64,000 bases of DNA from Peredibacter starrii. GTDB taxonomy: Bacteria > Bdellovibrionota > Bacteriovoracia > Bacteriovoracales > Bacteriovoracaceae. Under the pieces are notes generated by a model. That model did no database searches. It was given only the letters and a program-made list of their open reading frames with translations, and was not told the DNA's origin. Each line of letters starts with the position of its first letter. Positions within the stretch are counted from its first letter, which is position 1. The stretch spans positions 2,728,001-2,792,000 of the forward strand of contig NZ_CP139487.1 of NCBI RefSeq assembly GCF_034259205.1. The letters run 5' to 3'. The translations under genes and the position numbers were made by a program. Below are positions 1 through 64,000 of this stretch, piece by piece.

Positions 1-465
1 GTCATCTCCATGGGCCACAACAATCATGTTACCGTAACCGCGAATACCGTTATCAGAATAAATCACCACACCCGTGTCTACTGCCACGATGGGAGTTCCA
101 CTTGGTGCCGGGATATCGATACCATCATGGTGCTTGCGACCACGAGGTCCGAACTGAGAAGAAATTTTATAGAAGTGCGGAACTGGCCATAGGAAGCGAC
201 CGGTACCAAGGCTGCCGTAATCTTCAATAACGTAAGTGTCTCTTAGGAAATAAGCGATACCCACTTTTGATGGGATGAAGATCCATTCTTTCTGGAAGTT
301 CTTATCCGGGTTAGCGGCCTTAAGGTCGTCCACGCTCACGCCATAGGTCTTCGCCACTTTCTTCACGTGCGAAGGCTGTTCAACGTAAACATACTGGCCG
401 CTCTTCATGCTCGAGCACGAAAACAGAGTTACCAGAATAAATATATTAAGCAGAAAATTTAGCAT
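1..465 (-). CDS. LysM / M23 peptidase lipoprotein (NlpD-like), 3' end outside window
   Basis: Reading from the ATG at 463-465, the 155 visible codons encode a lipoprotein with a lipobox ending LFSC (Cys17), then a LysM-like segment (about residues 24-70, with VKKVAKTYGVSVDDLKAANP) and the beginning of an M23 metallopeptidase domain with the zinc-site element HHDGIDIPAPSGTPI. The frame is open to base 1, so the C-terminus is missing. M23/LysM lipoproteins either cut peptidoglycan cross-links or, as in E. coli NlpD, activate amidases at the cell envelope. The start overlaps the surE stop by 20 nt. E. coli nlpD also lies just downstream of surE, which supports the NlpD-like call. Whether the second zinc-ligand motif is intact cannot be seen. 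Confidence 0.85.
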   Translation of the reverse strand, partial: MLNFLLNIFILVTLFSCSSMKSGQYVYVEQPSHVKKVAKTYGVSVDDLKAANPDKNFQKEWIFIPSKVGIAYFLRDTYVIEDYGSLGTGRFLWPVPHFYKISSQFGPRGRKHHDGIDIPAPSGTPIVAVDTGVVIYSDNGIRGYGNMIVVAHGDD

Positions 466-1222
466 TTAATTTCTCTATACACTGGCCCAGACCACTATAG
501 TCTCTTGGGATCCGGTCAATCAAAACGTGTGGAGTTATTGCGACGTATCCATCCATCACTGCCTGGCAGTCAGATTCGATATTTGCCGCGAATCCTTCAT
601 AAACTCCGGCGATCCAAAAATATTCACGATTCCTTGCGTCCATTCTAGCATGAATTTCCTCAGAATAGCGCCTAAAACCTATTTCTGTGAGCTTACATCC
701 CTTGATTTCTGCTAAATCGAGATTTGGAACATTAATATTGATAAGAGTTTTGGGAGGACAGTGCTTGTGAAGACCGGCCTCAAGACACATGCGAATGACT
801 TTCGCAGCGGTGTGATAACGGTGTTCCTCGTTCACAGCATTGAACACTAAACTTACGGCGATTGCCGGAACGTCATGAAACGCGGCCTCTCTCGCTGCCG
901 CAATTGTTCCTGAATAATAAAGATCCTGTCCTAGGTTTGCTCCACGATTGATCCCTGAGATCACGACCTCTGGACGATTTTGTTTCATCACATGCCCTAG
1001 TCCCATGAGGACACAGTCAGCTGGGAAACCAGAACAACCATAAATATTGGGACGAATTTTTTCTAATCGAAGGGGTTTATCCAGACTTAAAGAGTGACCA
1101 GTGGTCGAGCGCTCTTCCAGGGGAGCAATCATGGTCGTTTGATAGTGTCCTGAAAGCTCATCATACAAACTATGAATTCCGGGAGCGTGAACGCCATCAT
1201 CATTGGCGAGAAGAATGTTCAT
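446..1222 (-). CDS. surE: 5'/3'-nucleotidase SurE
   Basis: This 258-aa protein begins MNILLANDDG, the SurE signature. The four metal-binding positions known from the family are present at the expected numbers: Asp8, Asp9, Ser39 and Asn92. SurE removes phosphate from nucleoside monophosphates (and short polyphosphate) in the cytoplasm and is linked to stationary-phase survival. It overlaps the upstream unknown gene by 23 nt and the downstream NlpD-like gene by 20 nt, so the three are probably cotranscribed and translationally coupled. Confidence 0.97.
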   Translation of the reverse strand: MNILLANDDGVHAPGIHSLYDELSGHYQTTMIAPLEERSTTGHSLSLDKPLRLEKIRPNIYGCSGFPADCVLMGLGHVMKQNRPEVVISGINRGANLGQDLYYSGTIAAAREAAFHDVPAIAVSLVFNAVNEEHRYHTAAKVIRMCLEAGLHKHCPPKTLININVPNLDLAEIKGCKLTEIGFRRYSEEIHARMDARNREYFWIAGVYEGFAANIESDCQAVMDGYVAITPHVLIDRIPRDYSGLGQCIEKLNAKFSA

Positions 1223-1823
1223 GAAGCTTACTCCAAATGTTCATCTTTTTTAATTTATCCTGGTCCACTTTGCGATGGCCCGTTTCAATCTCCTGAGTGA
1301 GATCAAGACTAAGATTCACATGGGGACCTAGATCCAACTGACTTGCCTCTTCGAAACTATCAGCATGAACAAAGACATTTAGATTTCGATACTGAGTCAG
1401 ATTCCACAACGTAGAATTATTCTGATAGTGCCTCTGCCACTTAACGGGCAAGAGGACTCCGCGACAAAAATCTGTGTTTAAAATTCCCTGCCAGTCCCCC
1501 TCGGGATGAAACATCCAGATATATGGAAGACCTAACCTTTGGTAAAAATCGACAGACTGCTGGTCCCGTAGCACCAGGGTGAATTTGAACGGTTCATTTT
1601 TCAGCAAGTTGATGAAGGAAAGAATCGTCTCAGGTCGGTCGTTCTCAAAGGTCAGATAGACTTCTTCGGATTGAATACTTTTTAGCAAAACTTGTAGCAG
1701 GTGAAAAGGCACAAGGTTGGGACTTCTGCCTCGTAGATCAAACACAAAATCACAGGGAACCTTGGACTTCAAGGTTTCTAGTGTTTTCTGATCATAGATG
1801 CCGTGGACAAGAAGGCGGGTCAT
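1200..1823 (-). CDS. Unknown protein, possibly a degenerate TrpF-like TIM barrel
   Basis: I do not recognise this 207-aa soluble protein with certainty. Its first half follows the rhythm of phosphoribosylanthranilate isomerase (TrpF): a first strand ending VHGI where TrpF has K-I-C-G, a segment DFVFDLRGRSPNLVPFH resembling the TrpF GFVF..SPR..V loop, then alternating strands and helices. The catalytic Cys of TrpF would be replaced by Val or His, so isomerase activity is doubtful. It lies 7 nt downstream of a PabA/TrpG-like amidotransferase and overlaps surE by 23 nt. No signal peptide or membrane segment is visible. The TrpF relation is inference from pattern only. Confidence 0.7.
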   Translation of the reverse strand: MTRLLVHGIYDQKTLETLKSKVPCDFVFDLRGRSPNLVPFHLLQVLLKSIQSEEVYLTFENDRPETILSFINLLKNEPFKFTLVLRDQQSVDFYQRLGLPYIWMFHPEGDWQGILNTDFCRGVLLPVKWQRHYQNNSTLWNLTQYRNLNVFVHADSFEEASQLDLGPHVNLSLDLTQEIETGHRKVDQDKLKKMNIWSKLHEHSSRQ

Positions 1824-1830
1824 TTAAAAA

Positions 1831-2394
1831 TTATACAAGATCACGGTAAACGGGTCTCATAAACTCAGTTCGGTAACTTGTTCCTATGGATTCCGGATGA
1901 AATTGATAGGTTAATAAATGAGGACCGCGTGTGATGAGGATCTCATCGTTTTGAATAAAATTCGTCAAATAGGGATTTCTGAGACTCGCCTGCCCCATAA
2001 CTGCCAGAGAATTATAGCGTTGAACAAAAACTTCCTTATGAATTCCCAACCACTCTCTCCAGTCAGGAGTCAAATCCAGTCTGACTTTCTGGCCATGGAG
2101 AGGCTCCTTCGATCTCAAAACTTCCTCGCCCTGAAGGCGCCAGAAAATCTGGTGACCAAGACAGACGCCAAAGAACGGGGCCTTTTTTTCTAACCACGTT
2201 TTAATTAATGGAAACAATTGCTGGTAATCATCCGGATGACCGGGTCCCGGGCCCAAAACTAAAAGTCCTGATTCAGGAAGTGTTTCAAAATCTTTCCAAT
2301 TAATCACTGTGACATCGAAACCAACTTCCGTCAGCTCCTGAACCACATTGAAGGAAAAACTATCTTCGAAATCAATGAAGGTCGCTTTCTTCAC
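1831..2394 (-). CDS. Class I glutamine amidotransferase, PabA/TrpG-like
   Basis: The 187-aa protein is a single class I GATase domain. The triad is visible: nucleophile Cys78 in FFGVCLGHQ, and His166 and Glu168 in QFHPES. The oxyanion-loop motif GPGPGHP is at about residues 48-54. Such stand-alone domains pass ammonia from glutamine to a chorismate-using partner (PabB for folate, TrpE for tryptophan). No PabB or TrpE gene is in the window, so the partner is unknown. The ATG overlaps the lptD stop (ATGA). It is somewhat diverged (FEDSFSFN where PabA has DNYDSFTYN), so PabA versus TrpG cannot be decided by eye. Confidence 0.85.
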   Translation of the reverse strand: MKKATFIDFEDSFSFNVVQELTEVGFDVTVINWKDFETLPESGLLVLGPGPGHPDDYQQLFPLIKTWLEKKAPFFGVCLGHQIFWRLQGEEVLRSKEPLHGQKVRLDLTPDWREWLGIHKEVFVQRYNSLAVMGQASLRNPYLTNFIQNDEILITRGPHLLTYQFHPESIGTSYRTEFMRPVYRDLV

Positions 2395-4859
2395 AGGCGC
2401 TTCACTCCGAAATAGTCATTTCGGTAGCGGTCGAAATTATCATCGCCGAAGTTAAAGAGGATATTAAATGAGTAACGGTTGTCCACGAGACTCTGACGAT
2501 AATTCAGGTTGAAGATCCAACAGTTGTTATGAGGCATGATGTCCATTGAATAAACTGTGCGGATATCTTTCTGTGCTTCTAAGTCGATATCTTTCACCAT
2601 CGCCAGACCCAAAGTATCTGTTGGACGAATTTGTCCCCCAAAGTTCAAGGTATTGAGTTTGGCAGAATCAAACGAGTTGTAGTTATAGTTTGCGAAGACA
2701 TTGAGGTACTCAAATCTTCTGGTTAAGTTCATGTTGAAAATATTTTCGTTGGCGTAGTGAAAGTAATACTCTGAAAGATTAAGACTCCAACGTCCACCAG
2801 TGTAACCAGTAAGAATGGCAAGACGAGTAAGTTTCTGACGAAAATCTTCTGCGTCCTGTTCATTTAAGAGATAACCTTGAGACACATTGAAGTAACCGAT
2901 CTTGGTGTACGTGAAGTTATCTCTTAAATACTTATCATCATCCAGATAGTTAAAGACCTTCGGAGATTTACGAGTCAGCGTGTTGTTCCACTGGAACTCA
3001 ACTGTGTTCTCAGGTGGAATGATGGTTCTCGTGGCACTCGCACCGAATAAATACTCTTGCGAACGAAGCGAGTCTTCATAATCGAAGAAGGCCGCTTGAT
3101 TAGTTCTAATATCACCGATGAACTTTTTGTTCCCATATTCATTCTGCGAAGTAATGAAGTGGTGAATAAACTTAAAGTCCTGAGAATGACGATAACTACT
3201 GCGATTTTGAACCAGATAATCTTTTGTATAGGCCGGTTCAAATTCCGGCAACTCTCCTACCAAACGACTTTTCTTTTCAGTTTTCTGAATCGGAGAAAGA
3301 CCTTGCTCACGACGCTCTCGAAGTTTTTTCAATTGTTCTTCGGAAACGTATTTCAAAGGAATTTTTTCCTCATACGCGAGACCGAAAATTCTATCCATTG
3401 AGAAACCAATTTCAGTTTTCATGAGCCCGGCGTTCTTTCCGGCCATGGGCTGACTTGGATCATCAAAGCGATAGGCCTGTTGATCAAAAGTGTAGCGAGT
3501 TTTTAAGCTCACTGGTCCCCAGTTAAAGAGGTGCCACATCACATACGGCTGAACCGATAAACGATCAGCATTACGAAGGAACACATTCTCATCGTCCCTC
3601 ACCTGACGGAATCTTGAGAATGAACCGTCCGCTCCCGCGGCGATATGCTGAAACATCGGGGTGCGAGATTGTAGAATCGAATAAGGAGTCGTGTTGAACG
3701 AAAGTCTCGGCATGGTCTGAACGTAAGAGCGGTCAAATTTTACCGAATCATCAAAGAGTTCGTTACGAAGATAATCAGCTTCCGCGTTGAGTGAGAAAAG
3801 GTCCTGACGCCAGTTAAGGAAACCATTTAGACCAAAATCAGAGCTGATGGTTTTTAAATCGGTATACTGTGGGTTATCACGAATCATATCCAGATCACGA
3901 AGTCCCGTGTAACGAACGTGAGAATTTAAATCCGGACTCCAGAATTGGTGAGATTCAAATTCTCCGAAGTAACGGAAGAAGGTCTCTCCTGATTCACCCT
4001 TATTGTCTTGTCCTGGCTGATAGATTTTATCGTCCACAAGTCGAGTATTGAACTCGGCCCAGGTCATTTCACTGAAACGTTGTCGATACTGAACATCACC
4101 ACCGTAACCACGCTTGGCCCAAAAGGTCGGAGTAATCGTCGCATCTTTATGATCATCAATTGCCCAGAACACAGGTTGCGCGAATGCAAGACCTTCACCT
4201 GATCGACTTGAAATGTTCGGAACAAGAAGACCGGTTTTTCTCTTCGTGAGAATCGGAAGCACAATGTACGGAATATAAATAACGTTCACGCCTTTAATTT
4301 TATAAAGACCGTGATTGATCTGAACGTACTTACCGACTCGAAGACGAATGGTTTTCCCGTAAATAGACCAAGATTCTGCACAATCTTTACAGGTCGTGAA
4401 CTCAGCTTCCTTAGCAACATACTCATCTTCAGAAACACGAATGAGTTCATTGGCCACAAGATTAAATTCAGAAGTGAGAATGCGGGCGTTTTTAATATGG
4501 GCCGCACCAGTAGTGATGTTGTAATCCACGCGAGAACCATACAAGGTCATCATCTGAGTGATGATGCGCACGTTCCCTTCAATCTTCACCATCATGTTTT
4601 CTTGGTTTAAAGACGCAAGCTCACCATACACAGTGTCTTTATTGCTGATGATAACAACGTTACCAACCGCCTCGAAGTAGCGACCTTGATTTTTACGATA
4701 AGCTTTATCTGAGAAAACGGAGAGCTTGTCTCCTAACTGAAGTTGCGGATTATCGGCCGCGAAGGAAAGACTGCAGATGGCCCATAAAATAATAAGAGCC
4801 AGTGACCAGCACCCTCTTTTGGTTCCATCCTTGAACGTATGACTTGATATCTTCAACAA
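2391..4859 (-). CDS. lptD: LPS-assembly outer-membrane protein LptD, TTG start
   Basis: This 822-aa protein has a signal peptide (hydrophobic core about residues 18-34, ending SFA), an N-terminal beta-jellyroll region (about 40-150, GNVVI/GNVRI strands) and a long C-terminal beta-barrel rich in alternating aromatic residues. The pair Cys157-x-x-Cys160 before ESWSIYG matches the LptD family. LptD with LptE inserts lipopolysaccharide into the outer leaflet. The start is TTG, preceded by AAGGA with 7 nt spacing, and it lies 110 nt inside the folC reading frame; no ATG exists that would keep the signal peptide. It is probably cotranscribed with accD-folC. Confidence 0.93.
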   Translation of the reverse strand: MLKISSHTFKDGTKRGCWSLALIILWAICSLSFAADNPQLQLGDKLSVFSDKAYRKNQGRYFEAVGNVVIISNKDTVYGELASLNQENMMVKIEGNVRIITQMMTLYGSRVDYNITTGAAHIKNARILTSEFNLVANELIRVSEDEYVAKEAEFTTCKDCAESWSIYGKTIRLRVGKYVQINHGLYKIKGVNVIYIPYIVLPILTKRKTGLLVPNISSRSGEGLAFAQPVFWAIDDHKDATITPTFWAKRGYGGDVQYRQRFSEMTWAEFNTRLVDDKIYQPGQDNKGESGETFFRYFGEFESHQFWSPDLNSHVRYTGLRDLDMIRDNPQYTDLKTISSDFGLNGFLNWRQDLFSLNAEADYLRNELFDDSVKFDRSYVQTMPRLSFNTTPYSILQSRTPMFQHIAAGADGSFSRFRQVRDDENVFLRNADRLSVQPYVMWHLFNWGPVSLKTRYTFDQQAYRFDDPSQPMAGKNAGLMKTEIGFSMDRIFGLAYEEKIPLKYVSEEQLKKLRERREQGLSPIQKTEKKSRLVGELPEFEPAYTKDYLVQNRSSYRHSQDFKFIHHFITSQNEYGNKKFIGDIRTNQAAFFDYEDSLRSQEYLFGASATRTIIPPENTVEFQWNNTLTRKSPKVFNYLDDDKYLRDNFTYTKIGYFNVSQGYLLNEQDAEDFRQKLTRLAILTGYTGGRWSLNLSEYYFHYANENIFNMNLTRRFEYLNVFANYNYNSFDSAKLNTLNFGGQIRPTDTLGLAMVKDIDLEAQKDIRTVYSMDIMPHNNCWIFNLNYRQSLVDNRYSFNILFNFGDDNFDRYRNDYFGVKRL

Positions 4860-5928
4860 ATTCTAATCCTTCCAGCGTACCCAGACCCGCGATGACTTCT
4901 TTTTTGGCCGCTTTGGGATGAGGGAAAATTGTCAGAACAATTTTTCCTAAACCAGAGGCCTGGAGCATTTTCAACATCGCTTTAAGATCGGCGGAATTTC
5001 TATCCGAGAAAGCGACGATCACAGAGTCAAATGGGGGCTTAGAAAAATTATAATTCCCCGACTGTAAAAATTGAATAAGTTTTCTCATTCCATCCACATT
5101 ATGAGAGCCAAAAAACATCCACTCGTTTGCATCTCGAAAAATTTCTCCTCTGTGCTCGAGAGGAGCGGGCATTTGATGCCAATCTTCCACTCTGAAGACA
5201 CGATTCGTGAGATAACAAAATGCTGCAGTGGCCAAGAGGTAATTTCGAAGAGAAAACTCATACGCGGGAACATTCACAAGAGTTTCCATATCAATCATGG
5301 CCGCCCCTATACGAGAGGCGATCTTACGAGAGCGATCACGAAGATATTTGAGATGCACAAAACTCATGAGAGTGGATTTAGGACGAAGGGTGCCAAGTTT
5401 TTCTTCTAAGATCTGATCATAACGTCGACCCAGGATTTCCTGATGGTCGCGAGAGATGGAAGGCAGAAGAACTAAGTCTGCATCAAAAACATTCACTGCA
5501 TCGAGCCTGCCTCCAAGTCCCACTTCAAGCAGTAAGTACTCAGGAGGATTTTCCGCCGCCCAGGTGCAGAAAACGTAAAACAGAAATTCATAGAATGAAA
5601 GTTCGTACTTTTCTCTCAGAACTGTCTCATGACAGCGATCAATCAAAGCTTGGAGATGATCAACGTCGATTTCCCCCTTCTCACTTCGAAATCGCTCAGT
5701 AATGCGCTCAATATGGGGAGAGGTCCAGGTAAAATGAGAGTGATCTTTTAAAAGATTCGACAAACGAAGAGTCGTCTCTCCCTTACCGTTAGTTCCGGCA
5801 ATGATTACAATCTTGGTATTTTGAAATTTTGGGAGAATCGGAGCGAGTGCCCGTTTGATTCGATCTAAACCAGGTCGCATTTGCTCCTGTCCATAAGTAG
5901 ACAGGAGCCAATGAACGATATCTTGCAT
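4750..5928 (-). CDS. folC: Folylpolyglutamate / dihydrofolate synthase (FolC-like)
   Basis: A 392-aa Mur-ligase-family enzyme that adds glutamate to folates (and possibly dihydropteroate) with ATP. The N-terminal P-loop is at residues 45-52 (GTNGKGET), followed by LLLEVGLGGRLDAVN, the FolC-type metal and substrate loop, and SISRDHQEILG, the conserved Asp-His element. The C-terminal Rossmann domain is shorter and more diverged. Residue 51 of the P-loop is Glu where FolC normally has Ser. The gene follows accD by 5 nt, the same order as accD-folC in E. coli, and its last 110 nt overlap the lptD start. Confidence 0.9.
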   Translation of the reverse strand: MQDIVHWLLSTYGQEQMRPGLDRIKRALAPILPKFQNTKIVIIAGTNGKGETTLRLSNLLKDHSHFTWTSPHIERITERFRSEKGEIDVDHLQALIDRCHETVLREKYELSFYEFLFYVFCTWAAENPPEYLLLEVGLGGRLDAVNVFDADLVLLPSISRDHQEILGRRYDQILEEKLGTLRPKSTLMSFVHLKYLRDRSRKIASRIGAAMIDMETLVNVPAYEFSLRNYLLATAAFCYLTNRVFRVEDWHQMPAPLEHRGEIFRDANEWMFFGSHNVDGMRKLIQFLQSGNYNFSKPPFDSVIVAFSDRNSADLKAMLKMLQASGLGKIVLTIFPHPKAAKKEVIAGLGTLEGLEFVEDIKSYVQGWNQKRVLVTGSYYFMGHLQSFLRGR

Positions 5929-5933
5929 AGAAA

Positions 5934-6782
5934 TTACGGAGTAAACATCTTCACAAAAAAGCTCAGTTCCTTTTTCAGGTCTTTTCTGTGAATGATACGA
6001 TCGATGAAACCGTGATCGCGTAGGAACTCAGAACGCTGGAAGCCCTCTGGAAGTGTCTGACGGATTGATTGTTCGATGACGCGTGGACCGGCAAAACCGA
6101 TGAGCGCTTTTGGTTCAGCAATGTTGATGTCCCCAAGCATAGAGAAACTTGCGGCCACACCACCAGTCGTAGGATCTGTCAGCATTGAAATATAAGGAAT
6201 GCCTGCAGACTTAAGACGAGCACGTGATGCTGATGTCTTCGCCATCTGCATAAGAGAGAGAATCCCTTCCTGCATACGAGCACCACCAGAACATGAAACC
6301 ACGATTACTGGAATTTTCTTCTCAAAACCAATGTCCATAGCAAGGGCCACTTTCTCGCCTGTTACTACACCCATTGAACCACCCATGAAACGGAAGTCCA
6401 TTACTGCTAGAGCAACTGGCCTTCCATCGATAGTGGCCGTACCACATACAGTTGTGTCTTTAAGACCAGTTGTCTTGATCGCGGCCTGAAGGCGTTGAAC
6501 GTAAGGCATCTTGTCCTGGAACTGAAGTGGGTTGTTAGAAATTAGGTCCGGAGAAATTTCTTCGAAGCTATTTTCATCAGTCATAACGGCAATACGCTCG
6601 TATGCTGAAATACGGTAGTGATAATCACACAGAGGACAAACGTTCAGGTTCTCTTCAAGTTTATCTGTCTGGAGAATCTCTCCACATTGGTTACATTTTT
6701 TCCAAAGACCTACCGGAGTATTTGAGGCGATCTTTTTAACGTTCTTCAATTTTGGGTTTTTGACCTGATGAAACCAGCCCAT
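5934..6782 (-). CDS. accD: Acetyl-CoA carboxylase carboxyltransferase subunit beta
   Basis: A 282-aa protein with the N-terminal zinc ribbon of AccD (Cys30, Cys33, Cys49, Cys52 in KKCNQCG and VCPLCD) followed by the crotonase-like carboxyltransferase core with SGGARMQEG and TTGGVAASF oxyanion-hole loops. With AccA it moves the carboxyl group from biotin to acetyl-CoA, the first committed step of fatty-acid synthesis. The ribosome binding site AAGGAAGG lies just upstream. It heads the accD-folC-lptD-amidotransferase-surE run. Confidence 0.98.
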   Translation of the reverse strand: MGWFHQVKNPKLKNVKKIASNTPVGLWKKCNQCGEILQTDKLEENLNVCPLCDYHYRISAYERIAVMTDENSFEEISPDLISNNPLQFQDKMPYVQRLQAAIKTTGLKDTTVCGTATIDGRPVALAVMDFRFMGGSMGVVTGEKVALAMDIGFEKKIPVIVVSCSGGARMQEGILSLMQMAKTSASRARLKSAGIPYISMLTDPTTGGVAASFSMLGDINIAEPKALIGFAGPRVIEQSIRQTLPEGFQRSEFLRDHGFIDRIIHRKDLKKELSFFVKMFTP

Positions 6783-7034
6783 GTATCCCTTCCTTTCAAA
6801 ATTTTAAGAAACCCAATATTAGAATGGGACGAACCCCTTTGAGAAGGAAAATGCCAGCATCTGTTGGCGTAAAATCAAGAAAATAGACGGATTTTAGGCC
6901 CAGAGACCCATCTAAGTGACTAAAATTGTGCACTTCCCCAAAGAGTGGCCCTAGAAATGAGGCACTCAAGTAAATCCTCAGCTATTCTATTAAGAGAATC
7001 CGAGAAATTCCGAAAAGCTAAGCAAGGTAGGATT

Positions 7035-9005
7035 ATGTCTAAAATCCATTTCTTAGTACTTACGATTGTTCTGGTATGTTTTGGAGCACACGCGCGGTCT
7101 CCGATCATGTCGCACGATCGCTTTGTCTACCTTACCGACTCGGAACAAGAACAAGTCATCATCAAAACCATGGAATTCGTGGTTGAGCTCGAAGAAAGCT
7201 ATCAATATGAAGTGGCGACCTATGGCTACAATGAAAATCGCTATCGTCTTTATACAAGCATGATGAGGAAAGTGGTTTCATTCTTAATGAATGAGGCCCA
7301 CGCGGATACGACTAACCTTCTTCAGACTCAAGGTAAAGGTGTCACTCTCGCTGATGCTCTTCCTAAACCAAAAGACACAACTCCACTGGTTTTAAAACAG
7401 CCGGCCAAAGTTGAACAAAAAGTTCCGGCCTCTCTGGCAAGGCCCAAAAAAAGTTGGGAACAACTGGCCGATGAGTTTTATAAGAACGTTACGACCAAAT
7501 CGAGCAGCAAATGTATTTATGCCGGTTGGGTCTCTGAGATGCAGGGTAAACCAGCTCTGTGTGTTCACCCAAGTTTCATCAATCCAAAAAGTCCGGGCTC
7601 AGTTCCTGAGAGCATGACCTATGCTCAGCAGGATGGTTGTACCGGAAGAAATCAGATTACCTGTAACCCGGTCATCTTCGGTTATAAGAGTGAGAGCGAA
7701 AAATCTCTGTTCTGTGTCCCGGCCGGGATTCCGGAATCTCACAACTCTGCTCTTAATTGTATGAAAGCGGCCCTTTCAGATACGGCCGAAGCAAAAACTG
7801 ACTCTAAAGAAAAACGTCTCCAGCATTTAAGAGAACGTCTGGTGGCAAAACCCGATGCTTTCGCCAATGTTCAGAAGTTCATCTATCAATATTGTATCTG
7901 CGAAACTTCACCGGATGGGACGAACAAAGAGTATCACGATCGCATCAGACCACACCGTACTTGTTTCGGTATGATTGAGATGGTGGCCGAGACCAGTATT
8001 TGTGAAGAACCAAAAATTGATATTGATACGACAATCTTTAAAAAACTTCGTGATGCCGCGACTTCCGGGAAAATCAGCAAATCTTCCGGTGGTGGTGCTA
8101 TCGATGCTTTCTATAAGAAGTTTCTAAAAGACGTAAAGACCTCGGCTCCTTCTGAGTATCAGGCCCTGTGTCCAAACGATACCATGCCGACCAAGCCAGA
8201 AGAGAAGAAACCTGAAATTGTCGCTGAACCGAAATCAAAATATACCTGTGTGAATGTTCTTTGTATGATTCCTCCTGTTGAACAAGGAGAAAAGAAAGAA
8301 GAGAAGCCAGGTGAACCTAAATTTGGTTGTATCTACAATTTCAGCAATGGTGAAGAGGTCGCTTATCCGGATGAAGTGCCAAATCTCTCGCCTGAAAATA
8401 AAGACGTGAAAGAAATCAAAGTTAAAGTGGGCTTTGATAAAAAACCACCTCAGGAACTTACATGTCCAGTGACATTCGAAGAATCTCCTGTTGTGGCCGA
8501 CCCTGCTCCTTCAAAGAAACCAGGTATCAAACTGGAACTGAAAGAGAAATCTGGTAAGTCTCAAAACGTGCATGCTACGACAACAGATCGCGGAAGCGAA
8601 AAAATTGTGTGGAAGCGTATTGGTTTTAATGGTGAAAAGAAAACCACTAAAACAGAAGAGAAAAAGTCAGAGCTGAAGATTGCCGGTCTGGATGAAGAAG
8701 AAAAGAAACCAGAAGAAAAGAAACCGGAAGAGAAAAAGCCAGAAGACAAAGGAACTGAGATTCTTTCTGAGAACGAAAACAAAGAAGATGTTTCAGTGCC
8801 TATTATCACTTCAGAATATAAAGTCTGCGCAGACCTGGTTGGAGATGACGGTAATTCCGTTGGATCTGATTGTGTAACGATCCCTAAAGGCGACGAAGTG
8901 AAAGCTCCACCTATTGCTCAGCCAATCAACCGTGGGGCCGCAAGTCAGCAGCCACAAATGCCAAGCCGTATGGGTAACGACACATCGGCAATGGGTATCA
9001 AGTAA
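7035..9005 (+). CDS. Secreted Cys-containing protein of unknown function with Lys/Glu/Pro-rich stretch
   Basis: I do not recognise the family. The chosen ATG (7035) has AGGTAGG just upstream and gives a typical signal peptide (MSKIHFLVLTIVLVCFGAHA); a GTG 90 nt further up would bury that peptide. The mature part (656 aa precursor) has many cysteines arranged as in an exported disulfide protein, with repeated CVHPSF / FCVPAG / TCNPVIFGY-type segments, then a low-complexity region around 8670-8750 with tandem KKPEE units, and a C-terminal domain with CVTIPKG. It stands alone between divergent accD and convergent phosphodiesterase (2 nt gap). It is probably periplasmic or extracellular. Confidence 0.85.
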   Translation: MSKIHFLVLTIVLVCFGAHARSPIMSHDRFVYLTDSEQEQVIIKTMEFVVELEESYQYEVATYGYNENRYRLYTSMMRKVVSFLMNEAHADTTNLLQTQGKGVTLADALPKPKDTTPLVLKQPAKVEQKVPASLARPKKSWEQLADEFYKNVTTKSSSKCIYAGWVSEMQGKPALCVHPSFINPKSPGSVPESMTYAQQDGCTGRNQITCNPVIFGYKSESEKSLFCVPAGIPESHNSALNCMKAALSDTAEAKTDSKEKRLQHLRERLVAKPDAFANVQKFIYQYCICETSPDGTNKEYHDRIRPHRTCFGMIEMVAETSICEEPKIDIDTTIFKKLRDAATSGKISKSSGGGAIDAFYKKFLKDVKTSAPSEYQALCPNDTMPTKPEEKKPEIVAEPKSKYTCVNVLCMIPPVEQGEKKEEKPGEPKFGCIYNFSNGEEVAYPDEVPNLSPENKDVKEIKVKVGFDKKPPQELTCPVTFEESPVVADPAPSKKPGIKLELKEKSGKSQNVHATTTDRGSEKIVWKRIGFNGEKKTTKTEEKKSELKIAGLDEEEKKPEEKKPEEKKPEDKGTEILSENENKEDVSVPIITSEYKVCADLVGDDGNSVGSDCVTIPKGDEVKAPPIAQPINRGAASQQPQMPSRMGNDTSAMGIK

Positions 9006-9007
9006 GA

Positions 9008-9772
9008 TTAAAAGTTAAAAACAGAACCGTCTTGATCGAGAACGTGGATTCTCTTCTCCCCTAATTTTTCCATCTGGAGAAGAATTTCTTTCTGATAATT
9101 TGGCTTTAGATGTGTGAGCATCACCGGAACATTGGCCGGCATCTTTTTTAATTCATCACGAAGAGTTTGCGGCGTTAAATGGTTTGAGACATCTGCCACC
9201 TTCTGAAGCTCGTCCGGAAAACTCACCTCAGTGAAAATCGCCTTGAGATTTTTTAGACCCTTTGCCACTTCCCAGATCCTTTCAGTGGGACCTGTATCAA
9301 GCGTGAAAAGAACAGCGCTATCGCCCTTCTCAATAATGAACCCCATAGCATCGTAATCGTGATTCACTTTAACTGGAGTGACCGAGTATTCGCCTAACTT
9401 GAAAGTCGTCTCACTCTCCACGGTATTAATCCGCATGGTCGGTTTTTCAGCGTTCGGGAGTTTGGTAAAATCGGGCCAGATGATATCGTTTAAAAGATGC
9501 TTTTTTATGATGTCTTTTACAGTTGCATGAGTGAAGACTTCAAAGGGTCTGGGTTTTAACCCAAAACAATTATCGCAAATAAAGGCCAGATCTTTGGTGT
9601 GGTCCAGGTGACAGTGAGAAATCAGGATATGCTCAATACGACATTGCTCTTCCACACTTAGCATAGAAGCGACAGCACCAGCATCGATCAATAATGTGTC
9701 GTCGATCAGGTAAGAGGTAGTCGCAAAACCTTTTGCGAGTCCTCCATGACCGCCAAGAACCTGGATTTTCAT
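9008..9772 (-). CDS. Class II 3',5'-cyclic-nucleotide phosphodiesterase (metallo-beta-lactamase fold)
   Basis: The 254-aa protein carries the H-x-H-x-D-H zinc site (His53, His55, Asp57, His58 in ISHCHLDHTKD) and the N-terminal LGGHGGLAKGFATTSYLI segment seen in class II (CpdP-like) cAMP/cGMP phosphodiesterases, also IIWPDFTKLP, another mark of that family. It would hydrolyse cyclic nucleotides in the cytoplasm, since no signal peptide is seen. A lone cyclic-nucleotide-binding domain protein at 56270 shows that cyclic nucleotides are sensed in this organism. It lies 41 nt downstream of rsmI. Confidence 0.88.
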   Translation of the reverse strand: MKIQVLGGHGGLAKGFATTSYLIDDTLLIDAGAVASMLSVEEQCRIEHILISHCHLDHTKDLAFICDNCFGLKPRPFEVFTHATVKDIIKKHLLNDIIWPDFTKLPNAEKPTMRINTVESETTFKLGEYSVTPVKVNHDYDAMGFIIEKGDSAVLFTLDTGPTERIWEVAKGLKNLKAIFTEVSFPDELQKVADVSNHLTPQTLRDELKKMPANVPVMLTHLKPNYQKEILLQMEKLGEKRIHVLDQDGSVFNF

Positions 9773-9813
9773 ACTTCTATTGTAAAAGGAATAAAAATAT
9801 TACTCAACTAGTC

Positions 9814-10641
9814 TTAGTCCTGCCGTTTTCCTCGAGAGATTTCCGAGTAAATATCCTTAGTTGGACGATCAAGAATTAAACCCAGTAATTTTGCGGTTTG
9901 TTTAGGAGTGGCCCCTGTTGCCACAATTTCTTGGGCAAGGTCACGAATCTCACTCGAGAAGGCCGCACTTTCTTCTTTCTTATGGAATAAAAAAATGAAC
10001 TCCCCTTTGAAATTCACTTCTTTCTTACGCTCTTTCCATTCGCCGGCCTTGAGCTTAATCACCTGCTCAAACTTCTTTGAAAGCTCACGAACCACGGCCA
10101 GCTCTGCTTCAGGCAAAATCTCCGAGAGTTCATCCAAGGTCTCTTCCACACGAGTGGGGGCCTCAAAAAAGATATGAGTGCCGTAACCCGCGTTCTGGAA
10201 AATCTTGGCGCGTTTCCCACTTTCTCGAGGAAGAAATCCATGAAATTGAAATGGAATGGGTGGCAGGCCTGAAAGCTCGAGGGCCATAATTGGAGATGAT
10301 ACTCCGGAATAAGATTCAACTTTAATCCCCTGCTCGTAGGCCGCAATAACTAGTGGATATGCAGGATCTGAAACAATCGGACTACCTGCTTCTGAGGCCA
10401 CATAAAGATCATCATGACGGGCCATCTCGATTAATTTTCCGATCTGAGTTCCCTCAGACTGATCATGAAGAGAAACAATTCTTTTGCCCTGAAGACTGAC
10501 TCCGATGTGATTTAAAAGGTCCTTGAATACCCGAGTGTCTTCCACGGCAAATTGCACTCCGGTCTTCAATGCCTCAGAAACTCGAGGGGTCATGTCCCCA
10601 AGATTCCCAATAGGCGTGTTTAAGAGAATGATTTTTCCCAC
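9814..10641 (-). CDS. rsmI: 16S rRNA (cytidine1402-2'-O)-methyltransferase RsmI
   Basis: The 275-aa sequence starts with LLNTPIGNLGDMTPR and continues with VEDTRVFKDLL, SEAGSPIVSDPAYP and GFLPRESGKR, which are the RsmI landmarks of this tetrapyrrole-methylase-fold family. RsmI 2'-O-methylates C1402 in the ribosomal P site. In many bacteria it lies close to yraN and rnhB; here those genes are about 1.7 kb upstream on the same strand, separated by a STAS gene and a small membrane-protein gene. Confidence 0.96.
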   Translation of the reverse strand: MGKIILLNTPIGNLGDMTPRVSEALKTGVQFAVEDTRVFKDLLNHIGVSLQGKRIVSLHDQSEGTQIGKLIEMARHDDLYVASEAGSPIVSDPAYPLVIAAYEQGIKVESYSGVSSPIMALELSGLPPIPFQFHGFLPRESGKRAKIFQNAGYGTHIFFEAPTRVEETLDELSEILPEAELAVVRELSKKFEQVIKLKAGEWKERKKEVNFKGEFIFLFHKKEESAAFSSEIRDLAQEIVATGATPKQTAKLLGLILDRPTKDIYSEISRGKRQD

Positions 10642-10710
10642 TCTAAACCCCTTTTAAGTCTCGTGTTAAAATCTTACAGGTACGGGCATGACACCAAAGG
10701 AGATGACCCC

Positions 10711-11106
10711 ATGAGTATGAAGGCCAATGTTCTTCGAGACGCCAGTGGAAATATTATCGTTCATATGCAGGGGGATTTGAACTACGATCATAGCCTACCT
10801 CTCCGAAATGAACTTCAAACTATCGCCAACGATAACCCAAACGCTAAAATTACTATCGACCTGGGCGCCATCGATTTCGTGGGCTCATCAGGTATTTGTC
10901 ATTTTGTTGAGACAGTAAAATTCTTGAAAGAAAACCGCAAGGCAAACGTTAATCTTTCGAACGTAAAGCCGGAATTTCTTAAAATCTTCCGCCTCTACTC
11001 GATCAACGAAGCTGATTATGTTGCTGAGCTTATGAACTTTGATAACGACGATACGGAGAATTTAAATACCCGTTTCGGTAACCGTAATCAAACTTTCGAA
11101 AACTAG
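10711..11106 (+). CDS. STAS-domain protein (anti-sigma-factor-antagonist type)
   Basis: A 131-aa single STAS domain. The start at 10711 was chosen for the AAGGAG ribosome binding site 6-8 nt upstream; an upstream in-frame start would add residues with no homology. The motif IDFVGSSGICHF contains the serine pair (Ser59/Ser60) where SpoIIAA-type proteins are phosphorylated by an anti-sigma kinase. No kinase or phosphatase gene is adjacent, so the partner is unknown. The stop codon overlaps the stop of the convergent gene, and its terminator lies inside that gene. Confidence 0.9.
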   Translation: MSMKANVLRDASGNIIVHMQGDLNYDHSLPLRNELQTIANDNPNAKITIDLGAIDFVGSSGICHFVETVKFLKENRKANVNLSNVKPEFLKIFRLYSINEADYVAELMNFDNDDTENLNTRFGNRNQTFEN

Positions 11107-11582
11107 AAATTATATTGTAATAAGTTAAGTGTAATAGGAGGGATGTTCCCTCCTTTTTTTTGTGCAAATTTCTGCTGCATCGTCTGGAAACGATCAAAGA
11201 AACCACCACGACCATCGTCCTCATCAGTATTGCTACCGCCTTCAGAGTTTTGATAATCGTCACCGTAGATATCGCTTGAATCGCGGTAAGGAGAAGAATT
11301 GTCATCGTAAGAACCGTAACGCTTCTGATGATGAGAGACCAGAATGTAGGTACCAAAAAGAATACCGGCATAAAGACCCAGAGAGGCACCCTGAGCAATT
11401 GAGCGAGAAGAGTTTCCAAAGGCCATAGAAGCGGCACCTAATAAGGCACCTGCACCAGCACCGTAACCAGCAATGGTAAGGAAAGCTTTGGCCTTAACCG
11501 GGATTTCGGCGCGAGCTTGTTGAGCTCCTACCAGGCTTGAGGACATAAGAACGACTAAAAATACGGCCAAGAATTTTCTCAT
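11103..11582 (-). CDS. Small exported protein with glycine-zipper membrane segment
   Basis: A 159-aa unknown with an N-terminal signal peptide (MRKFLAVFLVVLMSSSLVGA), then a Gly/Ala-rich double hydrophobic stretch (about residues 37-84) of glycine-zipper type, and an Asp/Ser/Tyr-rich C-terminal tail. It is probably an envelope protein. Its last codons (KKGGNIPPIT) are encoded by the antisense of the STAS terminator, and its stop overlaps the STAS stop by 4 nt, so the C-terminus may be shaped by the need to hold that hairpin. Confidence 0.8.
   Translation of the reverse strand: MRKFLAVFLVVLMSSSLVGAQQARAEIPVKAKAFLTIAGYGAGAGALLGAASMAFGNSSRSIAQGASLGLYAGILFGTYILVSHHQKRYGSYDDNSSPYRDSSDIYGDDYQNSEGGSNTDEDDGRGGFFDRFQTMQQKFAQKKGGNIPPITLNLLQYNF
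11136..11161 (+). terminator. Intrinsic terminator of the STAS gene, inside the opposing CDS
   Basis: An 8-bp perfect stem (AGGAGGGA / TCCCTCCT) with a 3-nt loop is followed by eight T on the plus strand. It begins 30 nt after the STAS stop codon and lies wholly within the C-terminal coding part of the convergent membrane-protein gene. Confidence 0.9.
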
Positions 11583-11632
11583 AGAAATAGATTAATTAAC
11601 TTCCTGACTTTTTGCAAAAGATACAAACCTGA

Positions 11633-12331
11633 CTATTCGACTACGAATTCTTTCACTTTGCCGAAGCTCTTGCGATGAATGAGACAAGGGCCGTGCTCTT
11701 CAATCGCTTTACGGTGAAAAGGCGTAGGATATCCAAAATTAGAATCAAAACCATATTGCGGATACAACAGATGCATCTCACGCATAAAAGCATCTCGCTT
11801 CTCTTTTGCGATAATCGAAGCAAGACCTATCAGTGGAGATTTTGCGTCCCCTTTCACAATCGGGATTTCTCTCCAGGGATGTGGTTCTCCTGACCAGCGA
11901 AGTTTTGATTGGCCATCGATTAAAACAGTCGTGCGGCTTTTATCCTCACTTGCTAGAAATTCGGCCGCTTCTTTCATTCCACGCATGGAAGCTTGAAATA
12001 TATTTTCGTTATCAATGATCACATGATCCATTTCCCATGTGACGTATTGAACCTCTAGCCCCTTCCAGACAAATGATCGCTTCTCCCGGTAATTTAAAAC
12101 CGGGGCCTTGAATTTCTGCAGAAGCTCTTCACGATGCTCATGAGTGAGCATTTTAGAATCTTTAACTCCATTGCGCCTAAGAGAGCGAACAAGAAGTCCC
12201 AGTTCTTCTGCTGAATGAATCATCACTCTCACCGCTCCGATTACCACAGGCCCACTCAAGGGAGAGCGACCAACTTCGTCGAGAGCGATAATTTCCTGAG
12301 GAAAATCTGAGAGGAGTTTAAGTTCAATCAT
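11633..12331 (-). CDS. Ribonuclease HII paralogue with GRS instead of GRG
   Basis: 232 aa, aligning without gaps to the neighbouring RNase HII (about 64% identity by hand count). The catalytic carboxylates Asp18, Glu19, Asp139 and Asp162 are all present. The GRG motif that in RNase H2 enzymes reads the ribonucleotide at the RNA-DNA junction is Gly21-Arg22-Ser23 here, whereas the other copy has the canonical GRG. RNase HII nicks DNA 5' to misincorporated ribonucleotides. It follows the YraN-like gene by 8 nt with no clear ribosome binding site, so translation may depend on coupling. It is a diverged duplicate, possibly with altered substrate choice. Confidence 0.92.
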   Translation of the reverse strand: MIELKLLSDFPQEIIALDEVGRSPLSGPVVIGAVRVMIHSAEELGLLVRSLRRNGVKDSKMLTHEHREELLQKFKAPVLNYREKRSFVWKGLEVQYVTWEMDHVIIDNENIFQASMRGMKEAAEFLASEDKSRTTVLIDGQSKLRWSGEPHPWREIPIVKGDAKSPLIGLASIIAKEKRDAFMREMHLLYPQYGFDSNFGYPTPFHRKAIEEHGPCLIHRKSFGKVKEFVVE

Positions 12332-12339
12332 GAACTCAT

Positions 12340-12762
12340 TTATAACTCAGATTCGGATCTCACGAGAGAAATAAGTTTTGTCCTCACTCCGAATATTCCG
12401 GCGAGAAAATTCTGAGCAGAGTGAATGCGTTTTTTTTGAAATCTTTCCATCATCTCTTGCCCCATCTCAGAACTTTTCACCTCACCGACTTCTACCGTCC
12501 ATCCCTCTCGGTCTTTTTTCATGCGGGCGAGATCCAGCTGTCCGAGATTTCTTAGCCTGAGTAATTGAGGAGAAACTAAAAGCGGCACGCCTTCAGCGTG
12601 AAAAGTAAGCGAGAAATTATTTTCAAGTTGTGACGAATTCTTTAACGCCTTTGAAGGTCTTGCGATGGATTTCACAGGGCCCGTGAACTTCAAGTGCCTC
12701 ACGGTGGGCCTTGGTTGGGTAACCGGCGTTTGAAGCGAATCCGTATTGTGGGTAAAGCTCAT
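12340..12762 (-). CDS. YraN-like (UPF0102) PD-(D/E)XK nuclease-fold protein, start uncertain
   Basis: The C-terminal half has the PD-(D/E)XK arrangement of YraN: a strand ending GQLDLARM, then EVGEVKSS (the ExK) and a following helix with KKRIHSAQNFL. YraN genes usually sit beside rnhB, as here, between two rnhB paralogues. The only ATG (12762) would overlap the upstream rnhB by 140 nt, and the N-terminal 40 residues then look like rnhB read in another frame; GTG codons at 12702 or 12675 or the TTG at 12693 could be the true start. YraN's role is unclear; a DNA repair or recombination link is suspected. Confidence 0.75.
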   Translation of the reverse strand: MSFTHNTDSLQTPVTQPRPTVRHLKFTGPVKSIARPSKALKNSSQLENNFSLTFHAEGVPLLVSPQLLRLRNLGQLDLARMKKDREGWTVEVGEVKSSEMGQEMMERFQKKRIHSAQNFLAGIFGVRTKLISLVRSESEL

Positions 12763-13321
12763 GCATCTCTTTCATATAAGCATCGCGCTTTTCTTTGGCG
12801 ATGATGGAGGCCAGACCAATCAAGAGAGACTTCGAGTCTCCTTGCACGATTGGAATTTCTTTCCAGGGAGATGATTCTGTACCCCAACGAAGCTTCATGT
12901 TCCCGTCGATTAAAACGGTGGTTAGATTTTTTTCCGTTTCTGAAAGAAACTCAGATGCTTCTTTCATTCCACGAAGACTTGCGGCCAGAATATTTTCTTT
13001 ATCAATGGTGTTGTGACACATTTCCCAGGTGACATAACTCACATCCACGCCTTTAAGATTCAGCACATTCTTTTTTCTGAATGAAAGATCATGGGCGCCA
13101 AGCTTCGTTAAAATCTTCAATCGATTTTCGGCCGTGAGCTTTTTTGAATCCGTCACACCTTTAGGTTTTAAAAATTTCAGAAGAGCTTTAAGTGCATCGG
13201 CGTTTTCAACGTAGAGACGAACTGCTCCAACAACCACCGGTCCGCTTAAAGGACCACGGCCCACTTCATCAGTGGCGATAATTTCCTGAGGGAAAGTTGG
13301 AATGAGTTTCAGTTCGATCAT
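12623..13321 (-). CDS. rnhB: Ribonuclease HII
   Basis: 232 aa with the canonical motifs: DEVGRGPLSGPVV (Asp18, Glu19, GRG 21-23), TDSKKL, LIDG (third carboxylate), QGDSKSLLIGLASIIAK (fourth carboxylate) and GYPTKAHREAL. The enzyme removes ribonucleotides and RNA primers from DNA. This copy keeps every expected residue and is probably the housekeeping one. No ribosome binding site precedes the ATG; a TATAAC hexamer 10 nt upstream of the ATG suggests an almost leaderless transcript. Confidence 0.96.
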   Translation of the reverse strand: MIELKLIPTFPQEIIATDEVGRGPLSGPVVVGAVRLYVENADALKALLKFLKPKGVTDSKKLTAENRLKILTKLGAHDLSFRKKNVLNLKGVDVSYVTWEMCHNTIDKENILAASLRGMKEASEFLSETEKNLTTVLIDGNMKLRWGTESSPWKEIPIVQGDSKSLLIGLASIIAKEKRDAYMKEMHELYPQYGFASNAGYPTKAHREALEVHGPCEIHRKTFKGVKEFVTT

Positions 13322-13386
13322 GGGAGACGGAGTTATACGACAGAGATCGTCACTTCGTCAGAAGAAATTCCATGACGCGTTTCGCG

Positions 13387-14172
13387 TTAAAAAGTATAAC
13401 CGATGTTGAGTCCTACAAAAGTGAACGCCGGAAAGTTCTTAAAGATTTTTTCCACACGTTTAATGTCATCACTGTTCTCTGCATCGAGTCTCTTCAAAAC
13501 TCTTTGTTTAGTTGAAGTCGCTAGCGGCATATTGAAACGAAGCCAGTCTACGCCGAGAGAAATCCCGTTATCAAAAATCCAACGGTTCCCTACCCCGAAA
13601 CTCGCTCCGTAAATGTCCATGATGAAAGATTGGTTGATTCTATTTCCAAAAGTGTCGGCAAATTTATCACCCACAAAAATCTCGAGCTTTGAAACGTAGG
13701 CACCAAAGTTAAAATAAAAACTGTTCCCTACAAAGTATTTCCCCAAGAGTGAATAACGATCTTCTTCTACTCGACCAAGATCAATTCCTGCAATATCCAT
13801 GCTGAACTTTGAACTCGCGTATTCAAGTTCAAGGCCCCAGTGTTCAGTAAAGTTTTGAGTATATGAAAGTGTCTTCTTCGCCGGCACCCAAGTATTCAGT
13901 ACCTGGTAACCCAACATCACTGTTCCGAAGGAATCCCTACGATTGGTCGCTGTCGTGCGCTTTTCTTTCGGCTCTAAATTTTTTGGATCTGCGATCGGCT
14001 CTTCCATCTCCTGAGCTTCAAGGGCCGTATCTTCAATCGGAGAACCCGCAAGTGTCTGTGATTCAGTGGAAGGAACAAAGAAGGATTCAGTGGTGTAAGG
14101 TTCCCTGGGGGCGAGAACTTGGGAGTGGGCCTGTATTGAGAACATCACTGCAAGAATGAGGATGATTTTCAT
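13387..14172 (-). CDS. Outer-membrane beta-barrel protein
   Basis: 261 aa with a signal peptide (MKIILILAVMFSIQAHS), an acidic Glu/Pro-rich linker (about residues 20-75) and then a series of short amphipathic strands (TVMLGYQVL, YFVGNSFYFNFGAY, GVGNRWIF, FTFVGLNIGYTF) that end in a terminal Phe, the mark of BAM-assembled barrels. Function unknown. It lies between rplS (behind its terminator) and rnhB, a position not usual for this operon, so it looks like a lineage-specific insertion. Confidence 0.85.
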   Translation of the reverse strand: MKIILILAVMFSIQAHSQVLAPREPYTTESFFVPSTESQTLAGSPIEDTALEAQEMEEPIADPKNLEPKEKRTTATNRRDSFGTVMLGYQVLNTWVPAKKTLSYTQNFTEHWGLELEYASSKFSMDIAGIDLGRVEEDRYSLLGKYFVGNSFYFNFGAYVSKLEIFVGDKFADTFGNRINQSFIMDIYGASFGVGNRWIFDNGISLGVDWLRFNMPLATSTKQRVLKRLDAENSDDIKRVEKIFKNFPAFTFVGLNIGYTF

Positions 14173-14193
14173 TCATGAGTTGTATCTTCAGGC

Positions 14194-14221
14194 AAAAAAA
14201 AAGGCCCCTAAAAAGGGGCCT
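14194..14221 (-). terminator. Intrinsic terminator after rplS
   Basis: On the minus strand a stem AGGCCCC / GGGGCCT with loop TTTTA is followed by nine T. It starts 19 nt after the rplS stop codon. Confidence 0.93.
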
Positions 14222-14239
14222 AAGTTTTCACGTTTGTGA

Positions 14240-14599
14240 TTAACGAGAGTAATCAATTGCAACGCGAGCAGCTTTACCAGTTCTTGTACGAAGGTAGTTG
14301 TGCTTAGCGCGACGAGACTTACCTTTAGATACAATCGTGATGCTCTCTACTGCTGGAGAGTGGAACGGGAATACACGCTCAACACCAACGCCGTCAGAAA
14401 TCTTACGAACGCGGAAGTGACCGTTCATTTGGCCCGGGTGTTTCATAGCAATACAAGTACCTTGGAATGCCTGAACACGAGTTTTTTCACCCTCTTTGAT
14501 TCTTACGCCAACTTCAATAGTGTCACCAGTTTTGAACTCAGCGAACTTTGAAGCATTTGGGTTAGCGTACTTCTTCTCAACAACATCAATCAAATTCAT
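14240..14599 (-). CDS. rplS: 50S ribosomal protein L19
   Basis: 119 aa with the L19 landmarks FKTGDTIEVGVRI, QAFQGTCIA, RKISDGVGVERVFPFHSP and the basic C-terminus KSRRAKHNYLR. L19 sits at the interface of the 30S and 50S subunits. A GGAGAC site precedes the ATG. Usually rplS follows trmD directly; here it follows the SPOUT methyltransferase and lies about 10.6 kb from trmD. Confidence 0.99.
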   Translation of the reverse strand: MNLIDVVEKKYANPNASKFAEFKTGDTIEVGVRIKEGEKTRVQAFQGTCIAMKHPGQMNGHFRVRKISDGVGVERVFPFHSPAVESITIVSKGKSRRAKHNYLRTRTGKAARVAIDYSR

Positions 14600-14657
14600 A
14601 ACGTCTCCACAACGTATCCGTCCATTCAGCTAACTATGTGCTCAGAGGGACGGGAAG

Positions 14658-14673
14658 GAACTCTTGCGAGTTC
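14658..14673 (-). other. GNRA-type hairpin in the rplS leader
   Basis: On the minus strand a 6-bp stem GAACTC / GAGTTC is capped by GCAA. It starts 5 nt after the methyltransferase stop codon and precedes rplS by 58 nt. It could be a stability or processing element; no T-run follows, so it is not a terminator. Confidence 0.4.
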
Positions 14674-14678
14674 AATTA

Positions 14679-15269
14679 TTATATGGAACCAGAGGCTCTA
14701 GCTAGACGATCCAAATAGATCGCTACAGCTGACCGAACAGACAAATGATTATATCCGTCATTTGCTATGCCAAAAATAGGCTCTAGCCGAAAATCGGCCT
14801 GTTCAACAACCGGAGCAGTTAATCCCCATCCTGTACCAAATAACAAGAACATAGGGTTACCGTCAAGGGCCAACTTGTGCAGTAGCTCTTTTTCCTGCCC
14901 TTCGTATTTATCAAAGTTCGCACCGGTAACTACAACGCATGGCTTCTTTCCTTCAATCCGGGTGATTTCTTCGATAGCAAGTTCTATAGAATCAATAACC
15001 TCGGCCTCAGAAAGGGCGTTTTTGCGATCAGGGTTGTAAATAAGTCCACTATCCGCTTCCCAGAAACCTAAAATCTTTTTCACCATCGATTGCTGGTTCT
15101 TGATTGGGGTAATCAAAAAATATCGTTTAAACCCAAACGTACGAGCAGAACGAGCGATATCGTGAATATCAAGATTTGTGACTGACGTAGTGATCTCTTT
15201 TCCCTCTTTCGAGCGAATAGGACCGTGAACTAAGCCAATATAACAAGGAACTGGTAGGGCCATATACAT
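14679..15269 (-). CDS. SPOUT-type SAM-dependent RNA methyltransferase (Methyltrn_RNA_4 family)
   Basis: 196 aa with the motifs VTNLDIHDIARSARTFG, NPDRKNALS, FLLFGTGWGL and GYNHLSVRSAVAIYLDRL, typical of the TrmD-associated SPOUT family PF09936. In several delta-proteobacterial lineages it is fused to, or lies directly after, trmD and before rplS. Here it precedes rplS but trmD is about 10 kb away. Its RNA target is unknown. The start may be the ATG at 15263, which has better GGA spacing than the ATG at 15269. Confidence 0.93.
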   Translation of the reverse strand: MYMALPVPCYIGLVHGPIRSKEGKEITTSVTNLDIHDIARSARTFGFKRYFLITPIKNQQSMVKKILGFWEADSGLIYNPDRKNALSEAEVIDSIELAIEEITRIEGKKPCVVVTGANFDKYEGQEKELLHKLALDGNPMFLLFGTGWGLTAPVVEQADFRLEPIFGIANDGYNHLSVRSAVAIYLDRLARASGSI

Positions 15270-15411
15270 CCATTTTTTTTGAGAGCTTCGGTTTTGGCCC
15301 TAAACTCTCAGAATGTCTAGGAGAAATCGCTCTCTTTACGCTTTCCATTAACTGCCAAATCAGCTAAAAGGAGTTACCGAAAAACAAACCCCTGCAAGGT
15401 TTAAAATCATT

Positions 15412-16179
15412 ATGGAAAACAACGCCCTAAACTTCCGCTCGAACGAGCTTTTTTTGATCGCCGGCCCGTGTGCCGTTGAATCAGAAAATCAACTAAGAAC
15501 TATTCTCATGAACGAGAACCGTCCGCGTTTAATTCGCGGTGGTATTCATAAAATGCGCACCAACGCCAAGTCATTCCAAGGCATGGGCGATGAAGGCATG
15601 GAAATCGTAAAAAAAATGAAGCAAGAAATTCCTTTCGACTTCATCACAGAAGTGACTGATGCTCGTCAGATTGAAGCTCTTCTTCCTATCACTAGTGTGT
15701 TCCAAGTGGGCGCGCGTAATATGTATAACTACGAACTTCTAAAAGAACTTTCGCGTTATGGACGTCCGGTTATTTTGAAGCGTGCTTTCTCAGCGACTAT
15801 TTCAGAGTGGCTTGGAGCGGCCGAATACCTTTTCAACCTGGGTGAAAAGAACATCATTCTTTGTGAGCGCGGTGTTCGCTCTTTCGATAACAAACTAAGA
15901 AACCTTCTGGATCTTGGTTCTGTGATCTACTTAAAGAAAAATACTCCCTTCAAAATTATCGTGGACCCTTCTCACTCAATGGGACTAACTCCATACGTTG
16001 CTGACGCTGCTTACGCGGCGGTTGCTGCAGGAGCTGATGGTCTTATCGTAGAAGTTCATCCTGAGCCGGCGGTTGCCCTATCAGATGGTCAACAGGCCCT
16101 GAATATCCCTCAGTTTGATGAAATGGTTCAGAAGCTTCATAAACTTGCTCCGATTTTTGGCAAAGAATTAAGGATGTAA
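15412..16179 (+). CDS. aroF: DAHP synthase, type I beta (AroF-like)
   Basis: 255 aa with the KDO8PS/DAHPS TIM-barrel signatures FLIAGPCAVES, RGGIHKMRT, FQVGARNMYN, LKRAFSATISEWLGAAEY, ILCERGVRSF and VDPSHSMG. It condenses phosphoenolpyruvate and erythrose-4-phosphate, the entry to chorismate. It lacks an added chorismate mutase or ACT domain, so feedback control by a fused domain is absent. It stands 3 nt before menG and heads the menaquinone operon, where it may supply chorismate. A good AAAGGAG lies 37 nt upstream of the ATG, too far to serve it. Confidence 0.96.
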   Translation: MENNALNFRSNELFLIAGPCAVESENQLRTILMNENRPRLIRGGIHKMRTNAKSFQGMGDEGMEIVKKMKQEIPFDFITEVTDARQIEALLPITSVFQVGARNMYNYELLKELSRYGRPVILKRAFSATISEWLGAAEYLFNLGEKNIILCERGVRSFDNKLRNLLDLGSVIYLKKNTPFKIIVDPSHSMGLTPYVADAAYAAVAAGADGLIVEVHPEPAVALSDGQQALNIPQFDEMVQKLHKLAPIFGKELRM

Positions 16180-16182
16180 TCC

Positions 16183-16866
16183 ATGGCAAAGGCCGAATTT
16201 GTAAACAAGATGTTCAATGACATCGCTCCTAAGTACGACCTATTGAATGATGTACTTTCAGTGGGAACTCACCGTCTTTGGAAAAAGAAATTTATTAACT
16301 TCGCTCTTAAGCAGAAACCAAATTCTGCCCTTGATTGTGCCACTGGAACAGGTGACATCGCTTTCAAGCTTAAAGAATCTATCTCTGGCAAAGTGGTTGG
16401 AATTGATTTCTCAGAAGGCATGATTGAATACGCCAATGAGCGCGCTAAAACTGAGTCTCAAAAAGTTGAGTTCAAAGTTGCCGACATTCAAAAGCTTCCA
16501 TTCGCGGACAAAGAATTCGATATCACAACGATCTCTTTCGGGATCAGAAACGTTGAGAACCTTGGCCTTGGTCTTTCAGAACTTGGCCGCGTGTCTAACG
16601 GCGTTTATATTCTGGAATTCGGTCAACCGAAGAACGGTCTTTATAAGAAGGCCTACTTCAATATGCTTAAGATGTATGTGCCGGTTTTCGGCCTCATCTC
16701 AAAACGTAAAGATGCTTACGAGTATCTGATCGCTTCATCTGAGACGTTCCCTTCAGCAGAGAAGTTCGTAGATATCATGAAAGCGAACATGTCTTTCAAA
16801 AACTACGGTTGCATTCCTGTGTTCGGTGGAATTGCTTACATCTACTTTGCTAACAACGAAGGTTAA
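16183..16866 (+). CDS. menG: Demethylmenaquinone methyltransferase MenG/UbiE
   Basis: 227 aa. Landmarks are FNDIAPKYDLLNDVLSVGTHRLWKKK, the SAM-binding motif LDCATGTGDIAFKL and SFGIRNVENL, all typical of the UbiE family. It carries out the last step of menaquinone synthesis, C-methylation of the naphthoquinone ring. With no ubiquinone genes near, MenG is the more apt name. Confidence 0.97.
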   Translation: MAKAEFVNKMFNDIAPKYDLLNDVLSVGTHRLWKKKFINFALKQKPNSALDCATGTGDIAFKLKESISGKVVGIDFSEGMIEYANERAKTESQKVEFKVADIQKLPFADKEFDITTISFGIRNVENLGLGLSELGRVSNGVYILEFGQPKNGLYKKAYFNMLKMYVPVFGLISKRKDAYEYLIASSETFPSAEKFVDIMKANMSFKNYGCIPVFGGIAYIYFANNEG

Positions 16867-16869
16867 GAA

Positions 16870-17763
16870 ATGATCTCTCCTATTTTTGATCCATCAGCGT
16901 GGACGGAAATCACTGACTTCGAATTTCAAGACATCACTTTCCATAAAGCGAAAGATACGGGTGCCGTTCGTATCGCATTCAACCGTCCGGATCTAAGAAA
17001 CGCTTTCCGTCCTCAGACAGTAGATGAACTTCTAACTGCTCTTGAATGGGCACACCGTAAAAACGATGTGGGCGTGATTCTTCTTACTGGTAACGGACCA
17101 TCGTCTAAAGACGGAGGCTGGGCCTTCTGTTCAGGGGGAGATCAAAACGTTCGCGGTAAAGCGGGTTACGAATATAAAGAAACAAACAATTCAAAAATGC
17201 CGGTGGCCCATGGTCGCCTTCACATTCTTGAAGTTCAGCGCATGATTCGTTTCATGCCGAAAGTTGTTATCGCCATGGTTCCTGGTTGGGCCGTGGGTGG
17301 TGGACATTCACTTCATGTAACTTGTGACCTTACGATTGCTTCAAAAGAGCATGCGATCTTCATGCAAACTGACGCTCGTGTCGCAAGCTTCGACGGCGGA
17401 TTCGGTTCGGCCTATCTTGCTCGCCAAGTTGGTCAAAAACGTGGTCGTGAAGTGTTTTTCCTTGAGCACCAGTACACAGCTGAAGAAGCATTTCAAATGG
17501 GTGCGATCAATAAGGTTGTTCCTCACGCCGATCTTGAAAAAGTTGGTCTTGAGTGGGCACGCACGATTTGTAAAAAATCTCCGACTGCCATTAAGATGCT
17601 TAAGTTCGGATTTAACCTGATTGATGACGGTCTGGTGGGCCAGCAAGTGTATGCCGGTGAGGCAACACGTCTTGCTTACGGAACGGAAGAAGCTCAAGAA
17701 GGCAGAGATTCATTCCTTGAGAAGCGTCAGGCGGACTTCGAGAAATTTCCCTGGGTATACTAA
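16870..17763 (+). CDS. menB: 1,4-dihydroxy-2-naphthoyl-CoA synthase MenB
   Basis: 297 aa crotonase-family enzyme. The MenB-specific elements include WAFCSGGDQNVRG, VIAMVPGWAVGGGHSLHV and DARVASFDGGFGS, with the C-terminal RQADFEKFPWVY. It closes the second ring by a Dieckmann-type reaction of succinylbenzoyl-CoA. The stop codon is followed at once by the menF ATG. Confidence 0.98.
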   Translation: MISPIFDPSAWTEITDFEFQDITFHKAKDTGAVRIAFNRPDLRNAFRPQTVDELLTALEWAHRKNDVGVILLTGNGPSSKDGGWAFCSGGDQNVRGKAGYEYKETNNSKMPVAHGRLHILEVQRMIRFMPKVVIAMVPGWAVGGGHSLHVTCDLTIASKEHAIFMQTDARVASFDGGFGSAYLARQVGQKRGREVFFLEHQYTAEEAFQMGAINKVVPHADLEKVGLEWARTICKKSPTAIKMLKFGFNLIDDGLVGQQVYAGEATRLAYGTEEAQEGRDSFLEKRQADFEKFPWVY

Positions 17764-18819
17764 ATGAGCGAGTCACCATCAGCATTATCACAATGGCTTG
17801 ATCGTGATTTCTTTGAAACCGGTGCCTTCCTATGCTCGCATGATGGGAAGTCGATTACTTTTGCCAAAGGTGGATCAAGCCTTCTGGTGGATCGGTTTTT
17901 CCCTACTGCAAATCCAGTTTTCTATTTGAAAGATTTCTATCAGGAATCTTACCTCGCCTATAATCCCATCTCAGTGAAAGAGTTTTCACTCGATGAAATT
18001 AAGGCCGAATTCAAGTATGAGAAGACGGATCATAGTCCTATCTCAAACGACGATGATATTTACGAGAAGGACTTTGAACTTTTAAAAAGTGCTTTCAAAT
18101 TTAATCTTAAAAAAGTGGTTTTAGTCTCCCGCGAGAATTATGAAAATTTCGAGGGCGAAAAGACCATTCGTAATCTTATTCACAAGGCCTTTAGCTTCGG
18201 CGTTGGCACGCCGTACGGTTACTGGAACCAGCACTATGGTGTGATTGGCAGTACGCCGGAACTTCTTTATCAAGTTAAGAACGATGTCCTTACGACTTTC
18301 GCTCTGGCAGGAACTGCTAAGATAGGTCTTGAAGAAGAACTCTTAAAGTCTTCGAAAGACCGAATTGAGCACAATCTTGTGATCCAGGACATCCAAGAAA
18401 AGCTCGCTGGCTTCACGTCAGATTTGAAGATCGATGATACGAAGATTCATCCTTATAAAAGTATCGTGCATTTAAAAACAGATATGGTGGCCCGTGCAAA
18501 CGATGATATCGATTTCACCGCCCTTACAAATACTATGTCGCCTACTGCGGCCCTGGGTGGATATCCAAAGACCTCATCTCTTCAGTTTTTGAAGAACTCC
18601 AATTATGGGGCCAAATATCCGCATCGTTATTTTGGTTCGGCCTTTGGTCTTATTAAAAAAGATGTGAAGGAATTCGTGGTCTCTATCAGAAACGTTCAAT
18701 GGGAAGGAAAACATCTCTTCATTGAAAGTGGCGGTGGAGTTGTGCCGGATTCAGTTCTCTTAAAAGAAATGGATGAGATTCATTTAAAACGAAACACCAT
18801 CCGAAAGCATTACCTATGA
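17764..18819 (+). CDS. menF: Isochorismate synthase MenF
   Basis: 351 aa chorismate-binding family protein. The C-terminal catalytic half holds FALAGTAKIG, DRIEHNLVIQDI, SPTAALGGYPK and RYFGSAFGLI, the features of isochorismate and salicylate synthases. It turns chorismate into isochorismate, the branch point to menaquinone. It overlaps menD by 4 nt (ATGA). Confidence 0.96.
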   Translation: MSESPSALSQWLDRDFFETGAFLCSHDGKSITFAKGGSSLLVDRFFPTANPVFYLKDFYQESYLAYNPISVKEFSLDEIKAEFKYEKTDHSPISNDDDIYEKDFELLKSAFKFNLKKVVLVSRENYENFEGEKTIRNLIHKAFSFGVGTPYGYWNQHYGVIGSTPELLYQVKNDVLTTFALAGTAKIGLEEELLKSSKDRIEHNLVIQDIQEKLAGFTSDLKIDDTKIHPYKSIVHLKTDMVARANDDIDFTALTNTMSPTAALGGYPKTSSLQFLKNSNYGAKYPHRYFGSAFGLIKKDVKEFVVSIRNVQWEGKHLFIESGGGVVPDSVLLKEMDEIHLKRNTIRKHYL

Positions 18820-20216
18820 AAATGAACCTGGAGAAAATCTTTTTTTGTACTGGAGCTCGTAATCACGATCTCTTGAAAATCTTTGATTCATCAAAGGTAA
18901 AATTCGAATACGACGAAAGAATGGCAAGCTTCAAGGCCCTGGGACTCACAAAAGTGGCGAAGAACCCGGTTGGGATTTGTACCACTTCAGGGACCGCCGT
19001 TTCTCAATGTGTATCGGCCATGCTTGAGGCCTTCTACTCTGAGAACCCTCTGGTTCTTATCAGTGGAGACCGTCCTAAGAAACTTCACGGCACCGGCTCT
19101 CCCCAGACAATTGATCATGAGGCACTTACTCGTAGTTGCCGCAGAAGCTATGTGGAAATTGATGTTTCGGAACTTGCAACATTCTCATTAGAAGGTCTGG
19201 AGTTTCCGGTTCACATCAATGTACTGGTTGATGATACCGCTCCTCATGCCATGGACCTTGTGAACCATGAGAGCATCTCTGGTTTCTCAGCGTTTTTAGA
19301 AAACGTCAAAAAGCCCCTCTTTGTTTTCTCTCACGAGAATAAAAGTATGAGACCACTGATAGAGAAGTTCTCAAAACTAGGGCTCCTCTTTTACGCGGAA
19401 ACCTTGAGTGGCGGACGTGATCTTTCAAATCTTAAAACTGAAAAGAAACTCCTCGAACTTTTTGAGGCCGGCTTCTTTGACGGCGTGGTTCGTATCGGAC
19501 ACACCCCCCTCACAAAAATCTGGCGGCTCTTAGAGAAAAAACCTCTTCCGGTTTTTCACTTTGATTCGCGCAAACTTCCTGGACTCTCTTTTGGAGAAGT
19601 CCTCCCAATGGATTCAGAAGCACTACTTAAAAATACAGAATTCTGGGATGCACTGGACAAGCTTTCTCCTTTTCCTATCGGAGACGAGACAGTTTGGACC
19701 TTAGAGAAACTTATAGAGAAGTATCCAGAGTCGGAAGTTGCGACCTTTAAAAAGCTTCAAGGACTCTTCCAACCGAACGATCAGGTTTATCTTGGAAATT
19801 CTTTGGTGATACGTTTTTTTGAACTCACTCAAACTTCCCCTCTTCAGATTTATGGTAACCGTGGGGTCAACGGCATTGATGGTCAGCTTGCTTCGGCAAT
19901 CGGACTTGCGATGGGAACAACAAAACCCGTGTATTGTATTCTCGGAGATGTGACGACATTCTATGATCTATCGTCTCTTCGTGAAATGCCGGAGAACCTT
20001 CACCTTATTATCATGAATAACAAAGGTGGAAGAATCTTTGATATGCTGAAACTTGATAAGCGTATTGTGCTTGAACACGATAACGATTTTGAAAATATAA
20101 GTCGCGGTCTTCACCTGTCATACAGCAGAGACATGAAAGACTTTGGTAAAGTGAAGGTATTAGAACTTTCGCCTTCTCGTGATCAAAGCGAGAACTTCCT
20201 TCGGGAGTGGAGATGA
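18816..20216 (+). CDS. menD: SEPHCHC synthase MenD
   Basis: 466 aa thiamine-diphosphate enzyme joining isochorismate and 2-oxoglutarate. It shows the cofactor-activating Glu in DERMASFKALG, TTSGTAVSQCVSAMLEAF, SGDRPKKLHGTGSPQTIDH and the ThDP-binding part GNRGVNGIDGQLASAIGLA followed by GDVTTFYDLSSL. It is shorter than the E. coli enzyme (about 556 aa), mainly through a reduced middle domain. It overlaps menH by 4 nt. Confidence 0.96.
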   Translation: MKMNLEKIFFCTGARNHDLLKIFDSSKVKFEYDERMASFKALGLTKVAKNPVGICTTSGTAVSQCVSAMLEAFYSENPLVLISGDRPKKLHGTGSPQTIDHEALTRSCRRSYVEIDVSELATFSLEGLEFPVHINVLVDDTAPHAMDLVNHESISGFSAFLENVKKPLFVFSHENKSMRPLIEKFSKLGLLFYAETLSGGRDLSNLKTEKKLLELFEAGFFDGVVRIGHTPLTKIWRLLEKKPLPVFHFDSRKLPGLSFGEVLPMDSEALLKNTEFWDALDKLSPFPIGDETVWTLEKLIEKYPESEVATFKKLQGLFQPNDQVYLGNSLVIRFFELTQTSPLQIYGNRGVNGIDGQLASAIGLAMGTTKPVYCILGDVTTFYDLSSLREMPENLHLIIMNNKGGRIFDMLKLDKRIVLEHDNDFENISRGLHLSYSRDMKDFGKVKVLELSPSRDQSENFLREWR

Positions 20217-20842
20217 TTCACGTTTTCCACGGCTTTCTGGGTTCACCCGAAGATTTTAAATTTTTAATTCAAGATAACGTCATCCTTCATGACCTCTACT
20301 CTAGCGACTTTAATCCTGACATTAAACCTGGTGACACCCTGATTGGATACTCAATGGGTGGCAGAATCGCCATGGAACTTGCCAACAAGGTAAACTGGAA
20401 CATTAATAAACTCGTTCTTATGAATTCTCATCCCGGTCTTGATTTCGATGATGAGAAAGAATCTCGTAGAGAATGGGAAGACTCCGTCCTTAAAAAATTG
20501 AAGACCATGACGCCTGAGAAGTTTTTCGACTATTGGAATGAACTTCCGATTTTTGAATTTGATTCCCCTTTAAGTCCAATCTCGGACGAGCGCTACCTCG
20601 CCTCTCAGAAATTGTTTGATCAGTTCCGACTCTCAAAACAGCCGAACTTTTTACCGGTCCTCGAAGATCACAAGGACCAGGTCCTGTATCTCGTCGGCCT
20701 ATTTGATAATAAGTATTTCACTCTGGCCGAAGAAGTGATCGCCCCTTATGGCATTCAGGTAACCCCCATTGCCGGCGGTCATCGTTTGTTCCAGAATCCT
20801 CAAGAAGTTAAATCCATTCTTACGAATGAAGGCATCCTATGA
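20213..20842 (+). CDS. menH: SHCHC synthase-like alpha/beta hydrolase MenH
   Basis: 209 aa alpha/beta hydrolase. The oxyanion HGFLGSPEDF, nucleophile elbow GYSMGG and the C-terminal His in GGHRLF are present. By family and context it removes pyruvate from the MenD product. I chose the ATG at 20213, which overlaps the menD TGA as ATGA and has GGGAGTGGAG upstream; a GTG 6 nt earlier is less likely. Confidence 0.9.
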   Translation: MIHVFHGFLGSPEDFKFLIQDNVILHDLYSSDFNPDIKPGDTLIGYSMGGRIAMELANKVNWNINKLVLMNSHPGLDFDDEKESRREWEDSVLKKLKTMTPEKFFDYWNELPIFEFDSPLSPISDERYLASQKLFDQFRLSKQPNFLPVLEDHKDQVLYLVGLFDNKYFTLAEEVIAPYGIQVTPIAGGHRLFQNPQEVKSILTNEGIL

Positions 20843-21705
20843 AAAATTTTATCCTCGCTTCTCGCCCTAAAACTCTTCTGGCCGGGGTTCTTCCTCCGCT
20901 AGTTGCCTACGCTTATTACATGTCGACTTCACAGGAATCGTCTGTGGTCTATATGTGGCTTGCAGTTTTCGGTGCGCTTTTCATTCAACTTGCCACGAAC
21001 TTCTTTAACGACGTGATTGATTTTGAAAAAGGTGCAGATAAAAAACGCGTAGGACCAACTCGTGTTTCGGCAGCGGGATTAGTTGATATTAAAACGGTAA
21101 AAAAATGGGCCATCACTTGTGTGACTTTGGCAGCACTCTGTGGACTTCCACTAATCTACCGCGGTGGATGGCCGTTTTTGGTTCTGGGTCTTATTTCACT
21201 TTATCTGACTTATGGTTATACCGGTGGCAAGGTCTCTCTTGCTTATAGAGGCCTGGGCGAACTTTTCGTATTTTTATTCTTTGGTCTCTTCTCAGTGATG
21301 GGATCGTTTTACCTATTTTCTCTTCAACTAAATTGGGGTTCGTTTATCCTGGCCTCAGTCTTCGGTTTACTCGCAACGACTTTGATCATGATCAATAATC
21401 TTCGTGACCGTGAAACAGATGCGGAAGTTGGCAAGAGAACTCTTGCTACCAGATTCTCCGCCAAGACTTATCAGATGTTCATTATCGTGACCATTTTCGC
21501 ACCTTATTTACTCCTCCATTACTTCCGAGATTTAAAGGTCATCTATTGTGTTTTCTTGGGCCTCATTCCCGCTCTGAAATTGACTCAAATTACCCTTACG
21601 AAAAAAGGGGCGGACCTTAACGAAGGCCTAAAATTTTCAGGCATACATCTCATTGTGCTTTCTGCGCTCTTGAGTTTTACTTTTATCTATGAAAGTTTTT
21701 TATAG
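20839..21705 (+). CDS. menA: 1,4-dihydroxy-2-naphthoate polyprenyltransferase MenA
   Basis: 288 aa UbiA-family integral membrane protein with about eight or nine hydrophobic segments. The two Asp-rich motifs are visible: NFFNDVIDFEKGAD and NNLRDRETDAEVGKR. It attaches the isoprenoid tail to the naphthoate ring. Start and stop overlap with menH (4 nt) and menC (17 nt). Confidence 0.96.
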   Translation: MKNFILASRPKTLLAGVLPPLVAYAYYMSTSQESSVVYMWLAVFGALFIQLATNFFNDVIDFEKGADKKRVGPTRVSAAGLVDIKTVKKWAITCVTLAALCGLPLIYRGGWPFLVLGLISLYLTYGYTGGKVSLAYRGLGELFVFLFFGLFSVMGSFYLFSLQLNWGSFILASVFGLLATTLIMINNLRDRETDAEVGKRTLATRFSAKTYQMFIIVTIFAPYLLLHYFRDLKVIYCVFLGLIPALKLTQITLTKKGADLNEGLKFSGIHLIVLSALLSFTFIYESFL

Positions 21706-22537
21706 CCCATATTCGCTGACTCCCCTTAAAAAGATGAACCGCCTGAGCTCTATGGAGAGAAAGAGCGGAATATATCTTAAGGCCCAGTTAGGCGATAAAG
21801 TGCTATTCGCGGATTACTTTCCTCACCTTCCTTTAGGCGACAGAGGCAGTGATCAATTTCTGGAGGAATTTAAGTTTCAAAAAGATGAATACGACCGCAA
21901 GGTTTTTGATCTCCTTCTGCGTGATCATCTTTTTCAAAAGATCACACCTAAGAGGTTCTTCAATCACCAGCTTTGGTCTGGCTTTGAAGAGATCACAGGC
22001 AATGTGGTGAAATATAAAATTCATCATTCCCAGGACAGAAACTTCCTTACCGCCCTTGAACGAGGCATTCGTGTACGCCTGGATGCCAATGCACTCTTTG
22101 ATCGTAAAAGCTTTATGGAGTTCATGAGCGATATTCCAGAGCAGTACTATCCGTTGATTAACTATATTGAAGATCCACTTCTCGCAAAAGATTGGAGTGA
22201 TTTAATTATTCCTACTGCCCGCGATTTCATTAAGGGCGAACCTTTTGATTACCAGATCTACAAACCCAATCGCGAGTTTAAACCTTTAGATGATTGCATC
22301 TGTATTTATAGTTCTTATATGGGTGGTGATTTGGGCCGTTGGCACGCTCATTGCGAGCTCATGGATAATGGTAACTTTGCTTACATTCACGGAATTATTT
22401 CTGATGGATATTTTGAAGAGCAAATCCCTTTCCACAAGGGCGGCTATAAAGAAGGCTTCATCGCAGATATGGATGCGACTAATAAGATCTACAAAAAAGT
22501 GAACGACATGGACTGGAAGCTTCTATGTTCAATGTAA
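21689..22537 (+). CDS. menC: Divergent o-succinylbenzoate synthase MenC (enolase superfamily)
   Basis: 282 aa. Overall identity to known MenC looks low, but the enolase-superfamily residues appear in order: a Lys-x-Lys pair in VVKYKIHH, the metal Asp in RLDANALFD, the metal Glu in YIEDPL, a third Asp in PTARDFI and a Lys in IYKPNRE. It would dehydrate SHCHC to o-succinylbenzoate. Position between menA and menE is the strongest support. It overlaps menE by 13 nt. Confidence 0.85.
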   Translation: MKVFYSPYSLTPLKKMNRLSSMERKSGIYLKAQLGDKVLFADYFPHLPLGDRGSDQFLEEFKFQKDEYDRKVFDLLLRDHLFQKITPKRFFNHQLWSGFEEITGNVVKYKIHHSQDRNFLTALERGIRVRLDANALFDRKSFMEFMSDIPEQYYPLINYIEDPLLAKDWSDLIIPTARDFIKGEPFDYQIYKPNREFKPLDDCICIYSSYMGGDLGRWHAHCELMDNGNFAYIHGIISDGYFEEQIPFHKGGYKEGFIADMDATNKIYKKVNDMDWKLLCSM

Positions 22538-23604
22538 ATTTTGAAGGGCCTGAAACAGAAGTCATCTGTCACTCTCAATATGACTCAGTTGTTCCAAAAA
22601 TACTCGAAGGTCTTAAACCTTTAAATCTCAAAAATCACTTTGTGCTTTTCTCATCGGGTACCACCGGTGGTGACCTCAAAGGGTATGCGATCTCCAAAGA
22701 GGCCCTCTTTAATAATGCCCGGGCCGTGAACGAATTTTTCGGACTGACTCAAACTGATGTTTCGGGACTCTCGCTTCCGGTTTATCACATCGGTGGCCTT
22801 TCCGTTCTCGCTCGTGCTCACCTCTTAAACTACCGCGTAGTTGATGCCAGAAATTGGGAGCCAAATTCATGGCTTAAAAAAACGAAGGACGTAACGATTA
22901 CGACGATTGTTCCGACCCAGCTTTTCGATCTCGTAAAGATGAAAGCAAAACCAAGTCCCGCTTTAAGGTACCTCATCGTCGGAGGAGATCTTTTAAGTAA
23001 AGGGCTAAAAGATGAGGCGATGAAACTTGGCTGGCCCGTGATTCGGACCTTCGGCATGAGTGAAGTCTGTTCACAACTCGCCTCTGCGAAAAATCCTCAG
23101 TCGGATGAGCTTCAGATCCTTCCCATTCATCATGCTAAGACTGATGTCGATGGAAGACTTCTGGTAAAGAGTTCTGCTCTTTTCACTCTCCAGTTCACTC
23201 TTGGAAGTGAGCTTAAAATTCAAATGGCAAAAGATCTTTGCGATACTGATGGATTTTATAAAACATCGGACAAAGCTGAAGTTTTAAACGGCACCATTAA
23301 ACACCTGGGACGCCTTGGAGATGAATTTAAAATCTCGGGCCACCTGGTAAATCTTCTGCAACTTAAAAACACTCTTGGAACCTACCTTCTTGAGCGCGAC
23401 CTGTACGGACAAATGGAATTTCAAATTGAAGAAGACGAAAGAAAGGGAAAAAAACTCGTGCTCCTCTCTCTCCCCGAGAAAAATTCGCCATATATCCTAA
23501 ATGAAATCGCAAAACTTATTCATCCAGTTAAGATAGATGAGATAAGAATTCTTCAGAGTTTCGACCGCACTTCCCTCGGAAAATTAAAGAAAACCCAAGC
23601 GTAA
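22525..23604 (+). CDS. menE: o-succinylbenzoate-CoA ligase MenE
   Basis: 359 aa acyl-adenylate-forming enzyme. The AMP-binding P-loop is LFSSGTTGGDLKGYA, followed by RTFGMSEVCSQLA and YKTSDKAE (the YxTGD-type motif). It is shorter than the usual 450 or so residues, mainly in the N-terminal part. It activates succinylbenzoate for MenB. It is the last gene of the men block; no clear terminator follows. Confidence 0.93.
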   Translation: MFNVNFEGPETEVICHSQYDSVVPKILEGLKPLNLKNHFVLFSSGTTGGDLKGYAISKEALFNNARAVNEFFGLTQTDVSGLSLPVYHIGGLSVLARAHLLNYRVVDARNWEPNSWLKKTKDVTITTIVPTQLFDLVKMKAKPSPALRYLIVGGDLLSKGLKDEAMKLGWPVIRTFGMSEVCSQLASAKNPQSDELQILPIHHAKTDVDGRLLVKSSALFTLQFTLGSELKIQMAKDLCDTDGFYKTSDKAEVLNGTIKHLGRLGDEFKISGHLVNLLQLKNTLGTYLLERDLYGQMEFQIEEDERKGKKLVLLSLPEKNSPYILNEIAKLIHPVKIDEIRILQSFDRTSLGKLKKTQA

Positions 23605-23761
23605 TCATTTAAAGTTTTTTTCAAACATCTTAAGAGTATTAACGGAAAATTAACAAACATCCTCTCTGTCAATGCTTCAACCTTAATGATGGGTTAATTT
23701 TGACATCTTATCGAGTCAATCACCTTAGCAGAGTGATAAAATCTTTTTAAGAGGAGAAGAT

Positions 23762-24127
23762 ATGAACCAATGTAAACGAATCCTCATTGTTGATGACGAT
23801 CCTAATATTCGAGAGGCCCTCAAAGAGTATCTTGAATTTGAAGGCTACGAAGTTAGAGTTGCCGGCAATGGTCAAGAAGCATTGGCCCTCTTAAAGATTA
23901 ACGAAAAACCTTGTCTAATTTTGCTCGATCTCATGATGCCCGTAATGAATGGTTGGGAATTTGCGAGGGCCGCGGCCTTGGATGCCGGCATTTCTCAGAT
24001 TCCAATAGTTGTAACATCTGCTTTCATCGATAAGGTGGAAGACATCAAGGCCCGAGGACTTTTGAGTAAGCCGTTAGATATGGAACAACTAATGGGGCTC
24101 GCAAATGAATGTTGTCCAGCAATCTGA
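23762..24127 (+). CDS. CheY-like single-domain response regulator
   Basis: 121 aa receiver domain with the acidic cluster VDDDPN, the phospho-acceptor Asp56 in LLDLMMP, the Thr/Ser in VVTSAF and the Lys in LLSKPLD. There is no output domain, so it acts by binding a partner. AGGAG precedes the ATG. It overlaps the histidine kinase by 23 nt, so the two are a translationally coupled pair. Confidence 0.95.
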   Translation: MNQCKRILIVDDDPNIREALKEYLEFEGYEVRVAGNGQEALALLKINEKPCLILLDLMMPVMNGWEFARAAALDAGISQIPIVVTSAFIDKVEDIKARGLLSKPLDMEQLMGLANECCPAI

Positions 24128-25277
24128 AGTATCACATCGACTGATCCAGGTGATTCACGAATTATCGCTCGCAAGAGATCTGCAATCCATTGTGGACATC
24201 ATCCGTCATGCCGCACGTGAACTGACTGGTGCCGATGGTGCGACCTTTGTACTTCGTGACGGTGACAAATGTTATTACGTGGACGAGGACGCCATCACTC
24301 CTCTCTGGAAAGGACTTAGATTCCCTTTGAAGGCCTGTGTGAGCGGCTGGGCCATGCTTAACAAACAAAATGTGATCATCCCGGACATATACAATGATCC
24401 GCGAGTTCCTGTAGACGCCTATAAACCTACTTTCGTTAAAAGTATGGTGATGATCCCGATTAGAAAAGAGAGCCCCATTGGTGCTATTGGTAATTACTGG
24501 GCCAAGCCTCATGAAGCAACGAGTGAAGAAATTAAAATTCTCGAATCTCTCGCCGATACAACGGCGATCTCTCTTCAAAATATTCAGCTCCTAAGTGACT
24601 TAACTCACCAGTTAAATCTTCGCGATGAATTTATCTCTATTTCGGCCCATGAGCTTAGAACTCCCCTGACTCCACTTAACTTACAGCTTGGTCTTCTTTC
24701 TAAACATCTTAAAGGTCAATCACCGAAAGTTGATTTGATGCTCGATAAAGCAAGGACTCAGTTGAATGACTTCTCAAAACTCATCGATAACCTTTTAGAT
24801 GTTTCTCGTATTCACTTAGGTCAGTTCTCCCATCAAAAAGTTCGAACGGAGCTATGTAAGATCGTTCAAGACAATGTGAATCTTCTTCGCTTGAGTTCGA
24901 AAGGCGAGATCACAATGAATTGTGCGATGAACATCTGGGGCGAATGGGATGAAGAACGCATTGGCCAGGTGGTGAGAAATCTTATTTTGAATGCGATTAA
25001 GTTTGGTGAAGGAAAACTCATCGAAGTTGAAGTTCGAACGGAACAGGCCATGGCAGTGTTCTCAGTAAAAGATCACGGAATGGGAATTTCACGAGCTGAT
25101 CAAGCGCGAATCTTCCGTCGTTTTGAACGTGCCCATGATTACAAAAACTTTGGTGGAATGGGACTAGGTCTCTATGTCGTCAGTAAAATTCTGGAAGATC
25201 ACGGTGGGGATATTTCTGTTGAGAGCGAACTGAATGAGGGATCAACCTTTACTGTTCGACTTCCGATTACTCATTAG
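24105..25277 (+). CDS. GAF-domain histidine kinase
   Basis: 390 aa soluble sensor kinase: a GAF domain (about residues 15-165), the dimerisation and phosphotransfer helix with His182 in ISAHELRTPLTP, and an HATPase with N-box LILNAIKFGEG, G1 VKDHGMGIS and G2 GGMGLGLYV. No transmembrane segment, so it likely senses a cytoplasmic signal through GAF. The last 36 nt overlap the antisense 3' end of trmD. Confidence 0.95.
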   Translation: MNVVQQSEVSHRLIQVIHELSLARDLQSIVDIIRHAARELTGADGATFVLRDGDKCYYVDEDAITPLWKGLRFPLKACVSGWAMLNKQNVIIPDIYNDPRVPVDAYKPTFVKSMVMIPIRKESPIGAIGNYWAKPHEATSEEIKILESLADTTAISLQNIQLLSDLTHQLNLRDEFISISAHELRTPLTPLNLQLGLLSKHLKGQSPKVDLMLDKARTQLNDFSKLIDNLLDVSRIHLGQFSHQKVRTELCKIVQDNVNLLRLSSKGEITMNCAMNIWGEWDEERIGQVVRNLILNAIKFGEGKLIEVEVRTEQAMAVFSVKDHGMGISRADQARIFRRFERAHDYKNFGGMGLGLYVVSKILEDHGGDISVESELNEGSTFTVRLPITH

Positions 25278-26000
25278 ATCCGGGCGCCATTTTTCCGTCA
25301 TTTCTTTTTTCTTCTCAAGTTGCCACTCACCGATTTTCTTGTGGTGACCATCAAGAAGAATTTGCGGAACTTCCATTCCTTCAAACTCACGAGGCTTGGT
25401 GTATTGAGGATATTCAATTAAACCGTCTTCGAAAGAATCGTATTCTGATGAAAGCTTATTTCCGAGAATGCCCGGAACAAATCGCACGGCCGAATCAAGC
25501 ATGGTCATGACCGCTAACTCTCCTCCGGTGAGAACAAAGTCTCCGAGTGAATAGTAATCATTCACATACTTTTCCAGAAAGCGCTCATCTACACCTTCAT
25601 AGCGGCCGCAGATGAAAACTACGTCCTTTGATGGATGAGCAAGAATCTCCGTTCCGAAATCGCGAGCTACTTTATTGTTCCAAACTTTTCCACGTGGAGA
25701 AGTGTAGATGACATGTAAATCTTCGAGAGAAGAATAGTTCCCCGCTTCCTGAACACCTTTAACAAGTGCATCTCTCAAGATGTCCGCACGCATGACCATG
25801 CCGGGACCTCCACCAAACGGTGAATCGTCGACACTTTTATACTTGGTGGTGGAGTAATCGCGAATATTAACGAACTTAACTTCGAATTTAAAGTTCCCGT
25901 CTGAACGCTCACCTCTGAATGCCTGACCTGAAATTCCGCACTCCAGGAGCGGCTTAAAATATTCAGGGAATAGCGTGAGAATCCAGATTTTTCTGATCAC
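25242..26000 (-). CDS. trmD: tRNA (guanine37-N1)-methyltransferase TrmD
   Basis: 252 aa SPOUT enzyme. Landmarks are WILTLFPEYF, DDSPFGGGPGMVMRAD, ICGRYEGVDERF, YSLGDFVLTGGELAVM and PQYTKPREFEG. It methylates G37 of tRNAs to prevent frameshifting. It overlaps rimM by 4 nt and convergently overlaps the histidine kinase by 36 nt. Normally rplS would come next. Confidence 0.98.
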   Translation of the reverse strand: MIRKIWILTLFPEYFKPLLECGISGQAFRGERSDGNFKFEVKFVNIRDYSTTKYKSVDDSPFGGGPGMVMRADILRDALVKGVQEAGNYSSLEDLHVIYTSPRGKVWNNKVARDFGTEILAHPSKDVVFICGRYEGVDERFLEKYVNDYYSLGDFVLTGGELAVMTMLDSAVRFVPGILGNKLSSEYDSFEDGLIEYPQYTKPREFEGMEVPQILLDGHHKKIGEWQLEKKKEMTEKWRPDLMSNRKSNSKG

Positions 26001-26533
26001 TCGGTATACTCCGGCATGATCATCGTGATTTTTTTCTCTTCCATATCAATCTCTGGGAAGAAGGCATCCACGTAAGGCAGAGTTACAACCTCACCCGTGT
26101 CCATGCGAACATCAAAAAGATATTGCATGCCATTGTCGGAGAAGCTCTCTAGCTTCCCTACTTTCACACCTTCCTGGTTCACCACGTCCATATCCACCAG
26201 GTCCACGAGATAAATCTCGTCATCTTCAGGTTCTGGAAATGATTCACGATCAAGATAGATTTCAAAAGGAATGAGACTCTCTAAATGAGTACGGTCCTTG
26301 ATTCCTTCGAACTGACAAATAACTTTGTTACCAAAGCGGATTTTAGCAATGGTCCACTCTTCACCGGTGGTCTTGATTTTAGACTTGGGGCTGGAAGGAA
26401 AAAGCCATACCTTCATCTCATCATCCAGGATGGACTCTTCTGGATTATCGTTAATAAGACGAATCTCAGCTTCACCCTTAATACCATGAGGGTGAGCAAC
26501 AAAAGCGAGCTTAACTAGATCTTCTTTTTTCAT
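25997..26533 (-). CDS. rimM: Ribosome maturation factor RimM
   Basis: 178 aa from the ATG at 26533 (a TTG 21 nt upstream would lie in the terminator T-run and is less likely). It has VKLAFVAHPHGIKGEAEIRL at the N-terminus and a PRC-barrel-like C-terminal part (YLVDLVDMDVVNQEG, TLPYVDAFFPEID). RimM helps mature the 30S head near S19. No room for a promoter exists between the upstream terminator and this gene, so expression must come from read-through. Confidence 0.95.
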   Translation of the reverse strand: MKKEDLVKLAFVAHPHGIKGEAEIRLINDNPEESILDDEMKVWLFPSSPKSKIKTTGEEWTIAKIRFGNKVICQFEGIKDRTHLESLIPFEIYLDRESFPEPEDDEIYLVDLVDMDVVNQEGVKVGKLESFSDNGMQYLFDVRMDTGEVVTLPYVDAFFPEIDMEEKKITMIMPEYTE

Positions 26534-26552
26534 TTGTACCTGAACATAACGC

Positions 26553-26590
26553 AAAAAACCCCAATCTATCTTTTGAGAGATAAATTGGGG
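26553..26590 (-). terminator. Intrinsic terminator or attenuator between khpA and rimM
   Basis: On the minus strand a two-part stem (CCCCAAT / ATTGGGG, one mismatch, then TATCT / AGATA) is followed by six T. It starts 30 nt after the khpA stop and ends 20 nt before the rimM start. It would separate rpsP-khpA from rimM-trmD, with rimM dependent on read-through. Confidence 0.85.
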
Positions 26591-26620
26591 TCAGAAGTTT
26601 TAAAACTTTTAAGACGAATC

Positions 26621-26863
26621 TTACTCGATAATTTCGAGAACAGATCTCTTTCTTAATTTGGTCGAGGCCGCATTAAGAATTGTTCTAAGTGCTCTAGCAG
26701 TTCGACCTTGTTTACCAATCACTTTACCAAGGTCAGACTTATCTACCTTTAGTTCAATGACTGTGGTCTGCTCGCCTTCGATCTCGTTGACTTCAACTCG
26801 ATCTGGCATGTCGACTAGTGCCTTTGATACGAACTCAATCAGTGTCTTCAATTCGCTGCTCAT
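26621..26863 (-). CDS. khpA: KH-domain RNA-binding protein KhpA
   Basis: 80 aa single KH domain with the GxxG loop GKQG (residues 50-53) in [18 protein letters not shown]. KhpA binds RNA and acts with KhpB/Jag in many bacteria, linked to cell-division and sRNA functions. Position between rpsP and rimM is the common one. Confidence 0.96.
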
Positions 26864-26918
26864 AACTACCCTCTACTGGAAAGGTTTCTCCCCGGTTACG
26901 AGCCCCGGGTTAACAACA

Positions 26919-27161
26919 TTATAACTTAATATTGTTGTTTTTAAGCAAAGTTCTTACAGTATCTGAAAGTTGAGCACCTTTAGATAGCCAAGACTTAATG
27001 CCTTCAACGTTAACAAACTTGATAGTTTCAGCTGATTTAGGGTCGTATTGGCCTAATTTTTCAAGGAATTGGCCATCACGTGGGCTACGTGAGTTTGTAG
27101 CTACGATTGTATAAACTGGACGGTTTTTGCGACCACCACGGGCCATTCTAATTTTTACCAT
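26919..27161 (-). CDS. rpsP: 30S ribosomal protein S16
   Basis: 80 aa with the S16 N-terminus MVKIRMARGGRKNRPVYTIV and LEKLGQYDP. It belongs to the 30S body. It has its own strong promoter (27200-27228). An imperfect hairpin (26912-26939) spans its stop codon and may be a processing or stability element. Confidence 0.99.
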   Translation of the reverse strand: MVKIRMARGGRKNRPVYTIVATNSRSPRDGQFLEKLGQYDPKSAETIKFVNVEGIKSWLSKGAQLSDTVRTLLKNNNIKL

Positions 27162-27199
27162 TTGGAAATCTCCTATAGATTCACGAAAAATTTTTTAAA

Positions 27200-27228
27200 T
27201 TTATAAATCATGCTAGGGGTAAAGTCAA
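27200..27228 (-). promoter_or_regulatory. Sigma70-type promoter for rpsP-khpA
   Basis: On the minus strand TTGACT, a 17-nt spacer and TATAAA are followed by the rpsP start about 32 nt after the predicted transcription start. The match to the consensus is one of the best in the window. Confidence 0.75.
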
Positions 27229-27247
27229 AAGCTTATCCCCTAACGTC

Positions 27248-28693
27248 TTAGAAATACTTCTTACCGAATTGGCCCTTTTTCTGGCCTTTTTTCTCTCCAC
27301 CACCAAACATTTGCTGGTTTTGGGCCTGAGGGGCCTGTCTAAACCCTTTTACTGGACCCATTCCCGGAATATTTGGTAGTCCGCCGCCTTTCATCATGCC
27401 CATCATACCCACCATCATCTGACGCATCTGCCCGAAGCGCTCGATGAATTGGTTCACTTCCTGGACAGAACGACCGGCACCGGCCGCGATACGTTTACGG
27501 CGAGATCCATCGATTAGGTCTACGTCTTCACGCTCTTTTTTAGTCATCGAATTAATGATGACCTTCATCTTCTTCATTTCTTCCTCGGCCGGACCAAGGT
27601 CACCCATCTGACGAAGGGCCCCGCCCATACCAGGAATCATTTTAAGAATTGAACCAAATGAACCCAGACGATTAATCGTCTCCATTTGCTTAACGAAATC
27701 ATTGATGGTGAATTTACCTTTTTCAAGGTTCGCCATCATCCCCATGGCATCGTCTTGATTGATCGCTTCTTCCGCTTTTTCTACAAGGGAAAGAACGTCA
27801 CCCATATCAAGGATACGTTTTGCCAGACGATCTGGATGGAAGGCCTCAAGGTCCTTCATCTTCTCGCCAACTGAGATGAACTTAATAGGCACACCAGTTA
27901 CGTAACGGATTGAGAGAGCAGCACCACCGCGCGCGTCTGAATCCATTTTCGAAAGAACCGCACCAGTCAGACCCACTTTCTCGTGGAAAACTTTTGCAAC
28001 GTTGACCGCTTCTTGTCCGGTCATAGCATCAGCGACGATGAGAACTTCTGGATTATCGAGTGATTTGCGAACATCCACGAGCTGAGACATAAGCTCTTCA
28101 TCAACTTGCAGACGACCCGCTGTATCGATGATGGCGATCTCTTTATGAAGACGTTTTGCTTCAGCAAGACCTGCGCGAACGATGTCCACTGGCTTCATTG
28201 AAAGATCAGAATCAAAGTAATCAACGCCAAGGTTTTTAGCGTGAGTGATGAGCTGATCTTTAGCGGCCGGACGGAAGTTATCCGCAGGAATTAAAAGAAC
28301 GTCTTTTTTATTTTTGTTACGAAGGAAAAGAGCAAGTTTACCGGCGAAAGTCGTTTTACCGGCACCGTTTAGACCTACGATAAGAATAGGAATGACAGGT
28401 GGACGGTTAAGGTTCAGACCTTCTGATTCGCTACCCATGAGCTTAGCGAGCTCATCGTGCATGATTTTTACGAATTGCTGACCTGGTTCAACTCCACGAA
28501 GAACTTTTTCACCAAGTGCTTCGGTCTTAACTTTCTCAACGAATTCTTTAACAACTTTGAAGTTAACGTCCGCTTCAAGTAGAGCGGTCTTCACACCTTT
28601 AAGTGTCTCTTCGATATTTTCTTCGGAGATCTTATTTTTCCCGCGTAATGCTTTAAACGCGTCCGAGAACTTTTCACTTAGATTATCAAACAT
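27248..28693 (-). CDS. ffh: Signal recognition particle GTPase Ffh
   Basis: 481 aa. N-domain, then the G domain with GLNGAGKTT (107-115), DTAGRLQVDEELM and TKMD-type SKMDSDARGG, then the Met-rich M domain (GQMRQMMVGMMGMM) that binds 4.5S RNA and signal sequences. Together with 4.5S RNA and FtsY it delivers inner-membrane proteins. The 4.5S RNA gene is not in this window. Confidence 0.98.
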   Translation of the reverse strand: MFDNLSEKFSDAFKALRGKNKISEENIEETLKGVKTALLEADVNFKVVKEFVEKVKTEALGEKVLRGVEPGQQFVKIMHDELAKLMGSESEGLNLNRPPVIPILIVGLNGAGKTTFAGKLALFLRNKNKKDVLLIPADNFRPAAKDQLITHAKNLGVDYFDSDLSMKPVDIVRAGLAEAKRLHKEIAIIDTAGRLQVDEELMSQLVDVRKSLDNPEVLIVADAMTGQEAVNVAKVFHEKVGLTGAVLSKMDSDARGGAALSIRYVTGVPIKFISVGEKMKDLEAFHPDRLAKRILDMGDVLSLVEKAEEAINQDDAMGMMANLEKGKFTINDFVKQMETINRLGSFGSILKMIPGMGGALRQMGDLGPAEEEMKKMKVIINSMTKKEREDVDLIDGSRRKRIAAGAGRSVQEVNQFIERFGQMRQMMVGMMGMMKGGGLPNIPGMGPVKGFRQAPQAQNQQMFGGGEKKGQKKGQFGKKYF

Positions 28694-28696
28694 GAT

Positions 28697-29158
28697 CTAC
28701 TCCGCCTTAAGATTTTGCTGGATGAGGATACTACATTCGGAAGGATGAGACACTATGAAATCCGCTCCGGCGTCCTTCAAATAATGCATGTCTACATCTC
28801 TGTTCCACACGGCCCCAATTCCCATGACACCAAAGTTCTTTGCTCCCAGCATGTCGTTGAAGCTGTCCCCAATGACACAGATAGAATGCTTCGGGGCCTT
28901 ACCGACTAGATCAATTAGACCTCCCACATGGGGCTTCGGAAAGGAATCATCGATGCAGCAGAATCTATCAAAATAGGAATAAACACCCAGTTCCTCCAGT
29001 ATGCGGAGTGTTGAGGAGCGCCCGCGGGCGGTCCAGACATACAGCAAACAGTGAGGCGAGAGTTCAGCTAAAAGCTCTTTAATGCCAGGAAAGAGTTTAT
29101 ATTTAGACCCGGAGGTATCGATTAAGGTACCGTCGCAGTCAAAAATCACGTGCTTCAT
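28697..29158 (-). CDS. HAD-superfamily phosphatase
   Basis: 153 aa from the ATG at 29158, which puts the catalytic motif VIFDCDGTLID (Asp7, Asp9) at the N-terminus; upstream in-frame codons encode no conserved sequence. Motif II lies in VWTARGR and the acidic motif in VIGDSFNDMLGA. The substrate is unknown; the form resembles small phosphoglycolate-phosphatase-like enzymes with a minimal cap. It overlaps no gene and lies 3 nt before ffh. Confidence 0.9.
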   Translation of the reverse strand: MKHVIFDCDGTLIDTSGSKYKLFPGIKELLAELSPHCLLYVWTARGRSSTLRILEELGVYSYFDRFCCIDDSFPKPHVGGLIDLVGKAPKHSICVIGDSFNDMLGAKNFGVMGIGAVWNRDVDMHYLKDAGADFIVSHPSECSILIQQNLKAE

Positions 29159-29191
29159 ATAGGAAAAGATTTTAATCGTTTCCCCTACATA

Positions 29192-29220
29192 TTTACAACC
29201 ACAAAGGCCCCCTGTACAAA
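29192..29220 (+). promoter_or_regulatory. Candidate promoter for a leaderless dus transcript
   Basis: TTTACA, a 17-nt spacer and TACAAA end 7 nt before the ATG at 29228. The predicted transcription start would fall on or next to the start codon, and no ribosome binding site is visible. Confidence 0.5.
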
Positions 29221-29227
29221 TACCACC

Positions 29228-30322
29228 ATGAATCATCCACGTCCGTTTAGCCCTGAATTGTCTCAGAAAATTGAGTCTTTTAAGTCTCACGCCAAGCCCA
29301 TCAAATTGGGACGAATCGACTTTGATAACAAATTGATCCTGGCCCCGATGGCCGGCATTTGTAACATTCCTTTCCGCGTGTTGATGGAAGACCTGGGCGC
29401 CGGTGGAACGGTTTCGGAGCTGATTTCTTGTCACGGTATCAACTACGGTAACGCACGCACTCTCGATATGCTAAAAATTCACCCCCGTGAAAGAAACGTG
29501 GGTATCCAACTCTTCGGTGAAGACGCCGACTCAATGGCCAAAGCTGCCGAAGTGGCAGAAAGCTACGGGCCAAAATTTCTGGACATCAACATGGGTTGTC
29601 CGGTGACCAAGGTCGTAAGTAAAGGCGGCGGTTCCGCGATGATGAAAGAAGTGCAAAAGCTTGCCCCTCTTTTTGAAAAAATGCGCTCACGCATGAAGGT
29701 TCCGCTTTCAATCAAAATCAGAACTGGTTGGGACGCAAATTCCCTTAACGCTAAAGAGATCATTAATATCGCCCACAACTCCGGCATCGAGTGGGTGGCG
29801 ATTCATGGACGTACTCGTACTCAGCAGTACACGGGTCTGGCGAACTGGGAATTCATCGAAGCTCTGAATGAAGATAAGAAAATTCCTCTCATTGGTAACG
29901 GTGACCTTCACCATCCTTATGGAGTTTCAGAAAGACTTCAGAAAACTGGTTGTGATGCTCTTATGATCGCTCGTGGCGCTCTTAGAAATCCATTTATTTT
30001 CTTAGAATCTCTTGATCCAACATACGCTTCTCAAAAACGCTCCGTTTTCAGCGGTGCTGATTACTGGGAAGTGATTCAACGTCTTCACCACTACTGTTCA
30101 GAATCTTTTGATGAAGAAAGAACTGTGCTGGTGCAACTTCGTAAACTAGTGGTGTGGTTCGCGGCGGGTTTCCCTCATGCGGCGGCCATGCGTGGACAGA
30201 TCTTTGCCACTCAGACAGTTGATGAATGTATGAAAATTGCCGAAGACTATTTCTTGTCTTTGGGCGGTTCTCAGAAATTCATTAATTATGATGAAGTCTT
30301 CATGAGTTCGGGCCACGGTTAA
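29228..30322 (+). CDS. tRNA-dihydrouridine synthase (Dus family)
   Basis: 364 aa flavoenzyme. FMN-binding LILAPMAGICNIPFR, the catalytic Cys124 in INMGCPVTKV, IKIRTGWD, AIHGRTRTQQYTG and GNGDLHHP followed by MIARGALRNPFIF mark a DusB-like enzyme. It reduces uridine to dihydrouridine in the tRNA D-loop. The ATG at 29228 is used because upstream codons lack homology. Confidence 0.93.
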   Translation: MNHPRPFSPELSQKIESFKSHAKPIKLGRIDFDNKLILAPMAGICNIPFRVLMEDLGAGGTVSELISCHGINYGNARTLDMLKIHPRERNVGIQLFGEDADSMAKAAEVAESYGPKFLDINMGCPVTKVVSKGGGSAMMKEVQKLAPLFEKMRSRMKVPLSIKIRTGWDANSLNAKEIINIAHNSGIEWVAIHGRTRTQQYTGLANWEFIEALNEDKKIPLIGNGDLHHPYGVSERLQKTGCDALMIARGALRNPFIFLESLDPTYASQKRSVFSGADYWEVIQRLHHYCSESFDEERTVLVQLRKLVVWFAAGFPHAAAMRGQIFATQTVDECMKIAEDYFLSLGGSQKFINYDEVFMSSGHG

Positions 30323-30345
30323 TTAATTCATTCATTTACCTCTGT

Positions 30346-30366
30346 TTTACTTTCGCTGGCGGAAGT
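30346..30366 (+). repeat. Left arm of a perfect 21-nt inverted repeat (operator-like)
   Basis: This 21-nt arm is the exact reverse complement of 30451-30471. The arm also contains an imperfect dyad of its own: ACTTTCGC, TG, GCGGAAGT with a single mismatch. It lies at about -79 to -59 relative to the promoter between the arms. Confidence 0.85.
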
Positions 30367-30389
30367 GATTTTTAACGTTCAAAATGTAC

Positions 30390-30418
30390 TTGACTTGTAC
30401 GTATCTTTTCCGTATTGT
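30390..30418 (+). promoter_or_regulatory. Sigma70-type promoter between the inverted-repeat arms
   Basis: TTGACT, a 17-nt spacer and TATTGT point to the 661-aa secreted-protein gene. The predicted start is near 30425, giving a leader of about 140 nt that contains the right repeat arm. Confidence 0.7.
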
Positions 30419-30450
30419 ATTTGCAAGAGAATTTTTCGGATCGAAAGTTT

Positions 30451-30471
30451 ACTTCCGCCAGCGAAAGTAAA
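30451..30471 (-). repeat. Right arm of a perfect 21-nt inverted repeat (operator-like)
   Basis: Exact reverse complement of 30346-30366. The dyad centres are 102 bp apart, close to ten helical turns, so a protein bound to both could loop over the promoter. No further copy was noticed in the window. Confidence 0.85.
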
Positions 30472-30563
30472 CTGAACTTAAGATCTTAGAATCAGGACAG
30501 GTTGGCCGACGATTGGAATAAAGTACTAAATATCTACCTCCATCTATCCGAAAATAGAAAGGT

Positions 30564-32549
30564 ATGAACTTGTTAGTCCTTCTAGCTCTCATTCCTTTCG
30601 CTTTTGCAGACTCGCCTCCGACGTGTCAGGAGCTGGGACGTTATATTCAGAACTACGAGAAGGACCTTCAAAAGAAGTTTATTCGTGCTCCCGGAACTGA
30701 ATGCCGTAACATTAAATTAGAAGACCTCGGTTCAAATATCCCTCTGAAAAACACAGAACTGATTGAGCAAAACAAGTGCTCAAGCCTTTCGGTGATTGAA
30801 GCTCAGCTTGAGACTTTGAAAAACCAAGAGATGATTCTGACGGGTATTGATAAATTAAAAAATACCATCAAGGACTCTAAGGCGGGTGCCGGGGATAAAA
30901 ACCAGACAGTCGCTCGTGCGGCAGGAAATACTTTCGTTAATAATCTCAATACCGCTCAATCATTTGAGCTTCTTCTTTCGAGTAATACCAAAGACGGAAC
31001 TCCCTTCCTTGCAGAGCTAAAAAAGATCCCTCTGGATAAACGTAACAATCCAACGGACTTTAAAAACGCGGTAAAAGAAATTTGTAAAAACAAGCAAGAG
31101 TCTAATGTCATTGATGCCTGCGTGGATCCGAAGCTTTTCTCTCCTAACCAAGATGCAGTTAAAGAGATCAATGGACTGATTGCTCAAGCTGAACCAAATG
31201 CCGCTCAAATTCAAAAATGGCAGAACATGCTTTCGATCAAGAGAAAGAATGTAAAACCAGAAGAGGCCGGTTACTCATTCACTCAAATGCAAATGGAGAT
31301 GAATGCCGGTTTTGATAAGCTCGATAAACAGCAAAAGCTCTCTCGCGATGAACTTAAAGTGATTCAAAACCTGAACGACTTTGAGAATGGTAATGGTCTT
31401 TCATTTGTTGAAGACCTGGGACTTGCGAAAGATCAATTTAAATCACAGTTCTCTACTGATCGTTTCCGCTTCCTCCTAGAGGACGCGAGACGCCGTCAGC
31501 AATATGAAATCCAGAGTAAGATCTCGATTGCCTGGGCAGATCTGGATAAATCGAAAATTAAATTCGAACAACTGGACATGAACGATTGTAACCTGGCAAA
31601 AGACAGTTACGAGAAGGCCCAGGCCTGTCATTTCATCCTCGAGAATAAAATCAAGGATCAACTGACAGGAGACGCAAGAGCGCATATCTCTGGTCTTCTA
31701 GGACCACTAGGTGTGTCGATTAAGTATGAAAATAAACTTGCTCAAGTGGGAGACACTTGTCTTGATGAAGTTAAAACCCAAGGTGTGATCCCGAGTGGTT
31801 GTCTTAAGGAACTAAGTGCGGAGAAGGCCGATGTTCAGGACAAGATTCTTCAACTCAATCTTCTGAAAGAAAGAATTGGTTTTGAGAATAAAAACCTCAT
31901 GGCCTATAGAAACTTTGCTCTTCTTAAATGGGGCACTCAGAAATGTGATGTGACAGACAGTGTGATTGAATTTTGTGATCCGGAAGATAAAATCTCAAAA
32001 GAGGCCAATGTTCTTTCCAATGCCATGATGGACATTTCACTCGTCTACTCTCCAAAAACCGAAGCAGAAGCAGAAGTTCAAAAACTTTGCGAAGAGAATG
32101 ATTCAAAGAAAAAAGCCGAGGAAAGACTTTGTGCTTTCTTCAATGATACGACTTCAAACATTGTAAAAACTGACCTTCACAAAAAACACGATGTAGACGG
32201 TCCAGTCGTCGCACCAGATGGTGGGAACGCGGCCGCAAAAGAAAGAGACGCCTGGATTCAGGGTGGTACAAATATCTTAAATGAGATCCTTCGCTCTTAT
32301 GTCCCTAATCGCGGAGTAATTTCTGGAATCAATTCTTACCCGTATAACTATGGGGCCTACAACGGTGGCCGTGGTCCAATGGGTATCGCAGATACCATCA
32401 TGTTCAATGCTCGTTATTACGGTGCCTACGGCTACTATATGCCGACCGCCGGTTATCAACCTTATACGGCCTTCGCTTCTTCGACTTCGAGTCTAGGATC
32501 TTATTCGGCCCTTAAAACCACCAGCTACCCTACCTACTTTGGAAAATAG
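30564..32549 (+). CDS. Large secreted protein of unknown function with Gly/Tyr-rich C-terminus
   Basis: 661 aa with a short signal peptide (MNLLVLLALIPFAFA). The mature part is mostly helical, with about a dozen cysteines and a coiled-coil-like Lys/Glu/Gln-rich centre, then a Gly/Tyr/Ser-rich tail from about residue 570 (YNYGAYNGGRG, YYGAYGYYMPTAGYQPY). I do not recognise the family. AAAGG ends only 2 nt before the ATG, so the in-frame TTG at 30570 with 7-nt spacing may be the real start. Its promoter is bracketed by a perfect inverted repeat. A large lipoprotein gene follows. Confidence 0.85.
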   Translation: MNLLVLLALIPFAFADSPPTCQELGRYIQNYEKDLQKKFIRAPGTECRNIKLEDLGSNIPLKNTELIEQNKCSSLSVIEAQLETLKNQEMILTGIDKLKNTIKDSKAGAGDKNQTVARAAGNTFVNNLNTAQSFELLLSSNTKDGTPFLAELKKIPLDKRNNPTDFKNAVKEICKNKQESNVIDACVDPKLFSPNQDAVKEINGLIAQAEPNAAQIQKWQNMLSIKRKNVKPEEAGYSFTQMQMEMNAGFDKLDKQQKLSRDELKVIQNLNDFENGNGLSFVEDLGLAKDQFKSQFSTDRFRFLLEDARRRQQYEIQSKISIAWADLDKSKIKFEQLDMNDCNLAKDSYEKAQACHFILENKIKDQLTGDARAHISGLLGPLGVSIKYENKLAQVGDTCLDEVKTQGVIPSGCLKELSAEKADVQDKILQLNLLKERIGFENKNLMAYRNFALLKWGTQKCDVTDSVIEFCDPEDKISKEANVLSNAMMDISLVYSPKTEAEAEVQKLCEENDSKKKAEERLCAFFNDTTSNIVKTDLHKKHDVDGPVVAPDGGNAAAKERDAWIQGGTNILNEILRSYVPNRGVISGINSYPYNYGAYNGGRGPMGIADTIMFNARYYGAYGYYMPTAGYQPYTAFASSTSSLGSYSALKTTSYPTYFGK

Positions 32550-32564
32550 CCAAAAATTTTTGGC
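32549..32564. repeat. Perfect 16-nt palindrome after the 661-aa gene
   Basis: GCCAAAAATTTTTGGC begins at the last base of the stop codon. With no loop it is a poor hairpin and more like a protein-binding site. Confidence 0.5.
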
Positions 32565-32603
32565 AGCAATTCCGAGGGCATCCATCCGGTAATCAATAGA
32601 TTC

Positions 32604-32618
32604 GATACTTTAAGTATC
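32604..32618. repeat. Perfect 15-nt dyad upstream of the 1676-aa lipoprotein gene
   Basis: GATACTT, T, AAGTATC lies 82 nt before the lipoprotein start codon. This could be an operator; a TAGAAT hexamer at 32645 may be a -10 element, without a good -35. Confidence 0.45.
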
Positions 32619-32699
32619 TTCGGCAATTAATTCCCCACCCCTGCTAGAATAAAGCTAACAATATGAAACTCCGAAAAAGGAATGGGAGACCACTAGTAC

Positions 32700-35600
32700 A
32701 TGGATGTTAGATTTCTCATTTTAACCTTATTTTTCCTGGTTTCGTGTATGCCAGAGCCCACTGTGGGCCGAGGCAATATCGCGGGATCTGAAACGACTGG
32801 TGGCTCAACCAGTGGTTCAGGCGGTGGTACAACCGCTCCTATCACTACGAAGTGGAATTATCTCGGATCAGTTACAACTTCAATTACCATCAACGTTTCA
32901 AACTTAAACAATGCCTACTTGGTTGGTACGCCAGTTGAATCATATCTGTCCACGACTGAGAATTTCTCAAACGCGAACTACTGTCTTGTGACTAGCTACA
33001 CCCTTGGTGGAGTTCCCCTAGAGCTTCGCTCAAGAGCGGTGCCGATCTCGTATTATGACTTCAATGAAAAGCGCACGGTTCGTGTTCTTCGTGTGGATTT
33101 CCAGGACGTCACAAACTCTTCAACATTTTGTAACGGCACTCTTCGCATAAAAGACAGTAACGGCGACTATATGGTGGATTCATCAACACCATCTGGTTAC
33201 AAGTATGATCCGAATCTTCTTTGTCCTACTTGTACCAGCATGTTGATTGCAAGCAAGGTAAGACTTTTCCAGAGAGGAACTTCTTATCTGGATGAAGTTC
33301 CTACAAACTTAATTACCACTTCTCCATTGGGCATGCAGGTCGATCCAAACTACGCAGCTGGCGGAGGCGCCGGCACTTGTTCAAATGCAGACTGTCAGGC
33401 GCGCGGCTATAACTGCTGTCTTGATAATCAATGTGTGAACGATGGAGCAACGAGACCATCGGCCTCAATTCAATATCCTTCTCTTTTGCAAACTGCAGAG
33501 GCGGAGAGACTACAAAATCCTCTGGCCTACTTAAACTACCCTCAACTTTATTACATCTGTGGAACTTACGTTCCGCCAACATCGACAACTGGTAGTACAA
33601 CTAGCGGTAGTAATGGTGGTTATGATGAGGCCTTCGCAAAACTAAAAAAAGACTATCGTTGTGTTGAGCACATTAAGGCACAGGCAACGACTTCTCCTTT
33701 TCATAATGAACTTCTGTCTCGCTCATACACAGGCACGACAGATTGTCTGACCAGTTCAAGTGACTCTTCTCAGGAAATGTACTTCCAGAGTGTGATTAAA
33801 CGACTTTATACAACTTGTGGATGTTCAAAAACTGAACTTTCAGACATGATCACAAGCTGTCCGGCCTATGAATACCAGGTCGTGACAACTGATACATTGG
33901 GTGAGCCGACAAGTATTGATTGTTATACTCCTCCAACATCGACTCCAACTGTTCCCCCAACGCAAACTGTTTCACTTAACTCGCGTTCAGCTCCTCACCG
34001 TTTCTTTGATACAACTGGTGCCGAGAAAGTTCCGACTGCTTCAAGCACTTTCACTCAAGAAGGTGATGCATTTGAATATTTGGATGAAGGAAAAGTTCTT
34101 CCTAATCAACAAAACTTCAGTATGAATGCAATCCTGGGTCCTATGAGTGTGTTACTCGATAAGACTCTTCCGGCAAAAACCGTGACTGTAGAACTGGATC
34201 AGGTTTACTTTATCTCAACCACATCTGGTTACTACACTCCATGTCCGACTTGCGCCAAGGACTCTTGGTTAAGCTCATTTACTGCATATCCTACAACTGG
34301 GTATGGTGTGGGTCTTCAGGCCGTGGGTCACACGACTGAACGTGATGCTTTCTCGACAAATACGACTGGTGGAAACTATGAGGACACGATCTTTGGTCGT
34401 GCTTGTTGGCTACCTCCTACGATGATTCCTTTTTCTCATTCGGCAAAATCAACTTCAAAAGATCAGCGTCTGAACCGTCTTCAAACTCAGGCGGCCCTTT
34501 TCATTAACGGTTATCAGCGTGACTGGTACGGCTTTAATAAAGGTGCCCTCATTGGTTCTTTCGATGGCGTAACTTGGTTTGCGATTGGTAAAGGTCGTAT
34601 TGTTAAATCGACTTCTAAGAAACTCTTCCTGGCGATTAATGCTCCATTCGCTGATGTGGCCTCTCCAACGATTCACCAAGTGGGCATTTATGCTTACGAC
34701 GGAATTACTCAAGCGGCCCAAGTGGACTATGATCCTCAATATCACCAGTCTCATCCTTATCAGAACGAAGCAGGTAACTGTCAGAAGTATCACATGTGTG
34801 AAACTGACACTGATTGCGTGACTAAACTTGGTTGGGAATATGCTTGTGCAGATATTCGTGATGTGAAAACGAACTGGCCAAGTTTCAGTGCTGACGCTTT
34901 GGAAGTGGCGGCCTCATCTACATCAACTTCAATTGATCAAATTCTTCAACAGAAGCGCCTTCCTTCTTCGACAAGTAAACGTTGTGTTTACCGTGGAGCT
35001 GGTGCTCTTTGTTTAGTGAATTCTGGTTCACTTCCAGCTTCAGATCTTAATAAAAGAAAGATTATGACGTGTGCGCCGAACTTCTACTGCGCTAACGTTA
35101 GTTCTTCTGGAGTCTTTAACTCGAAAGTGGCCCGTTATGCGGCACCACTGGCCGATATTCCAGTTGCCCGTAACCACCTCTTTGGTAAAGACGCCAACGT
35201 GCTTGGTCGTCCTCTTTCATATGTTGCTTCAGGAGACACGACTTCACTACCAAGTGCCGTTCGTTCAACTCTGATTGAAAATATGGTGGCAATGGATGCT
35301 CAAGGCTCAGCTAATACGGGTCTTTGTCAGCCAGGTAAATTACTTCCAACTGCTGCAACTCAAGCGACTTACGGAAATCCTTTCAACCAACATCTGGCCG
35401 CGGACTCTTCTCGTAGAGCAGACTTTATTAGCCAGATTGGTAGCTGTAACTCAACACTCTTCACGTCATACCGTCACTCATCATGTCCAGTCATTGGTTC
35501 AGATGGTAACTATGAACTATTCGCGAATGGAACTCTGGCGGCTGGTTACAATGCTCGCGCCACAAACCAAAACGCTTGTGGACTTGAGTCTTTGGCATCA

Positions 35601-37730
35601 ACTGCGAACCTAAGTCTCTCGGCGGATGACCTTCTTCCATACTCTCCATTTAGAAATATCGAAGCGAAGCCCCTTAACTCTCAGATCATTACTGATCAGA
35701 CGATGGTAAGAGACGCTTGTTTAAGACGTGCTGGGGCCGTTTGTCACACAGATCTGGATTGTACGCCAAACAAGATGCACGCCTCACAAGTGGATTACTT
35801 TGTAACAAACTTCTTTGGTAACGCTGCTGAGAAGAGCTACTACACAGAATACCTGGTGTGCGGACAAATGGATCCAAAACCAGTTGCTTCAAATACTGAG
35901 GCCTTTAAAAACTACGATATGTCGAAGAACCGTTGTTGCCGTGAAATCGGAAGCGACCTCACGACTTATACCGCCGACGTTCCGACCGCCACTCAGGGCG
36001 GAGCTTACAACGCCAACTCTGCTGGTCTTAAAATGTCTCTGCAACCTGGTCTTACTCCTAACGATACAAAACGCTACTCTCGTTTAGCGACAGTGGAAAA
36101 TCTTGGAACTGCAGATCGTCCGATTCTTTCTGCTTACCAGGATCGAAACGCTTCTGGTTACGTCTTAAATAGCGCCGAAGGTGCAAGTGTCATGACTTCG
36201 AAACAATGGCGCACACTGGGTGAAGCAAACTCAGAAAGCTGCTGTGGCGGTGGATGGATCAGAAAATTCTCTGACGGATCAAATGATTGGTCTCGCCGTG
36301 ATCGCGTTTATATGGACGTTACAAACTTCCGTTGTATCAACGCTAGAACGCCACTTCTTACTTCTCCAACCGATCTCGCAACTGAATATAACAATGCTTC
36401 AGACGTAACTGCTCTGGTTGGCCAGGACTATGGTGATTACTGTAAAGATCCAACCAACGTTAAAGGTCAATGTGCTCAAGTTTCGATCACAGACTCTACG
36501 GCCGATACAGCACCGGTTTACGATTCATCAAACCAATATACAACTGTAACGGTAAATACCATCACAACTACCGGGACTAAGGACTTCTACTTTGCTCCAA
36601 GAAGTGCTGATGGTGATGCTTCAGTAATCATTGATTACGGTAATAGTTCTGGTCGCAGAAACATCGTGATCAAAGTTCCAAGTTATATTCCACGCTCTTT
36701 CGATGCGGCCTATGCGGCAACTGCTGATGGTGGCGTACCAGGCACCGCCCTTTATCGCATCTATATGGTGAACTCAAGTGGTGGTACAACTCTTTGTGTA
36801 AAAAACCATGCTATGTCGATTACAAGTCCAACTCAAGTTTATGGTGGTGCAGGTTGTGCTTACACATACAACACTACTTCGCGCGTGTTAAAACTTGGTT
36901 CATCAGGCGGCGCAGGCAAATGGGGTCTTCAATTTGACTCTGCCGTTGCAGGATATGCCTCAGCTCTTTCAAGAACTCGTCCAGCAACAAGCGGTTATTA
37001 CCTACGTCGTCTTGGCCGTCTTGAATTAAGTGGTATTCCTCAAATTCCAATTGAACCACTTTACTGTAATGATAACTCGAATAAATTGGTTCCAGGAGTT
37101 CTTAAGTCGAACATCGCTACTAAGACCGCGTTCGATTCAAATTCGATCTCATTCCTTTATGGCGGAGATGCTGTGGCCACTCGTCGCACGAACTTCACTG
37201 CCCTTCAGGACGAACCAGTGTTCTCGCAAAACGATTTCAAATGCTGTACTCCACTTGGTAAAACAGTGAGTAACACCAATAAATGTTGTTCAGGCTTTGG
37301 AGTGTCACAAGGTGAATCAGGCACAGCGTTTACTTGTGCCCTTCCGCCAGGTGCTAACCTTATGGTGTACTTCAACCGTTTCGTTTCAAACGAAGGCCGT
37401 GGCACAGAACAACCTGGTGGCGGACTTGTTGATGCTGACTTCGCAGATCAAACTGGTGAACCACTTCTTAGCGCATCAGTGAATGATAAAATACGTGAGC
37501 TAGGAATTGCCTACTGTTCAACTGGAAGAGTTCGTCAGGGCGGCGCCTTCGGTTCATTTGAACCAGAACCACAAGGATCGGAAACAAACCTTTCTCAAAA
37601 GATCTATAATATTGTAGATTCATCCAACGACAGCGGTCAGAATTCCAATGCTGGTAAGACTGTTACAACTGGATATGCTCCGTTCACAGATGGATTCAGA
37701 TGGAACCATCACCTCTATTGTGACGACTAG
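32700..37730 (+). CDS. Giant Cys-rich outer lipoprotein of unknown function
   Basis: 1676 aa. Signal peptide with lipobox FLVSC (Cys16), then a Gly/Ser/Thr linker (about residues 24-48). The rest is a long, Ser/Thr/Asn/Tyr-rich extracytoplasmic chain with dozens of cysteines, many paired (YNCCLDNQC, NRCCRE, ESCCGGGW, FKCCTP), suggesting a disulfide-braced surface protein. I do not recognise any family. An in-frame stop lies two codons upstream, so the ATG at 32700 is fixed as the first possible start. The thioesterase gene follows after 6 nt, an odd partner. A surface or predation role is inference only. Confidence 0.88.
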   Translation: MDVRFLILTLFFLVSCMPEPTVGRGNIAGSETTGGSTSGSGGGTTAPITTKWNYLGSVTTSITINVSNLNNAYLVGTPVESYLSTTENFSNANYCLVTSYTLGGVPLELRSRAVPISYYDFNEKRTVRVLRVDFQDVTNSSTFCNGTLRIKDSNGDYMVDSSTPSGYKYDPNLLCPTCTSMLIASKVRLFQRGTSYLDEVPTNLITTSPLGMQVDPNYAAGGGAGTCSNADCQARGYNCCLDNQCVNDGATRPSASIQYPSLLQTAEAERLQNPLAYLNYPQLYYICGTYVPPTSTTGSTTSGSNGGYDEAFAKLKKDYRCVEHIKAQATTSPFHNELLSRSYTGTTDCLTSSSDSSQEMYFQSVIKRLYTTCGCSKTELSDMITSCPAYEYQVVTTDTLGEPTSIDCYTPPTSTPTVPPTQTVSLNSRSAPHRFFDTTGAEKVPTASSTFTQEGDAFEYLDEGKVLPNQQNFSMNAILGPMSVLLDKTLPAKTVTVELDQVYFISTTSGYYTPCPTCAKDSWLSSFTAYPTTGYGVGLQAVGHTTERDAFSTNTTGGNYEDTIFGRACWLPPTMIPFSHSAKSTSKDQRLNRLQTQAALFINGYQRDWYGFNKGALIGSFDGVTWFAIGKGRIVKSTSKKLFLAINAPFADVASPTIHQVGIYAYDGITQAAQVDYDPQYHQSHPYQNEAGNCQKYHMCETDTDCVTKLGWEYACADIRDVKTNWPSFSADALEVAASSTSTSIDQILQQKRLPSSTSKRCVYRGAGALCLVNSGSLPASDLNKRKIMTCAPNFYCANVSSSGVFNSKVARYAAPLADIPVARNHLFGKDANVLGRPLSYVASGDTTSLPSAVRSTLIENMVAMDAQGSANTGLCQPGKLLPTAATQATYGNPFNQHLAADSSRRADFISQIGSCNSTLFTSYRHSSCPVIGSDGNYELFANGTLAAGYNARATNQNACGLESLASTANLSLSADDLLPYSPFRNIEAKPLNSQIITDQTMVRDACLRRAGAVCHTDLDCTPNKMHASQVDYFVTNFFGNAAEKSYYTEYLVCGQMDPKPVASNTEAFKNYDMSKNRCCREIGSDLTTYTADVPTATQGGAYNANSAGLKMSLQPGLTPNDTKRYSRLATVENLGTADRPILSAYQDRNASGYVLNSAEGASVMTSKQWRTLGEANSESCCGGGWIRKFSDGSNDWSRRDRVYMDVTNFRCINARTPLLTSPTDLATEYNNASDVTALVGQDYGDYCKDPTNVKGQCAQVSITDSTADTAPVYDSSNQYTTVTVNTITTTGTKDFYFAPRSADGDASVIIDYGNSSGRRNIVIKVPSYIPRSFDAAYAATADGGVPGTALYRIYMVNSSGGTTLCVKNHAMSITSPTQVYGGAGCAYTYNTTSRVLKLGSSGGAGKWGLQFDSAVAGYASALSRTRPATSGYYLRRLGRLELSGIPQIPIEPLYCNDNSNKLVPGVLKSNIATKTAFDSNSISFLYGGDAVATRRTNFTALQDEPVFSQNDFKCCTPLGKTVSNTNKCCSGFGVSQGESGTAFTCALPPGANLMVYFNRFVSNEGRGTEQPGGGLVDADFADQTGEPLLSASVNDKIRELGIAYCSTGRVRQGGAFGSFEPEPQGSETNLSQKIYNIVDSSNDSGQNSNAGKTVTTGYAPFTDGFRWNHHLYCDD

Positions 37731-37736
37731 GAAAAT

Positions 37737-38222
37737 ATGAAAGCTCAAGCCAAGACCCCCGCCGAAACCGCGATTGAAATGCGCGAAATGGTCATGCCAA
37801 ACCAAACAAACTCACACGGAACCGTTTTCGGGGGAACCGTGATGAGCTGGATCGATATTGCGGCCGCCATGGTGGCCGCACGCCATTGTGGACGTCCGGT
37901 TGTGACGGCCCATATTGATGATATTGATTTTCTCGCACCGATTAAAATGGGTTATCACGTTCTGATTCAGGCCTCACTGAATTACGTTGGTAAGACGTCG
38001 ATGATTGTGGGAGTTAAGGTCACTTCTGAAAACCCTTACACAGGCGAATCTCGCACGACTACGCGTGCGTATTTGACCTTCGTTGCCCTGGATGATCTTG
38101 GTCGCCCGATAGTGGTGCCCGAGCTAAAACCAGAGACCGATGATGATCACCGTCGTTTTGATAACGCTAAAAAACGCGTTCAAATGAAGAAAGACATCCG
38201 TAGCTCTTTGAAGAACAAGTAA
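37737..38222 (+). CDS. Acyl-CoA thioesterase, hotdog fold (YciA-like)
   Basis: 161 aa with MVMPNQTNSHGTVFGGTVMSWID, the active-site helix of the acyl-CoA hydrolase hotdog group, then VTAHIDDIDFLAPI and GKTSMIVGVKV. It cleaves acyl-CoA esters in the cytoplasm. AGGA sits 4 nt upstream of the ATG, which is 6 nt after the giant lipoprotein stop. It is not of the DHNA-CoA thioesterase type expected for menaquinone synthesis. Confidence 0.92.
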   Translation: MKAQAKTPAETAIEMREMVMPNQTNSHGTVFGGTVMSWIDIAAAMVAARHCGRPVVTAHIDDIDFLAPIKMGYHVLIQASLNYVGKTSMIVGVKVTSENPYTGESRTTTRAYLTFVALDDLGRPIVVPELKPETDDDHRRFDNAKKRVQMKKDIRSSLKNK

Positions 38223-38230
38223 TTCAATCT

Positions 38231-38258
38231 CATCTGCTCCTGTAACGAGGAGCAGATG
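38231..38258. terminator. Hairpin between convergent thioesterase and fibre genes
   Basis: A 10-bp perfect stem (CATCTGCTCC / GGAGCAGATG) with an 8-nt loop sits between the two convergent stop codons. No strong T-run follows on either strand, so it would be a weak or factor-aided bidirectional terminator. Confidence 0.5.
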
Positions 38259-38284
38259 TCTTCAAATCTTCCAAAATCTTATTG

Positions 38285-41200
38285 TTAGTATTTAATGCAG
38301 TAAAGTAGTGCTTTGTTTCGAGGACGGGTTTCAGTTCCACCCGAAGCATTCACAGTTACTGTGTGAGTGTGAGCGCCTGTAGTACTTGTTGTGAATGTGT
38401 GAGCGTGATCTCCTGCCCCGTTCATTCCAACTGAGTGAGAGTGGTTACCAGCACCGTCAGTCCCTTGGTTTGTACTTCTAAAACCATTATTTCCAGGAGC
38501 ATTATCAGTTCCTAGAATGGCATCAGTTGACCAATCGTTAGTTGTAAGAACACTACTGTCCCATGGAAAGAGAGCATTGATGGAGTGTCCGTGATGACCA
38601 TCGGTTGAGGTCCATGCGCCGTGAGTATGGTTACCGTTAGTGCTGGTTGTTCCTGTGTGAGCGTGGTCTCCTGCAGATGCAGAAGAGCCTGTGTGGTTAT
38701 GGGATTTATAATCGTCGGCCTGCGCACTCGCAATCGCTCGCCCAGTATCCACACCTCGACCATCGTCCCAACCTCTCACAAACTCACCACGAAGGTCAGG
38801 AAGGTTAAAGGTTGTAGATCCGTCCCCAGCTCCCCAAGTCGTTCCAACGGCCGCAAATAGGCCCGCATAAGTCGTTCTGGATACCGCCGCTCCATTGGCC
38901 TTGATCCAGCCAGATGGGCAAGTGCTCATGGCATATGTTGCCACTTGTCCCGCAGGAGTAGAAGAACCCATGGTGACCCATGATACTCCATCACATCCTT
39001 CAAAGTTACCACCCACAAATCTCATAGTTCCTTGTTTTGAAGCATTACACGTTCCCGAATCGTTACCGATTTTTACACCACCCTCTACTTCAAGTTTTGC
39101 AGCGGGAGCAGCAGTTGCACCAATCGCCACATCACCGTCATGAGTGATGGTCACGCGCTTTCCTTTCTGAGATAAATCGTCATTAGTCGCCATGACTGTT
39201 AATTGGTTACCTGTAGTTCCATTAACGTTCATGATTTGGAAATTCTTTTTATTGGCCGGTGCCGGAGATGCCGTGGCATTCATTTCTACCACCGCAGTTG
39301 AAGCTCCATTCACCGAACGAGCACTATCAATCCGAACGTAGGCCTGACTATCAGTTGAATCAACGACATGAAGTTCAGCGGCCGGTGTTGCAGTTCCAAC
39401 ACCTACGTCACCTAAATTGTAATAGATGTCACTTCCCGTAGTGATCCATTGAGTTGCCTTTGAATCGACGTAAGTTTTTGTGGCCGCATCTGTGCCAGCA
39501 GTTGGAGTTCCAAGGCCCGTGATCTTTTGGTTACCCATGGCAAGAGGTCCACTCATCGTGTCACCGGTCTTCGCCACAAAACCAGTTTGATTCCCAGTCA
39601 GTTTGCCGATCGCTTGAAGAACTGTATCAGTCGCAGAAACAACTCCAGCAGTTGTTGAAAGCCCAGTTAATGGAGCTGCTCTTACTCTGGCATCGGTATA
39701 ATAAAGATTTGTGACCTCAGGAACTACAGATGTATTGAGAGTCTGCCAGGTTTTATCCCCTCTCCAATACTGAGCGGTCGTTCCGGCAGTGATTGAATTT
39801 TCTTTTGCCGTAAATGAGGCCGCGAGCCCACTAATTTTTGACTGAGAAATCGCCGCACCGGCCGCAATATCATCATCGACAATAGTACCATCAGCAATTT
39901 TCGCTGAAGTCACCGCACTGTTAATAATGGTCGCACTCGACATCGTGCCCGACAGATCTCCACCAACTGCACTTGCACCAGTGGCCACAGTCGCCCATGA
40001 TAAGTTTCCTGAACCATCTGTAATAAGAGCTTGTCCCGACGAACCAGAAGTCCCCGGTAAACTCATTGAGAGATCACTCGCAAGCGAGGCAGGAGCACGA
40101 AGAGTGATGTATTTCGTATTATCTGATTTCAAACGAAGTAAAGTCTGAACATCAACTTTCCCAGAACCCGTAATCGAAAGATTTTTAATGTTATTTACAA
40201 AGAAATCCATCTGCTGGGTCGTAGGATCCCCGGAGTGAACATAATACTTAATCGCCCCGGAAGAAATCGTCGCCGTATCACCAAAATAAACTGAGGCCGT
40301 ATTACTATTTGAAGTAAAAAGATTGATCGCAACCGGACCCACTTCTCTATCAAATGAAGCAACAGCATCTGCAGTTGGAGAATTCGGTGTTCCGAAATCC
40401 GGTTTCACAACCACCTTACCATTCACATGAAGTTTCTGAACTGGATTGGTAGCACCAATTCCAACATTACCCGCGTTGCTGTTATAGATATTTGAACCTG
40501 AGACCGTCCAAGAATTCGCCCCACTAATGGCCGTATCAACATAGTTTTTAGTAGCAGCATCCGTCATCGCCGAAGGCATAGCAAGATTAGTGATCTTGTT
40601 TGTTCCCATATCAATATTGCCACTCATCGTTCCACCGGCCAGTGGAAGTTTTGAGTTATCAACAGAGACATCGGGAACACAAGCAAACGTGACAGTTGGC
40701 CCGGCCGTGAGAGTCAGTTTATCTGTGCCCATACAAGGCGTGAGATCACTTACCAGCGCTTGATTCCAAGCCAGTCCTGGTGTGAGACTTGAAAGAGCAT
40801 TTAATCCTAAGTTGGTTCTGGCATCGGCCGCATTGTTTGCACCGGTACCACCTTGAGTGAGCCCAAGGAACGCCAACTCACTCATGACTCCTGAACCATT
40901 GTTTGCCAATACATAGTTAGGCGTACCACTGGCGAGTTTTGAACGAGAAATATTTCCGGCAAGATGTGAATCCGTCACACCACTATTGCTAATGGCGATG
41001 GTTCCTGAATTTGTGATTGTTCCACCTGAGAGCCCTGAACCAGCGGTGATATCTGTGACTGTTCCTCCAGTCGCACCGACGATCGGTTTGGGCTCCCATT
41101 TTGATCCGGTCCAAGTCAGAACTTCATTATTGTTTGCATTTAATTTTGAAAGACCATGAGCAACTTGGGCCGAAGGAACTGCATGGAGTTCCTGAAACGA

Positions 41201-41533
41201 ATAGGCCTTGCTCGCAGTTAAATTCGTCACTCTAATCGCAGGTGAACTTGGAGTTGTGATTGAGGCCAATACCTGTGAGAGCGTTGGAGTGCCACAATCC
41301 AAATCCAGCTTCACATGAAACACACCATTTGTGAGAGCAACGTTGTTGATGTCTTGGTTACAAAGAACAACTGAGGTATCGGCCGTGCTCGCGAGATCAA
41401 AGCGTAGGTTTACCGGGCCCACTATCGGCGAGCCGTTAGTGTTCACAAGTCTTCCGGAATAACTTAACGATTCAGCATTCGCTGCTGACAATAAGCTGAT
41501 GACTGTTAGTAGTCCCACCAAAGAAAACTTCAT
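38285..41533 (-). CDS. Secreted phage-tail-fibre-like protein with tail-collar and His-x-His needle tip (MAT-like)
   Basis: 1082 aa. Signal peptide (1-20), a conserved N-terminal domain (21-125), a Gly/Ser/Thr/Asn-rich repetitive shaft with fibre repeats (TDAATKNYVD about 324-333, TDAATKTYVD about 681-690, GNVGIG and DVGVG turns), then a phage tail-collar domain (about 861-925) and a His-rich tip. The tip has seven H-x-H motifs at 945, 957, 969, 981, 1031, 1043 and 1055, as in T4 long-tail-fibre needles where such motifs bind iron in a trimer. The architecture resembles the MAT fibres of Bdellovibrio. GGGG precedes the ATG. It lies downstream of a paralogue with a different tip. Confidence 0.9.
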   Translation of the reverse strand: MKFSLVGLLTVISLLSAANAESLSYSGRLVNTNGSPIVGPVNLRFDLASTADTSVVLCNQDINNVALTNGVFHVKLDLDCGTPTLSQVLASITTPSSPAIRVTNLTASKAYSFQELHAVPSAQVAHGLSKLNANNNEVLTWTGSKWEPKPIVGATGGTVTDITAGSGLSGGTITNSGTIAISNSGVTDSHLAGNISRSKLASGTPNYVLANNGSGVMSELAFLGLTQGGTGANNAADARTNLGLNALSSLTPGLAWNQALVSDLTPCMGTDKLTLTAGPTVTFACVPDVSVDNSKLPLAGGTMSGNIDMGTNKITNLAMPSAMTDAATKNYVDTAISGANSWTVSGSNIYNSNAGNVGIGATNPVQKLHVNGKVVVKPDFGTPNSPTADAVASFDREVGPVAINLFTSNSNTASVYFGDTATISSGAIKYYVHSGDPTTQQMDFFVNNIKNLSITGSGKVDVQTLLRLKSDNTKYITLRAPASLASDLSMSLPGTSGSSGQALITDGSGNLSWATVATGASAVGGDLSGTMSSATIINSAVTSAKIADGTIVDDDIAAGAAISQSKISGLAASFTAKENSITAGTTAQYWRGDKTWQTLNTSVVPEVTNLYYTDARVRAAPLTGLSTTAGVVSATDTVLQAIGKLTGNQTGFVAKTGDTMSGPLAMGNQKITGLGTPTAGTDAATKTYVDSKATQWITTGSDIYYNLGDVGVGTATPAAELHVVDSTDSQAYVRIDSARSVNGASTAVVEMNATASPAPANKKNFQIMNVNGTTGNQLTVMATNDDLSQKGKRVTITHDGDVAIGATAAPAAKLEVEGGVKIGNDSGTCNASKQGTMRFVGGNFEGCDGVSWVTMGSSTPAGQVATYAMSTCPSGWIKANGAAVSRTTYAGLFAAVGTTWGAGDGSTTFNLPDLRGEFVRGWDDGRGVDTGRAIASAQADDYKSHNHTGSSASAGDHAHTGTTSTNGNHTHGAWTSTDGHHGHSINALFPWDSSVLTTNDWSTDAILGTDNAPGNNGFRSTNQGTDGAGNHSHSVGMNGAGDHAHTFTTSTTGAHTHTVTVNASGGTETRPRNKALLYCIKY

Positions 41534-41565
41534 TCCCCTGTCCCTTCATGTGAAGTTACGGAGAC

Positions 41566-41593
41566 TTATCGACACTAGACGGGAGAAAAGTTA
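41566..41593 (-). promoter_or_regulatory. Possible sigma28 (FliA)-like promoter for the collar-tip fibre gene
   Basis: On the minus strand TAACTTTT, 12 nt and GTCGATAA resemble the flagellar-sigma consensus TAAAGTTT-N11-GCCGATAA, 33 nt before the ATG. The spacer is one base too long and two -35 positions differ, so this is weak. Confidence 0.25.
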
Positions 41594-41661
41594 AAGCATT
41601 CCTAACAAATTAAGGTGCTCCAAAGGCGGCCTGGAAAATCAAGATTTTAGACGATGTCCGA

Positions 41662-43503
41662 TTATTCCAATCGGTAAAATTTGATGGTGCCTCCAGCATT
41701 ATTGATGCTGATATTTCCATTGGTATGATTTGGCCCAGTCATAAAACTTACGGCCGCATTTCCTCCGGCGATTCCTAAAACAGATTTGTAGCGAGTGACT
41801 GAACCACTAGCAACGTTCACAGTTGGGGCCATATGTCCTAAGAAACCACCGGCCGGTCCGAAACCAAGCTGAACATTTCCCGCACCAGTTGCTGTGATCG
41901 TAACATCAACTTCGATTAAGTATTGACCTGAAGCTGGCGGAGTAAACGTAACACTTCCTGAGATCGCACTTTTTAGAGCAGCATTTCCATAAGCACCATA
42001 TGAGTGAACAGTAGAAACCGTATTAGGAGTGGCAGGTGGTGCCGAGGCCCAGCCGTTCATATCAATCACCACGAATGCACCCACAGCGGCCGTCGTTTGT
42101 GTTGTTCCATCTGGAAATCTGAATCCACCACTACTTGATTCAATAGTTCCTGCGACTGAAAGTTTATAGCTTGGAGAAGTATTTCCGATACCGACGTTTC
42201 CTGAAACGCCACTATAGATATTGCTACCACTCGTGACCCACTTCCCATCGACATAAGATTTTGTGGCGGCATCAGTTGTGGCAGTCGGAGTTCCAAGATT
42301 AGTAATCTTGTTGTTGCCCATATTGATCGCACCGGTCATGGTTCCACCGGACTTCAAAAGGAAATTTGCAACATTACCAACAAGTTTTCCAATCGCGGTC
42401 AACAAGGAGTCAGACGAAGTCACTGTTCCAGCAGTCGTATCCAATCCTGTTAAAGTTGTTCCCCTCACCGCTGCATCCAGTGGTTGCAGAGAGTGATCAC
42501 CTCTAAAATACTGATCCGATGTTCCCACCGGAATAGCATTCTGTTTATTCGCCAGATCAGTTGTTAAATTTGCAATCTTCGATTGAGCAATGGCGGCCCC
42601 GCTCGCCACATCAGCATCAACTATCGAGCCATTTTCAACTGCATCTTCACAAGACCAATTCATTGGCCCTAAGTTCATATGAAGTTTTTGAGATGGTAAA
42701 CAGTTAGGTACATCACCTGAGAGCACAGTTCCTGCACCTACTCCAATATTGGCCGTCGCACTGGATCCCAGACCTAGATTTGTTCTTGCCCCGGCCGCAG
42801 TGTTAGAACCCGTACCACCACTCGACAGAGGAAGCTGGGCCACTTCAGTGAGAGCACCTGATCCATCATTCATAATGACGTAATTTGGAGTTCCACTCGC
42901 AAGTTTCGCTCTAAGAATGCCGTTTGCGAGATGAGTGTTTGTCACTCCTGCTGTATCAATCGAAATTGTTCCGGAATTTGTGATTGTTCCACCTGACAAA
43001 CCCGATCCGGCCGAAATGTCAGTGACTGTCCCACCAGTTGCACCAACAATTGGTTTTGGTTCCCACTTAGAACCGGTCCATGTGAGAACTTCATTATTAT
43101 TTGCATTTAGCTTTGAAAGATTATGAGCAAACTTGGCCGACGGAACCGAGTGAATAGATTGAAAGGAATAGACCTTACTCCCATTTGTCACTCTTATCGC
43201 AAGTGAATCACCGGATGGAATTTCATACAACACTTCTTCAAAAGTTTTTCCCGAGCGAACAGAACAATCAAAATCCAACGAAACATGAAATACACCATTG
43301 GTGAGTGAGACTCCCGAAACCGTATCATCACACTTAATTGAACTTGTGGAGTTAGTGTAGGCCAATTCAAAGAAGAGTGTAACCGGGCCCGCTACCGGCG
43401 AACCATCAGCGTTCACCAAACGACCTGAATAGCTGAGAGTTTCCGCGGTTGCAGAAAAGGACAGACAGCCAGCAAGGAGACAGATCAGTTTCTTGTGTGC
43501 CAT
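41662..43503 (-). CDS. Secreted phage-tail-fibre-like protein with C1q/TNF-like tip (MAT-like paralogue)
   Basis: 613 aa paralogue of the next gene downstream. The first 245 residues match it closely; residues 127-182 differ at only 3 of 56 positions. A shorter shaft follows (fibre repeat TDAATKSYVD about 410-418, FRFPDGTTQTTA at 461-472), then a compact all-beta tip (about 475-613) with the strand pattern of C1q/TNF jelly rolls (TFTPPASGQYLIEVDVTI near 519-536). The N-terminus could be a signal peptide (cut near 20) or a lipobox LLAGC with Cys13. GAGG lies 7 nt before the ATG. It probably trimerises and binds a target different from its neighbour. Confidence 0.88.
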   Translation of the reverse strand: MAHKKLICLLAGCLSFSATAETLSYSGRLVNADGSPVAGPVTLFFELAYTNSTSSIKCDDTVSGVSLTNGVFHVSLDFDCSVRSGKTFEEVLYEIPSGDSLAIRVTNGSKVYSFQSIHSVPSAKFAHNLSKLNANNNEVLTWTGSKWEPKPIVGATGGTVTDISAGSGLSGGTITNSGTISIDTAGVTNTHLANGILRAKLASGTPNYVIMNDGSGALTEVAQLPLSSGGTGSNTAAGARTNLGLGSSATANIGVGAGTVLSGDVPNCLPSQKLHMNLGPMNWSCEDAVENGSIVDADVASGAAIAQSKIANLTTDLANKQNAIPVGTSDQYFRGDHSLQPLDAAVRGTTLTGLDTTAGTVTSSDSLLTAIGKLVGNVANFLLKSGGTMTGAINMGNNKITNLGTPTATTDAATKSYVDGKWVTSGSNIYSGVSGNVGIGNTSPSYKLSVAGTIESSSGGFRFPDGTTQTTAAVGAFVVIDMNGWASAPPATPNTVSTVHSYGAYGNAALKSAISGSVTFTPPASGQYLIEVDVTITATGAGNVQLGFGPAGGFLGHMAPTVNVASGSVTRYKSVLGIAGGNAAVSFMTGPNHTNGNISINNAGGTIKFYRLE

Positions 43504-43607
43504 GTATGCCTCTGTATTCGGTTCATTTTAAACCTGGAATGATGACTGACCCGGGGAATCAATAATAAATAAAGGCTGTTTGGTTAAATGTTTGGAAGTT
43601 GGGAAAT

Positions 43608-43631
43608 AAAAAAGCCTCCATTCGGAGGCTT
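43608..43631 (-). terminator. Intrinsic terminator upstream of the fibre genes
   Basis: AAGCCTCC, loop, GGAGGCTT followed by six T on the minus strand. No annotated gene ends here, which is why a small RNA is suspected; it would also isolate the fibre genes from upstream read-through. Confidence 0.85.
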
Positions 43632-43680
43632 TGTGTGTGTGTGCAGGAAATTAAAGCTCTTTATAAAATAAGGAGTTAAT
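43608..43680 (-). ncRNA. Candidate small RNA ending in a strong terminator
   Basis: On the minus strand TTGACG (43711-43716), an 18-nt spacer and TTTAAT (43687-43692) form a fair promoter. The predicted RNA of about 75 nt contains an unpaired CUCCUUA stretch and ends in an intrinsic terminator (43608-43631). No convincing reading frame lies inside. The 348-nt gene-free stretch 43504-43851 holds this element, the terminator at 43800 and little else. Confidence 0.3.
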
Positions 43681-43799
43681 AAATCTATTAAACCTGTCAA
43701 ATCAACAACCCGTCAAACATAAATTACTATATCTAGTATTTTTCTTTGTCAGTGATTTGACACGAAACATGATTCTAATGACTTTACTTAGCGCAAAAT

Positions 43800-43827
43800 A
43801 AAAAGGCCCTCTATTAGAGGGCCTTTT
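43800..43827 (-). terminator. Intrinsic terminator of the 38-aa basic protein gene
   Basis: GGCCCTC, 5-nt loop, GAGGGCC flanked by A and T runs, so it could work on both strands. It begins 24 nt after the small gene's stop codon. Confidence 0.9.
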
Positions 43828-43851
43828 ATCGAAAACTAAGAATGGAAATTC

Positions 43852-43968
43852 TTATTTCTGATGATTCTTAAGAAGCTTCTTCTTACGAGCAAGACGCTTA
43901 AGCTTTAGTCCGCTCTTCTTATTCTTAGACGCTTTCTTCGCTGGGCGCGACTTTTTTAACTTTTTCAT
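43852..43968 (-). CDS. 38-aa extremely basic protein, unknown function
   Basis: A short gene with near-perfect signals: TTAGGAGG 5 nt upstream of the ATG, 38 codons, then a terminator 24 nt after the stop. The peptide has 16 Lys and 3 Arg among 38 residues (MKKLKKSRPAKKASKNKKSG at the start, RLARKKKLLKNHQK at the end). Half the residues are basic and there is no acidic residue, which suggests RNA or DNA binding, for example on the ribosome or nucleoid. It matches no ribosomal protein I know (L34, L36 and THX all differ). Confidence 0.8.
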   Translation of the reverse strand: MKKLKKSRPAKKASKNKKSGLKLKRLARKKKLLKNHQK

Positions 43969-44001
43969 GAAATCCTCCTAAATTAACAATTCGGTTGAGC
44001 T

Positions 44002-44007
44002 TATAAT
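44002..44007 (+). promoter_or_regulatory. Consensus -10 hexamer upstream of the 269-aa gene
   Basis: TATAAT lies 32 nt before the start codon, giving a predicted leader of about 26 nt. No good -35 element is seen at the right distance. Confidence 0.4.
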
Positions 44008-44039
44008 AAAAAAGTTCAATTGAAAACGGTGAGTCACTC

Positions 44040-44849
44040 ATGCATGTATCTTATTTACTGTTTTTTCTATCACTTTCTGTGTTTGCAGAGGCTCCTCGGC
44101 AAATCCAGGTGATTCCAAACCCTCAAAGTGTCGAGGATTTCGATCATCAGTTTAAGGGCTGTCTGGAAAATTCGGAATGCGATCAGGTGATGGGGTTGCA
44201 GCTTAGTCGCTGGAAAGAACTAATTGATAAGCTTAAAGAAGATAAGGTTGAAGCGGCCAAGAAACCGCAGTTTGTTGAGCTATTCCGCGGAAAGTATGGA
44301 ATCCCGGTGGAGTTCTACACTTATCAAAAATCTCAACAAGGTTTTAAACCTCTCCTATTTAACTCTCCTTGCAAAGATCACAACCCAAAAGACCCAAATC
44401 AAAAAGTTTTACGAGGCATCGCTTTTGTAAAATCTCTTACTAAAGAGAAGGCAGTGGTCTGGAGAGATCAAACTCAAATTGAAGTTCCAACCGATGAACT
44501 CCTGATGCCGCAACCTGTGACGGTTTATTATCCAGAAGGTGCAAAGACTTACTATCTTCCACTCGGTGAACAACCACTCTTCCTGAAAAATAAAGAAATG
44601 TATGTGCTAAGAGAAGAAGACGGATTTTTCTATCCACTAAAAGTTTCAGAAAACGGCGATTGGAAAATCGAAGGTCTCGACATGGCCCGATTAACTGAAT
44701 GGGAAGACAAAAAAGAAAATGTGACTTGTCCTAAGGACGAGAAAAAACTCGCCCCGAAAGTTTTCGGGGTCGAGTTTTGTAAATCTGTTTGGGATGAAGA
44801 CTCAAAGAAAACCGTGGTGGTGAAAATGCACCAGGGCTGTGTTATTTAA
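44040..44849 (+). CDS. Secreted protein of unknown function
   Basis: 269 aa with a signal peptide (MHVSYLLFFLSLSVFAEA). The mature protein is rich in charged residues and carries six cysteines (CLENSEC, NSPCKD, NVTCPKD, VEFCKS, QGCVI), so it is probably periplasmic with disulfides. No family recognised. Its last 8 nt overlap the convergent lipoprotein gene, and codons about 234-247 encode, on the antisense strand, that gene's terminator. Confidence 0.8.
   Translation: MHVSYLLFFLSLSVFAEAPRQIQVIPNPQSVEDFDHQFKGCLENSECDQVMGLQLSRWKELIDKLKEDKVEAAKKPQFVELFRGKYGIPVEFYTYQKSQQGFKPLLFNSPCKDHNPKDPNQKVLRGIAFVKSLTKEKAVVWRDQTQIEVPTDELLMPQPVTVYYPEGAKTYYLPLGEQPLFLKNKEMYVLREEDGFFYPLKVSENGDWKIEGLDMARLTEWEDKKENVTCPKDEKKLAPKVFGVEFCKSVWDEDSKKTVVVKMHQGCVI
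44742..44779 (-). terminator. Intrinsic terminator of the lipoprotein operon, inside the opposing CDS
   Basis: A 16-bp stem with one bulged base (AAAACTCG and CCCCGAAA against TTTCGGGG and CGAGTTTT, 2-nt loop) is followed by six T on the minus strand. It lies within the reading frame of the convergent 269-aa protein, beginning about 63 nt past the lipoprotein stop. Confidence 0.85.
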
Positions 44850-45495
44850 GAATCGCTCTTCTTTCCATCGACTGGCCATCAGCACAGTTGGCAGTAGAGA
44901 CAACTTTACGGTCAGTGAAGAAGCCGCGGTTAGAACCAGTAATCTGAACTTTCATCCATTCTTTTGTATGAATCACGTAAGAGTTGCCGTCGTATTGTGA
45001 ACCACGCTCAACCTGAACACAGTATCCATCACTTGAACTTTCACAATCATCTTTAGCAGGAGTTGTACTGAACCAAATTGCACCTGAAGCAGTTTGCATT
45101 GGGTTTGTAAGAGCTGTTCTGCTCTGACAAATTTCTTTCATAAGTCCCGAAGTCGAAGTTTCAACGTTACTAAATCCAAAGGCATCACCGTTCACCGATT
45201 TAAAAACATAGCTTGAACCAGTGTCTTGAATTGAAACTGTTACGTTTTTAGGAATGCCGGCAGATTTTCCGCAATCTTTCTGAGAATAAGCAAATGTATA
45301 TTGATTTGAAGTCAGAATATTGAGAATGCCTTCCTTATAAAGAAGAGCACCACAAATCGCATTGATACGAGAAAGAATCATTGGATCATCGACTGAAATA
45401 GGATCAAGGCTTCTTACCTCTTTACCTACAACCTGTTTATCACTTTCGCTAACACAACCAGCGACAACAAAAAGGGCCACAAGGATGAACTTCAT
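44842..45495 (-). CDS. Lipoprotein, paralogue of the upstream gene
   Basis: About 217 aa. The start is one of two adjacent ATGs at 45498 and 45495; GGAGG lies 5 and 8 nt upstream of them. A more distant ATG overlaps the GGAGG itself. The lipobox is VVAGC. The mature protein has six or so cysteines and ends ERRAILK. It shares with the upstream gene the order SxVETxTSG, C(V/I)QxE, EW(M/V)xxxxxxS, GFFTxRK(K/V)VS and the C-terminus, so the two are diverged duplicates. Function unknown. Confidence 0.82.
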   Translation of the reverse strand: MKFILVALFVVAGCVSESDKQVVGKEVRSLDPISVDDPMILSRINAICGALLYKEGILNILTSNQYTFAYSQKDCGKSAGIPKNVTVSIQDTGSSYVFKSVNGDAFGFSNVETSTSGLMKEICQSRTALTNPMQTASGAIWFSTTPAKDDCESSSDGYCVQVERGSQYDGNSYVIHTKEWMKVQITGSNRGFFTDRKVVSTANCADGQSMERRAILK

Positions 45496-45510
45496 CATAA
45501 TTGCCTCCAT

Positions 45511-45535
45511 ACAATTTAAAATGTATTTAAATTGT
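45511..45535. repeat. 10-bp inverted repeat just upstream of the lipoprotein ribosome binding site
   Basis: ACAATTTAAA, 5 nt, TTTAAATTGT lies directly before the GGAGG of the 44842-45495 gene. It is AT-only in its core and could be an operator or an mRNA 5' hairpin in the gap between the two paralogues. Confidence 0.5.
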
Positions 45536-45565
45536 CCCTTTTTTTAAAAAGGGTCGGCAACAAGA

Positions 45566-46237
45566 TTATTTCAGGAGAGCTCGGTACTCGATGGATTGGT
45601 TGGTTCCACAGAAAGAACGTGAAACTTTCTTTCTTTGGGTGAAAAATCCGATTTTCTGTCCGGTTGAATTGCTCACACGAAAACGCACCCATTCCTGAGT
45701 GGTAACTGTGAATGAAGAACCGGAAAGAGGTCCGTTTTCAATCAATACACAAATTTCACCACTAATAGGAGAACAGTCGGCGCTGCTAATTCCCGATGTC
45801 GTGATTGAAGTCACGGTATTATCACTATTTACAGTTTGAGTCTGAAGGTTTGAAAGATTAGAACAGAAAGGGGCCATGACTCCAGAAGTATTGGTTTCAA
45901 CATTTTGGAAAATAAATGCAGTCCCATCTTCTTTTCTAAATTGGTATTCACTTCCAAGATTTTGAATGGTGGTTTTCACAGCACCGGTGAACAACATCGT
46001 GCCGTCACAATTAGTTTGAGAGGCCTCAAAATTATGAACAGAATTAACCGCAGAATTTAAGATGCTGCTCTTCTGTGCCAGAGCATTACAGATACTTGTG
46101 ATGTTACTTTGCAAAGTTGTATCGGCAACCAGTGGTTGAAAAGCGCGAGACTGACCTAGAGAACTCCCAGGAACTTCACCCTCATACTTTCCACAAGCAA
46201 ATGCCAATACGGCCAATGAAAGAACGACAAGTTTCAT
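45566..46237 (-). CDS. Lipoprotein, paralogue of the downstream gene
   Basis: 223 aa with a lipobox LAFAC (Cys15). The mature part shares with its neighbour the spaced cysteines and the motifs NVETNTSGVM, CVLIENG, QEWVRFRVSNS, GFFTQRKKVS and EYRALLK. It lies 5 nt downstream of a third lipoprotein gene, so the three form one operon. Function unknown. Confidence 0.85.
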   Translation of the reverse strand: MKLVVLSLAVLAFACGKYEGEVPGSSLGQSRAFQPLVADTTLQSNITSICNALAQKSSILNSAVNSVHNFEASQTNCDGTMLFTGAVKTTIQNLGSEYQFRKEDGTAFIFQNVETNTSGVMAPFCSNLSNLQTQTVNSDNTVTSITTSGISSADCSPISGEICVLIENGPLSGSSFTVTTQEWVRFRVSNSTGQKIGFFTQRKKVSRSFCGTNQSIEYRALLK

Positions 46238-46242
46238 ATTAA

Positions 46243-46971
46243 CTACCTCTGTACCATCTTATTCTTAATAAAATTATTTCTCATGCGGCTGGCCTCTGTC
46301 ACATACTTTTCAAACCAGTAAGTTTGAGTAAGTTTGATGAAGCGCTTCTCCTCTGGAGACTCAAGGTGAAGACCAGGAATCTCTAACATTTTCACCAGAT
46401 AAAAATTGGCGAAAACCGGGATTTTCAGCACGGACTTCATCGCTTCAGGTTTTGTATGAAATGACTTTTTCCCGGCGTAATGAGTCACGAGATTATCAAA
46501 CTTAAAATAATTATCTGAAACACCCTCTTCACAAAGAGTTTCTAACTCTCCCTTGATCACACCGTGGTAATCACGAAGAGAAAACTTCTTATTAAAGGCC
46601 AGTTCAGGAAAGAATTCCTTCCCCTCTTCATCGATCTGAGAGGCCGGATAAATTGTTACTTTCGGAACAATTGTAGAGTCCGTCTGAATCTTGTCGTGAT
46701 GGAAGGCCGGACAAAACTGGATGTCCGACTTCTTATTCAAATGCTGACCTAAAGTCAGATACTGCTGATAAAGAGCACTAAAATAAACTCGGCGAGGAGA
46801 TGGCTGTTCTTCAGTTTCTAATTCTAGCGAAGCTGGAGCTCTTGCTACTCCCAGTTGAACTTTCTGAAGAAGTTCCGCCGCATAAGTGAATTCCACCGTT
46901 TTAGGGGCCTCTTTCATGTGAGAGCAACCGACAGAACCGACAACTAAAAGACCAAGAATCATGTTTTTCAT
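46243..46971 (-). CDS. Lipoprotein of unknown function
   Basis: 242 aa from the ATG at 46971, which has GAGGTGG upstream and gives a compact signal (MKNMILGLLVVGSVGC, Cys16); the 12 residues before it do not fit a signal peptide. The mature part has no membrane segment or recognised domain. It heads a three-gene lipoprotein operon ended by the terminator at 44742. Confidence 0.82.
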   Translation of the reverse strand: MKNMILGLLVVGSVGCSHMKEAPKTVEFTYAAELLQKVQLGVARAPASLELETEEQPSPRRVYFSALYQQYLTLGQHLNKKSDIQFCPAFHHDKIQTDSTIVPKVTIYPASQIDEEGKEFFPELAFNKKFSLRDYHGVIKGELETLCEEGVSDNYFKFDNLVTHYAGKKSFHTKPEAMKSVLKIPVFANFYLVKMLEIPGLHLESPEEKRFIKLTQTYWFEKYVTEASRMRNNFIKNKMVQR

Positions 46972-47014
46972 AGTCCACCTCGCAAGAACACTATTCGACA
47001 ATCCCACGAGGAAC

Positions 47015-47043
47015 TTGATTAACCGTCATTTTTTGTCCAATAT
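47015..47043 (+). promoter_or_regulatory. Candidate promoter for a leaderless EVE-domain transcript
   Basis: TTGATT, a 17-nt spacer and CAATAT end 6 nt before the ATG at 47050. No ribosome binding site is present. Confidence 0.35.
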
Positions 47044-47049
47044 GTTTAT

Positions 47050-47514
47050 ATGAACTACTGGCTAATGAAATCTGAACCTGATGTCTTCTCTTTTGATGAT
47101 CTAAAAAAACGTCCAAAGAAAACTGAACCCTGGAATGGAGTCAGAAACTACCAAGCTCGCAATTTCATGAGAGATGAAATGCAAGTTGGTGATCACATTC
47201 TTTTCTATCACTCAAGTTGTGAAGTTCCGGGCGTCTATGGAATCGCCAAAGTTGGTTCAAAACCCTACCCTGATTCAACTCAATTTGACCCAAAATCCGA
47301 GTATTATGATTCGAAATCGACCCAAGATAACCCGCGTTGGTTTCTGGTTGATGTGACCTATGAAATGGATTTGGATCATCACGTGTCGCTGGAAGAACTG
47401 AAGAAGCACAAAAAATTGGAAGAGATGAGGCTTCTTCAACGAGGTAACCGGCTTTCAATTTTGCCAGTTACCCGCGAAGAATTTGATTACATCAAGAAAT
47501 TAGGTCTTAGTTAA
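47050..47514 (+). CDS. EVE-domain (PUA-like) protein
   Basis: 154 aa beginning MNYWLMKSEPDVFSFDDL, then WNGVRNYQARNFMRDEMQVGD and HSSCEVPGVYGIA, which are the EVE-domain signatures. EVE domains resemble PUA and YTH folds and bind modified bases in DNA or RNA; several are linked to modification-dependent restriction or RNA handling. The gene is single and its last 8 nt overlap the convergent carboxypeptidase gene. Confidence 0.95.
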   Translation: MNYWLMKSEPDVFSFDDLKKRPKKTEPWNGVRNYQARNFMRDEMQVGDHILFYHSSCEVPGVYGIAKVGSKPYPDSTQFDPKSEYYDSKSTQDNPRWFLVDVTYEMDLDHHVSLEELKKHKKLEEMRLLQRGNRLSILPVTREEFDYIKKLGLS

Positions 47515-48808
47515 GCTGAACGTAGTTTCCGTTTGGACGGATCATATCACGCTGAACTCTTAGATTAAGAATCTTTGGAGTCGCGTTCTTTTCTTGCACT
47601 GTGAATGTGTAGTCACCATCTGGCATGACTTTATAGAACTCAGAACCTTTGAAAGCAAAGTTTCCTAGGTCACGATTCGCACTACGAATATTCACCACAC
47701 CTTCTACATTCGGACGATTAATTCTGAAACCAGCACCTCTGTGGATCTGTTTCATGAAATAAACCATCGAATCACGGTTATTGCGATAGAAGTTTGGAAT
47801 CTCTGAGTAAGAAGGCCACTTCTGGTGAGAAAGTTCTACTGTGATTTGCAGGTCGTTATGCCATACATAACTCCAGTCCTGCATACCACCGCGAACAATG
47901 TACCAAGCGGCTCCGTTTGTTACACCTTGAGGAAACTCATCTGAGTTTCTCATCTCTGGATTTAGTTCTGCGTATTCAACTGAAAGTTCTTTTACTAAAT
48001 CGTTCAGAGGGTGAAGATCGTATTTTGAGTCCCAAGGGTAGTTCGCAACGATTGTTCCACCGTGAAAGTTCGCTGAAAGAGAAAACTGACGAGAGGCCTG
48101 GAACGCCATCACGGCCTGGTTTTCAACCTGACGGCCATTCGGTGAACTCTGCGTATCGCGAGTCATATCCGGGAAGTTACGATTGAGATCAACGTAGTTG
48201 GCGTTCGCACGTTGTTTCATGTCACTGCCATCTGGATTCATCGAAGGCATGATGAAGATCTCAGTGTTATTCACAAGATTTGTGATCTCCGGATCACGGC
48301 CATACTTTTGGCCAATCTCTTCGATCAAAGCAACCGTAAGCTCACGCCCTGTGATTTCATCTCCGTGCATAGACGAGATGTACTTGAACTCAGGTTCAAC
48401 TTCATCCATCGCTGGATTATCAGAAATTTTCATCACCCAAAGGTCCTTCCCTCTGACTGATTTTCCGATACTAAACAGACGCATAATTTGTGGATACTTG
48501 GCCGCTGCCGCTTGAAGCTTCTGTCCAATCTGAGCAGAAGTTGGGTAATCAGCGAGAACTTTATCGTTCATCTCTTTCATATCCAAATGAACAATGTTTT
48601 TCTGATCAAGGTAACGAGAGAGTCCCTTAGAACCATAAAGTTCAAAACCTTCTGATGTTACGTGATCAATGATGACTGAACCGGTGTCGACTAACTCTTT
48701 AACGATTGCAGGATTTTTCCCTGGGACATAGAGTTCTTCCTGAATCTTGATATTTGCCATAGCAGACGCTGAGAGAGCGAGAAGCGAAAAAGCAAAATGT
48801 AATTTCAT
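47507..48808 (-). CDS. Secreted M14-family zinc carboxypeptidase
   Basis: 433 aa from the ATG at 48808 (AAGGA 8 nt upstream). Signal peptide (1-18), a short pro-like region, then the M14 catalytic domain with zinc ligands His148 and Glu151 (SMHGDEITGRE) and His249 (NFHGG), Arg210 in DLNRNFP and catalytic Glu325 in ITVELSHQKWP. A C-terminal transthyretin-like domain (about 362-433, GVVNIRSANRDLG) places it in the carboxypeptidase N/E/D group. It would trim C-terminal residues of peptides outside the cytoplasm, apt for prey digestion (inference). Confidence 0.94.
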   Translation of the reverse strand: MKLHFAFSLLALSASAMANIKIQEELYVPGKNPAIVKELVDTGSVIIDHVTSEGFELYGSKGLSRYLDQKNIVHLDMKEMNDKVLADYPTSAQIGQKLQAAAAKYPQIMRLFSIGKSVRGKDLWVMKISDNPAMDEVEPEFKYISSMHGDEITGRELTVALIEEIGQKYGRDPEITNLVNNTEIFIMPSMNPDGSDMKQRANANYVDLNRNFPDMTRDTQSSPNGRQVENQAVMAFQASRQFSLSANFHGGTIVANYPWDSKYDLHPLNDLVKELSVEYAELNPEMRNSDEFPQGVTNGAAWYIVRGGMQDWSYVWHNDLQITVELSHQKWPSYSEIPNFYRNNRDSMVYFMKQIHRGAGFRINRPNVEGVVNIRSANRDLGNFAFKGSEFYKVMPDGDYTFTVQEKNATPKILNLRVQRDMIRPNGNYVQLN

Positions 48809-48907
48809 CGTGAAATCCTTTGTTTTCAATCTCTCCATGGTAAACCCTGAAGTGATTGAAAAGCAAAGGCAAGAAGCAGAAGTTATATTATTTTAGATGA
48901 AGAGAAA

Positions 48908-49999
48908 TTAATGAAAAAGATAGAGACGATTTCTCGATGAGTAAATCGCCATGTACTCTTCATTGATGACCAGATCAGAAAACACCGCAGAGTAATCATA
49001 GCCCATCGCAAACTCATCAACGATTTTCAGCGTTAATGGATCAATGGCACGGAGATATCCGTCGAAACTCGCAGCAATAATGGTATCTTTCCACCAACCT
49101 ACAGCACTCACTGGTTGCTTAGAAACTTTCACGCGCTTCAGAATTTCTCCACCCACGCTCATAAGAATCACTTCACCATCATTTGTCCCGAGAACAAGTT
49201 GTTCACCCTTAAGTAATGGATGGGCCGCAACACTAACGCCATAGCTTCTGAACAATGCGCCACTGTCTGGGTTAACTGCTTTTAACTCACCAGATGGTGA
49301 ACCAGTCACTACCACACCGCCAACTAGAAGCGGGTTAAGGTCAACGTCGATGAATTTTGATTGTTCAACCAGTTTCGTTTCCCAAAGAAGAAGACCTTCC
49401 TCTAGTGAAAGTGCCCCTACGAAGCCATCAGCAAATCCTACGATGATTTTATTACCAAGAACGAGTGGCTTAGTAGTTCTTTGAAGAGTTGTTGTAACCG
49501 GAACGGCACGCTTATAAACCCATAGGATCTTCCCGGTCTCAGCGTCCATATGAACAATCTGGTGGCCACGAAGATAAACGATCATACGGTCATTGAAGTA
49601 AAGAGGCGCACTCTCAACTGGTGCCCCTAAATCAATGGCGTACTTAAGCTGGCCCGTTAGGTAGTGACGAACGAACAAACGTCCAGACAAGCCACCATAG
49701 GCAACGTGATCTTTAAAAAATTCAACTGGCCCGCCAAGTGGAGTCTTCTCATTATGCTGCCAAAGCACTCGACCTGATTCAAGATCATAGGCCGTCATCA
49801 CACCATCAAGGCTTCCCATATAGACAATGTCATTGAAGATACGAGGAGCACCCAAACCGATGGCGAGGTTGCCGGAAACATATTCAGAATCTAGATTCTT
49901 GGACCAACTGACATTAAAGACACGAGTTTGTTTCTCAGGTGCATGTGGTTTGAAAGAACCACATGCCGCCAGAAGAATTAGTAAAGCAAGATATTTCAT
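48908..49999 (-). CDS. bamB: BamB-like PQQ beta-propeller lipoprotein
   Basis: 363 aa with lipobox LLAAC (Cys13) and repeated beta-propeller blades containing D-x-x-G-x-x-x-W signatures (TAYDLESGRVLWQHN, VHMDAETGKILWVYK, GALSLEEGLLLWETK). BamB helps the BAM complex insert outer-membrane proteins. The start overlaps the stop of the YfgM-like gene by 1 nt, the same order as yfgM-bamB in E. coli. Confidence 0.9.
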   Translation of the reverse strand: MKYLALLILLAACGSFKPHAPEKQTRVFNVSWSKNLDSEYVSGNLAIGLGAPRIFNDIVYMGSLDGVMTAYDLESGRVLWQHNEKTPLGGPVEFFKDHVAYGGLSGRLFVRHYLTGQLKYAIDLGAPVESAPLYFNDRMIVYLRGHQIVHMDAETGKILWVYKRAVPVTTTLQRTTKPLVLGNKIIVGFADGFVGALSLEEGLLLWETKLVEQSKFIDVDLNPLLVGGVVVTGSPSGELKAVNPDSGALFRSYGVSVAAHPLLKGEQLVLGTNDGEVILMSVGGEILKRVKVSKQPVSAVGWWKDTIIAASFDGYLRAIDPLTLKIVDEFAMGYDYSAVFSDLVINEEYMAIYSSRNRLYLFH

Positions 50000-50664
50000 T
50001 ATTGAGCTAATTGAGAAAGATAAAGCTTAGCAAGTTTTGCTTGCTCATCATTCGGGAAAGTATTGATGACGTAGTCGAACTGAGTTTGAGCTTTTGCCTT
50101 CTCACCTTTTGCCAGGTAAAGACGACCAAGTTCAAGAGAAACCTTTGCAGGCATCATGGCCTCTTTAGCTTGTGCCAGAGGTTCAAGAACTGCGATTGCT
50201 TCATCAAGTTTTCCTAGTTTTTCAAGAACCACAGATCTTTGCATGCTTAGGAAGAAGCTAGCTACCGGGTTACCAGATGTACCACTCTTAGAAAGGATTG
50301 ATTCCGCCTCAGCGTAGTTACCTTTTTCATAAAGATATTTGCTCATTTCAAGCACCACTGGAAGCATCACAGGGGCAGTACGAATTTCTTCGTCCAGACC
50401 TTCAAAAGCTTTAACCAGTTCAGGAACGCCAGTTTTGTTGGCCTTAACATCTGCCCAAACACCGTTTTGGAACTCGAAAACCTTTACTGAGTTTTCAAGA
50501 GCTGAGTGGTGATGAGACTTTTTCCAAGCAAGGAAGCCACTAACTCCAACCAGGATCGCAATGACCAGGCCGAAAAATAACTTTCTGTTCTCATAGAGCG
50601 TGTGCCCTAAATCGGTCTTATTAAGAGTCTGTTCAAGTGTCTGGGTCTGAGTCGCGTCGCTCAT
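49999..50664 (-). CDS. YfgM-like membrane-anchored TPR protein
   Basis: 221 aa. A short cytoplasmic N-terminus, one transmembrane helix (about residues 28-46, LFFGLVIAILVGVSGFLAW) and a periplasmic TPR region (NYAEAESILSKS, GKLDEAIAVLEPLA, GEKAKAQTQFDYVI). E. coli YfgM is an ancillary SecYEG/PpiD partner. Context with bamB and, beyond two plus-strand genes, der supports this. Confidence 0.88.
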   Translation of the reverse strand: MSDATQTQTLEQTLNKTDLGHTLYENRKLFFGLVIAILVGVSGFLAWKKSHHHSALENSVKVFEFQNGVWADVKANKTGVPELVKAFEGLDEEIRTAPVMLPVVLEMSKYLYEKGNYAEAESILSKSGTSGNPVASFFLSMQRSVVLEKLGKLDEAIAVLEPLAQAKEAMMPAKVSLELGRLYLAKGEKAKAQTQFDYVINTFPNDEQAKLAKLYLSQLAQ

Positions 50665-50720
50665 TTCTTGGTCCTTTTAATGCTAAAATACCTAAGAAGT
50701 TTAAAACTCCTCCTCACTCG

Positions 50721-50749
50721 TTGTCAAAGATCAAAAGATTACCTAGACT
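50721..50749 (+). promoter_or_regulatory. Candidate promoter for a leaderless outer-membrane-protein transcript
   Basis: TTGTCA, a 17-nt spacer and TAGACT end 6 nt before the ATG at 50756. The transcription start would coincide with the start codon; no normal ribosome binding site is present. Confidence 0.5.
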
Positions 50750-50755
50750 TAAAGA

Positions 50756-51244
50756 ATGATGAAATTATTTTTTGTCCTTCTCTTCGTGTTCCCTACTCTT
50801 GCGTTCTCAGCAGACATGCGTGGACGTCTCGGTATTGGTGCATCTAACCAATTGGCCAATGATGTTCCTGCGATCTCTTTGAAGATTCAGCAGAGTAAAA
50901 CTTTCGCCATTGGCGGAATCCTTGGGTTCAAATCTGATCAAGATGAGACTCTCTACGGGGCCGGAGTTAAGTTCTACCGCATCATTTTTGACGAGCCACA
51001 GCTCAATTTTTATATGGCCGGACTATTTGCCACTGAAAATTACTTGGACGAGAAAGAAAAAACCAAAACTGGCTACCAGATCGACGGTACCCTTGGAACA
51101 GAATTTCACCTGACGGGCCTTGAGAGTATCGGCTTTTCTTTTGAATTTGGTCTATCGGTGCGAGATGCAGATCCTAAAGGCGGAACAAGTTTTGAAACAT
51201 TAGGTGATCAGTTCGTGAAAGCGGCCGTTCACTTCTATCTATAA
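50756..51244 (+). CDS. Small outer-membrane beta-barrel protein
   Basis: 162 aa. Signal peptide (MMKLFFVLLFVFPTLAFS) and eight or so amphipathic strands (GRLGIGASNQ, FAIGGILGFKS, LYGAGVKFYRI, LNFYMAGLFA, GTLGTEFHLTG, GFSFEFGLS, FVKAAVHFYL) with a terminal aromatic-hydrophobic strand. Unknown function. Two adjacent ATGs (50756, 50759) are possible starts. It is followed by another barrel gene after 3 nt. Confidence 0.82.
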   Translation: MMKLFFVLLFVFPTLAFSADMRGRLGIGASNQLANDVPAISLKIQQSKTFAIGGILGFKSDQDETLYGAGVKFYRIIFDEPQLNFYMAGLFATENYLDEKEKTKTGYQIDGTLGTEFHLTGLESIGFSFEFGLSVRDADPKGGTSFETLGDQFVKAAVHFYL

Positions 51245-51247
51245 AAT

Positions 51248-52036
51248 ATGTTGATAAAAAGTTCCTTCATTCTTTTATTCGTTCTCCTTCCTTTCCTTGC
51301 CTGGGGTCAATCGACTGATCAGGTGCTTCAGGAAGTTGAGGATGATATTACCGTTGGCAGTGATATTTTCTCTGACTTTAACGAAGACCTAGAAAGTGCT
51401 CAGGTGCTCGAAGATGAGCGCTTCTACCGTTACGGAAGATTCTTTTCTGTGAACGTTGGTGGTGGTTTCACGACCTTCACTGGAAACCGCGGTAAGGCCT
51501 TCGAAGACAACAACCCTACTTTCCACTTATCAGTAAACTACTTTTTGGATTTCCAGAACGCCATCATTTTGGGTGTTGAATACTCAAAGCATACTATGGT
51601 TCTTGATACGGAAGTGAATTCATTCCAGGACAACGGTCCCCTTGGTGCGGTTACTCAGGACATGACTCGAGTTTTTGTTGGTTATAAGTACTACATCGAC
51701 ACGACTGACCTTGGTACGGCCATTACCTACTCAAATCCTCACTTCATTGGCCGCTTAGAATATTGGTATCAAACGACAAAGTTTCTGGACCAGCCTTCTC
51801 TGCCTAACGATAAGGGCGGCGGTATCGGTACGGGTATTGGTATGGGACTTGAGTTTCCGATTGAGCTCAAAAAATCTTATATCAGCGTTGAGGCCCTGTA
51901 TCACGTCGTGAACTTCTACGATAAATTCACTCAAGACTATGCTCAGGTTCCAGGAAATCCGGACAGTACTTATGGATTTGATGACCTCACCGGAAACGTG
52001 ATGAGCTTGATTTTCACTTATAACTTCACTTGGTAA
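51248..52036 (+). CDS. Outer-membrane beta-barrel protein
   Basis: 262 aa with a signal peptide (MLIKSSFILLFVLLPFLAWG), an acidic N-terminal stretch (about residues 24-57) and then alternating barrel strands (FSVNVGGGFTTF, IILGVEYSKHTM, RVFVGYKYYI, GIGMGLEFPI, SLIFTYNFTW) ending in Trp. Function unknown; cotranscribed with the smaller barrel upstream. Confidence 0.84.
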   Translation: MLIKSSFILLFVLLPFLAWGQSTDQVLQEVEDDITVGSDIFSDFNEDLESAQVLEDERFYRYGRFFSVNVGGGFTTFTGNRGKAFEDNNPTFHLSVNYFLDFQNAIILGVEYSKHTMVLDTEVNSFQDNGPLGAVTQDMTRVFVGYKYYIDTTDLGTAITYSNPHFIGRLEYWYQTTKFLDQPSLPNDKGGGIGTGIGMGLEFPIELKKSYISVEALYHVVNFYDKFTQDYAQVPGNPDSTYGFDDLTGNVMSLIFTYNFTW

Positions 52037-52045
52037 TAAACAAAG

Positions 52046-52078
52046 GAACTTGACATCACAATTTGTGATATCAAGTTC
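52046..52078. terminator. Hairpin between convergent barrel gene and der
   Basis: GAACTTGACATCACA pairs with TGTGATATCAAGTTC with one mismatch and a 3-nt loop. It lies between two convergent stop codons but has no real T-run on either side, so termination strength is uncertain. The half-sites also resemble CRP/FNR-type dyads, but position argues for a terminator. Confidence 0.5.
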
Positions 52079-52086
52079 ACCTCATT

Positions 52087-53943
52087 CTATCTGGCATTTT
52101 TCTTTTCAATCTTCTTCATTCGTCTTTCGATATCAGTCGATGTTCTGAAAATCAGATGCACCGGCGTATTCGTCAGATCGAATTCATTTCTCAGACCATT
52201 AATCAAATAACGGCGGTAGTTCTCAGGAATACCTTGAGACTTGTTTGAGAAAAGAAGGAACGTTGGAGGAGATGATTTAAGCATTGAAGCGTACTTCACC
52301 TTAAAACGAACTCCATTTGTTTTTCTCACGATCACCGGATTCTTCTCAGTAAGGCTTAAGAAACAACGGTTAAGAGCACCAGTTGGGATCTTACGGTTAC
52401 GGATCACGATCGTGCGCTTAAGGGCCTCACGAAGGTAATTGATGTTACGGTTTTTCTGAGCAGAAATCGTCACAAGCTGACAGAAACCAAGCCAAGGTAC
52501 ATCGTCCTTAAGGTTCTGCATCCACTCTTTCTTTTTCTTCTCGTTAGCAAAAGTCTCTTTTAACAGATCGATCTTGTTCAGACACACGATCAACGACTTC
52601 CCTTTTTCAAGGGCGATATCGATCAGACGTCTGTCCTGGTGAGTAATACCAAGAGTAGAGTCAATCATGAACAACACCACGTCAGATTCTGTGATCGAAC
52701 GAAGCGAGCGGTATACCGATTGAGTTTCAATGAAACCTTCAACCAGTTTCGATTTACGAATACCGGCCGTGTCTACGATCTTAATTGAGCGCCAACGATT
52801 TACTTCTTTAGCGTGCTCAAGATTTTCAACTTCCTCTTCAGGATTGTTCCAGTTCTTTTCAATCTCATTAACGATTTCAGCTTCCGTATAATAATCCGTT
52901 CCTGTATTCGATTCATCGAAACTGAAGTCTCCTGAGGCCGCCACTTCTTCATCCGAAGCATCGTCTTCAAAAGTTGATTCTACAGTCTGACCAAATTCAA
53001 CATAGATTTTCTTCTCTTCTTCAGAAAGATCTTCTTCGTCCTCAGAGATGTTAAGATCCACATCACCTGATTCCTGGAAGCGCTTAAGCTCATCAAAGAT
53101 CTCAGTGTTGTCCTTACGGAAAGGATTGTCTCTTGTAGAGAGCATTTCAACATCTGGACCGAAGTATAGATCAATATAACCTTCGATTGGATCAACTGTT
53201 GTTCCTGCGATTTCAGAAACCAGCGCTCTTTGAGCACCCACAAGACAGTTTAGAAGTGTTGATTTACCAGCGTTCGGAGCTCCGATGATTGCCACAGAAG
53301 AAACTACGTCATTACGAGGCTTCACACCTGGCTGAAGATAATCGCTAGCAACACTAAGAACTTCTTTTTCACGGAAGCTCAGGGCCTTTTTAACAAGTCT
53401 TTCACGGATGTCATAGAAACCACGATTGTGTTCCGCTGACACTCTCATCATGTTTTCTTCATCCAGACCCAGGTTATAGAAATCATACTGATCCCCTTCC
53501 TGTTTCTCAGTGTCGAACTTATTCATGATAAGCCAGAAAGGCTTACGAGTTGATTTAATGTAATCGCAGATGCCTTTATCAAATGGAAGCAGTCCTTCAC
53601 GAACGTCCACCACGAAAAGAACCAGGTCCGATTCATCAATTGCAAGTTTCGCGTGATCGGCCATGATATTGAAGAATGGATCGATATTGTTCTTTTTCTT
53701 AGGATCAATTTCGATTTTGTCCGGATAGAAACCACCGGTATCAACCAGGATCACTTCTTCTTTATAAGCTTCACCATCAATTGCCTCTTCCAGAGTCATG
53801 ATGCCGTAGTGACGGTCACGAGTCACACCTGGCTGGTCGTGAGTCATGGCGAGGTGTTGTTTTTTCATCAGTCGGTTGAAGATGGTACTCTTCCCGACGT
53901 TAGGTCTCCCGATGATGGAGACCACCATTGATCTAGTGCTCAT
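52087..53943 (-). CDS. der: GTPase Der (EngA) with a large acidic insertion
   Basis: 618 aa against the usual 440-500. First G domain: GRPNVGKST (12-20), DTGG (68-71), NKFD (141-144). Second: GAPNAGKST (221-229), GTT (247-249), DTAG (391-394), NKID (456-459); then the C-terminal KH-like domain. Between G2 and G3 of the second domain lies an insertion of about 120 residues (about 261-380) with some 40 Asp/Glu and 9 Lys/Arg. The canonical gap there is about 25 residues. Der is needed for 50S assembly. It is adjacent to era, only 1 nt apart. Confidence 0.96.
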
Positions 53944-54912
53944 TTATTTTTTCCTCCACACGCGGGCAGATTTCTGCGTTCTAGGAAGACCGATCTCATC
54001 CAGCACGTAGTTATTTGTCATCCATTTCGGCGATACTTTTACGTGAAGGTTAAGGTGAACCTTACCGCCAGTCATCGCTTCAATTTTCTTTCTGGCATTC
54101 ATGCCAATTTCTTTAATGATTGAACCACCACGGCCAACCACAATCGCACGCTGAGAAGGACGGTTCACAAGGATTGAAGCTGAAATATGAGCTTCAGGAG
54201 CAGCGTCCTCGTCTTTCTTACGTACGTCTTTATATTCATCAATTACAACTGCGATCTCATAAGGAAGCTCTTCTTTAAGAAGACGGAAGGCCTGCTCACG
54301 GATGTATTCAGTGGCGAAGAAACGCTCGTTCATGTTCGAAGCGTCTCCACCTGGATAAAGGTGCATAGCACTTGGAGCTGCGTCCTGGATGGCACCAGTT
54401 AGCTCGTGAATATTGTGGCCGTCTTTTGAAGAGATAATGAAATGCTTTTCAATTGATGGACAAAGTTCCTGCATCTTAACCAGAGTCTCACCCAGGTTAA
54501 GCTCTTCTTTTTTAACCAGATCAGCTTTTGTGAAGATGATCCAGGTTCTAGAAAGTGGTGCTTCGAAATTTTTAAGGAAGTCTTTGAACTCGCCAAGGAT
54601 GTTTGTTGTTAGGTCAACCAGCACGAAGTTAATGTCGACACCTTCAGAACCCATTTGGGCCTGACCATTCATACGACGGTTAAGTTCTTGAGAAGTTGAG
54701 TGAACACCCGGAGTGTCCACCATTACCACTTCTGTGCGGTCAATTGTGAAAGCACAGTGGAACTGGTTACGAGTTGTTTGAGGCTTAGAGCTTACGATTG
54801 TAAGATCAAAACCAAGGAGATGGTTAATGAAGGAACTTTTTCCAACGTTTGGTTTTCCAAGTACGGCGATCATAATCGCTTTGTTATGCGGGTGTTGGTT
54901 TTCAAATAGCAT
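53944..54912 (-). CDS. era: GTPase Era
   Basis: 322 aa with G1 GKPNVGKSSF, G3 DTPG, G4 TKAD, and the C-terminal KH domain with VGRGGSIIKEIG. Era binds 16S rRNA 3' end and helps 30S maturation. AAGGAG precedes the ATG. It lies 9 nt after rnc, as in many bacteria. Confidence 0.97.
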   Translation of the reverse strand: MLFENQHPHNKAIMIAVLGKPNVGKSSFINHLLGFDLTIVSSKPQTTRNQFHCAFTIDRTEVVMVDTPGVHSTSQELNRRMNGQAQMGSEGVDINFVLVDLTTNILGEFKDFLKNFEAPLSRTWIIFTKADLVKKEELNLGETLVKMQELCPSIEKHFIISSKDGHNIHELTGAIQDAAPSAMHLYPGGDASNMNERFFATEYIREQAFRLLKEELPYEIAVVIDEYKDVRKKDEDAAPEAHISASILVNRPSQRAIVVGRGGSIIKEIGMNARKKIEAMTGGKVHLNLHVKVSPKWMTNNYVLDEIGLPRTQKSARVWRKK

Positions 54913-54921
54913 ATTATCTCC

Positions 54922-55671
54922 TTAAATATTTCCTTTCTTTAATACAACGCTAGCGAGTTCTCTTTCACCGATTTTCTTGGAGCTAAATACTCCACGGGCC
55001 GTCACTTCATCATTGATCCACAAAGTGATTTCAAACTCGTCACCTTTTTGTTCAGCGGTGTAACGAGGTAGCTTTTTATAAAGTGCCAGGCTCTTCTCTT
55101 GAAGTTTTGATTTAGCATCAAAATCATCCAGGAAACCGGCATCAAAAGCAGTTGGTACAAATTGATTTAACCAGCCAAGGTAAAGAGTCTTTGCGAACTC
55201 CAGACCGTGGTGACGGTAAACCTGAGCAAGAAGCGCTTCAAAAGTATCGGCCAGAACAGTCGCCTGTTCATACAGACCTTTCTTGTATTCACCCTTCCCA
55301 ACGATGATGAGTTCATTCAAACCTAAACCGCTTGCGATATTGGCGAGAACTTTTTCATTCACCATGGCACTTCTTAATTTCGAAAGCCTTCCTTCTTTTT
55401 CCTCTGGAAAACGACGGTACAACTCATCAGTTAGAATTAACTGAAGAACCGCATCTCCCAAAAATTCCATCTGCTCCTGATGAGGAACATTGAACTCATG
55501 AGAAAATGAAGTATGAGTAAAGGCCTGAGACAATTCCTTCAGCGGCATCTTCAAGGAATGCTTGGTCATGAAAATCTGAAAATCTTCGTGAAGAAGAACC
55601 TGATGGATGAGCGTTGCTTCTTTCGAAGTGTAGAGCTCGTTCAGAAGTTGATGTAAGCGAGGCCGTGACAT
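54922..55671 (-). CDS. rnc: Ribonuclease III
   Basis: 249 aa. The signature EQMEFLGDAVL holds Glu66, Glu69 and Asp73, with Asp142 and Glu145 in ADTFEAL completing the metal site. A C-terminal dsRNA-binding domain (about 176-249) is present but weakly conserved. It processes rRNA precursors and double-stranded RNA. The rnc-era-der order groups three ribosome-biogenesis genes. Confidence 0.96.
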   Translation of the reverse strand: MSRPRLHQLLNELYTSKEATLIHQVLLHEDFQIFMTKHSLKMPLKELSQAFTHTSFSHEFNVPHQEQMEFLGDAVLQLILTDELYRRFPEEKEGRLSKLRSAMVNEKVLANIASGLGLNELIIVGKGEYKKGLYEQATVLADTFEALLAQVYRHHGLEFAKTLYLGWLNQFVPTAFDAGFLDDFDAKSKLQEKSLALYKKLPRYTAEQKGDEFEITLWINDEVTARGVFSSKKIGERELASVVLKKGNI

Positions 55672-55871
55672 AGATCACCTAAGGTCGTCTATCTCGCTCC
55701 CACGGAGGAGTGAGCAAATTAATTAATGTGAAGCATTTCTAATGGTTTTGAGCTGCTTTCGCAATAACCATGGGATACTATGCAAAATTTTACAATAACG
55801 CAACCCGGAACCTGGCCTTAATTAGCCTGAATTTCAACAGTTACGGCCCTTACCTTATTCCCAAAGTCTCT

Positions 55872-55910
55872 CCTCCTCATTAAATAACTGGTTCTAAATT
55901 TATGAGGAGG
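55872..55910 (+). promoter_or_regulatory. Hairpin that hides the ribosome binding site of the next gene
   Basis: CCTCCTCAT, a bulged T, AAAT pairs with ATTTATGAGGAGG, giving 13 bp around a 12-nt loop. The right arm contains the GAGGAGG ribosome binding site of the gene at 55914. In the mRNA this would block translation until opened, as in an RNA thermometer or a protein- or sRNA-controlled switch. Confidence 0.6.
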
Positions 55911-55913
55911 TTT

Positions 55914-56273
55914 ATGAAGTACTTCGCTCTCTTTTTCTTGTTTATTGTTTTTGGTGCTGAAGCCGCAAATATTCTTTCGGCCAGATTGGATTCGGATCAG
56001 AAGAATCTCTTAATCGACGTGGCCTACAGTGGTGGTTGTAAGAAACATTACTTCTCACTCAAAATGGATGAAATGTGTCTTGAGACCTACCCCGTTCAAT
56101 GTGCGGCGGAATTAAAAGAAGAAATCGAAGATGGTGAAGATTACTGTCAGGGAATTATTCGTCATCAGGCGGTTTTCTCTCTGAAAAAGCATAAACTTCA
56201 TGATGAGTACTATCGTGGTTCAAAACTCACGATCTACAACAAGAAATCTAGCTTCTCGATTAAACTACCTTAG
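55914..56273 (+). CDS. Small secreted protein of unknown function
   Basis: 119 aa from the ATG at 55914, set by GAGGAGG 3 nt upstream; an ATG inside that site (55902) is not used. Signal peptide (MKYFALFFLFIVFGAEA), then a short beta-rich domain with four or five cysteines (YSGGCKKHYF, MDEMCLE, VQCAAE, DYCQG). No family recognised. The ribosome binding site is sequestered in a strong hairpin. It convergently overlaps the cyclic-nucleotide-binding gene by 4 nt. Confidence 0.82.
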   Translation: MKYFALFFLFIVFGAEAANILSARLDSDQKNLLIDVAYSGGCKKHYFSLKMDEMCLETYPVQCAAELKEEIEDGEDYCQGIIRHQAVFSLKKHKLHDEYYRGSKLTIYNKKSSFSIKLP

Positions 56274-56617
56274 ATCTTGATTCGAGCATTGGCCTTGCGG
56301 AGACGTTCGGCCAATGTCTTTACTAAAATCTCTAACCATTTTGGATGTGATTTGAAGATACCGTCGATGGTCTCCTGGGGTATTTCAATTAATTCACAAG
56401 GAGTCACTGCCTTCACAGTAGCACTTCGGGCCTCATGATCCAGGAAAGAAATCTCTCCCACCAGTTCACCACTATAAATATGACCTAAAACAATCTCTTC
56501 TTTTCCACGCTGCTTGGTCACAATCAGTTGACCTTTTTGCAGCCAATACATGCTGTTTGAGTGTTCACCCTCTCGAAGCAGGATTTGGTTGGCAACTAAG
56601 AAGAGCTCCTTGGCCAT
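56270..56617 (-). CDS. Stand-alone cyclic-nucleotide-binding domain protein
   Basis: 115 aa single cNMP-binding beta-roll. The phosphate-binding cassette is recognisable: Gly54-Glu55 in LVGEISFLD and Arg64-Ser65-Ala66 in EARSATVKA, so binding of cAMP or cGMP is likely. There is no DNA-binding or enzyme domain, so it must act on a partner. Its start abuts the ABC-F stop (1-nt overlap). Confidence 0.9.
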   Translation of the reverse strand: MAKELFLVANQILLREGEHSNSMYWLQKGQLIVTKQRGKEEIVLGHIYSGELVGEISFLDHEARSATVKAVTPCELIEIPQETIDGIFKSHPKWLEILVKTLAERLRKANARIKI

Positions 56618-58227
56618 TAGTGGTCACCCACCGCTTGTAGATATTCAGAATAAGTTCCAGGATAGAAACGCACTCCACCCTTATCGACTTCGGCCACTGT
56701 CGTCGTTACTTGTTTTAAGAAGTGACGGTCGTGGGATACGATCATGATCGTACCTTCGTAGTTTTTAAGAGCTTCTACTAATACTTCACGTGAACGAATG
56801 TCCAAGTGGTTGGTAGGCTCATCCAGGATAAGAAGGTTACAAGGGTTAGTAAGGATACAGGCAAGAATCAAACGGGATTTCTCACCACCCGAGAGTACCG
56901 AAACTTTCTTATCAACGTCATCCCCTCTGAAAAGGAATGCGGCCAGAAGGTTTCGCATATATCCGTCTGATTTATCCTTCACGCGGTATCTAACTTCATC
57001 AAAGACAGTGTTCTGAGGATTTAAGACATCCATCGAGTACTGAGAAAAATAACCCACATGAACGTTGGCACCGACAGTAGCTTGACCTTCAGTCGCCTCA
57101 GTCATGCCATTGATAATTTTTAAAAGAGTTGATTTACCAGCACCGTTCACACCCACAACCGCTACGCGGTCCAGACGCTTCACGAGTCCTGTAACTCCAG
57201 AGAATACTTTCTTCTCCTTGCCCTCAGGTGTTACCCAAGTCTTCGCAAGGTTTTCCATTTTCACCACATCGTTACCTGAACGTGGCGGCTTCGGGAATTC
57301 GAAGTTAATCGCTTCGTCTTCCGGCATCACTTCAATACGTTCGATTTTATCTAATTTTTTAACACGAGATTGAACCTGGGCTGCGTGAGAAGCACGGGCC
57401 GCAAACTTCGCGATGAATTCTTCTTCTTTCTTAAGCATCGCCTCTTGGCGCTCAGAACTGGCGATCAATTGCTCGCGACGAATATTTCTTTCTTTCTCAT
57501 AGTAATCGTAGTTTCCAGAATAAACCGTGATTGTCTTATGGTTTACCTCTACGATTTTCTTCACCAGACCATTCATGAATTCACGATCGTGACTTGTCAT
57601 GAATACGGCACCTTTGAAGTTCTTTAACCATGATTCAAGCCAAACAATCGACTCAACATCAAGGTAGTTGGTAGGCTCATCCATCAGGATAAATTCCGGA
57701 CGTTGAGCAAGAACTTTCGCCAAAGCGATACGCATTTTCCAACCACCTGAGAATGATTCTACCGGGCGCTGCTGCTCATCAGGCATGATACCAAGACCAG
57801 TCAGAACTTCTGCTGCTTGATACTCGATATCGTAACCACCAAGTTTTTCAAACTCAGTTTGATAGTCACCTAATTTTTCCAGCATCTCATCCGAGTACTC
57901 CCCGTCTTCCAATGCTTTTTCAATTTTTGAGATTTCAGTTTTTAGGAATCCAAGACGAACGTTTCCGTGAATTACTTCTTCAAGAGCGCTGCGACCTTTA
58001 AGCTCGCCAACGTTTTGCGAGAAATAACAAACTCGTAAACTTTTCGCGTAATCGATTGTTCCTGCATCTGGACGTTCTTCTCCGACGATTAGTCGAAACA
58101 AAGAAGTTTTACCGGCACCGTTTGGTCCCACTAGACCGACTTTTTCACCTGGACCGATGAAAAAAGAGCCATTTGTATATAGGACTTGCCCACCATAATT
58201 TTTGGTTAAACCAGAAACAGTAATCAT
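56617..58227 (-). CDS. ABC-F family ATPase
   Basis: 536 aa from the ATG at 58227 (GGAGG 5 nt upstream; 24 codons further upstream are unlikely). Two ABC domains: Walker A GPNGAGKTS and GVNGAGKST, signatures ESFSGGWKMRIALA and SVLSGGEKSRLILA, Walker B ILMDEPTNYLD and LILDEPTNHLD, joined by the long charged linker of ribosome-bound ABC-F proteins. No C-terminal coiled coil of Uup type. It probably acts on stalled or idle ribosomes. Confidence 0.94.
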   Translation of the reverse strand: MITVSGLTKNYGGQVLYTNGSFFIGPGEKVGLVGPNGAGKTSLFRLIVGEERPDAGTIDYAKSLRVCYFSQNVGELKGRSALEEVIHGNVRLGFLKTEISKIEKALEDGEYSDEMLEKLGDYQTEFEKLGGYDIEYQAAEVLTGLGIMPDEQQRPVESFSGGWKMRIALAKVLAQRPEFILMDEPTNYLDVESIVWLESWLKNFKGAVFMTSHDREFMNGLVKKIVEVNHKTITVYSGNYDYYEKERNIRREQLIASSERQEAMLKKEEEFIAKFAARASHAAQVQSRVKKLDKIERIEVMPEDEAINFEFPKPPRSGNDVVKMENLAKTWVTPEGKEKKVFSGVTGLVKRLDRVAVVGVNGAGKSTLLKIINGMTEATEGQATVGANVHVGYFSQYSMDVLNPQNTVFDEVRYRVKDKSDGYMRNLLAAFLFRGDDVDKKVSVLSGGEKSRLILACILTNPCNLLILDEPTNHLDIRSREVLVEALKNYEGTIMIVSHDRHFLKQVTTTVAEVDKGGVRFYPGTYSEYLQAVGDH

Positions 58228-58261
58228 GAATTCCTCCGAAGGCCCAAGAGTAGCGTTTTTC

Positions 58262-58291
58262 TTGTACATATCCAAGCTTTTTTCGTAATAT
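58262..58291 (+). promoter_or_regulatory. Candidate promoter for a leaderless recombinase-like transcript
   Basis: TTGTAC, an 18-nt spacer and TAATAT end 8 nt before the ATG at 58300, with no ribosome binding site between. The -35 match is poor. Confidence 0.35.
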
Positions 58292-58299
58292 ACGTACAT

Positions 58300-59250
58300 A
58301 TGGAATGGAATCTTTTAGATAAACAACAAGAGTTTTTAAAACTTCTCGAGCGCCAAGGAAAAAGCTTCAATACGGTCAAGAATTACAAGGCCGACTTGCA
58401 GTGTTTTAATACGTTCCTGATTGATAAGCAGGAACATTTAAAAATCAAATCCTTCAGCTCCACTCAGGTTCAAGAATATTCGCGCTACCTGGATGATAAG
58501 TACGGTTCACCTAATTCGGTGAGACGTCGTGTTCAGGCCCTGCGCCTGTTTTTTGATTACCTCTTGGGACAGAACTTGTTCCCGGAAAATCCTTTAAAGA
58601 AGATGGCAGTGTCGCCTAAGGTTTTAGATAATCCTGAACCCACTCCCTTTCCGGAAGTGATTAAGACCTACAAGCTTCTGAAAAAACGCATTAAGGAAAC
58701 AGAAGGTCTGCAACAGCTGGTGAATGCCCGAAATGTTGTGATCTTTCATTTGATTTACGGTGCGGGCCTCAAAGTATCTGACCTCGCCAAGCTTAGTTTC
58801 GGCAGTATTTTAAAAGACAAGAACGATTACCGCGTTATGGTGGAACACCCTAAGCGTGATCCATACTCAATTCCGCTACCAGAGATCTTCAATAAGGATT
58901 TTGTCTTTTATAAGAACCGCTTATTTGAATATCAACGTAACGAAGAGCTTGAAATGGAAGAACTTCTATTCAATGCTAATCCTTACAAAATTCTCTCTGG
59001 TGGACTTTCTCCTCGAGGAACCGAGCTTTTTTTTGAAGAGCTTCGGCGTGAGATGAAAACCGAAATGACCGCGAAGTCACTCAGACAATCATGCATTTTT
59101 AAATGGCTTAATATGACAGTATCTCACACAACAATCAAAGAATGGTTGGGTGTGACTCCAAGTTACTCACTAGAACTTTACCTTGAGGAACTCAAAAAAG
59201 ATCCAGCAGGAAAAGTCTTTCAAGACCTCGAGGTAGAAGATGACCAATGA
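58300..59250 (+). CDS. Degenerate tyrosine-recombinase-like (XerC/D-fold) protein
   Basis: 316 aa with an N-terminal SAM-like core-binding domain (about 5-100) and a C-terminal catalytic-fold domain. Of the expected catalytic residues only Lys185, Arg262 (SLRQSC) and Tyr294 (LELYLEEL) remain. The first Arg is Lys158 (GAGLKVSDL), the His of HxxR is Lys259 and the second His is Val285. Strand exchange is therefore doubtful; a DNA-binding or structural role is possible. It overlaps ribD by 11 nt, so it is part of the riboflavin operon rather than a mobile element. Confidence 0.85.
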   Translation: MEWNLLDKQQEFLKLLERQGKSFNTVKNYKADLQCFNTFLIDKQEHLKIKSFSSTQVQEYSRYLDDKYGSPNSVRRRVQALRLFFDYLLGQNLFPENPLKKMAVSPKVLDNPEPTPFPEVIKTYKLLKKRIKETEGLQQLVNARNVVIFHLIYGAGLKVSDLAKLSFGSILKDKNDYRVMVEHPKRDPYSIPLPEIFNKDFVFYKNRLFEYQRNEELEMEELLFNANPYKILSGGLSPRGTELFFEELRREMKTEMTAKSLRQSCIFKWLNMTVSHTTIKEWLGVTPSYSLELYLEELKKDPAGKVFQDLEVEDDQ

Positions 59251-60295
59251 AGAATTGATCCAGGAAACATTTGAACTAGCAAAAGAAGGTCTGGGAAATA
59301 CCTGGCCCAATCCAATGGTGGGTGCAGTGATTGTTAAAGACGGCAAAGTAATTGGCCGCGGTTATCATCATAAAGCGGGCCAGGATCATGCTGAGATAGA
59401 TGCTATTAAAAATGCGACTGAGTCTGTTGAGGGCGCCACTCTTTATGTGAACCTTGAACCTTGTTGTCATACCAATAAAACCACTCCTCCCTGCGCTCAG
59501 CGCTTAGTTCAGGAGAAGATCAAAAAAGTCGTAATCGCAAACCTTGATCCCAATCCTCACGTGAACGGAAAAGGTGTGGAGATTTTGAAACAAAATGGCA
59601 TTGAAGTTGAGCACGGGATTCTCGCAAAAGATGGCGAAGCTCTTAACGAAGTCTTCTTTACCTCTCAAAAGCTTCAGCGTCCCTTCATCCATTTGAAGAT
59701 GGCCTCAAGTCTTGATGGTAAAACATCTCTTTCAACTGGTGAGTCTCAATGGATCACGGGACCTCTTGCCCGTGAGCGCGTGCATGTGCTTCGCTCTCAG
59801 CATCAGGCAGTGATTGTAGGAGCTGAAACAGTTCGCAAAGATAATCCAAAGCTTAACGTTCGTCTGGAAGGTTACTCAGGACCTCAGCCTCTTCGTATTG
59901 TTTTCACTCAAAGTGGAAAACTTCCGAAGGATGCTCTTCTTTTTACGGATGAGCTCAAAGATAAAACATTGATTTATACTTTCTCTCCTCTGTCTTTTGA
60001 TTTTCCAAAAGACCAGGTGATTCAGATAACATCTCTTGAAGAAGCGATGAAGGATCTATATCAGAGGAAGCTCATGAACTTACTTATGGAAGGCGGAGCG
60101 ACGCTTGCCTCGAATTTTATTATTGAAAACCTGATTGATCGAATCACTGTGTTCCTGAATCCAAGTTTAATTGGTTCTGGAACCTCCCTCTTAGGTGATT
60201 TAGGTCTTTCAAATTTGGAAGGACGACCTCGTCTTAAAAACATTGAGACAAATCTCATTGGTGAAGACATCTTCATCTCAGGTCGCCTGACATAA
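59240..60295 (+). CDS. ribD: Riboflavin deaminase/reductase RibD
   Basis: 351 aa bifunctional enzyme. The deaminase zinc site is His50-Ala-Glu52 and Cys75/Cys85 (EPCCHTNKTTPPC). The C-terminal reductase domain shows LKMASSLDGKTSL, SQWITGPLAR and MEGGATLASNFI. It performs the second and third steps from the GTP-derived pyrimidine. Its start overlaps the recombinase-like gene by 11 nt. Confidence 0.97.
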   Translation: MTNEELIQETFELAKEGLGNTWPNPMVGAVIVKDGKVIGRGYHHKAGQDHAEIDAIKNATESVEGATLYVNLEPCCHTNKTTPPCAQRLVQEKIKKVVIANLDPNPHVNGKGVEILKQNGIEVEHGILAKDGEALNEVFFTSQKLQRPFIHLKMASSLDGKTSLSTGESQWITGPLARERVHVLRSQHQAVIVGAETVRKDNPKLNVRLEGYSGPQPLRIVFTQSGKLPKDALLFTDELKDKTLIYTFSPLSFDFPKDQVIQITSLEEAMKDLYQRKLMNLLMEGGATLASNFIIENLIDRITVFLNPSLIGSGTSLLGDLGLSNLEGRPRLKNIETNLIGEDIFISGRLT

Positions 60296-60304
60296 AGGAC
60301 ATTT

Positions 60305-60952
60305 ATGTTTACAGGACTTATTCAGGAAGTTGGAACCATTCAATCAGTAGTGAGTAACGCTGAAGGAAAGGAATTCATCATTCGCGCTCCTGATCTTATT
60401 AAAGACATTCAAATTGATGACTCCGTTGCCACTAATGGTGTGTGCTTAACCGCCACTAAAATTGCCGGCGATACTTTCAAGGTCCAGGCCATCCACGTGA
60501 CTTTAGAGAAGACCAGCATTGGTTATTTAAAGACCGGTGATAAGGTGAATCTTGAACTTTCACTTCGCCCTCATGACCGTTTAGGTGGCCACTTTGTTCA
60601 AGGTCATGTGAATGCTCTCGGTAAAATTAAAAAAATTGAGAAGATCGGGAATAATTGGGAGATCGAAGTTTCTTTCCCCAAGGATCTCCGTAAATACATG
60701 ATATCAGAAGGCTCCATTGCTCTCGATGGGATCAGTCTTACAATTGCGAGATTAACTAGTGACACTTTGACCGTCGCTATCATCCCGCATACCCTAGAAA
60801 AGACTTCATTATCCTCTAAAAAAGTTGGTGATCACCTGAATTTAGAGGTAGATATGATCGCTAAATATATCGAGAACTTCCTGCGTTTTGATAAAGATTC
60901 CCGCAAGGAAGAATGGGCAAAAAACTTTTTTGACGTGAAGTATGAAGACTGA
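60305..60952 (+). CDS. ribE: Riboflavin synthase alpha chain
   Basis: 215 aa with two lumazine-binding repeats: MFTGLIQEVGTI, VNLELSLRPHDRLGGHFVQGHV in the first half and the matching GSIALDGISLTI, HTLEKTSLSSKKVGDHLNLEVD in the second. It dismutates two lumazine molecules into riboflavin. It overlaps ribBA by 11 nt. Confidence 0.97.
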   Translation: MFTGLIQEVGTIQSVVSNAEGKEFIIRAPDLIKDIQIDDSVATNGVCLTATKIAGDTFKVQAIHVTLEKTSIGYLKTGDKVNLELSLRPHDRLGGHFVQGHVNALGKIKKIEKIGNNWEIEVSFPKDLRKYMISEGSIALDGISLTIARLTSDTLTVAIIPHTLEKTSLSSKKVGDHLNLEVDMIAKYIENFLRFDKDSRKEEWAKNFFDVKYED

Positions 60953-62180
60953 AACACAAAGACCTCTTGATAGCATCGAATCAGCGATCCAAGATCTAAA
61001 ACTTGGAAAGATGATCATCGTGGTTGATGACGAGGACCGTGAGAATGAAGGTGACTTCATCATGCCGGCCGAAACCATTACCGCTGAAGCAGTTAATTTT
61101 ATGATTACTCACGGACGCGGACTTCTTTGTGCTCCAGTAACTCAAGAGATTGCTAAACGCCTGGAACTTCCACTTCAAGTTCAATCAAATACAGATTCAA
61201 TGGGAACTGCTTTTACAGTGACCATCGATGCAAAAATTAAAGGCTCTACTGGCATCTCAGCTTCTGATCGCGCTCGTACGTTGAATATCATGACAAGCCC
61301 TGAGACAGAGGCCAGTGCCTTCACACGCCCTGGTCACATCTTCCCTCTTATCGCAAAGAACGGAGGAGTTTTAGAACGCACGGGCCACACTGAAGCGGCG
61401 GTTGATTTCTCTCGACTTGCTGGGTTTGCTCCGGTGGGAGCGATCTGCGAAATCATGAATGAAGATGGCTCAATGTCTCGCCTGCCCGACCTCTTCAAGC
61501 TTGCCGATAAACATAATCTCAAAGTTGTTTCGATTGCTGACCTTGTGGAATACCGCAAACGTCACGAAAATTTGATTTCATCAGTCGAGAGCATTCCATT
61601 CCCGAACAAGTTCGGCGAATTTCAAATGTTTATTTTTCACTCGGAACTCTTGAAACAAGAGCACGTTGCCATTGTTAAGGGAGATCTTGAGAAACTAAAG
61701 AAAGACCCCACTCTCCTTCGTGTGCACTCTGAGTGCTTCACGGGAGATATTTTTGGATCATATCGTTGTGATTGTGGCGATCAGTTGAATAACTCGATGA
61801 AGATGATCGAAGAAAACGGCTCAGGTCTCGTGGTCTATCTTCGCCAGGAAGGTCGTGGTATTGGTCTTTTCAATAAAGTGAAGGCCTACCAGCTTCAGGA
61901 TCAGGGCATGGACACCGCGGAAGCGAATTTACACTTGGGTTTCCCTGTAGATTCTCGCGACTACACCATGGCCGCTCAAATTCTTCGTTACTTCAATGTA
62001 AGCGACATCAAACTATTAACTAATAATCCTCAGAAAATTGAGGGTCTCTCTAAACTTGGCTTCTCAAAGATTCAACGTGTTCCTCTTGAGATCAATGCCA
62101 ATCAAAAAAACGCTCAGTATCTTCTCACCAAGAAGACCAAGCTTGGGCATTTATTAAAACAAAACCTTTTAAATCAATAA
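60942..62180 (+). CDS. ribBA: DHBP synthase / GTP cyclohydrolase II fusion RibBA
   Basis: 412 aa. N-terminal RibB (about 1-205): [43 protein letters not shown]-terminal RibA (about 210-412): zinc site in [32 protein letters not shown] and [12 protein letters not shown]. It makes both starting compounds of riboflavin. Confidence 0.98.
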
Positions 62181-62191
62181 GTGAGCTCTGT

Positions 62192-62659
62192 ATGAAAATC
62201 GAAGGATCATTAAACGCTTCAAAACTTAAAGTTGCTATCGTTGCTGCTCGTTTTAACGAGTTCATTGTTTCAAAACTAGTGGGTGGCGCTCATGACTGTC
62301 TTAATCGTCACGACATTCAATCAAGCAATGTTGATGAGGTTTGGGTACCAGGTGCTTTCGAAATTCCAGTTGCCGCTTTAGCTCTTGCTGAATCTGGTAA
62401 ATACGATGCGATCATTTGCCTTGGAGCAGTGATCCGCGGATCTACATCTCACTACGATTACGTTTGTTCTGAGACTGCTAAAGGCATCTCTCACGTAGGT
62501 CTTAAAACGAAGGTTCCAACTATTTTCGGTGTGGTCACTACTGATACAATCGAGCAGGCCATTGAGCGTGCCGGTACAAAGGCCGGAAATAAGGGTTGGG
62601 ACGCGGCCATGGCGGCGGTTGAGATGGCCAACCTCCTCCACAAGCTTCAAAGTAAGTAG
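62192..62659 (+). CDS. ribH: 6,7-dimethyl-8-ribityllumazine synthase
   Basis: 155 aa. Landmarks: [47 protein letters not shown] and [16 protein letters not shown]. It condenses the RibD and RibB products. Last gene of the operon; no intrinsic terminator is evident after it. Confidence 0.98.
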
Positions 62660-62707
62660 AAGCTTTTTTTGACACTGCCAGTCAATTAAAATTATCCCTT
62701 TAAAATT

Positions 62708-62716
62708 TGCTATTTT
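62708..62716 (+). promoter_or_regulatory. Extended -10 promoter candidate for rpsD
   Basis: TGC-TATTTT forms an extended -10 about 108 nt before the rpsD start. A TTGACA at 62669-62674 has no well-placed -10. The resulting leader has potential to pair TCTCTC (about 62742-62749) with GAGAGA (about 62776-62781), which could be an S4 autoregulatory site. Confidence 0.35.
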
Positions 62717-62824
62717 GGTCCGTTTTCCTTATGATGCCCACTCTCTCTATTGCGTGAGGATGCAGGCTCCCTGTGGAGAGATTGATTATTATTGTTTCCT
62801 GCTAAATGCCTAAAGGAGAAATTT

Positions 62825-63457
62825 ATGGCAAAAATCGACATGGGGCGCTCACGCTTCAAAATTCAACGTCGTCTAGGTGTTGAACTTCCAGGTCTTGGTA
62901 AGGCCGGTGCTCTTGAAAGAAAACCATACGGTCCAGGTCAGCACGGTATGCAACGTAAGAAGCTATCGGACTATACTGTTCGTTTGATCGAGAAGCAAAA
63001 AGTTATGTTCAACTACGGTCTACGTGAGTCTCAACTTCGTAACTACGTAAAGAACGCTAAGAAAATTAAGACAGCTTCATGGGTTGATACAATGATCATC
63101 AATCTTGAATCACGTCTTGATAACGTTATCTTCCGTCTTAACTGGGCTCCGTCTACTCCAGCTGCTCGTCAGATGGTTACACACAAGCACATCAAAGTTA
63201 ACGGTAAGACTGTTAACGTTCCAGGCTACCAAGTTCAACCTAATGACGTGATCGAAATCACTGATAAAGGTGCTAAGTCTGGTAACTACCTTCAAGCTAA
63301 AGTACGCCCTCGTATCTCTTCAGTTCCAGCTTTCCTTTCTAAGGAAGCTTCTGGTGAGAAAGAGAAAGCAAAAATGGTTTCAAAACCACTTGCTGAAGAC
63401 ATCCCATTCGCTTTCGAAAAGCGTCTCGTGATTGAGTACTACTGGAAAGTTAAGTAA
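62825..63457 (+). CDS. rpsD: 30S ribosomal protein S4
   Basis: 210 aa from the ATG at 62825 (AAAGGAG 6 nt upstream). It has RRLGVELPGL, KPYGPGQHG and the S4 domain ESRLDNVIFRLNWAPSTPAARQMVTHKHIKVNGKTVN. S4 nucleates 30S assembly. It is monocistronic here, away from the alpha operon, as in some Gram-positive bacteria where S4 represses its own leader. Confidence 0.98.
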   Translation: MAKIDMGRSRFKIQRRLGVELPGLGKAGALERKPYGPGQHGMQRKKLSDYTVRLIEKQKVMFNYGLRESQLRNYVKNAKKIKTASWVDTMIINLESRLDNVIFRLNWAPSTPAARQMVTHKHIKVNGKTVNVPGYQVQPNDVIEITDKGAKSGNYLQAKVRPRISSVPAFLSKEASGEKEKAKMVSKPLAEDIPFAFEKRLVIEYYWKVK

Positions 63458-63478
63458 TTCTGATTCTTCCAATGAGAA

Positions 63479-63505
63479 GGGCCGGGAAACCGGCCCTTTT
63501 TTTTT
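63479..63505 (+). terminator. Intrinsic terminator after rpsD
   Basis: GGGCCGG, GAAA-type loop, CCGGCCC followed by nine T on the plus strand, 22 nt after the stop codon. Confidence 0.95.
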
Positions 63506-63507
63506 GG

Positions 63508-64000
63508 CTAATTTGTAGAATCAGAATTGGTCTCTACAGTTAAGGTAAGACCTTCGGTGATATCCGTTCCATTGGTTGAACAGACACGAACAGAATATAT
63601 TGTCTCTGGATCAAGACCACTCAACACATAGCTTGTCACATTTCCTACGTTAACTGCACCAGAACAATCAGCAGGTGGAGTGCTTCCAAGGGCCATCGCC
63701 ACAAGATAGCTAGTAGTCGTTGACCCAGTTTTCACCCATTCAAGTGTAATACTGTCTGTATCCGGAGTCGCAACAAGATCAGTCACATCAAAAAGTTTTA
63801 TGTTATTACGGTAAACGTACACGCCGCCGGCCGACATACATGAATTATCAGAACTAGATGTAGTGCCATTCGTGATAAAGTTCTGACAACTTGACTCATC
63901 AGAGGCACCAACCACGAGAGTGTCCCCCTTAAAGGACACAGACGCGCCAAATAGATCTCCGGGGAAATCCCCTCCCGCAAGCATAAGACCATCGTTATTG
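63508..64000 (-). CDS. FG-GAP / fibronectin-III surface protein, 5' part outside window
   Basis: The visible 163 codons are the C-terminal end of a longer protein; the frame stays open to the window edge. It begins with an integrin-like FG-GAP repeat (GDLFGASVSFKGDTLVVGASDES), then a Cys-containing loop and a fibronectin-III domain (about the last 95 residues, with DSITLEWVK, SYVLSGLDPETIYSVRV). Such proteins are surface adhesins. It converges on rpsD. Confidence 0.8.
   Translation of the reverse strand, partial: NNDGLMLAGGDFPGDLFGASVSFKGDTLVVGASDESSCQNFITNGTTSSSDNSCMSAGGVYVYRNNIKLFDVTDLVATPDTDSITLEWVKTGSTTTSYLVAMALGSTPPADCSGAVNVGNVTSYVLSGLDPETIYSVRVCSTNGTDITEGLTLTVETNSDSTN

Follow-up and report, generated by a model that had tools for sequence, protein, structure and literature searches.

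A palindrome-bounded unit beside dus in Peredibacter starrii, probably a short derivative of a dispersed element that carries an HNH nuclease gene

To our knowledge, the interspersed palindromes of bacterial genomes have so far been tied mainly to RAYT transposases. In these REP/REPIN systems (REPtrons), short palindromes are dispersed mostly intergenically and form inverted doublets, cognate repeats are found beside the nuclease gene, and some copies lie in genes (PMC3116915, PMC3733652). A second repeat family, REP13E12/DUF222-HNH, is named from Mycobacterium (PMC10589994). The locus described here lies in Peredibacter starrii, within a stretch of 64,000 nucleotides (hereafter the window), and consists of a pair of inverted palindromic arms around a promoter-like sequence in the interval between dus and a gene for a 661-aa secreted protein. 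The features of this interval are as follows, in window positions:

29150..30322, + strand: dus (tRNA-dihydrouridine synthase), to the left of the insertion (Pfam Dus, 1.1e-69; synteny)
30346..30471, + strand: short unit, two dyads around a promoter, gene probably lost (interior alignable to the promoter regions of HNH genes, score 61 versus a shuffled maximum of 42)
30346..30366, + strand: left 21-nt arm, which holds the 18-nt dyad 30349-30366 (exact repeat)
30347..30373, + strand: hairpin followed by T5, resembling a terminator for dus transcripts (consensus match only)
30390..30418, + strand: promoter-like TTGACT-N17-TATTGT (homologous to the HNH-gene promoters, TTGACA..CCGTATMTTTTCCGTATTGT)
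30419..30447, + strand: probable remnant of the HNH-gene start (TTTGCAAGAGAATTTTTC versus CTTGCAAATAAAATTTTAC; start codon lost; weak)
30451..30471, - strand: right 21-nt arm, which holds the dyad 30451-30468 (corresponds to the dyad inside the HNH gene)
30517..30556, + strand: conserved motif AATAAAGTACTAAAT...TATCCGAAAATA between the unit and the 661-aa gene (probable native promoter)
30564..32549, + strand: gene for the 661-aa secreted protein, to the right of the insertion (no family match reached the cut-off)

The two 21-nt arms (left arm, TTTACTTTCGCTGGCGGAAGT) are exact reverse complements with centers 102 bp apart, as the preliminary description had stated, and they extend to 28 nt at 89% identity. 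This pair is the only exact inverted repeat in the window with arms of at least 18 nt within 200 bp, and it is far beyond chance, given that only 0.05 inverted repeats are expected in simulated sequence even at 14-nt arms. The promoter-like sequence between the arms is also present as described, with 9 of 12 consensus matches; taken alone it is a weak match, since sites at this level occur 0.6 times per shuffle of the region. The dyad has no further copy within the window, in agreement with the earlier observation, and an Rfam search of the window returned no match.

Across the 4.15-Mb genome, the 18-nt dyad occurs at 48 places with at most two mismatches (14 exact, 16 with one, and 18 with two). 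Counting forward and reverse pattern matches at the same threshold, there are 62, versus 0 for a reversed-pattern control. The preliminary description had itself proposed this search, and had named a scattered unit as the outcome that would count against its reading; such scatter is what the genome contains. Single dyads are mostly intergenic and often adjoin terminators, with contexts judged by open frames only. Five short units, including the one in the window, form doublets of the two palindromes in inverted order, in which both dyads and the promoter are kept and the gene is lost; for each of them, none of 300 shuffles equaled the alignment of the interior to the HNH promoter region. Inspection by eye of the flanks of the listed dyads revealed no constant tetranucleotide or GTAG tag.

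Other repeats were recorded in the same genome. Tandem arrays of dyad-like units are present at G000 1235188-1235380, 2666947-2667144, and 3180569-3180749 (L090, L091, and L101), with periods of 25, 18, and 54 nt, respectively. At 746793-750200 (L096), a RAYT-like Y1 gene is near three copies of the repeat GTCCAAAAGGTGCCAGGTT, followed by a dyad look-alike, and the same repeat also adjoins dyads at 2934229 and 3450929.

The gene-bearing form of the unit is found with a family of ten HNH-nuclease gene copies, nine near-full and one truncated, which encode a protein of 280-289 aa and are 73-90% identical to the query copy. A dyad is located just upstream of the promoter of these genes (TTGACA-N17-TATTGT-type), roughly at least 14 bases away. 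In nearly all copies, a second dyad occurs in frame at approximately codons 204-210, where it encodes SLSPAKVGR directly before the HNH domain. The in-gene dyad of one copy is interrupted by 18 inserted nucleotides, and the unit of the truncated copy stops at the dyad; a third dyad downstream of the gene is absent from the full copies. The paralogues form one clade relative to other genomes (support 0.996), with dS of 1.61 and dN/dS of 0.074, such that synonymous sites are saturated. At codons for the same residue, third-position identity is 62% gene-wide versus 0.93-1.0 in the dyad codons, and the in-gene dyad is the strongest peak of synonymous constraint (top 4 of 275 windows). This peak indicates that the dyad is kept as DNA, and not through the protein alone, while the age of the paralogues gives no indication of recent movement. 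A phage origin of the element was considered and rejected, as viral contigs gave only one match, to the HNH part alone; an initial contig scan with a single protein query gave no match. A divergent paralogue at G000 1985425-1986324 (L100) has its own palindrome, ACTTCGACGTCGAAGT, upstream; four exact copies of this palindrome are present in the genome, and its scattered copies include those at 1964208, 3639829, and 3903357.

The encoded protein has two predicted domains. All 35 family members examined match PF01844 (HNH), and the HNH catalytic motif is present, with D241 H242, N256, and the CxxC pairs invariant. Nine of the 35 touch DUF222 weakly, and the protein of this genome misses the PF02720 (DUF222) cut-off (14.7 versus 24.4 bits). 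In a structural model of one relative (pLDDT 88.8), residues 208-280 match HNH nucleases, and the dyad-encoded stretch falls in a low-confidence linker (residues ∼204-208), so that the dyad is predicted to code for a disordered linker between the two domains. Residues 18-135 of the same model match ParB, Noc, Spo0J, and KorB before all else, also when this domain is predicted alone. These proteins occupy VIA ranks 1-12 with Z of 8.6-5.5, which is above unrelated rows and under 13, the caution line for helical folds; the top Foldseek matches are of ParB/Noc type with E of about 0.4, a structural likeness only. Identification as ParB by sequence was rejected, with no hhalign match (including to the ParB of this genome) and no PDB-profile match. 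The resemblance of the N-terminal domain to the parS-binding domain of ParB/Noc is thus a good prediction, and not proof.

Relative to other genomes, the unit is an insertion. The dus and 661-aa genes are adjacent in 14 relatives, none of which has a dyad in this interval even at 5 mismatches. The gap between the genes is 49-94 bp in 11 of the 14 versus 244 bp here by the same measure, and the other three have a different inserted gene or frame there (L135, L136, and L140; a short-chain dehydrogenase-like frame in two), which suggests that the gap is a repeated insertion place. No target-site duplication is visible at the window unit in comparison with the relatives, and the insertion boundary is not sharp. 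Outside the unit, a motif common to the relatives (TAAAGTACT...TCCGAAAATA) immediately precedes the start of the 661-aa gene. It resembles the consensus of sigma28-type promoters, a likeness offered as a lead only. The promoter between the arms, previously assigned to the 661-aa gene, is instead the inherited promoter of the HNH-nuclease gene. In the 14 relatives, the 661-aa gene keeps its position behind dus without the unit, and a conserved motif of its own lies upstream. Any dedicated role of the unit for this gene is probably small or absent, although a side effect on it is possible.

Relatives of the HNH gene are widespread in Bdellovibrionota. Their palindromes differ from the one described here and likewise occur both upstream and within the gene; in several of the genomes they are also scattered. 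Two genomes (G001 and G018) have CCGG-centered dyads in the same two places, plus scattered copies. In a Bdellovibrionaceae genome, ACCCGCGCCGGCGCGGGT has 13 exact copies (control, 0), including upstream and linker-codon sites, and in an Oligoflexales genome, CACTCCGACGTCGGAGTG is found at 8 places, with one set around and in the HNH gene. The palindromes ACTTYCGCCGGCGRAAGT and GACTTCATCYRGATGAAGTC are also among those found in this layout in other lineages. Genome G014 has its second palindrome at the stop codon. The dyad pair is absent from many members of the HNH family, and in G010, which has a gene with the dyad pair, the predicted scattered copies were not above control. The HNH genes of two relatives (L187 and L188) have AGTTTTCACCAGTGAAAGTG upstream, which is close to the classical parS half sites, TTTCAC/GTGAAA.

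Several explanations can be weighed for this locus. Paired operators, at which a looping regulator bound to both arms would control the 661-aa gene together with the downstream lipoprotein gene, were suggested by the promoter match and by the perfect arms on either side of it, spaced by approximately ten helical turns. We consider such a switch, private to the 661-aa gene, to be very unlikely, given that the dyad and similar units are dispersed through the genome, and that relatives keep the syntenic 661-aa gene without the unit and share its native upstream motif. The proposed ten-turn spacing is not general either: the five short units are spaced at 102, 107, 95, 104, and 179 bp, and this range (95-179 bp) implies no fixed helical phase. 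As a whole, the earlier reading is mostly wrong and partly supported: the dyads probably do bind protein and lie next to a real promoter, but the binder is predicted to be the HNH protein, which has a ParB-like domain. That the arms are merely transcription terminators that have spread is highly improbable. The left arm with its T5 is terminator-like, and several single dyads adjoin terminators; however, the right arm has no T run, many copies are without a T tract on one strand, and a terminator within the HNH coding sequence would be harmful.

The paired inverted palindromes also resemble REPINs (PMC3116915), and the genome has four Y1_Tnp loci, such that a RAYT (Y1 transposase) could have moved the repeats, with the HNH genes as chance hosts. 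We regard this as unlikely: none of the four Y1 loci is flanked by the dyad at up to two mismatches, the RAYT at 748515 being among its own, different repeat and 3-mismatch look-alikes and the other three having no dyad nearby, whereas the palindrome tracks HNH subfamilies across the phylum, both upstream and inside the gene. Somewhat less unlikely is a dispersed chromosome-site system under host selection (as in Noc-NBS or MatP-matS), with the HNH protein as the site-reader and movement only historical. The predicted ParB/Noc-like fold would fit such a system, as would the near identity of the dyads despite saturated synonymous sites. The chromosomal origin is near 254 kb, where dnaA, dnaN, recF, and gyrB are located with parAB nearby, and the 30 independent dyad loci center at 2.386 Mb (Rayleigh p 0.0045), near the antipode of the origin (2.33 Mb). 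However, this signal comes mainly from the HNH copies, and no significant clustering is seen for the dyads outside HNH genes taken by themselves (p 0.13); accessory DNA often collects near the terminus anyway, and an intact HNH nuclease would be odd in such a role.

The best reading of these observations is a REP/MITE-like system in which a ParB-like HNH protein takes the place of a RAYT, and of which the window feature is probably a short, non-autonomous derivative. The full element would comprise the 18-nt dyad, a sigma70-type promoter, the gene of ∼285 codons, whose product combines a ParB/Noc-like DNA-binding domain at the N-terminus with an HNH nuclease at the C-terminus, and the second dyad in the codons of the interdomain linker. 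The HNH protein may bind the dyad as its own site, and at the upstream copy it could repress or tune its own promoter. Cutting or nicking at the dyads may favor the copying of segments bounded by dyads to other intergenic sites, where segments without the gene would persist as short doublets, such as the window unit, or as single dyads. We tentatively suggest, with somewhat less than even confidence, a new element class in Bdellovibrionota, either selfish or domesticated, in which a ParB-like HNH nuclease reads a lineage-specific palindrome that is located upstream of its gene as well as within it and spreads this palindrome across the chromosome, with the palindrome and the protein evolving in concert. 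No description of such a system emerged from literature searches that paired HNH with palindromic repeats or with Bacteriovorax, a search on 13E12 with HNH found no paper, and the DNA-cutting protein family is apparently undescribed. If this reading is true, a second type of enzyme would have matched palindromes, repeat populations of this sort would have had more than one origin, and a DNA-binding fold of chromosome partition would be linked to a nuclease. For the window, a supposed regulatory switch is removed and the feature is explained as inserted DNA; its own importance for the neighboring gene is probably small, and it is the family that is of interest.

In comparison with known systems, the element shares with REP/REPIN the intergenic dispersal, the inverted doublets, the cognate repeats beside a nuclease gene, and the occasional copies in genes. 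It differs in that the protein is an HNH nuclease with a ParB-like domain rather than a Y1 HUH transposase, one repeat is inside the nuclease gene itself, and no GTAG tag is seen. As in MITEs, there are short inverted-repeat units that apparently arose by internal deletion of a gene-bearing unit, but no target duplication is seen, and the full units here do not have a terminal repeat at each end. The multicopy chromosomal HNH genes are reminiscent of the REP13E12/DUF222-HNH family of Mycobacterium, for which we know of no dispersed cognate palindrome. Finally, a predicted DNA-binding fold paired with a palindromic site of about 16-18 bp is in common with ParB-parS, Noc-NBS, and KorB-OB; unlike these, the HNH protein has an HNH nuclease instead of a CTPase domain, and sites inside its own gene.

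Follow-up and report, generated by a model that had tools for sequence, protein, structure and literature searches.

Two fibre genes, P1 and P2, lie in tandem on the minus strand of the window (the whole stretch of 64,000 nucleotides of Peredibacter starrii DNA that was analysed), and all features described below are on that strand. P1 (38285-41533) was read from its open reading frame and translation as a fibre of the mosaic adhesive trimer (MAT) type with 1082 aa, composed of a signal peptide, a base, a shaft and a collar/needle tip. P2 (41662-43503), read in the same way, is a MAT-type fibre of 613 aa with a short shaft. Both reading frames are open and are separated by a gap of 128 bp. Signal peptides were recognised by inspection at residues 1-20 of each protein: MKFSLVGLLTVISLLSAANA in P1 (41474-41533), ending in ANA with ES after the cleavage point, and MAHKKLICLLAGCLSFSATA in P2 (43444-43503), ending in ATA with ET after it. 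These features agree with the proposal of the sequence-only reading that the two adjoining minus-strand genes encode exported fibres. The signal peptide is directly followed by the base or MAT N-terminal domain, which is conserved, rich in beta structure and about 130 aa long, and which was placed by alignment at residues 21-151 of both P1 (41081-41473) and P2 (43051-43443). AlphaFold2 predicts residues 21-118 of P2 to form a beta domain, with pLDDT mostly about 90. Neither Rfam families nor tRNA genes were matched within the window.

Pairwise comparison of the two proteins reveals a common block, residues 126-181 of P1 (40991-41158) and 127-182 of P2 (42958-43125), in which 53 of 56 residues are identical. 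At the nucleotide level 34 of 168 positions differ, 27 of the 53 identical residues are encoded by different codons, and the four-fold degenerate third positions agree at just 15 of 32, which is close to scrambled. Outside the block, the number of identical residues in 25-codon windows goes down to 6-19 of 25. Because the four-fold sites are near scrambled, the amino acid identity reflects constraint at the protein level; the block is old, conserved as protein, and not the product of a recent duplication. Gene conversion as the source of the identical block is ruled out by the same four-fold sites. The claim that the base is old and under protein-level selection was thus correct. The accompanying figure of some 17 differing sites in about 98 nt was right as to the mostly silent kind of divergence and turned out to be an undercount.

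The tip of P1 is readily assigned. Pfam finds a phage tail Collar domain (PF07484) at residues 862-919 (38777-38950) with an E-value of 5.6e-22 and 77.9 bits against a cut-off of 24. The tip as a whole, residues 855-1081 (38291-38971), resembles the gp37 needle of phage T4 (PDB 2xgf) with a phmmer E-value of 1.4e-15. Its needle part carries seven HxH motifs with a 12-residue spacing, at 945, 957, 969 and 981 and again at 1031, 1043 and 1055. The T4 needle likewise has seven HxH sites, which bind iron. Relatives of the P1 tip are encoded by 660 phage records, the best-ranked being 47.7% identical over 97% of the tip, and both the P1 tip and the two shafts match phage tail fibre families.

The second fibre ends differently. 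A shaft motif at residues 426-481 of P2 (42061-42228) matches the MAT protein Bd2133 (PDB 8ond), which is trimeric, with a phmmer E-value of 4.5e-11. The P2 tip itself, residues 475-613 (41665-42081), shows no convincing sequence relative in Pfam, the PDB, phages or 290 genomes of the phylum. An AlphaFold2 monomer model of low confidence (pLDDT mostly 50-72) predicts a jelly roll. This model can be aligned to C1q heads with Z of 7.5-7.6 over 91-103 residues at 2.3-2.9 A and to the TNF ligand 4-1BBL with Z of 7.9, and many other jelly rolls score equally. A C1q/TNF-like identity of the P2 tip, as suggested earlier, is therefore plausible on the strength of the model, in so far as the predicted fold aligns to C1q heads; it is weakened by the low confidence and by the ties with other jelly rolls. 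The other two statements made about the tips, that P1 ends in a phage tail-collar/His-needle tip and that the two tips are unrelated, are supported.

The base was found to be related to that of the MAT fibres of Bdellovibrio, by which this predator is presumed to recognise its prey. Comparison of the Bacteriovoracaceae base profile with the Bdellovibrio base profile by hhalign gives a probability of 98 and an E-value of 2.9e-13 over 126 columns, against 0.1 for an unrelated control profile. In the profile alignment, identity to the MAT base of strain HD100 is about 25%, and the Bacteriovoracaceae domain is shorter, lacking an insertion of about 30 residues. The Bdellovibrio profile retrieves 20 genes in HD100, Bd2133 included, compared with 21 published MAT genes (PMC10769870). 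Bd2133 was identified by sequence and length: a 56-residue piece of it taken from PDB 8ond matches the HD100 gene at 100%, and this gene reads 1031 aa, equal to the published length (PMC10769870). A scan of named genomes showed that the full-length relatives of the base are all from metagenome-assembled genomes (MAGs) of Bacteriovoracaceae; three fragments at contig edges that also bear the base come from MAGs labelled Proteobacteria only. As judged from sequence, P1 and P2 carry the MAT base of Bdellovibrio in a shorter and diverged form. The sequence-only reading was accordingly right to propose MAT-type fibres in a Bacteriovoracales version. Its assignment of a different shared N-terminal domain is not supported: the profile comparison speaks against it, and Bd2133 and 19 other HD100 proteins carry a longer form of the domain.

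P1 and P2 do not stand alone. The 4.15 Mb genome of Peredibacter starrii has 12 copies of the base, each in an exported open reading frame of 600-1450 residues. The genes form four clusters with housekeeping genes around them, at 939-956 kb (five genes), 2697-2712 kb (two), 2766-2772 kb (P1 and P2) and 3046-3058 kb (three). Seven of the 12 proteins have an S74 chaperone domain (PF13884) as their tip and five do not. The build is mosaic, the nearest relatives of the P1 base differing from those of the P1 tip. In the base, P1 shares 87% identity with a paralogue that ends in S74 and has no comparable tip. In the tip, P1 shares 58% identity across 231 residues with a fibre of a UBA6200 MAG, the bases of the two being only 48% identical, and the collar part of the P1 tip is about 58-60% identical to tips of Bdellovibrio MATs. 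These sequence relationships indicate that tips are exchanged on a conserved base, and that P1 and P2 are two members of a 12-protein repertoire of MAT-type fibres like that of HD100.

Some of the fibre genes may be under attack-phase control. The consensus of attack-phase FliA promoters in HD100 is TTAAG-N16-CCGATA (PMC3627812). When the upstream regions of Bacteriovoracaceae fibre genes were aligned, TTAA and CCGATAA appeared at matching spacing. A strict FliA-type pattern precedes 15 of 72 fibre genes vs. 11 of 620 other open reading frames (p 1e-9). A whole-genome pattern search of Peredibacter starrii returned 52 such sites (19 for a reversed-pattern control), and seven of the 52 lie within about 65 nt upstream of a MAT start codon. 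One of these seven is the FliA (sigma-28)-type promoter-like site before P1, TTAACTTTTCTCCCGTCTAGTGTCGATAA (41566-41594), whose spacer is one longer than in the HD100 consensus and which is one base off in each box. The region upstream of P2 has no FliA-type site, and among Bdellovibrio MAT genes the strict pattern was seen in 1 of 21. Promoters of this type probably drive the transcription of several fibre genes, including P1, in the attack phase.

Two other accounts of the pair deserve consideration. The match of the P1 tip and the shafts to phage tail fibre families could mean that P1 and P2 are tail fibres, degenerate or domesticated, that belong to a prophage or tailocin and act on a phage-like particle and not at the cell surface. 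This account is already largely refuted and has hardly any probability left: both proteins start with a signal peptide, and the twelve copies of the base are spread over four clusters among housekeeping genes. Moreover, the base domain is absent from all 50,697 phage records searched, none was confirmed in the 2.9 million viral contigs of IMG/VR, and a scan of neighbouring genes turned up no phage structural family. A prophage origin of the base finds no support in these searches, in line with the earlier remark that no phage genes lie nearby. According to the other account, the two proteins are general adhesins of a non-predator, serving in biofilm formation, surface colonisation or as phage decoys, and merely resemble MATs. 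Its adherents could point out that the named relatives are MAGs and that tip repertoires alone are no proof of predation. However, Halobacteriovorax marinus SJ, which is a proven predator, has the same base, and HD100, whose MATs are surface displayed (PMC10769870), has a homologous one. The FliA-type attack-phase promoter sites before many base genes also speak against it, and we regard general adhesins as improbable. The pair belongs to the known MAT fibres as a divergent variant, and it is the partner gene described below that is new.

Reading of the neighbourhoods of base genes disclosed one recurrent neighbour, a membrane-tethered protein of 440-690 residues. It starts with an N-terminal transmembrane helix and an RxPAS-type motif, from which a long disordered linker leads to a C-terminal domain of about 280 residues, and the family has no match in Pfam. 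The RxPAS-type motif lies about 25-45 residues past the transmembrane helix in 21 of 24 partners read; two of the three partners that lack it look like lipoproteins. The partner was found in Bacteriovoracaceae only, with no match in Bdellovibrio; those MAT loci of Bdellovibrio that were read showed no recurrent neighbour. The structural model of the partner is poor (mean pLDDT 46.5), and its best structural alignments are middling, with Z no higher than 8.5 across some 82 residues, too weak to assign a fold.

The partner and the base occur together. Of 116 Bacteriovoracaceae genomes with a completeness of at least 80%, 25 contain both, none the base alone, two the partner alone (decayed in one of them) and 89 neither. 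Within the genus the corresponding numbers are 11 with both, one with the partner only and 12 with neither. Fisher tests give p of 2e-23 and 5e-6, respectively, for genomes that are not independent of one another. In several genera, genomes with and without the two alternate, a pattern that favours repeated loss or gain of both together. The lineage can do without the system, since about half of the genus has neither base nor partner. The two are also linked on the chromosome: of 38 partner copies, 28 have a base gene no more than 3 kb away, where 0.38 would be expected. Without exception these 28 are located at the 5' end of the fibre gene, 16 upstream on the same strand and 12 divergent, and none is convergent or downstream. 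The remaining 10 copies are not within 3 kb; several partners that do not adjoin fibre genes sit at one conserved locus in the genus. In Peredibacter starrii there are two partner copies (936703-938772 and 2711995-2713365), which adjoin other fibres; neither P1 nor P2 adjoins one. The genome of H. marinus SJ contains a single base gene and a single partner.

In this family the partner probably docks the base or helps its export, and it is a candidate for the anchor of MAT fibres. The linkage could also have arisen if partner and fibre genes share one mobile cassette, with no contact between the proteins. Presence within genera is patchy, and clusters could be transferred whole, as this explanation would have it. 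Yet the linkage is always to the 5' end of the fibre gene and takes two arrangements (same-strand upstream and divergent), and co-occurrence remains complete when the partner is elsewhere in the genome. Independent rearrangement with the pairing kept suggests that partner and fibre are functionally coupled, and a shared cassette as the whole cause is rather unlikely. A stronger competitor, to which we give somewhat less than an even chance, is that the partner is a regulator or an export/assembly factor and not the resting anchor of the fibre. A transmembrane helix, a disordered linker and a C-terminal beta domain would fit an inner-membrane export or assembly factor equally, as would the fact that partners are fewer than fibres per genome (2 for 12 in Peredibacter starrii). 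On the other side, two stand-alone partner copies are predicted lipoproteins, which fits tethering, and Pfam finds no regulatory domain in the partner.

Taken together, it is quite likely that P1 and P2 are MAT-type fibres of a Bacteriovoracaceae predator or predator relative that are exported, have a trimeric shaft, bind prey with their tips and dock on the partner or are exported with its help. The signal peptide would export each fibre, and the conserved beta-rich base would stay at the cell envelope. From there a beta shaft of variable length, presumably trimeric, would project outward and present an exchangeable tip, phage-derived or lectin-like, that may bind the surface chemistry of prey. 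P1 would present a collar with an HxH needle and P2 a small jelly-roll-like domain. FliA-type promoters would drive several of the fibres in the motile attack phase, and the base may dock on the membrane-tethered partner or be exported with its help. In a more tentative formulation, which we consider possible though short of probable, prey recognition in Bacteriovoracaceae would have two components: interchangeable MAT fibres that plug via their base into a membrane-tethered docking protein and are switched on by FliA in the attack phase.

With the MAT fibres of HD100 described by Caulton et al. (2024, PMC10769870), these proteins share the signal peptide, the homologous beta-rich base, phage-like shafts, and a large family in which S74 and non-S74 tips occur together; the shaft motif of P2 matches that of Bd2133. 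They differ from the HD100 MATs in the length and low identity of the base (some 30 residues shorter, about a quarter of positions identical) and in the partner gene that accompanies it, not found in Bdellovibrio. Nor is the collar/needle tip of P1 among the published HD100 structures. This tip resembles PF07484 and the T4 gp37 needle (2xgf) in the order of collar and needle and in the number and spacing of the HxH motifs; unlike gp37, it is fused to a signal peptide and a MAT base and not to the rest of a phage fibre. The P2 tip, as a predicted jelly roll, is reminiscent of C1q/TNF heads, including those of the MAT tips Bd2439 and Bd2734, but it lacks sequence similarity to them, and its low-confidence monomer model ties with other jelly rolls. 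Our search of the open literature found no relevant paper on Bacteriovorax tail fibres or S74-pilin fusions.

According to Caulton et al. (PMC10769870), the element of the cell surface to which the MAT base binds has yet to be identified. The partner, which is present in every base-bearing Bacteriovoracaceae genome and in 28 of 38 cases at a fibre 5' end, offers a concrete candidate for this anchor, and the single fibre and single partner of H. marinus SJ make the question simple to test. If the proposal is true, MAT fibres would have their first identified anchor in the docking protein, which would represent an undescribed family. In general, these data extend the MAT idea to a second predatory lineage beyond Bdellovibrio, the tips being exchanged among lineages as well as with phages, and they bear on how predatory bacteria recognise many types of prey and on what holds the MAT fibres on the cell surface.

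A third fibre class is formed by lipoproteins (3058292-3067284, locus stretches L123/L124; 3946081-3958844, L068/L125; L129, 1715-6184; L130, 1563-3575) whose base reads IxxVKVQNDQLIVSGxxL and which end in S74, the tail-spike chaperone domain; intact members have 1357-1511 aa. Their shaft segments reach 53% identity over 616 residues with shafts of the mosaic adhesive trimer (MAT) fibres, and FliA-type promoter sites lie directly upstream of two of them (3067337, 3950224). S74 C-termini are likewise found in fusions of ~376-528 aa with prepilin-like N-termini of the KxxGxGLIEALLAVG type (L126, 3044-7766; L127, 3166-4749; L128, 3576-4703; genome 349-354, 913 and 507 kb), three of which form a tandem array adjoining ftsA/ftsZ-like genes. 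These fusions apparently represent phage-like tips anchored by pilin.

At L017, two MAT genes enclose a pair of RCC1-like repeat proteins (4793-7060, 756 aa; 7284-10514, 1077 aa), both with Tat-like (RRKF) N-termini. Near the P1/P2 fibre pair, the window encodes a cysteine-rich lipoprotein of 1676 residues (32700-37730) with no match in Pfam. It also holds two exported paralogues in tandem (44842-45510 and 45566-46237), 222-223 aa long, which belong to no known family and have conserved cysteines.

The membrane-tethered partner protein also occurs in versions with a predicted lipobox and without the RxPAS motif (L182, 7223-8236; L183, 250-1224), neither of which adjoins a fibre gene. About half of the genomes of genus g1 lack both the MAT base and the partner, whereas others carry up to 17 MAT bases; this sharp contrast within one genus may track lifestyle.

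Follow-up and report, generated by a model that had tools for sequence, protein, structure and literature searches.

A gp37-type needle tip on a MAT-type fibre of Peredibacter starrii, and an n/(n-1) rule for the histidine motifs of its two arms

We analysed a window of 64,000 nucleotides from the Peredibacter starrii genome (NZ_CP139487.1, positions 2,728,001 to 2,792,000), in which a minus-strand open reading frame with an ATG start encodes a protein of 1082 residues. Its parts, and the second fibre gene beside it, are listed in Table 1. The N-terminus reads by eye as a Sec-type signal peptide, and a pattern search of the stalk found three NVGIG..P...L-like motifs, at residues 356, 709 and 801. 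Elsewhere in the window, a plus-strand Cys-rich ORF of 1676 residues (32700-37730) has a lipoprotein-like start (FFLVSC); no family of Pfam, PHROG or NCBIfam matched it at the thresholds applied.

Table 1. Features of the fibre locus, in window coordinates
Feature	Coordinates	Strand	Basis
Whole gene: MAT-type secreted fibre (putative) with gp37-like tip	38285..41533	-	ORF; N-terminal domain at 12 loci; Collar domain; 2xgf match
Residues 1-150: signal peptide (by eye) and conserved MAT-type N-terminal domain	41084..41533	-	own-genome matches; 16-row alignment; NF053851
Residues 151-859: stalk	38957..41083	-	pattern search; parts matched by PHROG tail fibre families
Residues 860-944: collar domain (gp37 D10-like), base of needle	38702..38956	-	PF07484 and AlphaFold2
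Residues 945-983: outgoing arm, HxH at 945, 957, 969, 981	38585..38701	-	12-residue modules kept in relatives
Residues 984-1030: head insert, proposed receptor-binding loop	38444..38584	-	position of gp37 tip residues after H931
Residues 1031-1057: returning arm, HxH at 1031, 1043, 1055	38363..38443	-	motif count; n-1 pattern in relatives
Residues 1058-1082: return strand, C-terminal collar closing, TETRPRNKALLYCIKY	38288..38362	-	aligned to 2xgf C-terminus
Neighbour gene: second MAT-type fibre, 613 aa, same N-terminal domain, no needle	41662..43503	-	

The seven HxH motifs that a sequence-only reading of this DNA had placed in a 12-residue register were all recovered from the translation and occur nowhere else in the protein. 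They run from window positions 38693-38701 (residue 945) to 38363-38371 (residue 1055), in steps of 12, 12, 12, then 50, then 12 and 12. When residues 860-1082 were shuffled with their His-rich composition kept, seven HxH arose in none of 20,000 shuffles (maximum six), with no register required. Five motifs, split 3+2, are present in the tip of the closest relative (genome G018, taken as Bacteriovoracaceae bacterium UBA6200, phylum Bdellovibrionota), where both the register of 12 and the gap of 50 residues are kept. The motif block is thus real, but it belongs to a homologous tip of greater extent, which starts with the Collar domain at residue 862. The most similar modules in the tip sit on opposite arms (38630-38665, residues 957-968, and 38372-38407, residues 1043-1054; 69% identity in DNA and 75% in protein), which may be a trace of copying between arms, one route to coupled gain.

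The whole tip was related to the receptor-binding tip of T4 gp37 (PDB 2xgf) by several comparisons. Residues 855-1081 matched it by phmmer (E 1.4e-15), a profile of 36 tips matched it at E 1.9e-12, and the PF07484 Collar domain was found at residues 862-919 (E 5.6e-22). In the 2xgf match the C-terminal TETRPRNKALLYCIKY aligns with the C-terminus of gp37, which in T4 is reported to belong to the collar D10 (residues 811-881 and 1010-1026; PMC6957217). The hallmarks of a gp37-type tip found here are homology across collar, needle and C-terminus, a collar at the base, and HxH motifs split 4+3 around the gap of 50. A single-chain AlphaFold2 model of the tip (36 rows) had a mean pLDDT of 66.8 and a pTM of 0.43; it was confident in the collar (pLDDT >90 across the first 50 residues of the tip) and weak in the needle and the head (block pLDDT 54-61 and 39-47), so we infer the axial meeting of the histidines from sequence only. 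Foldseek with this model placed 2xgf second (E 2.2e-5), and VIA-align gave 2xgf a Z of 8.3 over 84 aligned residues, below 8kec (Z 10.0), 1ocy and 5iv5; we read these fold matches as resting mainly on the collar. VIA-align also gave 9nxk (Z 5.6) and 6ov6 (Z 4.3), neither of which was recovered by phmmer with two other tips. The comparison with gp37-type needles made in the sequence-only reading was borne out, the tip being a true sequence relative of the T4 needle by phmmer, profile, Foldseek and VIA-align.

That reading had also taken the tip to sit on a cellular protein, and the evidence from the N-terminus agrees with it. The first 150 residues match 12 loci of the own genome, the protein itself included, with 47-84% identity to the 11 others, and the open frames at these 12 loci encode 621-1457 residues. 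The family NF053851 (Bdello_MAT_N) matched the whole protein at E 2e-4 and residues 1-175 at E 3.1e-6; the scores of 21-27 bits lie below the curated cut-off of 60, so we call the protein MAT-type and make no formal assignment to the family. The same family matched all 16 aligned N-termini (11 from the own genome and 5 from G018). The stalks of paralogues match PDB 8ond (named bd2133), 8ol4 and 8oml, of which we take 8ol4 and 8oml to be MAT entries; the 1082-residue protein itself had no such match.

The genome carries one shared N-terminus with exchanged C-terminal tips: a needle in one fibre, none in its neighbour, and in others an S74 chaperone domain, which ends six of the seven paralogues scanned. 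The 1082-residue protein holds the only PF07484 domain of the genome. In G018 there are four PF07484 domains, each within a fibre ORF with a match to the N-terminal domain; beyond the collar the sequences differ among them. These four collar-bearing MAT-type fibres lie on G018 contig C2 (L054, L055 and L056) and adjoin other MAT-type ORFs. One further MAT-type paralogue of the own genome (L051:2871-6005, plus strand) resembles a collar at its C-terminus, ETRPRNVAVLYCRKN. It carries one HxH, was not matched by the Pfam Collar family, and is possibly a decayed or shortened collar tip.

The matches of the tip and of parts of the stalk to phage tail fibre families (PHROGs), and the occurrence of such tips in hundreds of phage records (642 of 50,697 by tblastn, next to 380 of 72,556 plasmid records), would suit a tail fibre of a chromosomal prophage or tailocin rather than a cellular surface fibre, a reading to which we attach scarcely any weight. 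The gene has the putative signal peptide and shares its N-terminal domain with 11 other fibre loci, and a PHROG scan of eight neighbourhood proteins gave tail-family matches in the two fibres only. Ten further proteins of the window were scanned with NCBIfam at E 1e-10; nine matched, none to a phage family (SurE, Ffh, BamB, RibBA etc.), and one had no match. The tail sheath family PF04984 was found in neither the own genome nor G018, whereas 3 of 14 control genomes match it, and the fibre chaperone family Tfa (PF02413) was likewise found in neither of the two. Prophage or tailocin origin is disfavoured by the lack of phage assembly genes among the neighbours scanned and by the missing sheath family. 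With no Tfa family, no sheath family and no phage genes among the scanned neighbours beyond the two fibres, the 1082-residue protein is a gp37-type tip used outside a virion, and not a phage tail fibre.

A full needle is rare in the lineage: 5 of 129 family genomes match the tip at E 1e-8, and a full needle (three or more HxH in a two-arm array) was found in two of the 129, in the 1082-residue protein and in G018. The simplest history would be that the tip was captured from a phage. Two other kinds of tip were also noted. A second collar-tip class has HxH every 9 residues and no motifs on a returning arm (L040:3393-4058, L048:694-1443 and L222:2502-3299), with a DPGHxH-like repeat in L040 and L048. 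A tip from a Winogradskyella MAG (L129:4001-4774) is split 4+3 with every step 17, not 12, in both arms.

To compare the two arms among relatives, each HxH array was split at its largest gap, of 30 or more, with the outgoing arm before the gap and the returning arm after it. HxH before tip position 75 were excluded, and of overlapping HxHxH the later one was counted. Tips sampled by similarity to that of the 1082-residue protein gave 194 distinct sequences and 164 below 80% identity to each other; of these, 54 were set aside for carrying at most one HxH and 22 for lacking a gap of 30, which left 88 scorable tips. The returning arm had one motif less than the outgoing arm in 77 of the 88, against a mean of 24.2 and a maximum of 43 when the arms were re-paired at random in 20,000 trials. 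The tips that follow this rule are split 2+1 (24), 3+2 (22), 4+3 (25), 5+4 (4) and 6+5 (2). The eleven exceptions are 4+2 (three), 3+1, 5+1 and 1+1 (two each), 3+3 and 6+2; in four exceptions the distance from the last motif to the C-terminus is 38-43 residues, not 27, and the 3+3 tip has a gap of 53. In these five a motif may have been lost while the strand was kept.

The number seven has no special standing in these data. The sequence-only reading had set the seven motifs beside the seven irons reported for the T4 gp37 tip (PMC6957217, PMC11705849), but the agreement is a coincidence: the 88 scorable tips carry 2 to 11 motifs, and T4 has 3+4 vs 4+3 here. We thus rejected seven as a special motif number.

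Within arms, 226 of 295 steps are 12, and all steps are 12 in 64 of the 88 tips, of which 61 follow the rule vs 16 of the 24 others. Steps other than 12 tend to deviate in both arms, for example 17/17 or 14/14. In the all-12 tips two distances usually stay the same at any motif count: 85-86 residues from the start of the collar to the first motif, and 27 from the last motif to the C-terminus (the latter distance holds in 63 of all 88 relatives). This suggests that layers are inserted in the middle.

Changes in the count were followed on a midpoint-rooted tree of 111 tips, built from the collar and the last 24 residues only (about 110 residues each, with the needle left out), for which branch counts are rough. 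Among nearest disjoint pairs, 21 of 55 differ in count, and 18 of these 21 change both arms equally; the 1082-residue protein (4+3) and its G018 relative (3+2) form one such coupled pair. Parsimony gave 36 count changes, 29 of them coupled, five in the outgoing arm only and two unequal. A second sample, drawn by the collar only, held 77 distinct tips (one of 80, at a contig end, was dropped), 38 of them identical to tips of the first survey, and was reduced to 64 representatives. Most of these are needle-less: 34 carried at most one HxH, 14 lacked a gap of 30, and 16 were scorable. The rule was followed by 10 of the 16, by 10 of the 12 with at least two outgoing motifs, and by one of the three that are unlike the first survey.

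A simple geometry would account for the rule. In a column where sites of the two arms alternate and an outgoing site stands at both ends, the arms must carry n and n-1 motifs; the n/(n-1) pattern is what motifs of two arms alternating on one trimer axis predict. For the T4 needle, contacts between chains are reported for G921-F970 and G964-H929 (PMC6957217), and by simple arithmetic these two contacts would imply that facing residues of the antiparallel arms sum to about 1892. With outgoing sites written D and returning sites U, the T4 column would then read D U D U U U D from tip to collar, beginning and ending with D. The ends of the T4 column (3+4) fit, and its count deviates because three returning sites would fall within the 32-residue step between the first two outgoing motifs. 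With the head offset of T4 assumed, the order in the 1082-residue protein would be D U D U D U D, at a spacing of five to seven residues. The coupled gain and loss of motifs in the two arms, seen by comparing relatives, is independent, if indirect, evidence that HxH pairs come together on the axis of the trimer.

We consider it likely that the gene encodes a secreted, trimeric MAT-type fibre on the cell surface, whose gp37-type tip is a metal-filled needle holding out a receptor head. The data show the homology of the tip, the register of its motifs, the MAT-type setting and the coupled n/(n-1) change of the arms; we infer export, surface display, the trimer, the filling of the sites and the identity of the metal, and the receptor role. 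The N-terminal domain would anchor the exported trimer on the cell, and the stalk would end in the collar, from which a thin needle would project. Each chain would run out from the collar, turn through a head of ~47 residues at the far end, and come back to close the collar. The outgoing (n=4) and returning (n-1=3) HxH would interleave on the three-fold axis at a spacing of about six residues, so that each layer could offer six histidines, two per chain, to one metal ion, with seven sites in line. By the precedent of the R1 and R2 pyocin fibres the metal would most likely be Fe(II). The metals may pin the arms in register, stiffen the needle and hold the head out, and the head may touch the surface of another bacterium, probably prey, by analogy with T4 and in a lineage with many predators.

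Several parts of this picture could be otherwise. The fold may be right and the needle still not an iron needle, with zinc, nickel or manganese in the sites, or with sites left largely empty after export; we regard this as unlikely, though worth serious weight. The putative signal peptide would put metal loading outside the cytoplasm, and zinc was reported at the same motif in the crystal structure of T4 gp12, which had however been refolded with zinc, while the R1 and R2 pyocin fibres and gp37 hold iron there (PMC6116203). Empty sites fit poorly with the ten aligned His positions that are invariant in the 36-row tip alignment and with the strict register in two bacterial proteins. A part for the histidines is also indicated by T4, in which changing H929 or H931, both motif residues, to alanine is reported to abolish plaques (PMC6957217). 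This, with the 29 coupled changes among 36 and the span of the rule from 2+1 to 6+5 and to a tip with steps of 17, makes it highly improbable that the HxH are a low-complexity His/Gly/Thr repeat with no metal role and that n/(n-1) reflects shared ancestry of the sampled tips, even though the tips of the first survey were chosen by similarity and the collar-only sample added three new scorable tips, one of them rule-following.

The role of the head can be weighed in the same way. The insert, proposed earlier as a receptor-binding head, matches the gp37 stretch in which mutation is reported to identify residues that bind LPS and OmpC (PMC6957217), which by analogy suggests a receptor-binding role; the inter-arm gap also varies from 33 to 67 residues among the 88 relatives. 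Both speak against a needle tip that is a spacer or mechanical part, with recognition left to another surface or fibre. Such a role was suggested by the authors who reported a highly conserved gp37-like tip in one phage genus (PMC11990801), and the heads of the 1082-residue protein and its G018 relative are rather alike, but we find it improbable here. As a wider proposal, on which we are evenly divided, gp37-type needles may be a coded ruler: a 12-residue module in each arm would stand for each pair of layers, so that length and the number of metals (2n-1) could change only in matched pairs, and Bdellovibrionota would have mounted such a needle on their own surface fibres, with the reach of a predator's probe tunable in evolution without loss of the fold.

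The n/(n-1) rule can be read from sequence alone, and for many phage fibres it yields a prediction of how many metals the needle holds and how long it is. The 4+3 and 3+2 close relatives, one module apart per arm, form a natural pair for the matched-module coding of length and metal count, and if the metals are loaded outside the cytoplasm with no Tfa-type helper, the fibre would show how needles assemble without one. In the main texts of open papers, covered mostly by search listing, we found no report of the rule or of any MAT fibre that ends in a gp37-type tip. As far as found, the rule and the combination of gp37-type tip and MAT fibre are new, and gp37-like tips and the swapping of MAT tips are known.

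Among known systems, T4 gp37 is like the tip described here in its C-terminus that closes the collar, its HxH on outgoing and returning arms, its head at the turn and its match over the whole tip sequence. It differs in its 3+4 split and uneven steps (32, 14 / 14, 9, 9) from the 4+3 and the constant 12 found here. It is also a virion part that is reported to need gp38 and gp57A (PMC6957217), whereas the present protein is bacterial, with a putative signal peptide and no Tfa-family gene in its genome. Burkholderia phage E094 gp23 likewise carries seven HXH at a gp37-like C-terminus, but is a virion protein with a Tfa-like chaperone, gp24, reported downstream (PMC8174754). The fibre of Burkholderia phage KL3 is split 4+3 with steps of 12, as here, and an Alteromonas phage is reported to have a gp37-like tip with six HxH (PMC11705849). 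The solved R1 and R2 pyocin fibres share the HxH of three chains, which form an octahedral six-His Fe(II) site, and differ in that a single iron site lies in the shaft and a lectin domain at the end (PMC6116203).

On the cellular side, the MAT superfamily of Bdellovibrio bacteriovorus (Bd2133, Bd1334, Bd3182 and others) resembles the present fibres in the length of ~1000 residues and the exchanged tips, with S74 and non-S74 members together in one genome, and probably also in the signal peptide and the conserved N-terminal domain. A word search of the main text of PMC10769870 gave no occurrence of "gp37", "HxH", "collar", "iron", "histidine" or "metal". The MAT tips described there include a beta-helix with S74, beta-sandwiches, and TNF-like and C-type lectin folds, whereas the tip here is a gp37-type needle, with which a phage receptor-binding needle would join the known tip set of Bdellovibrio-type fibres.
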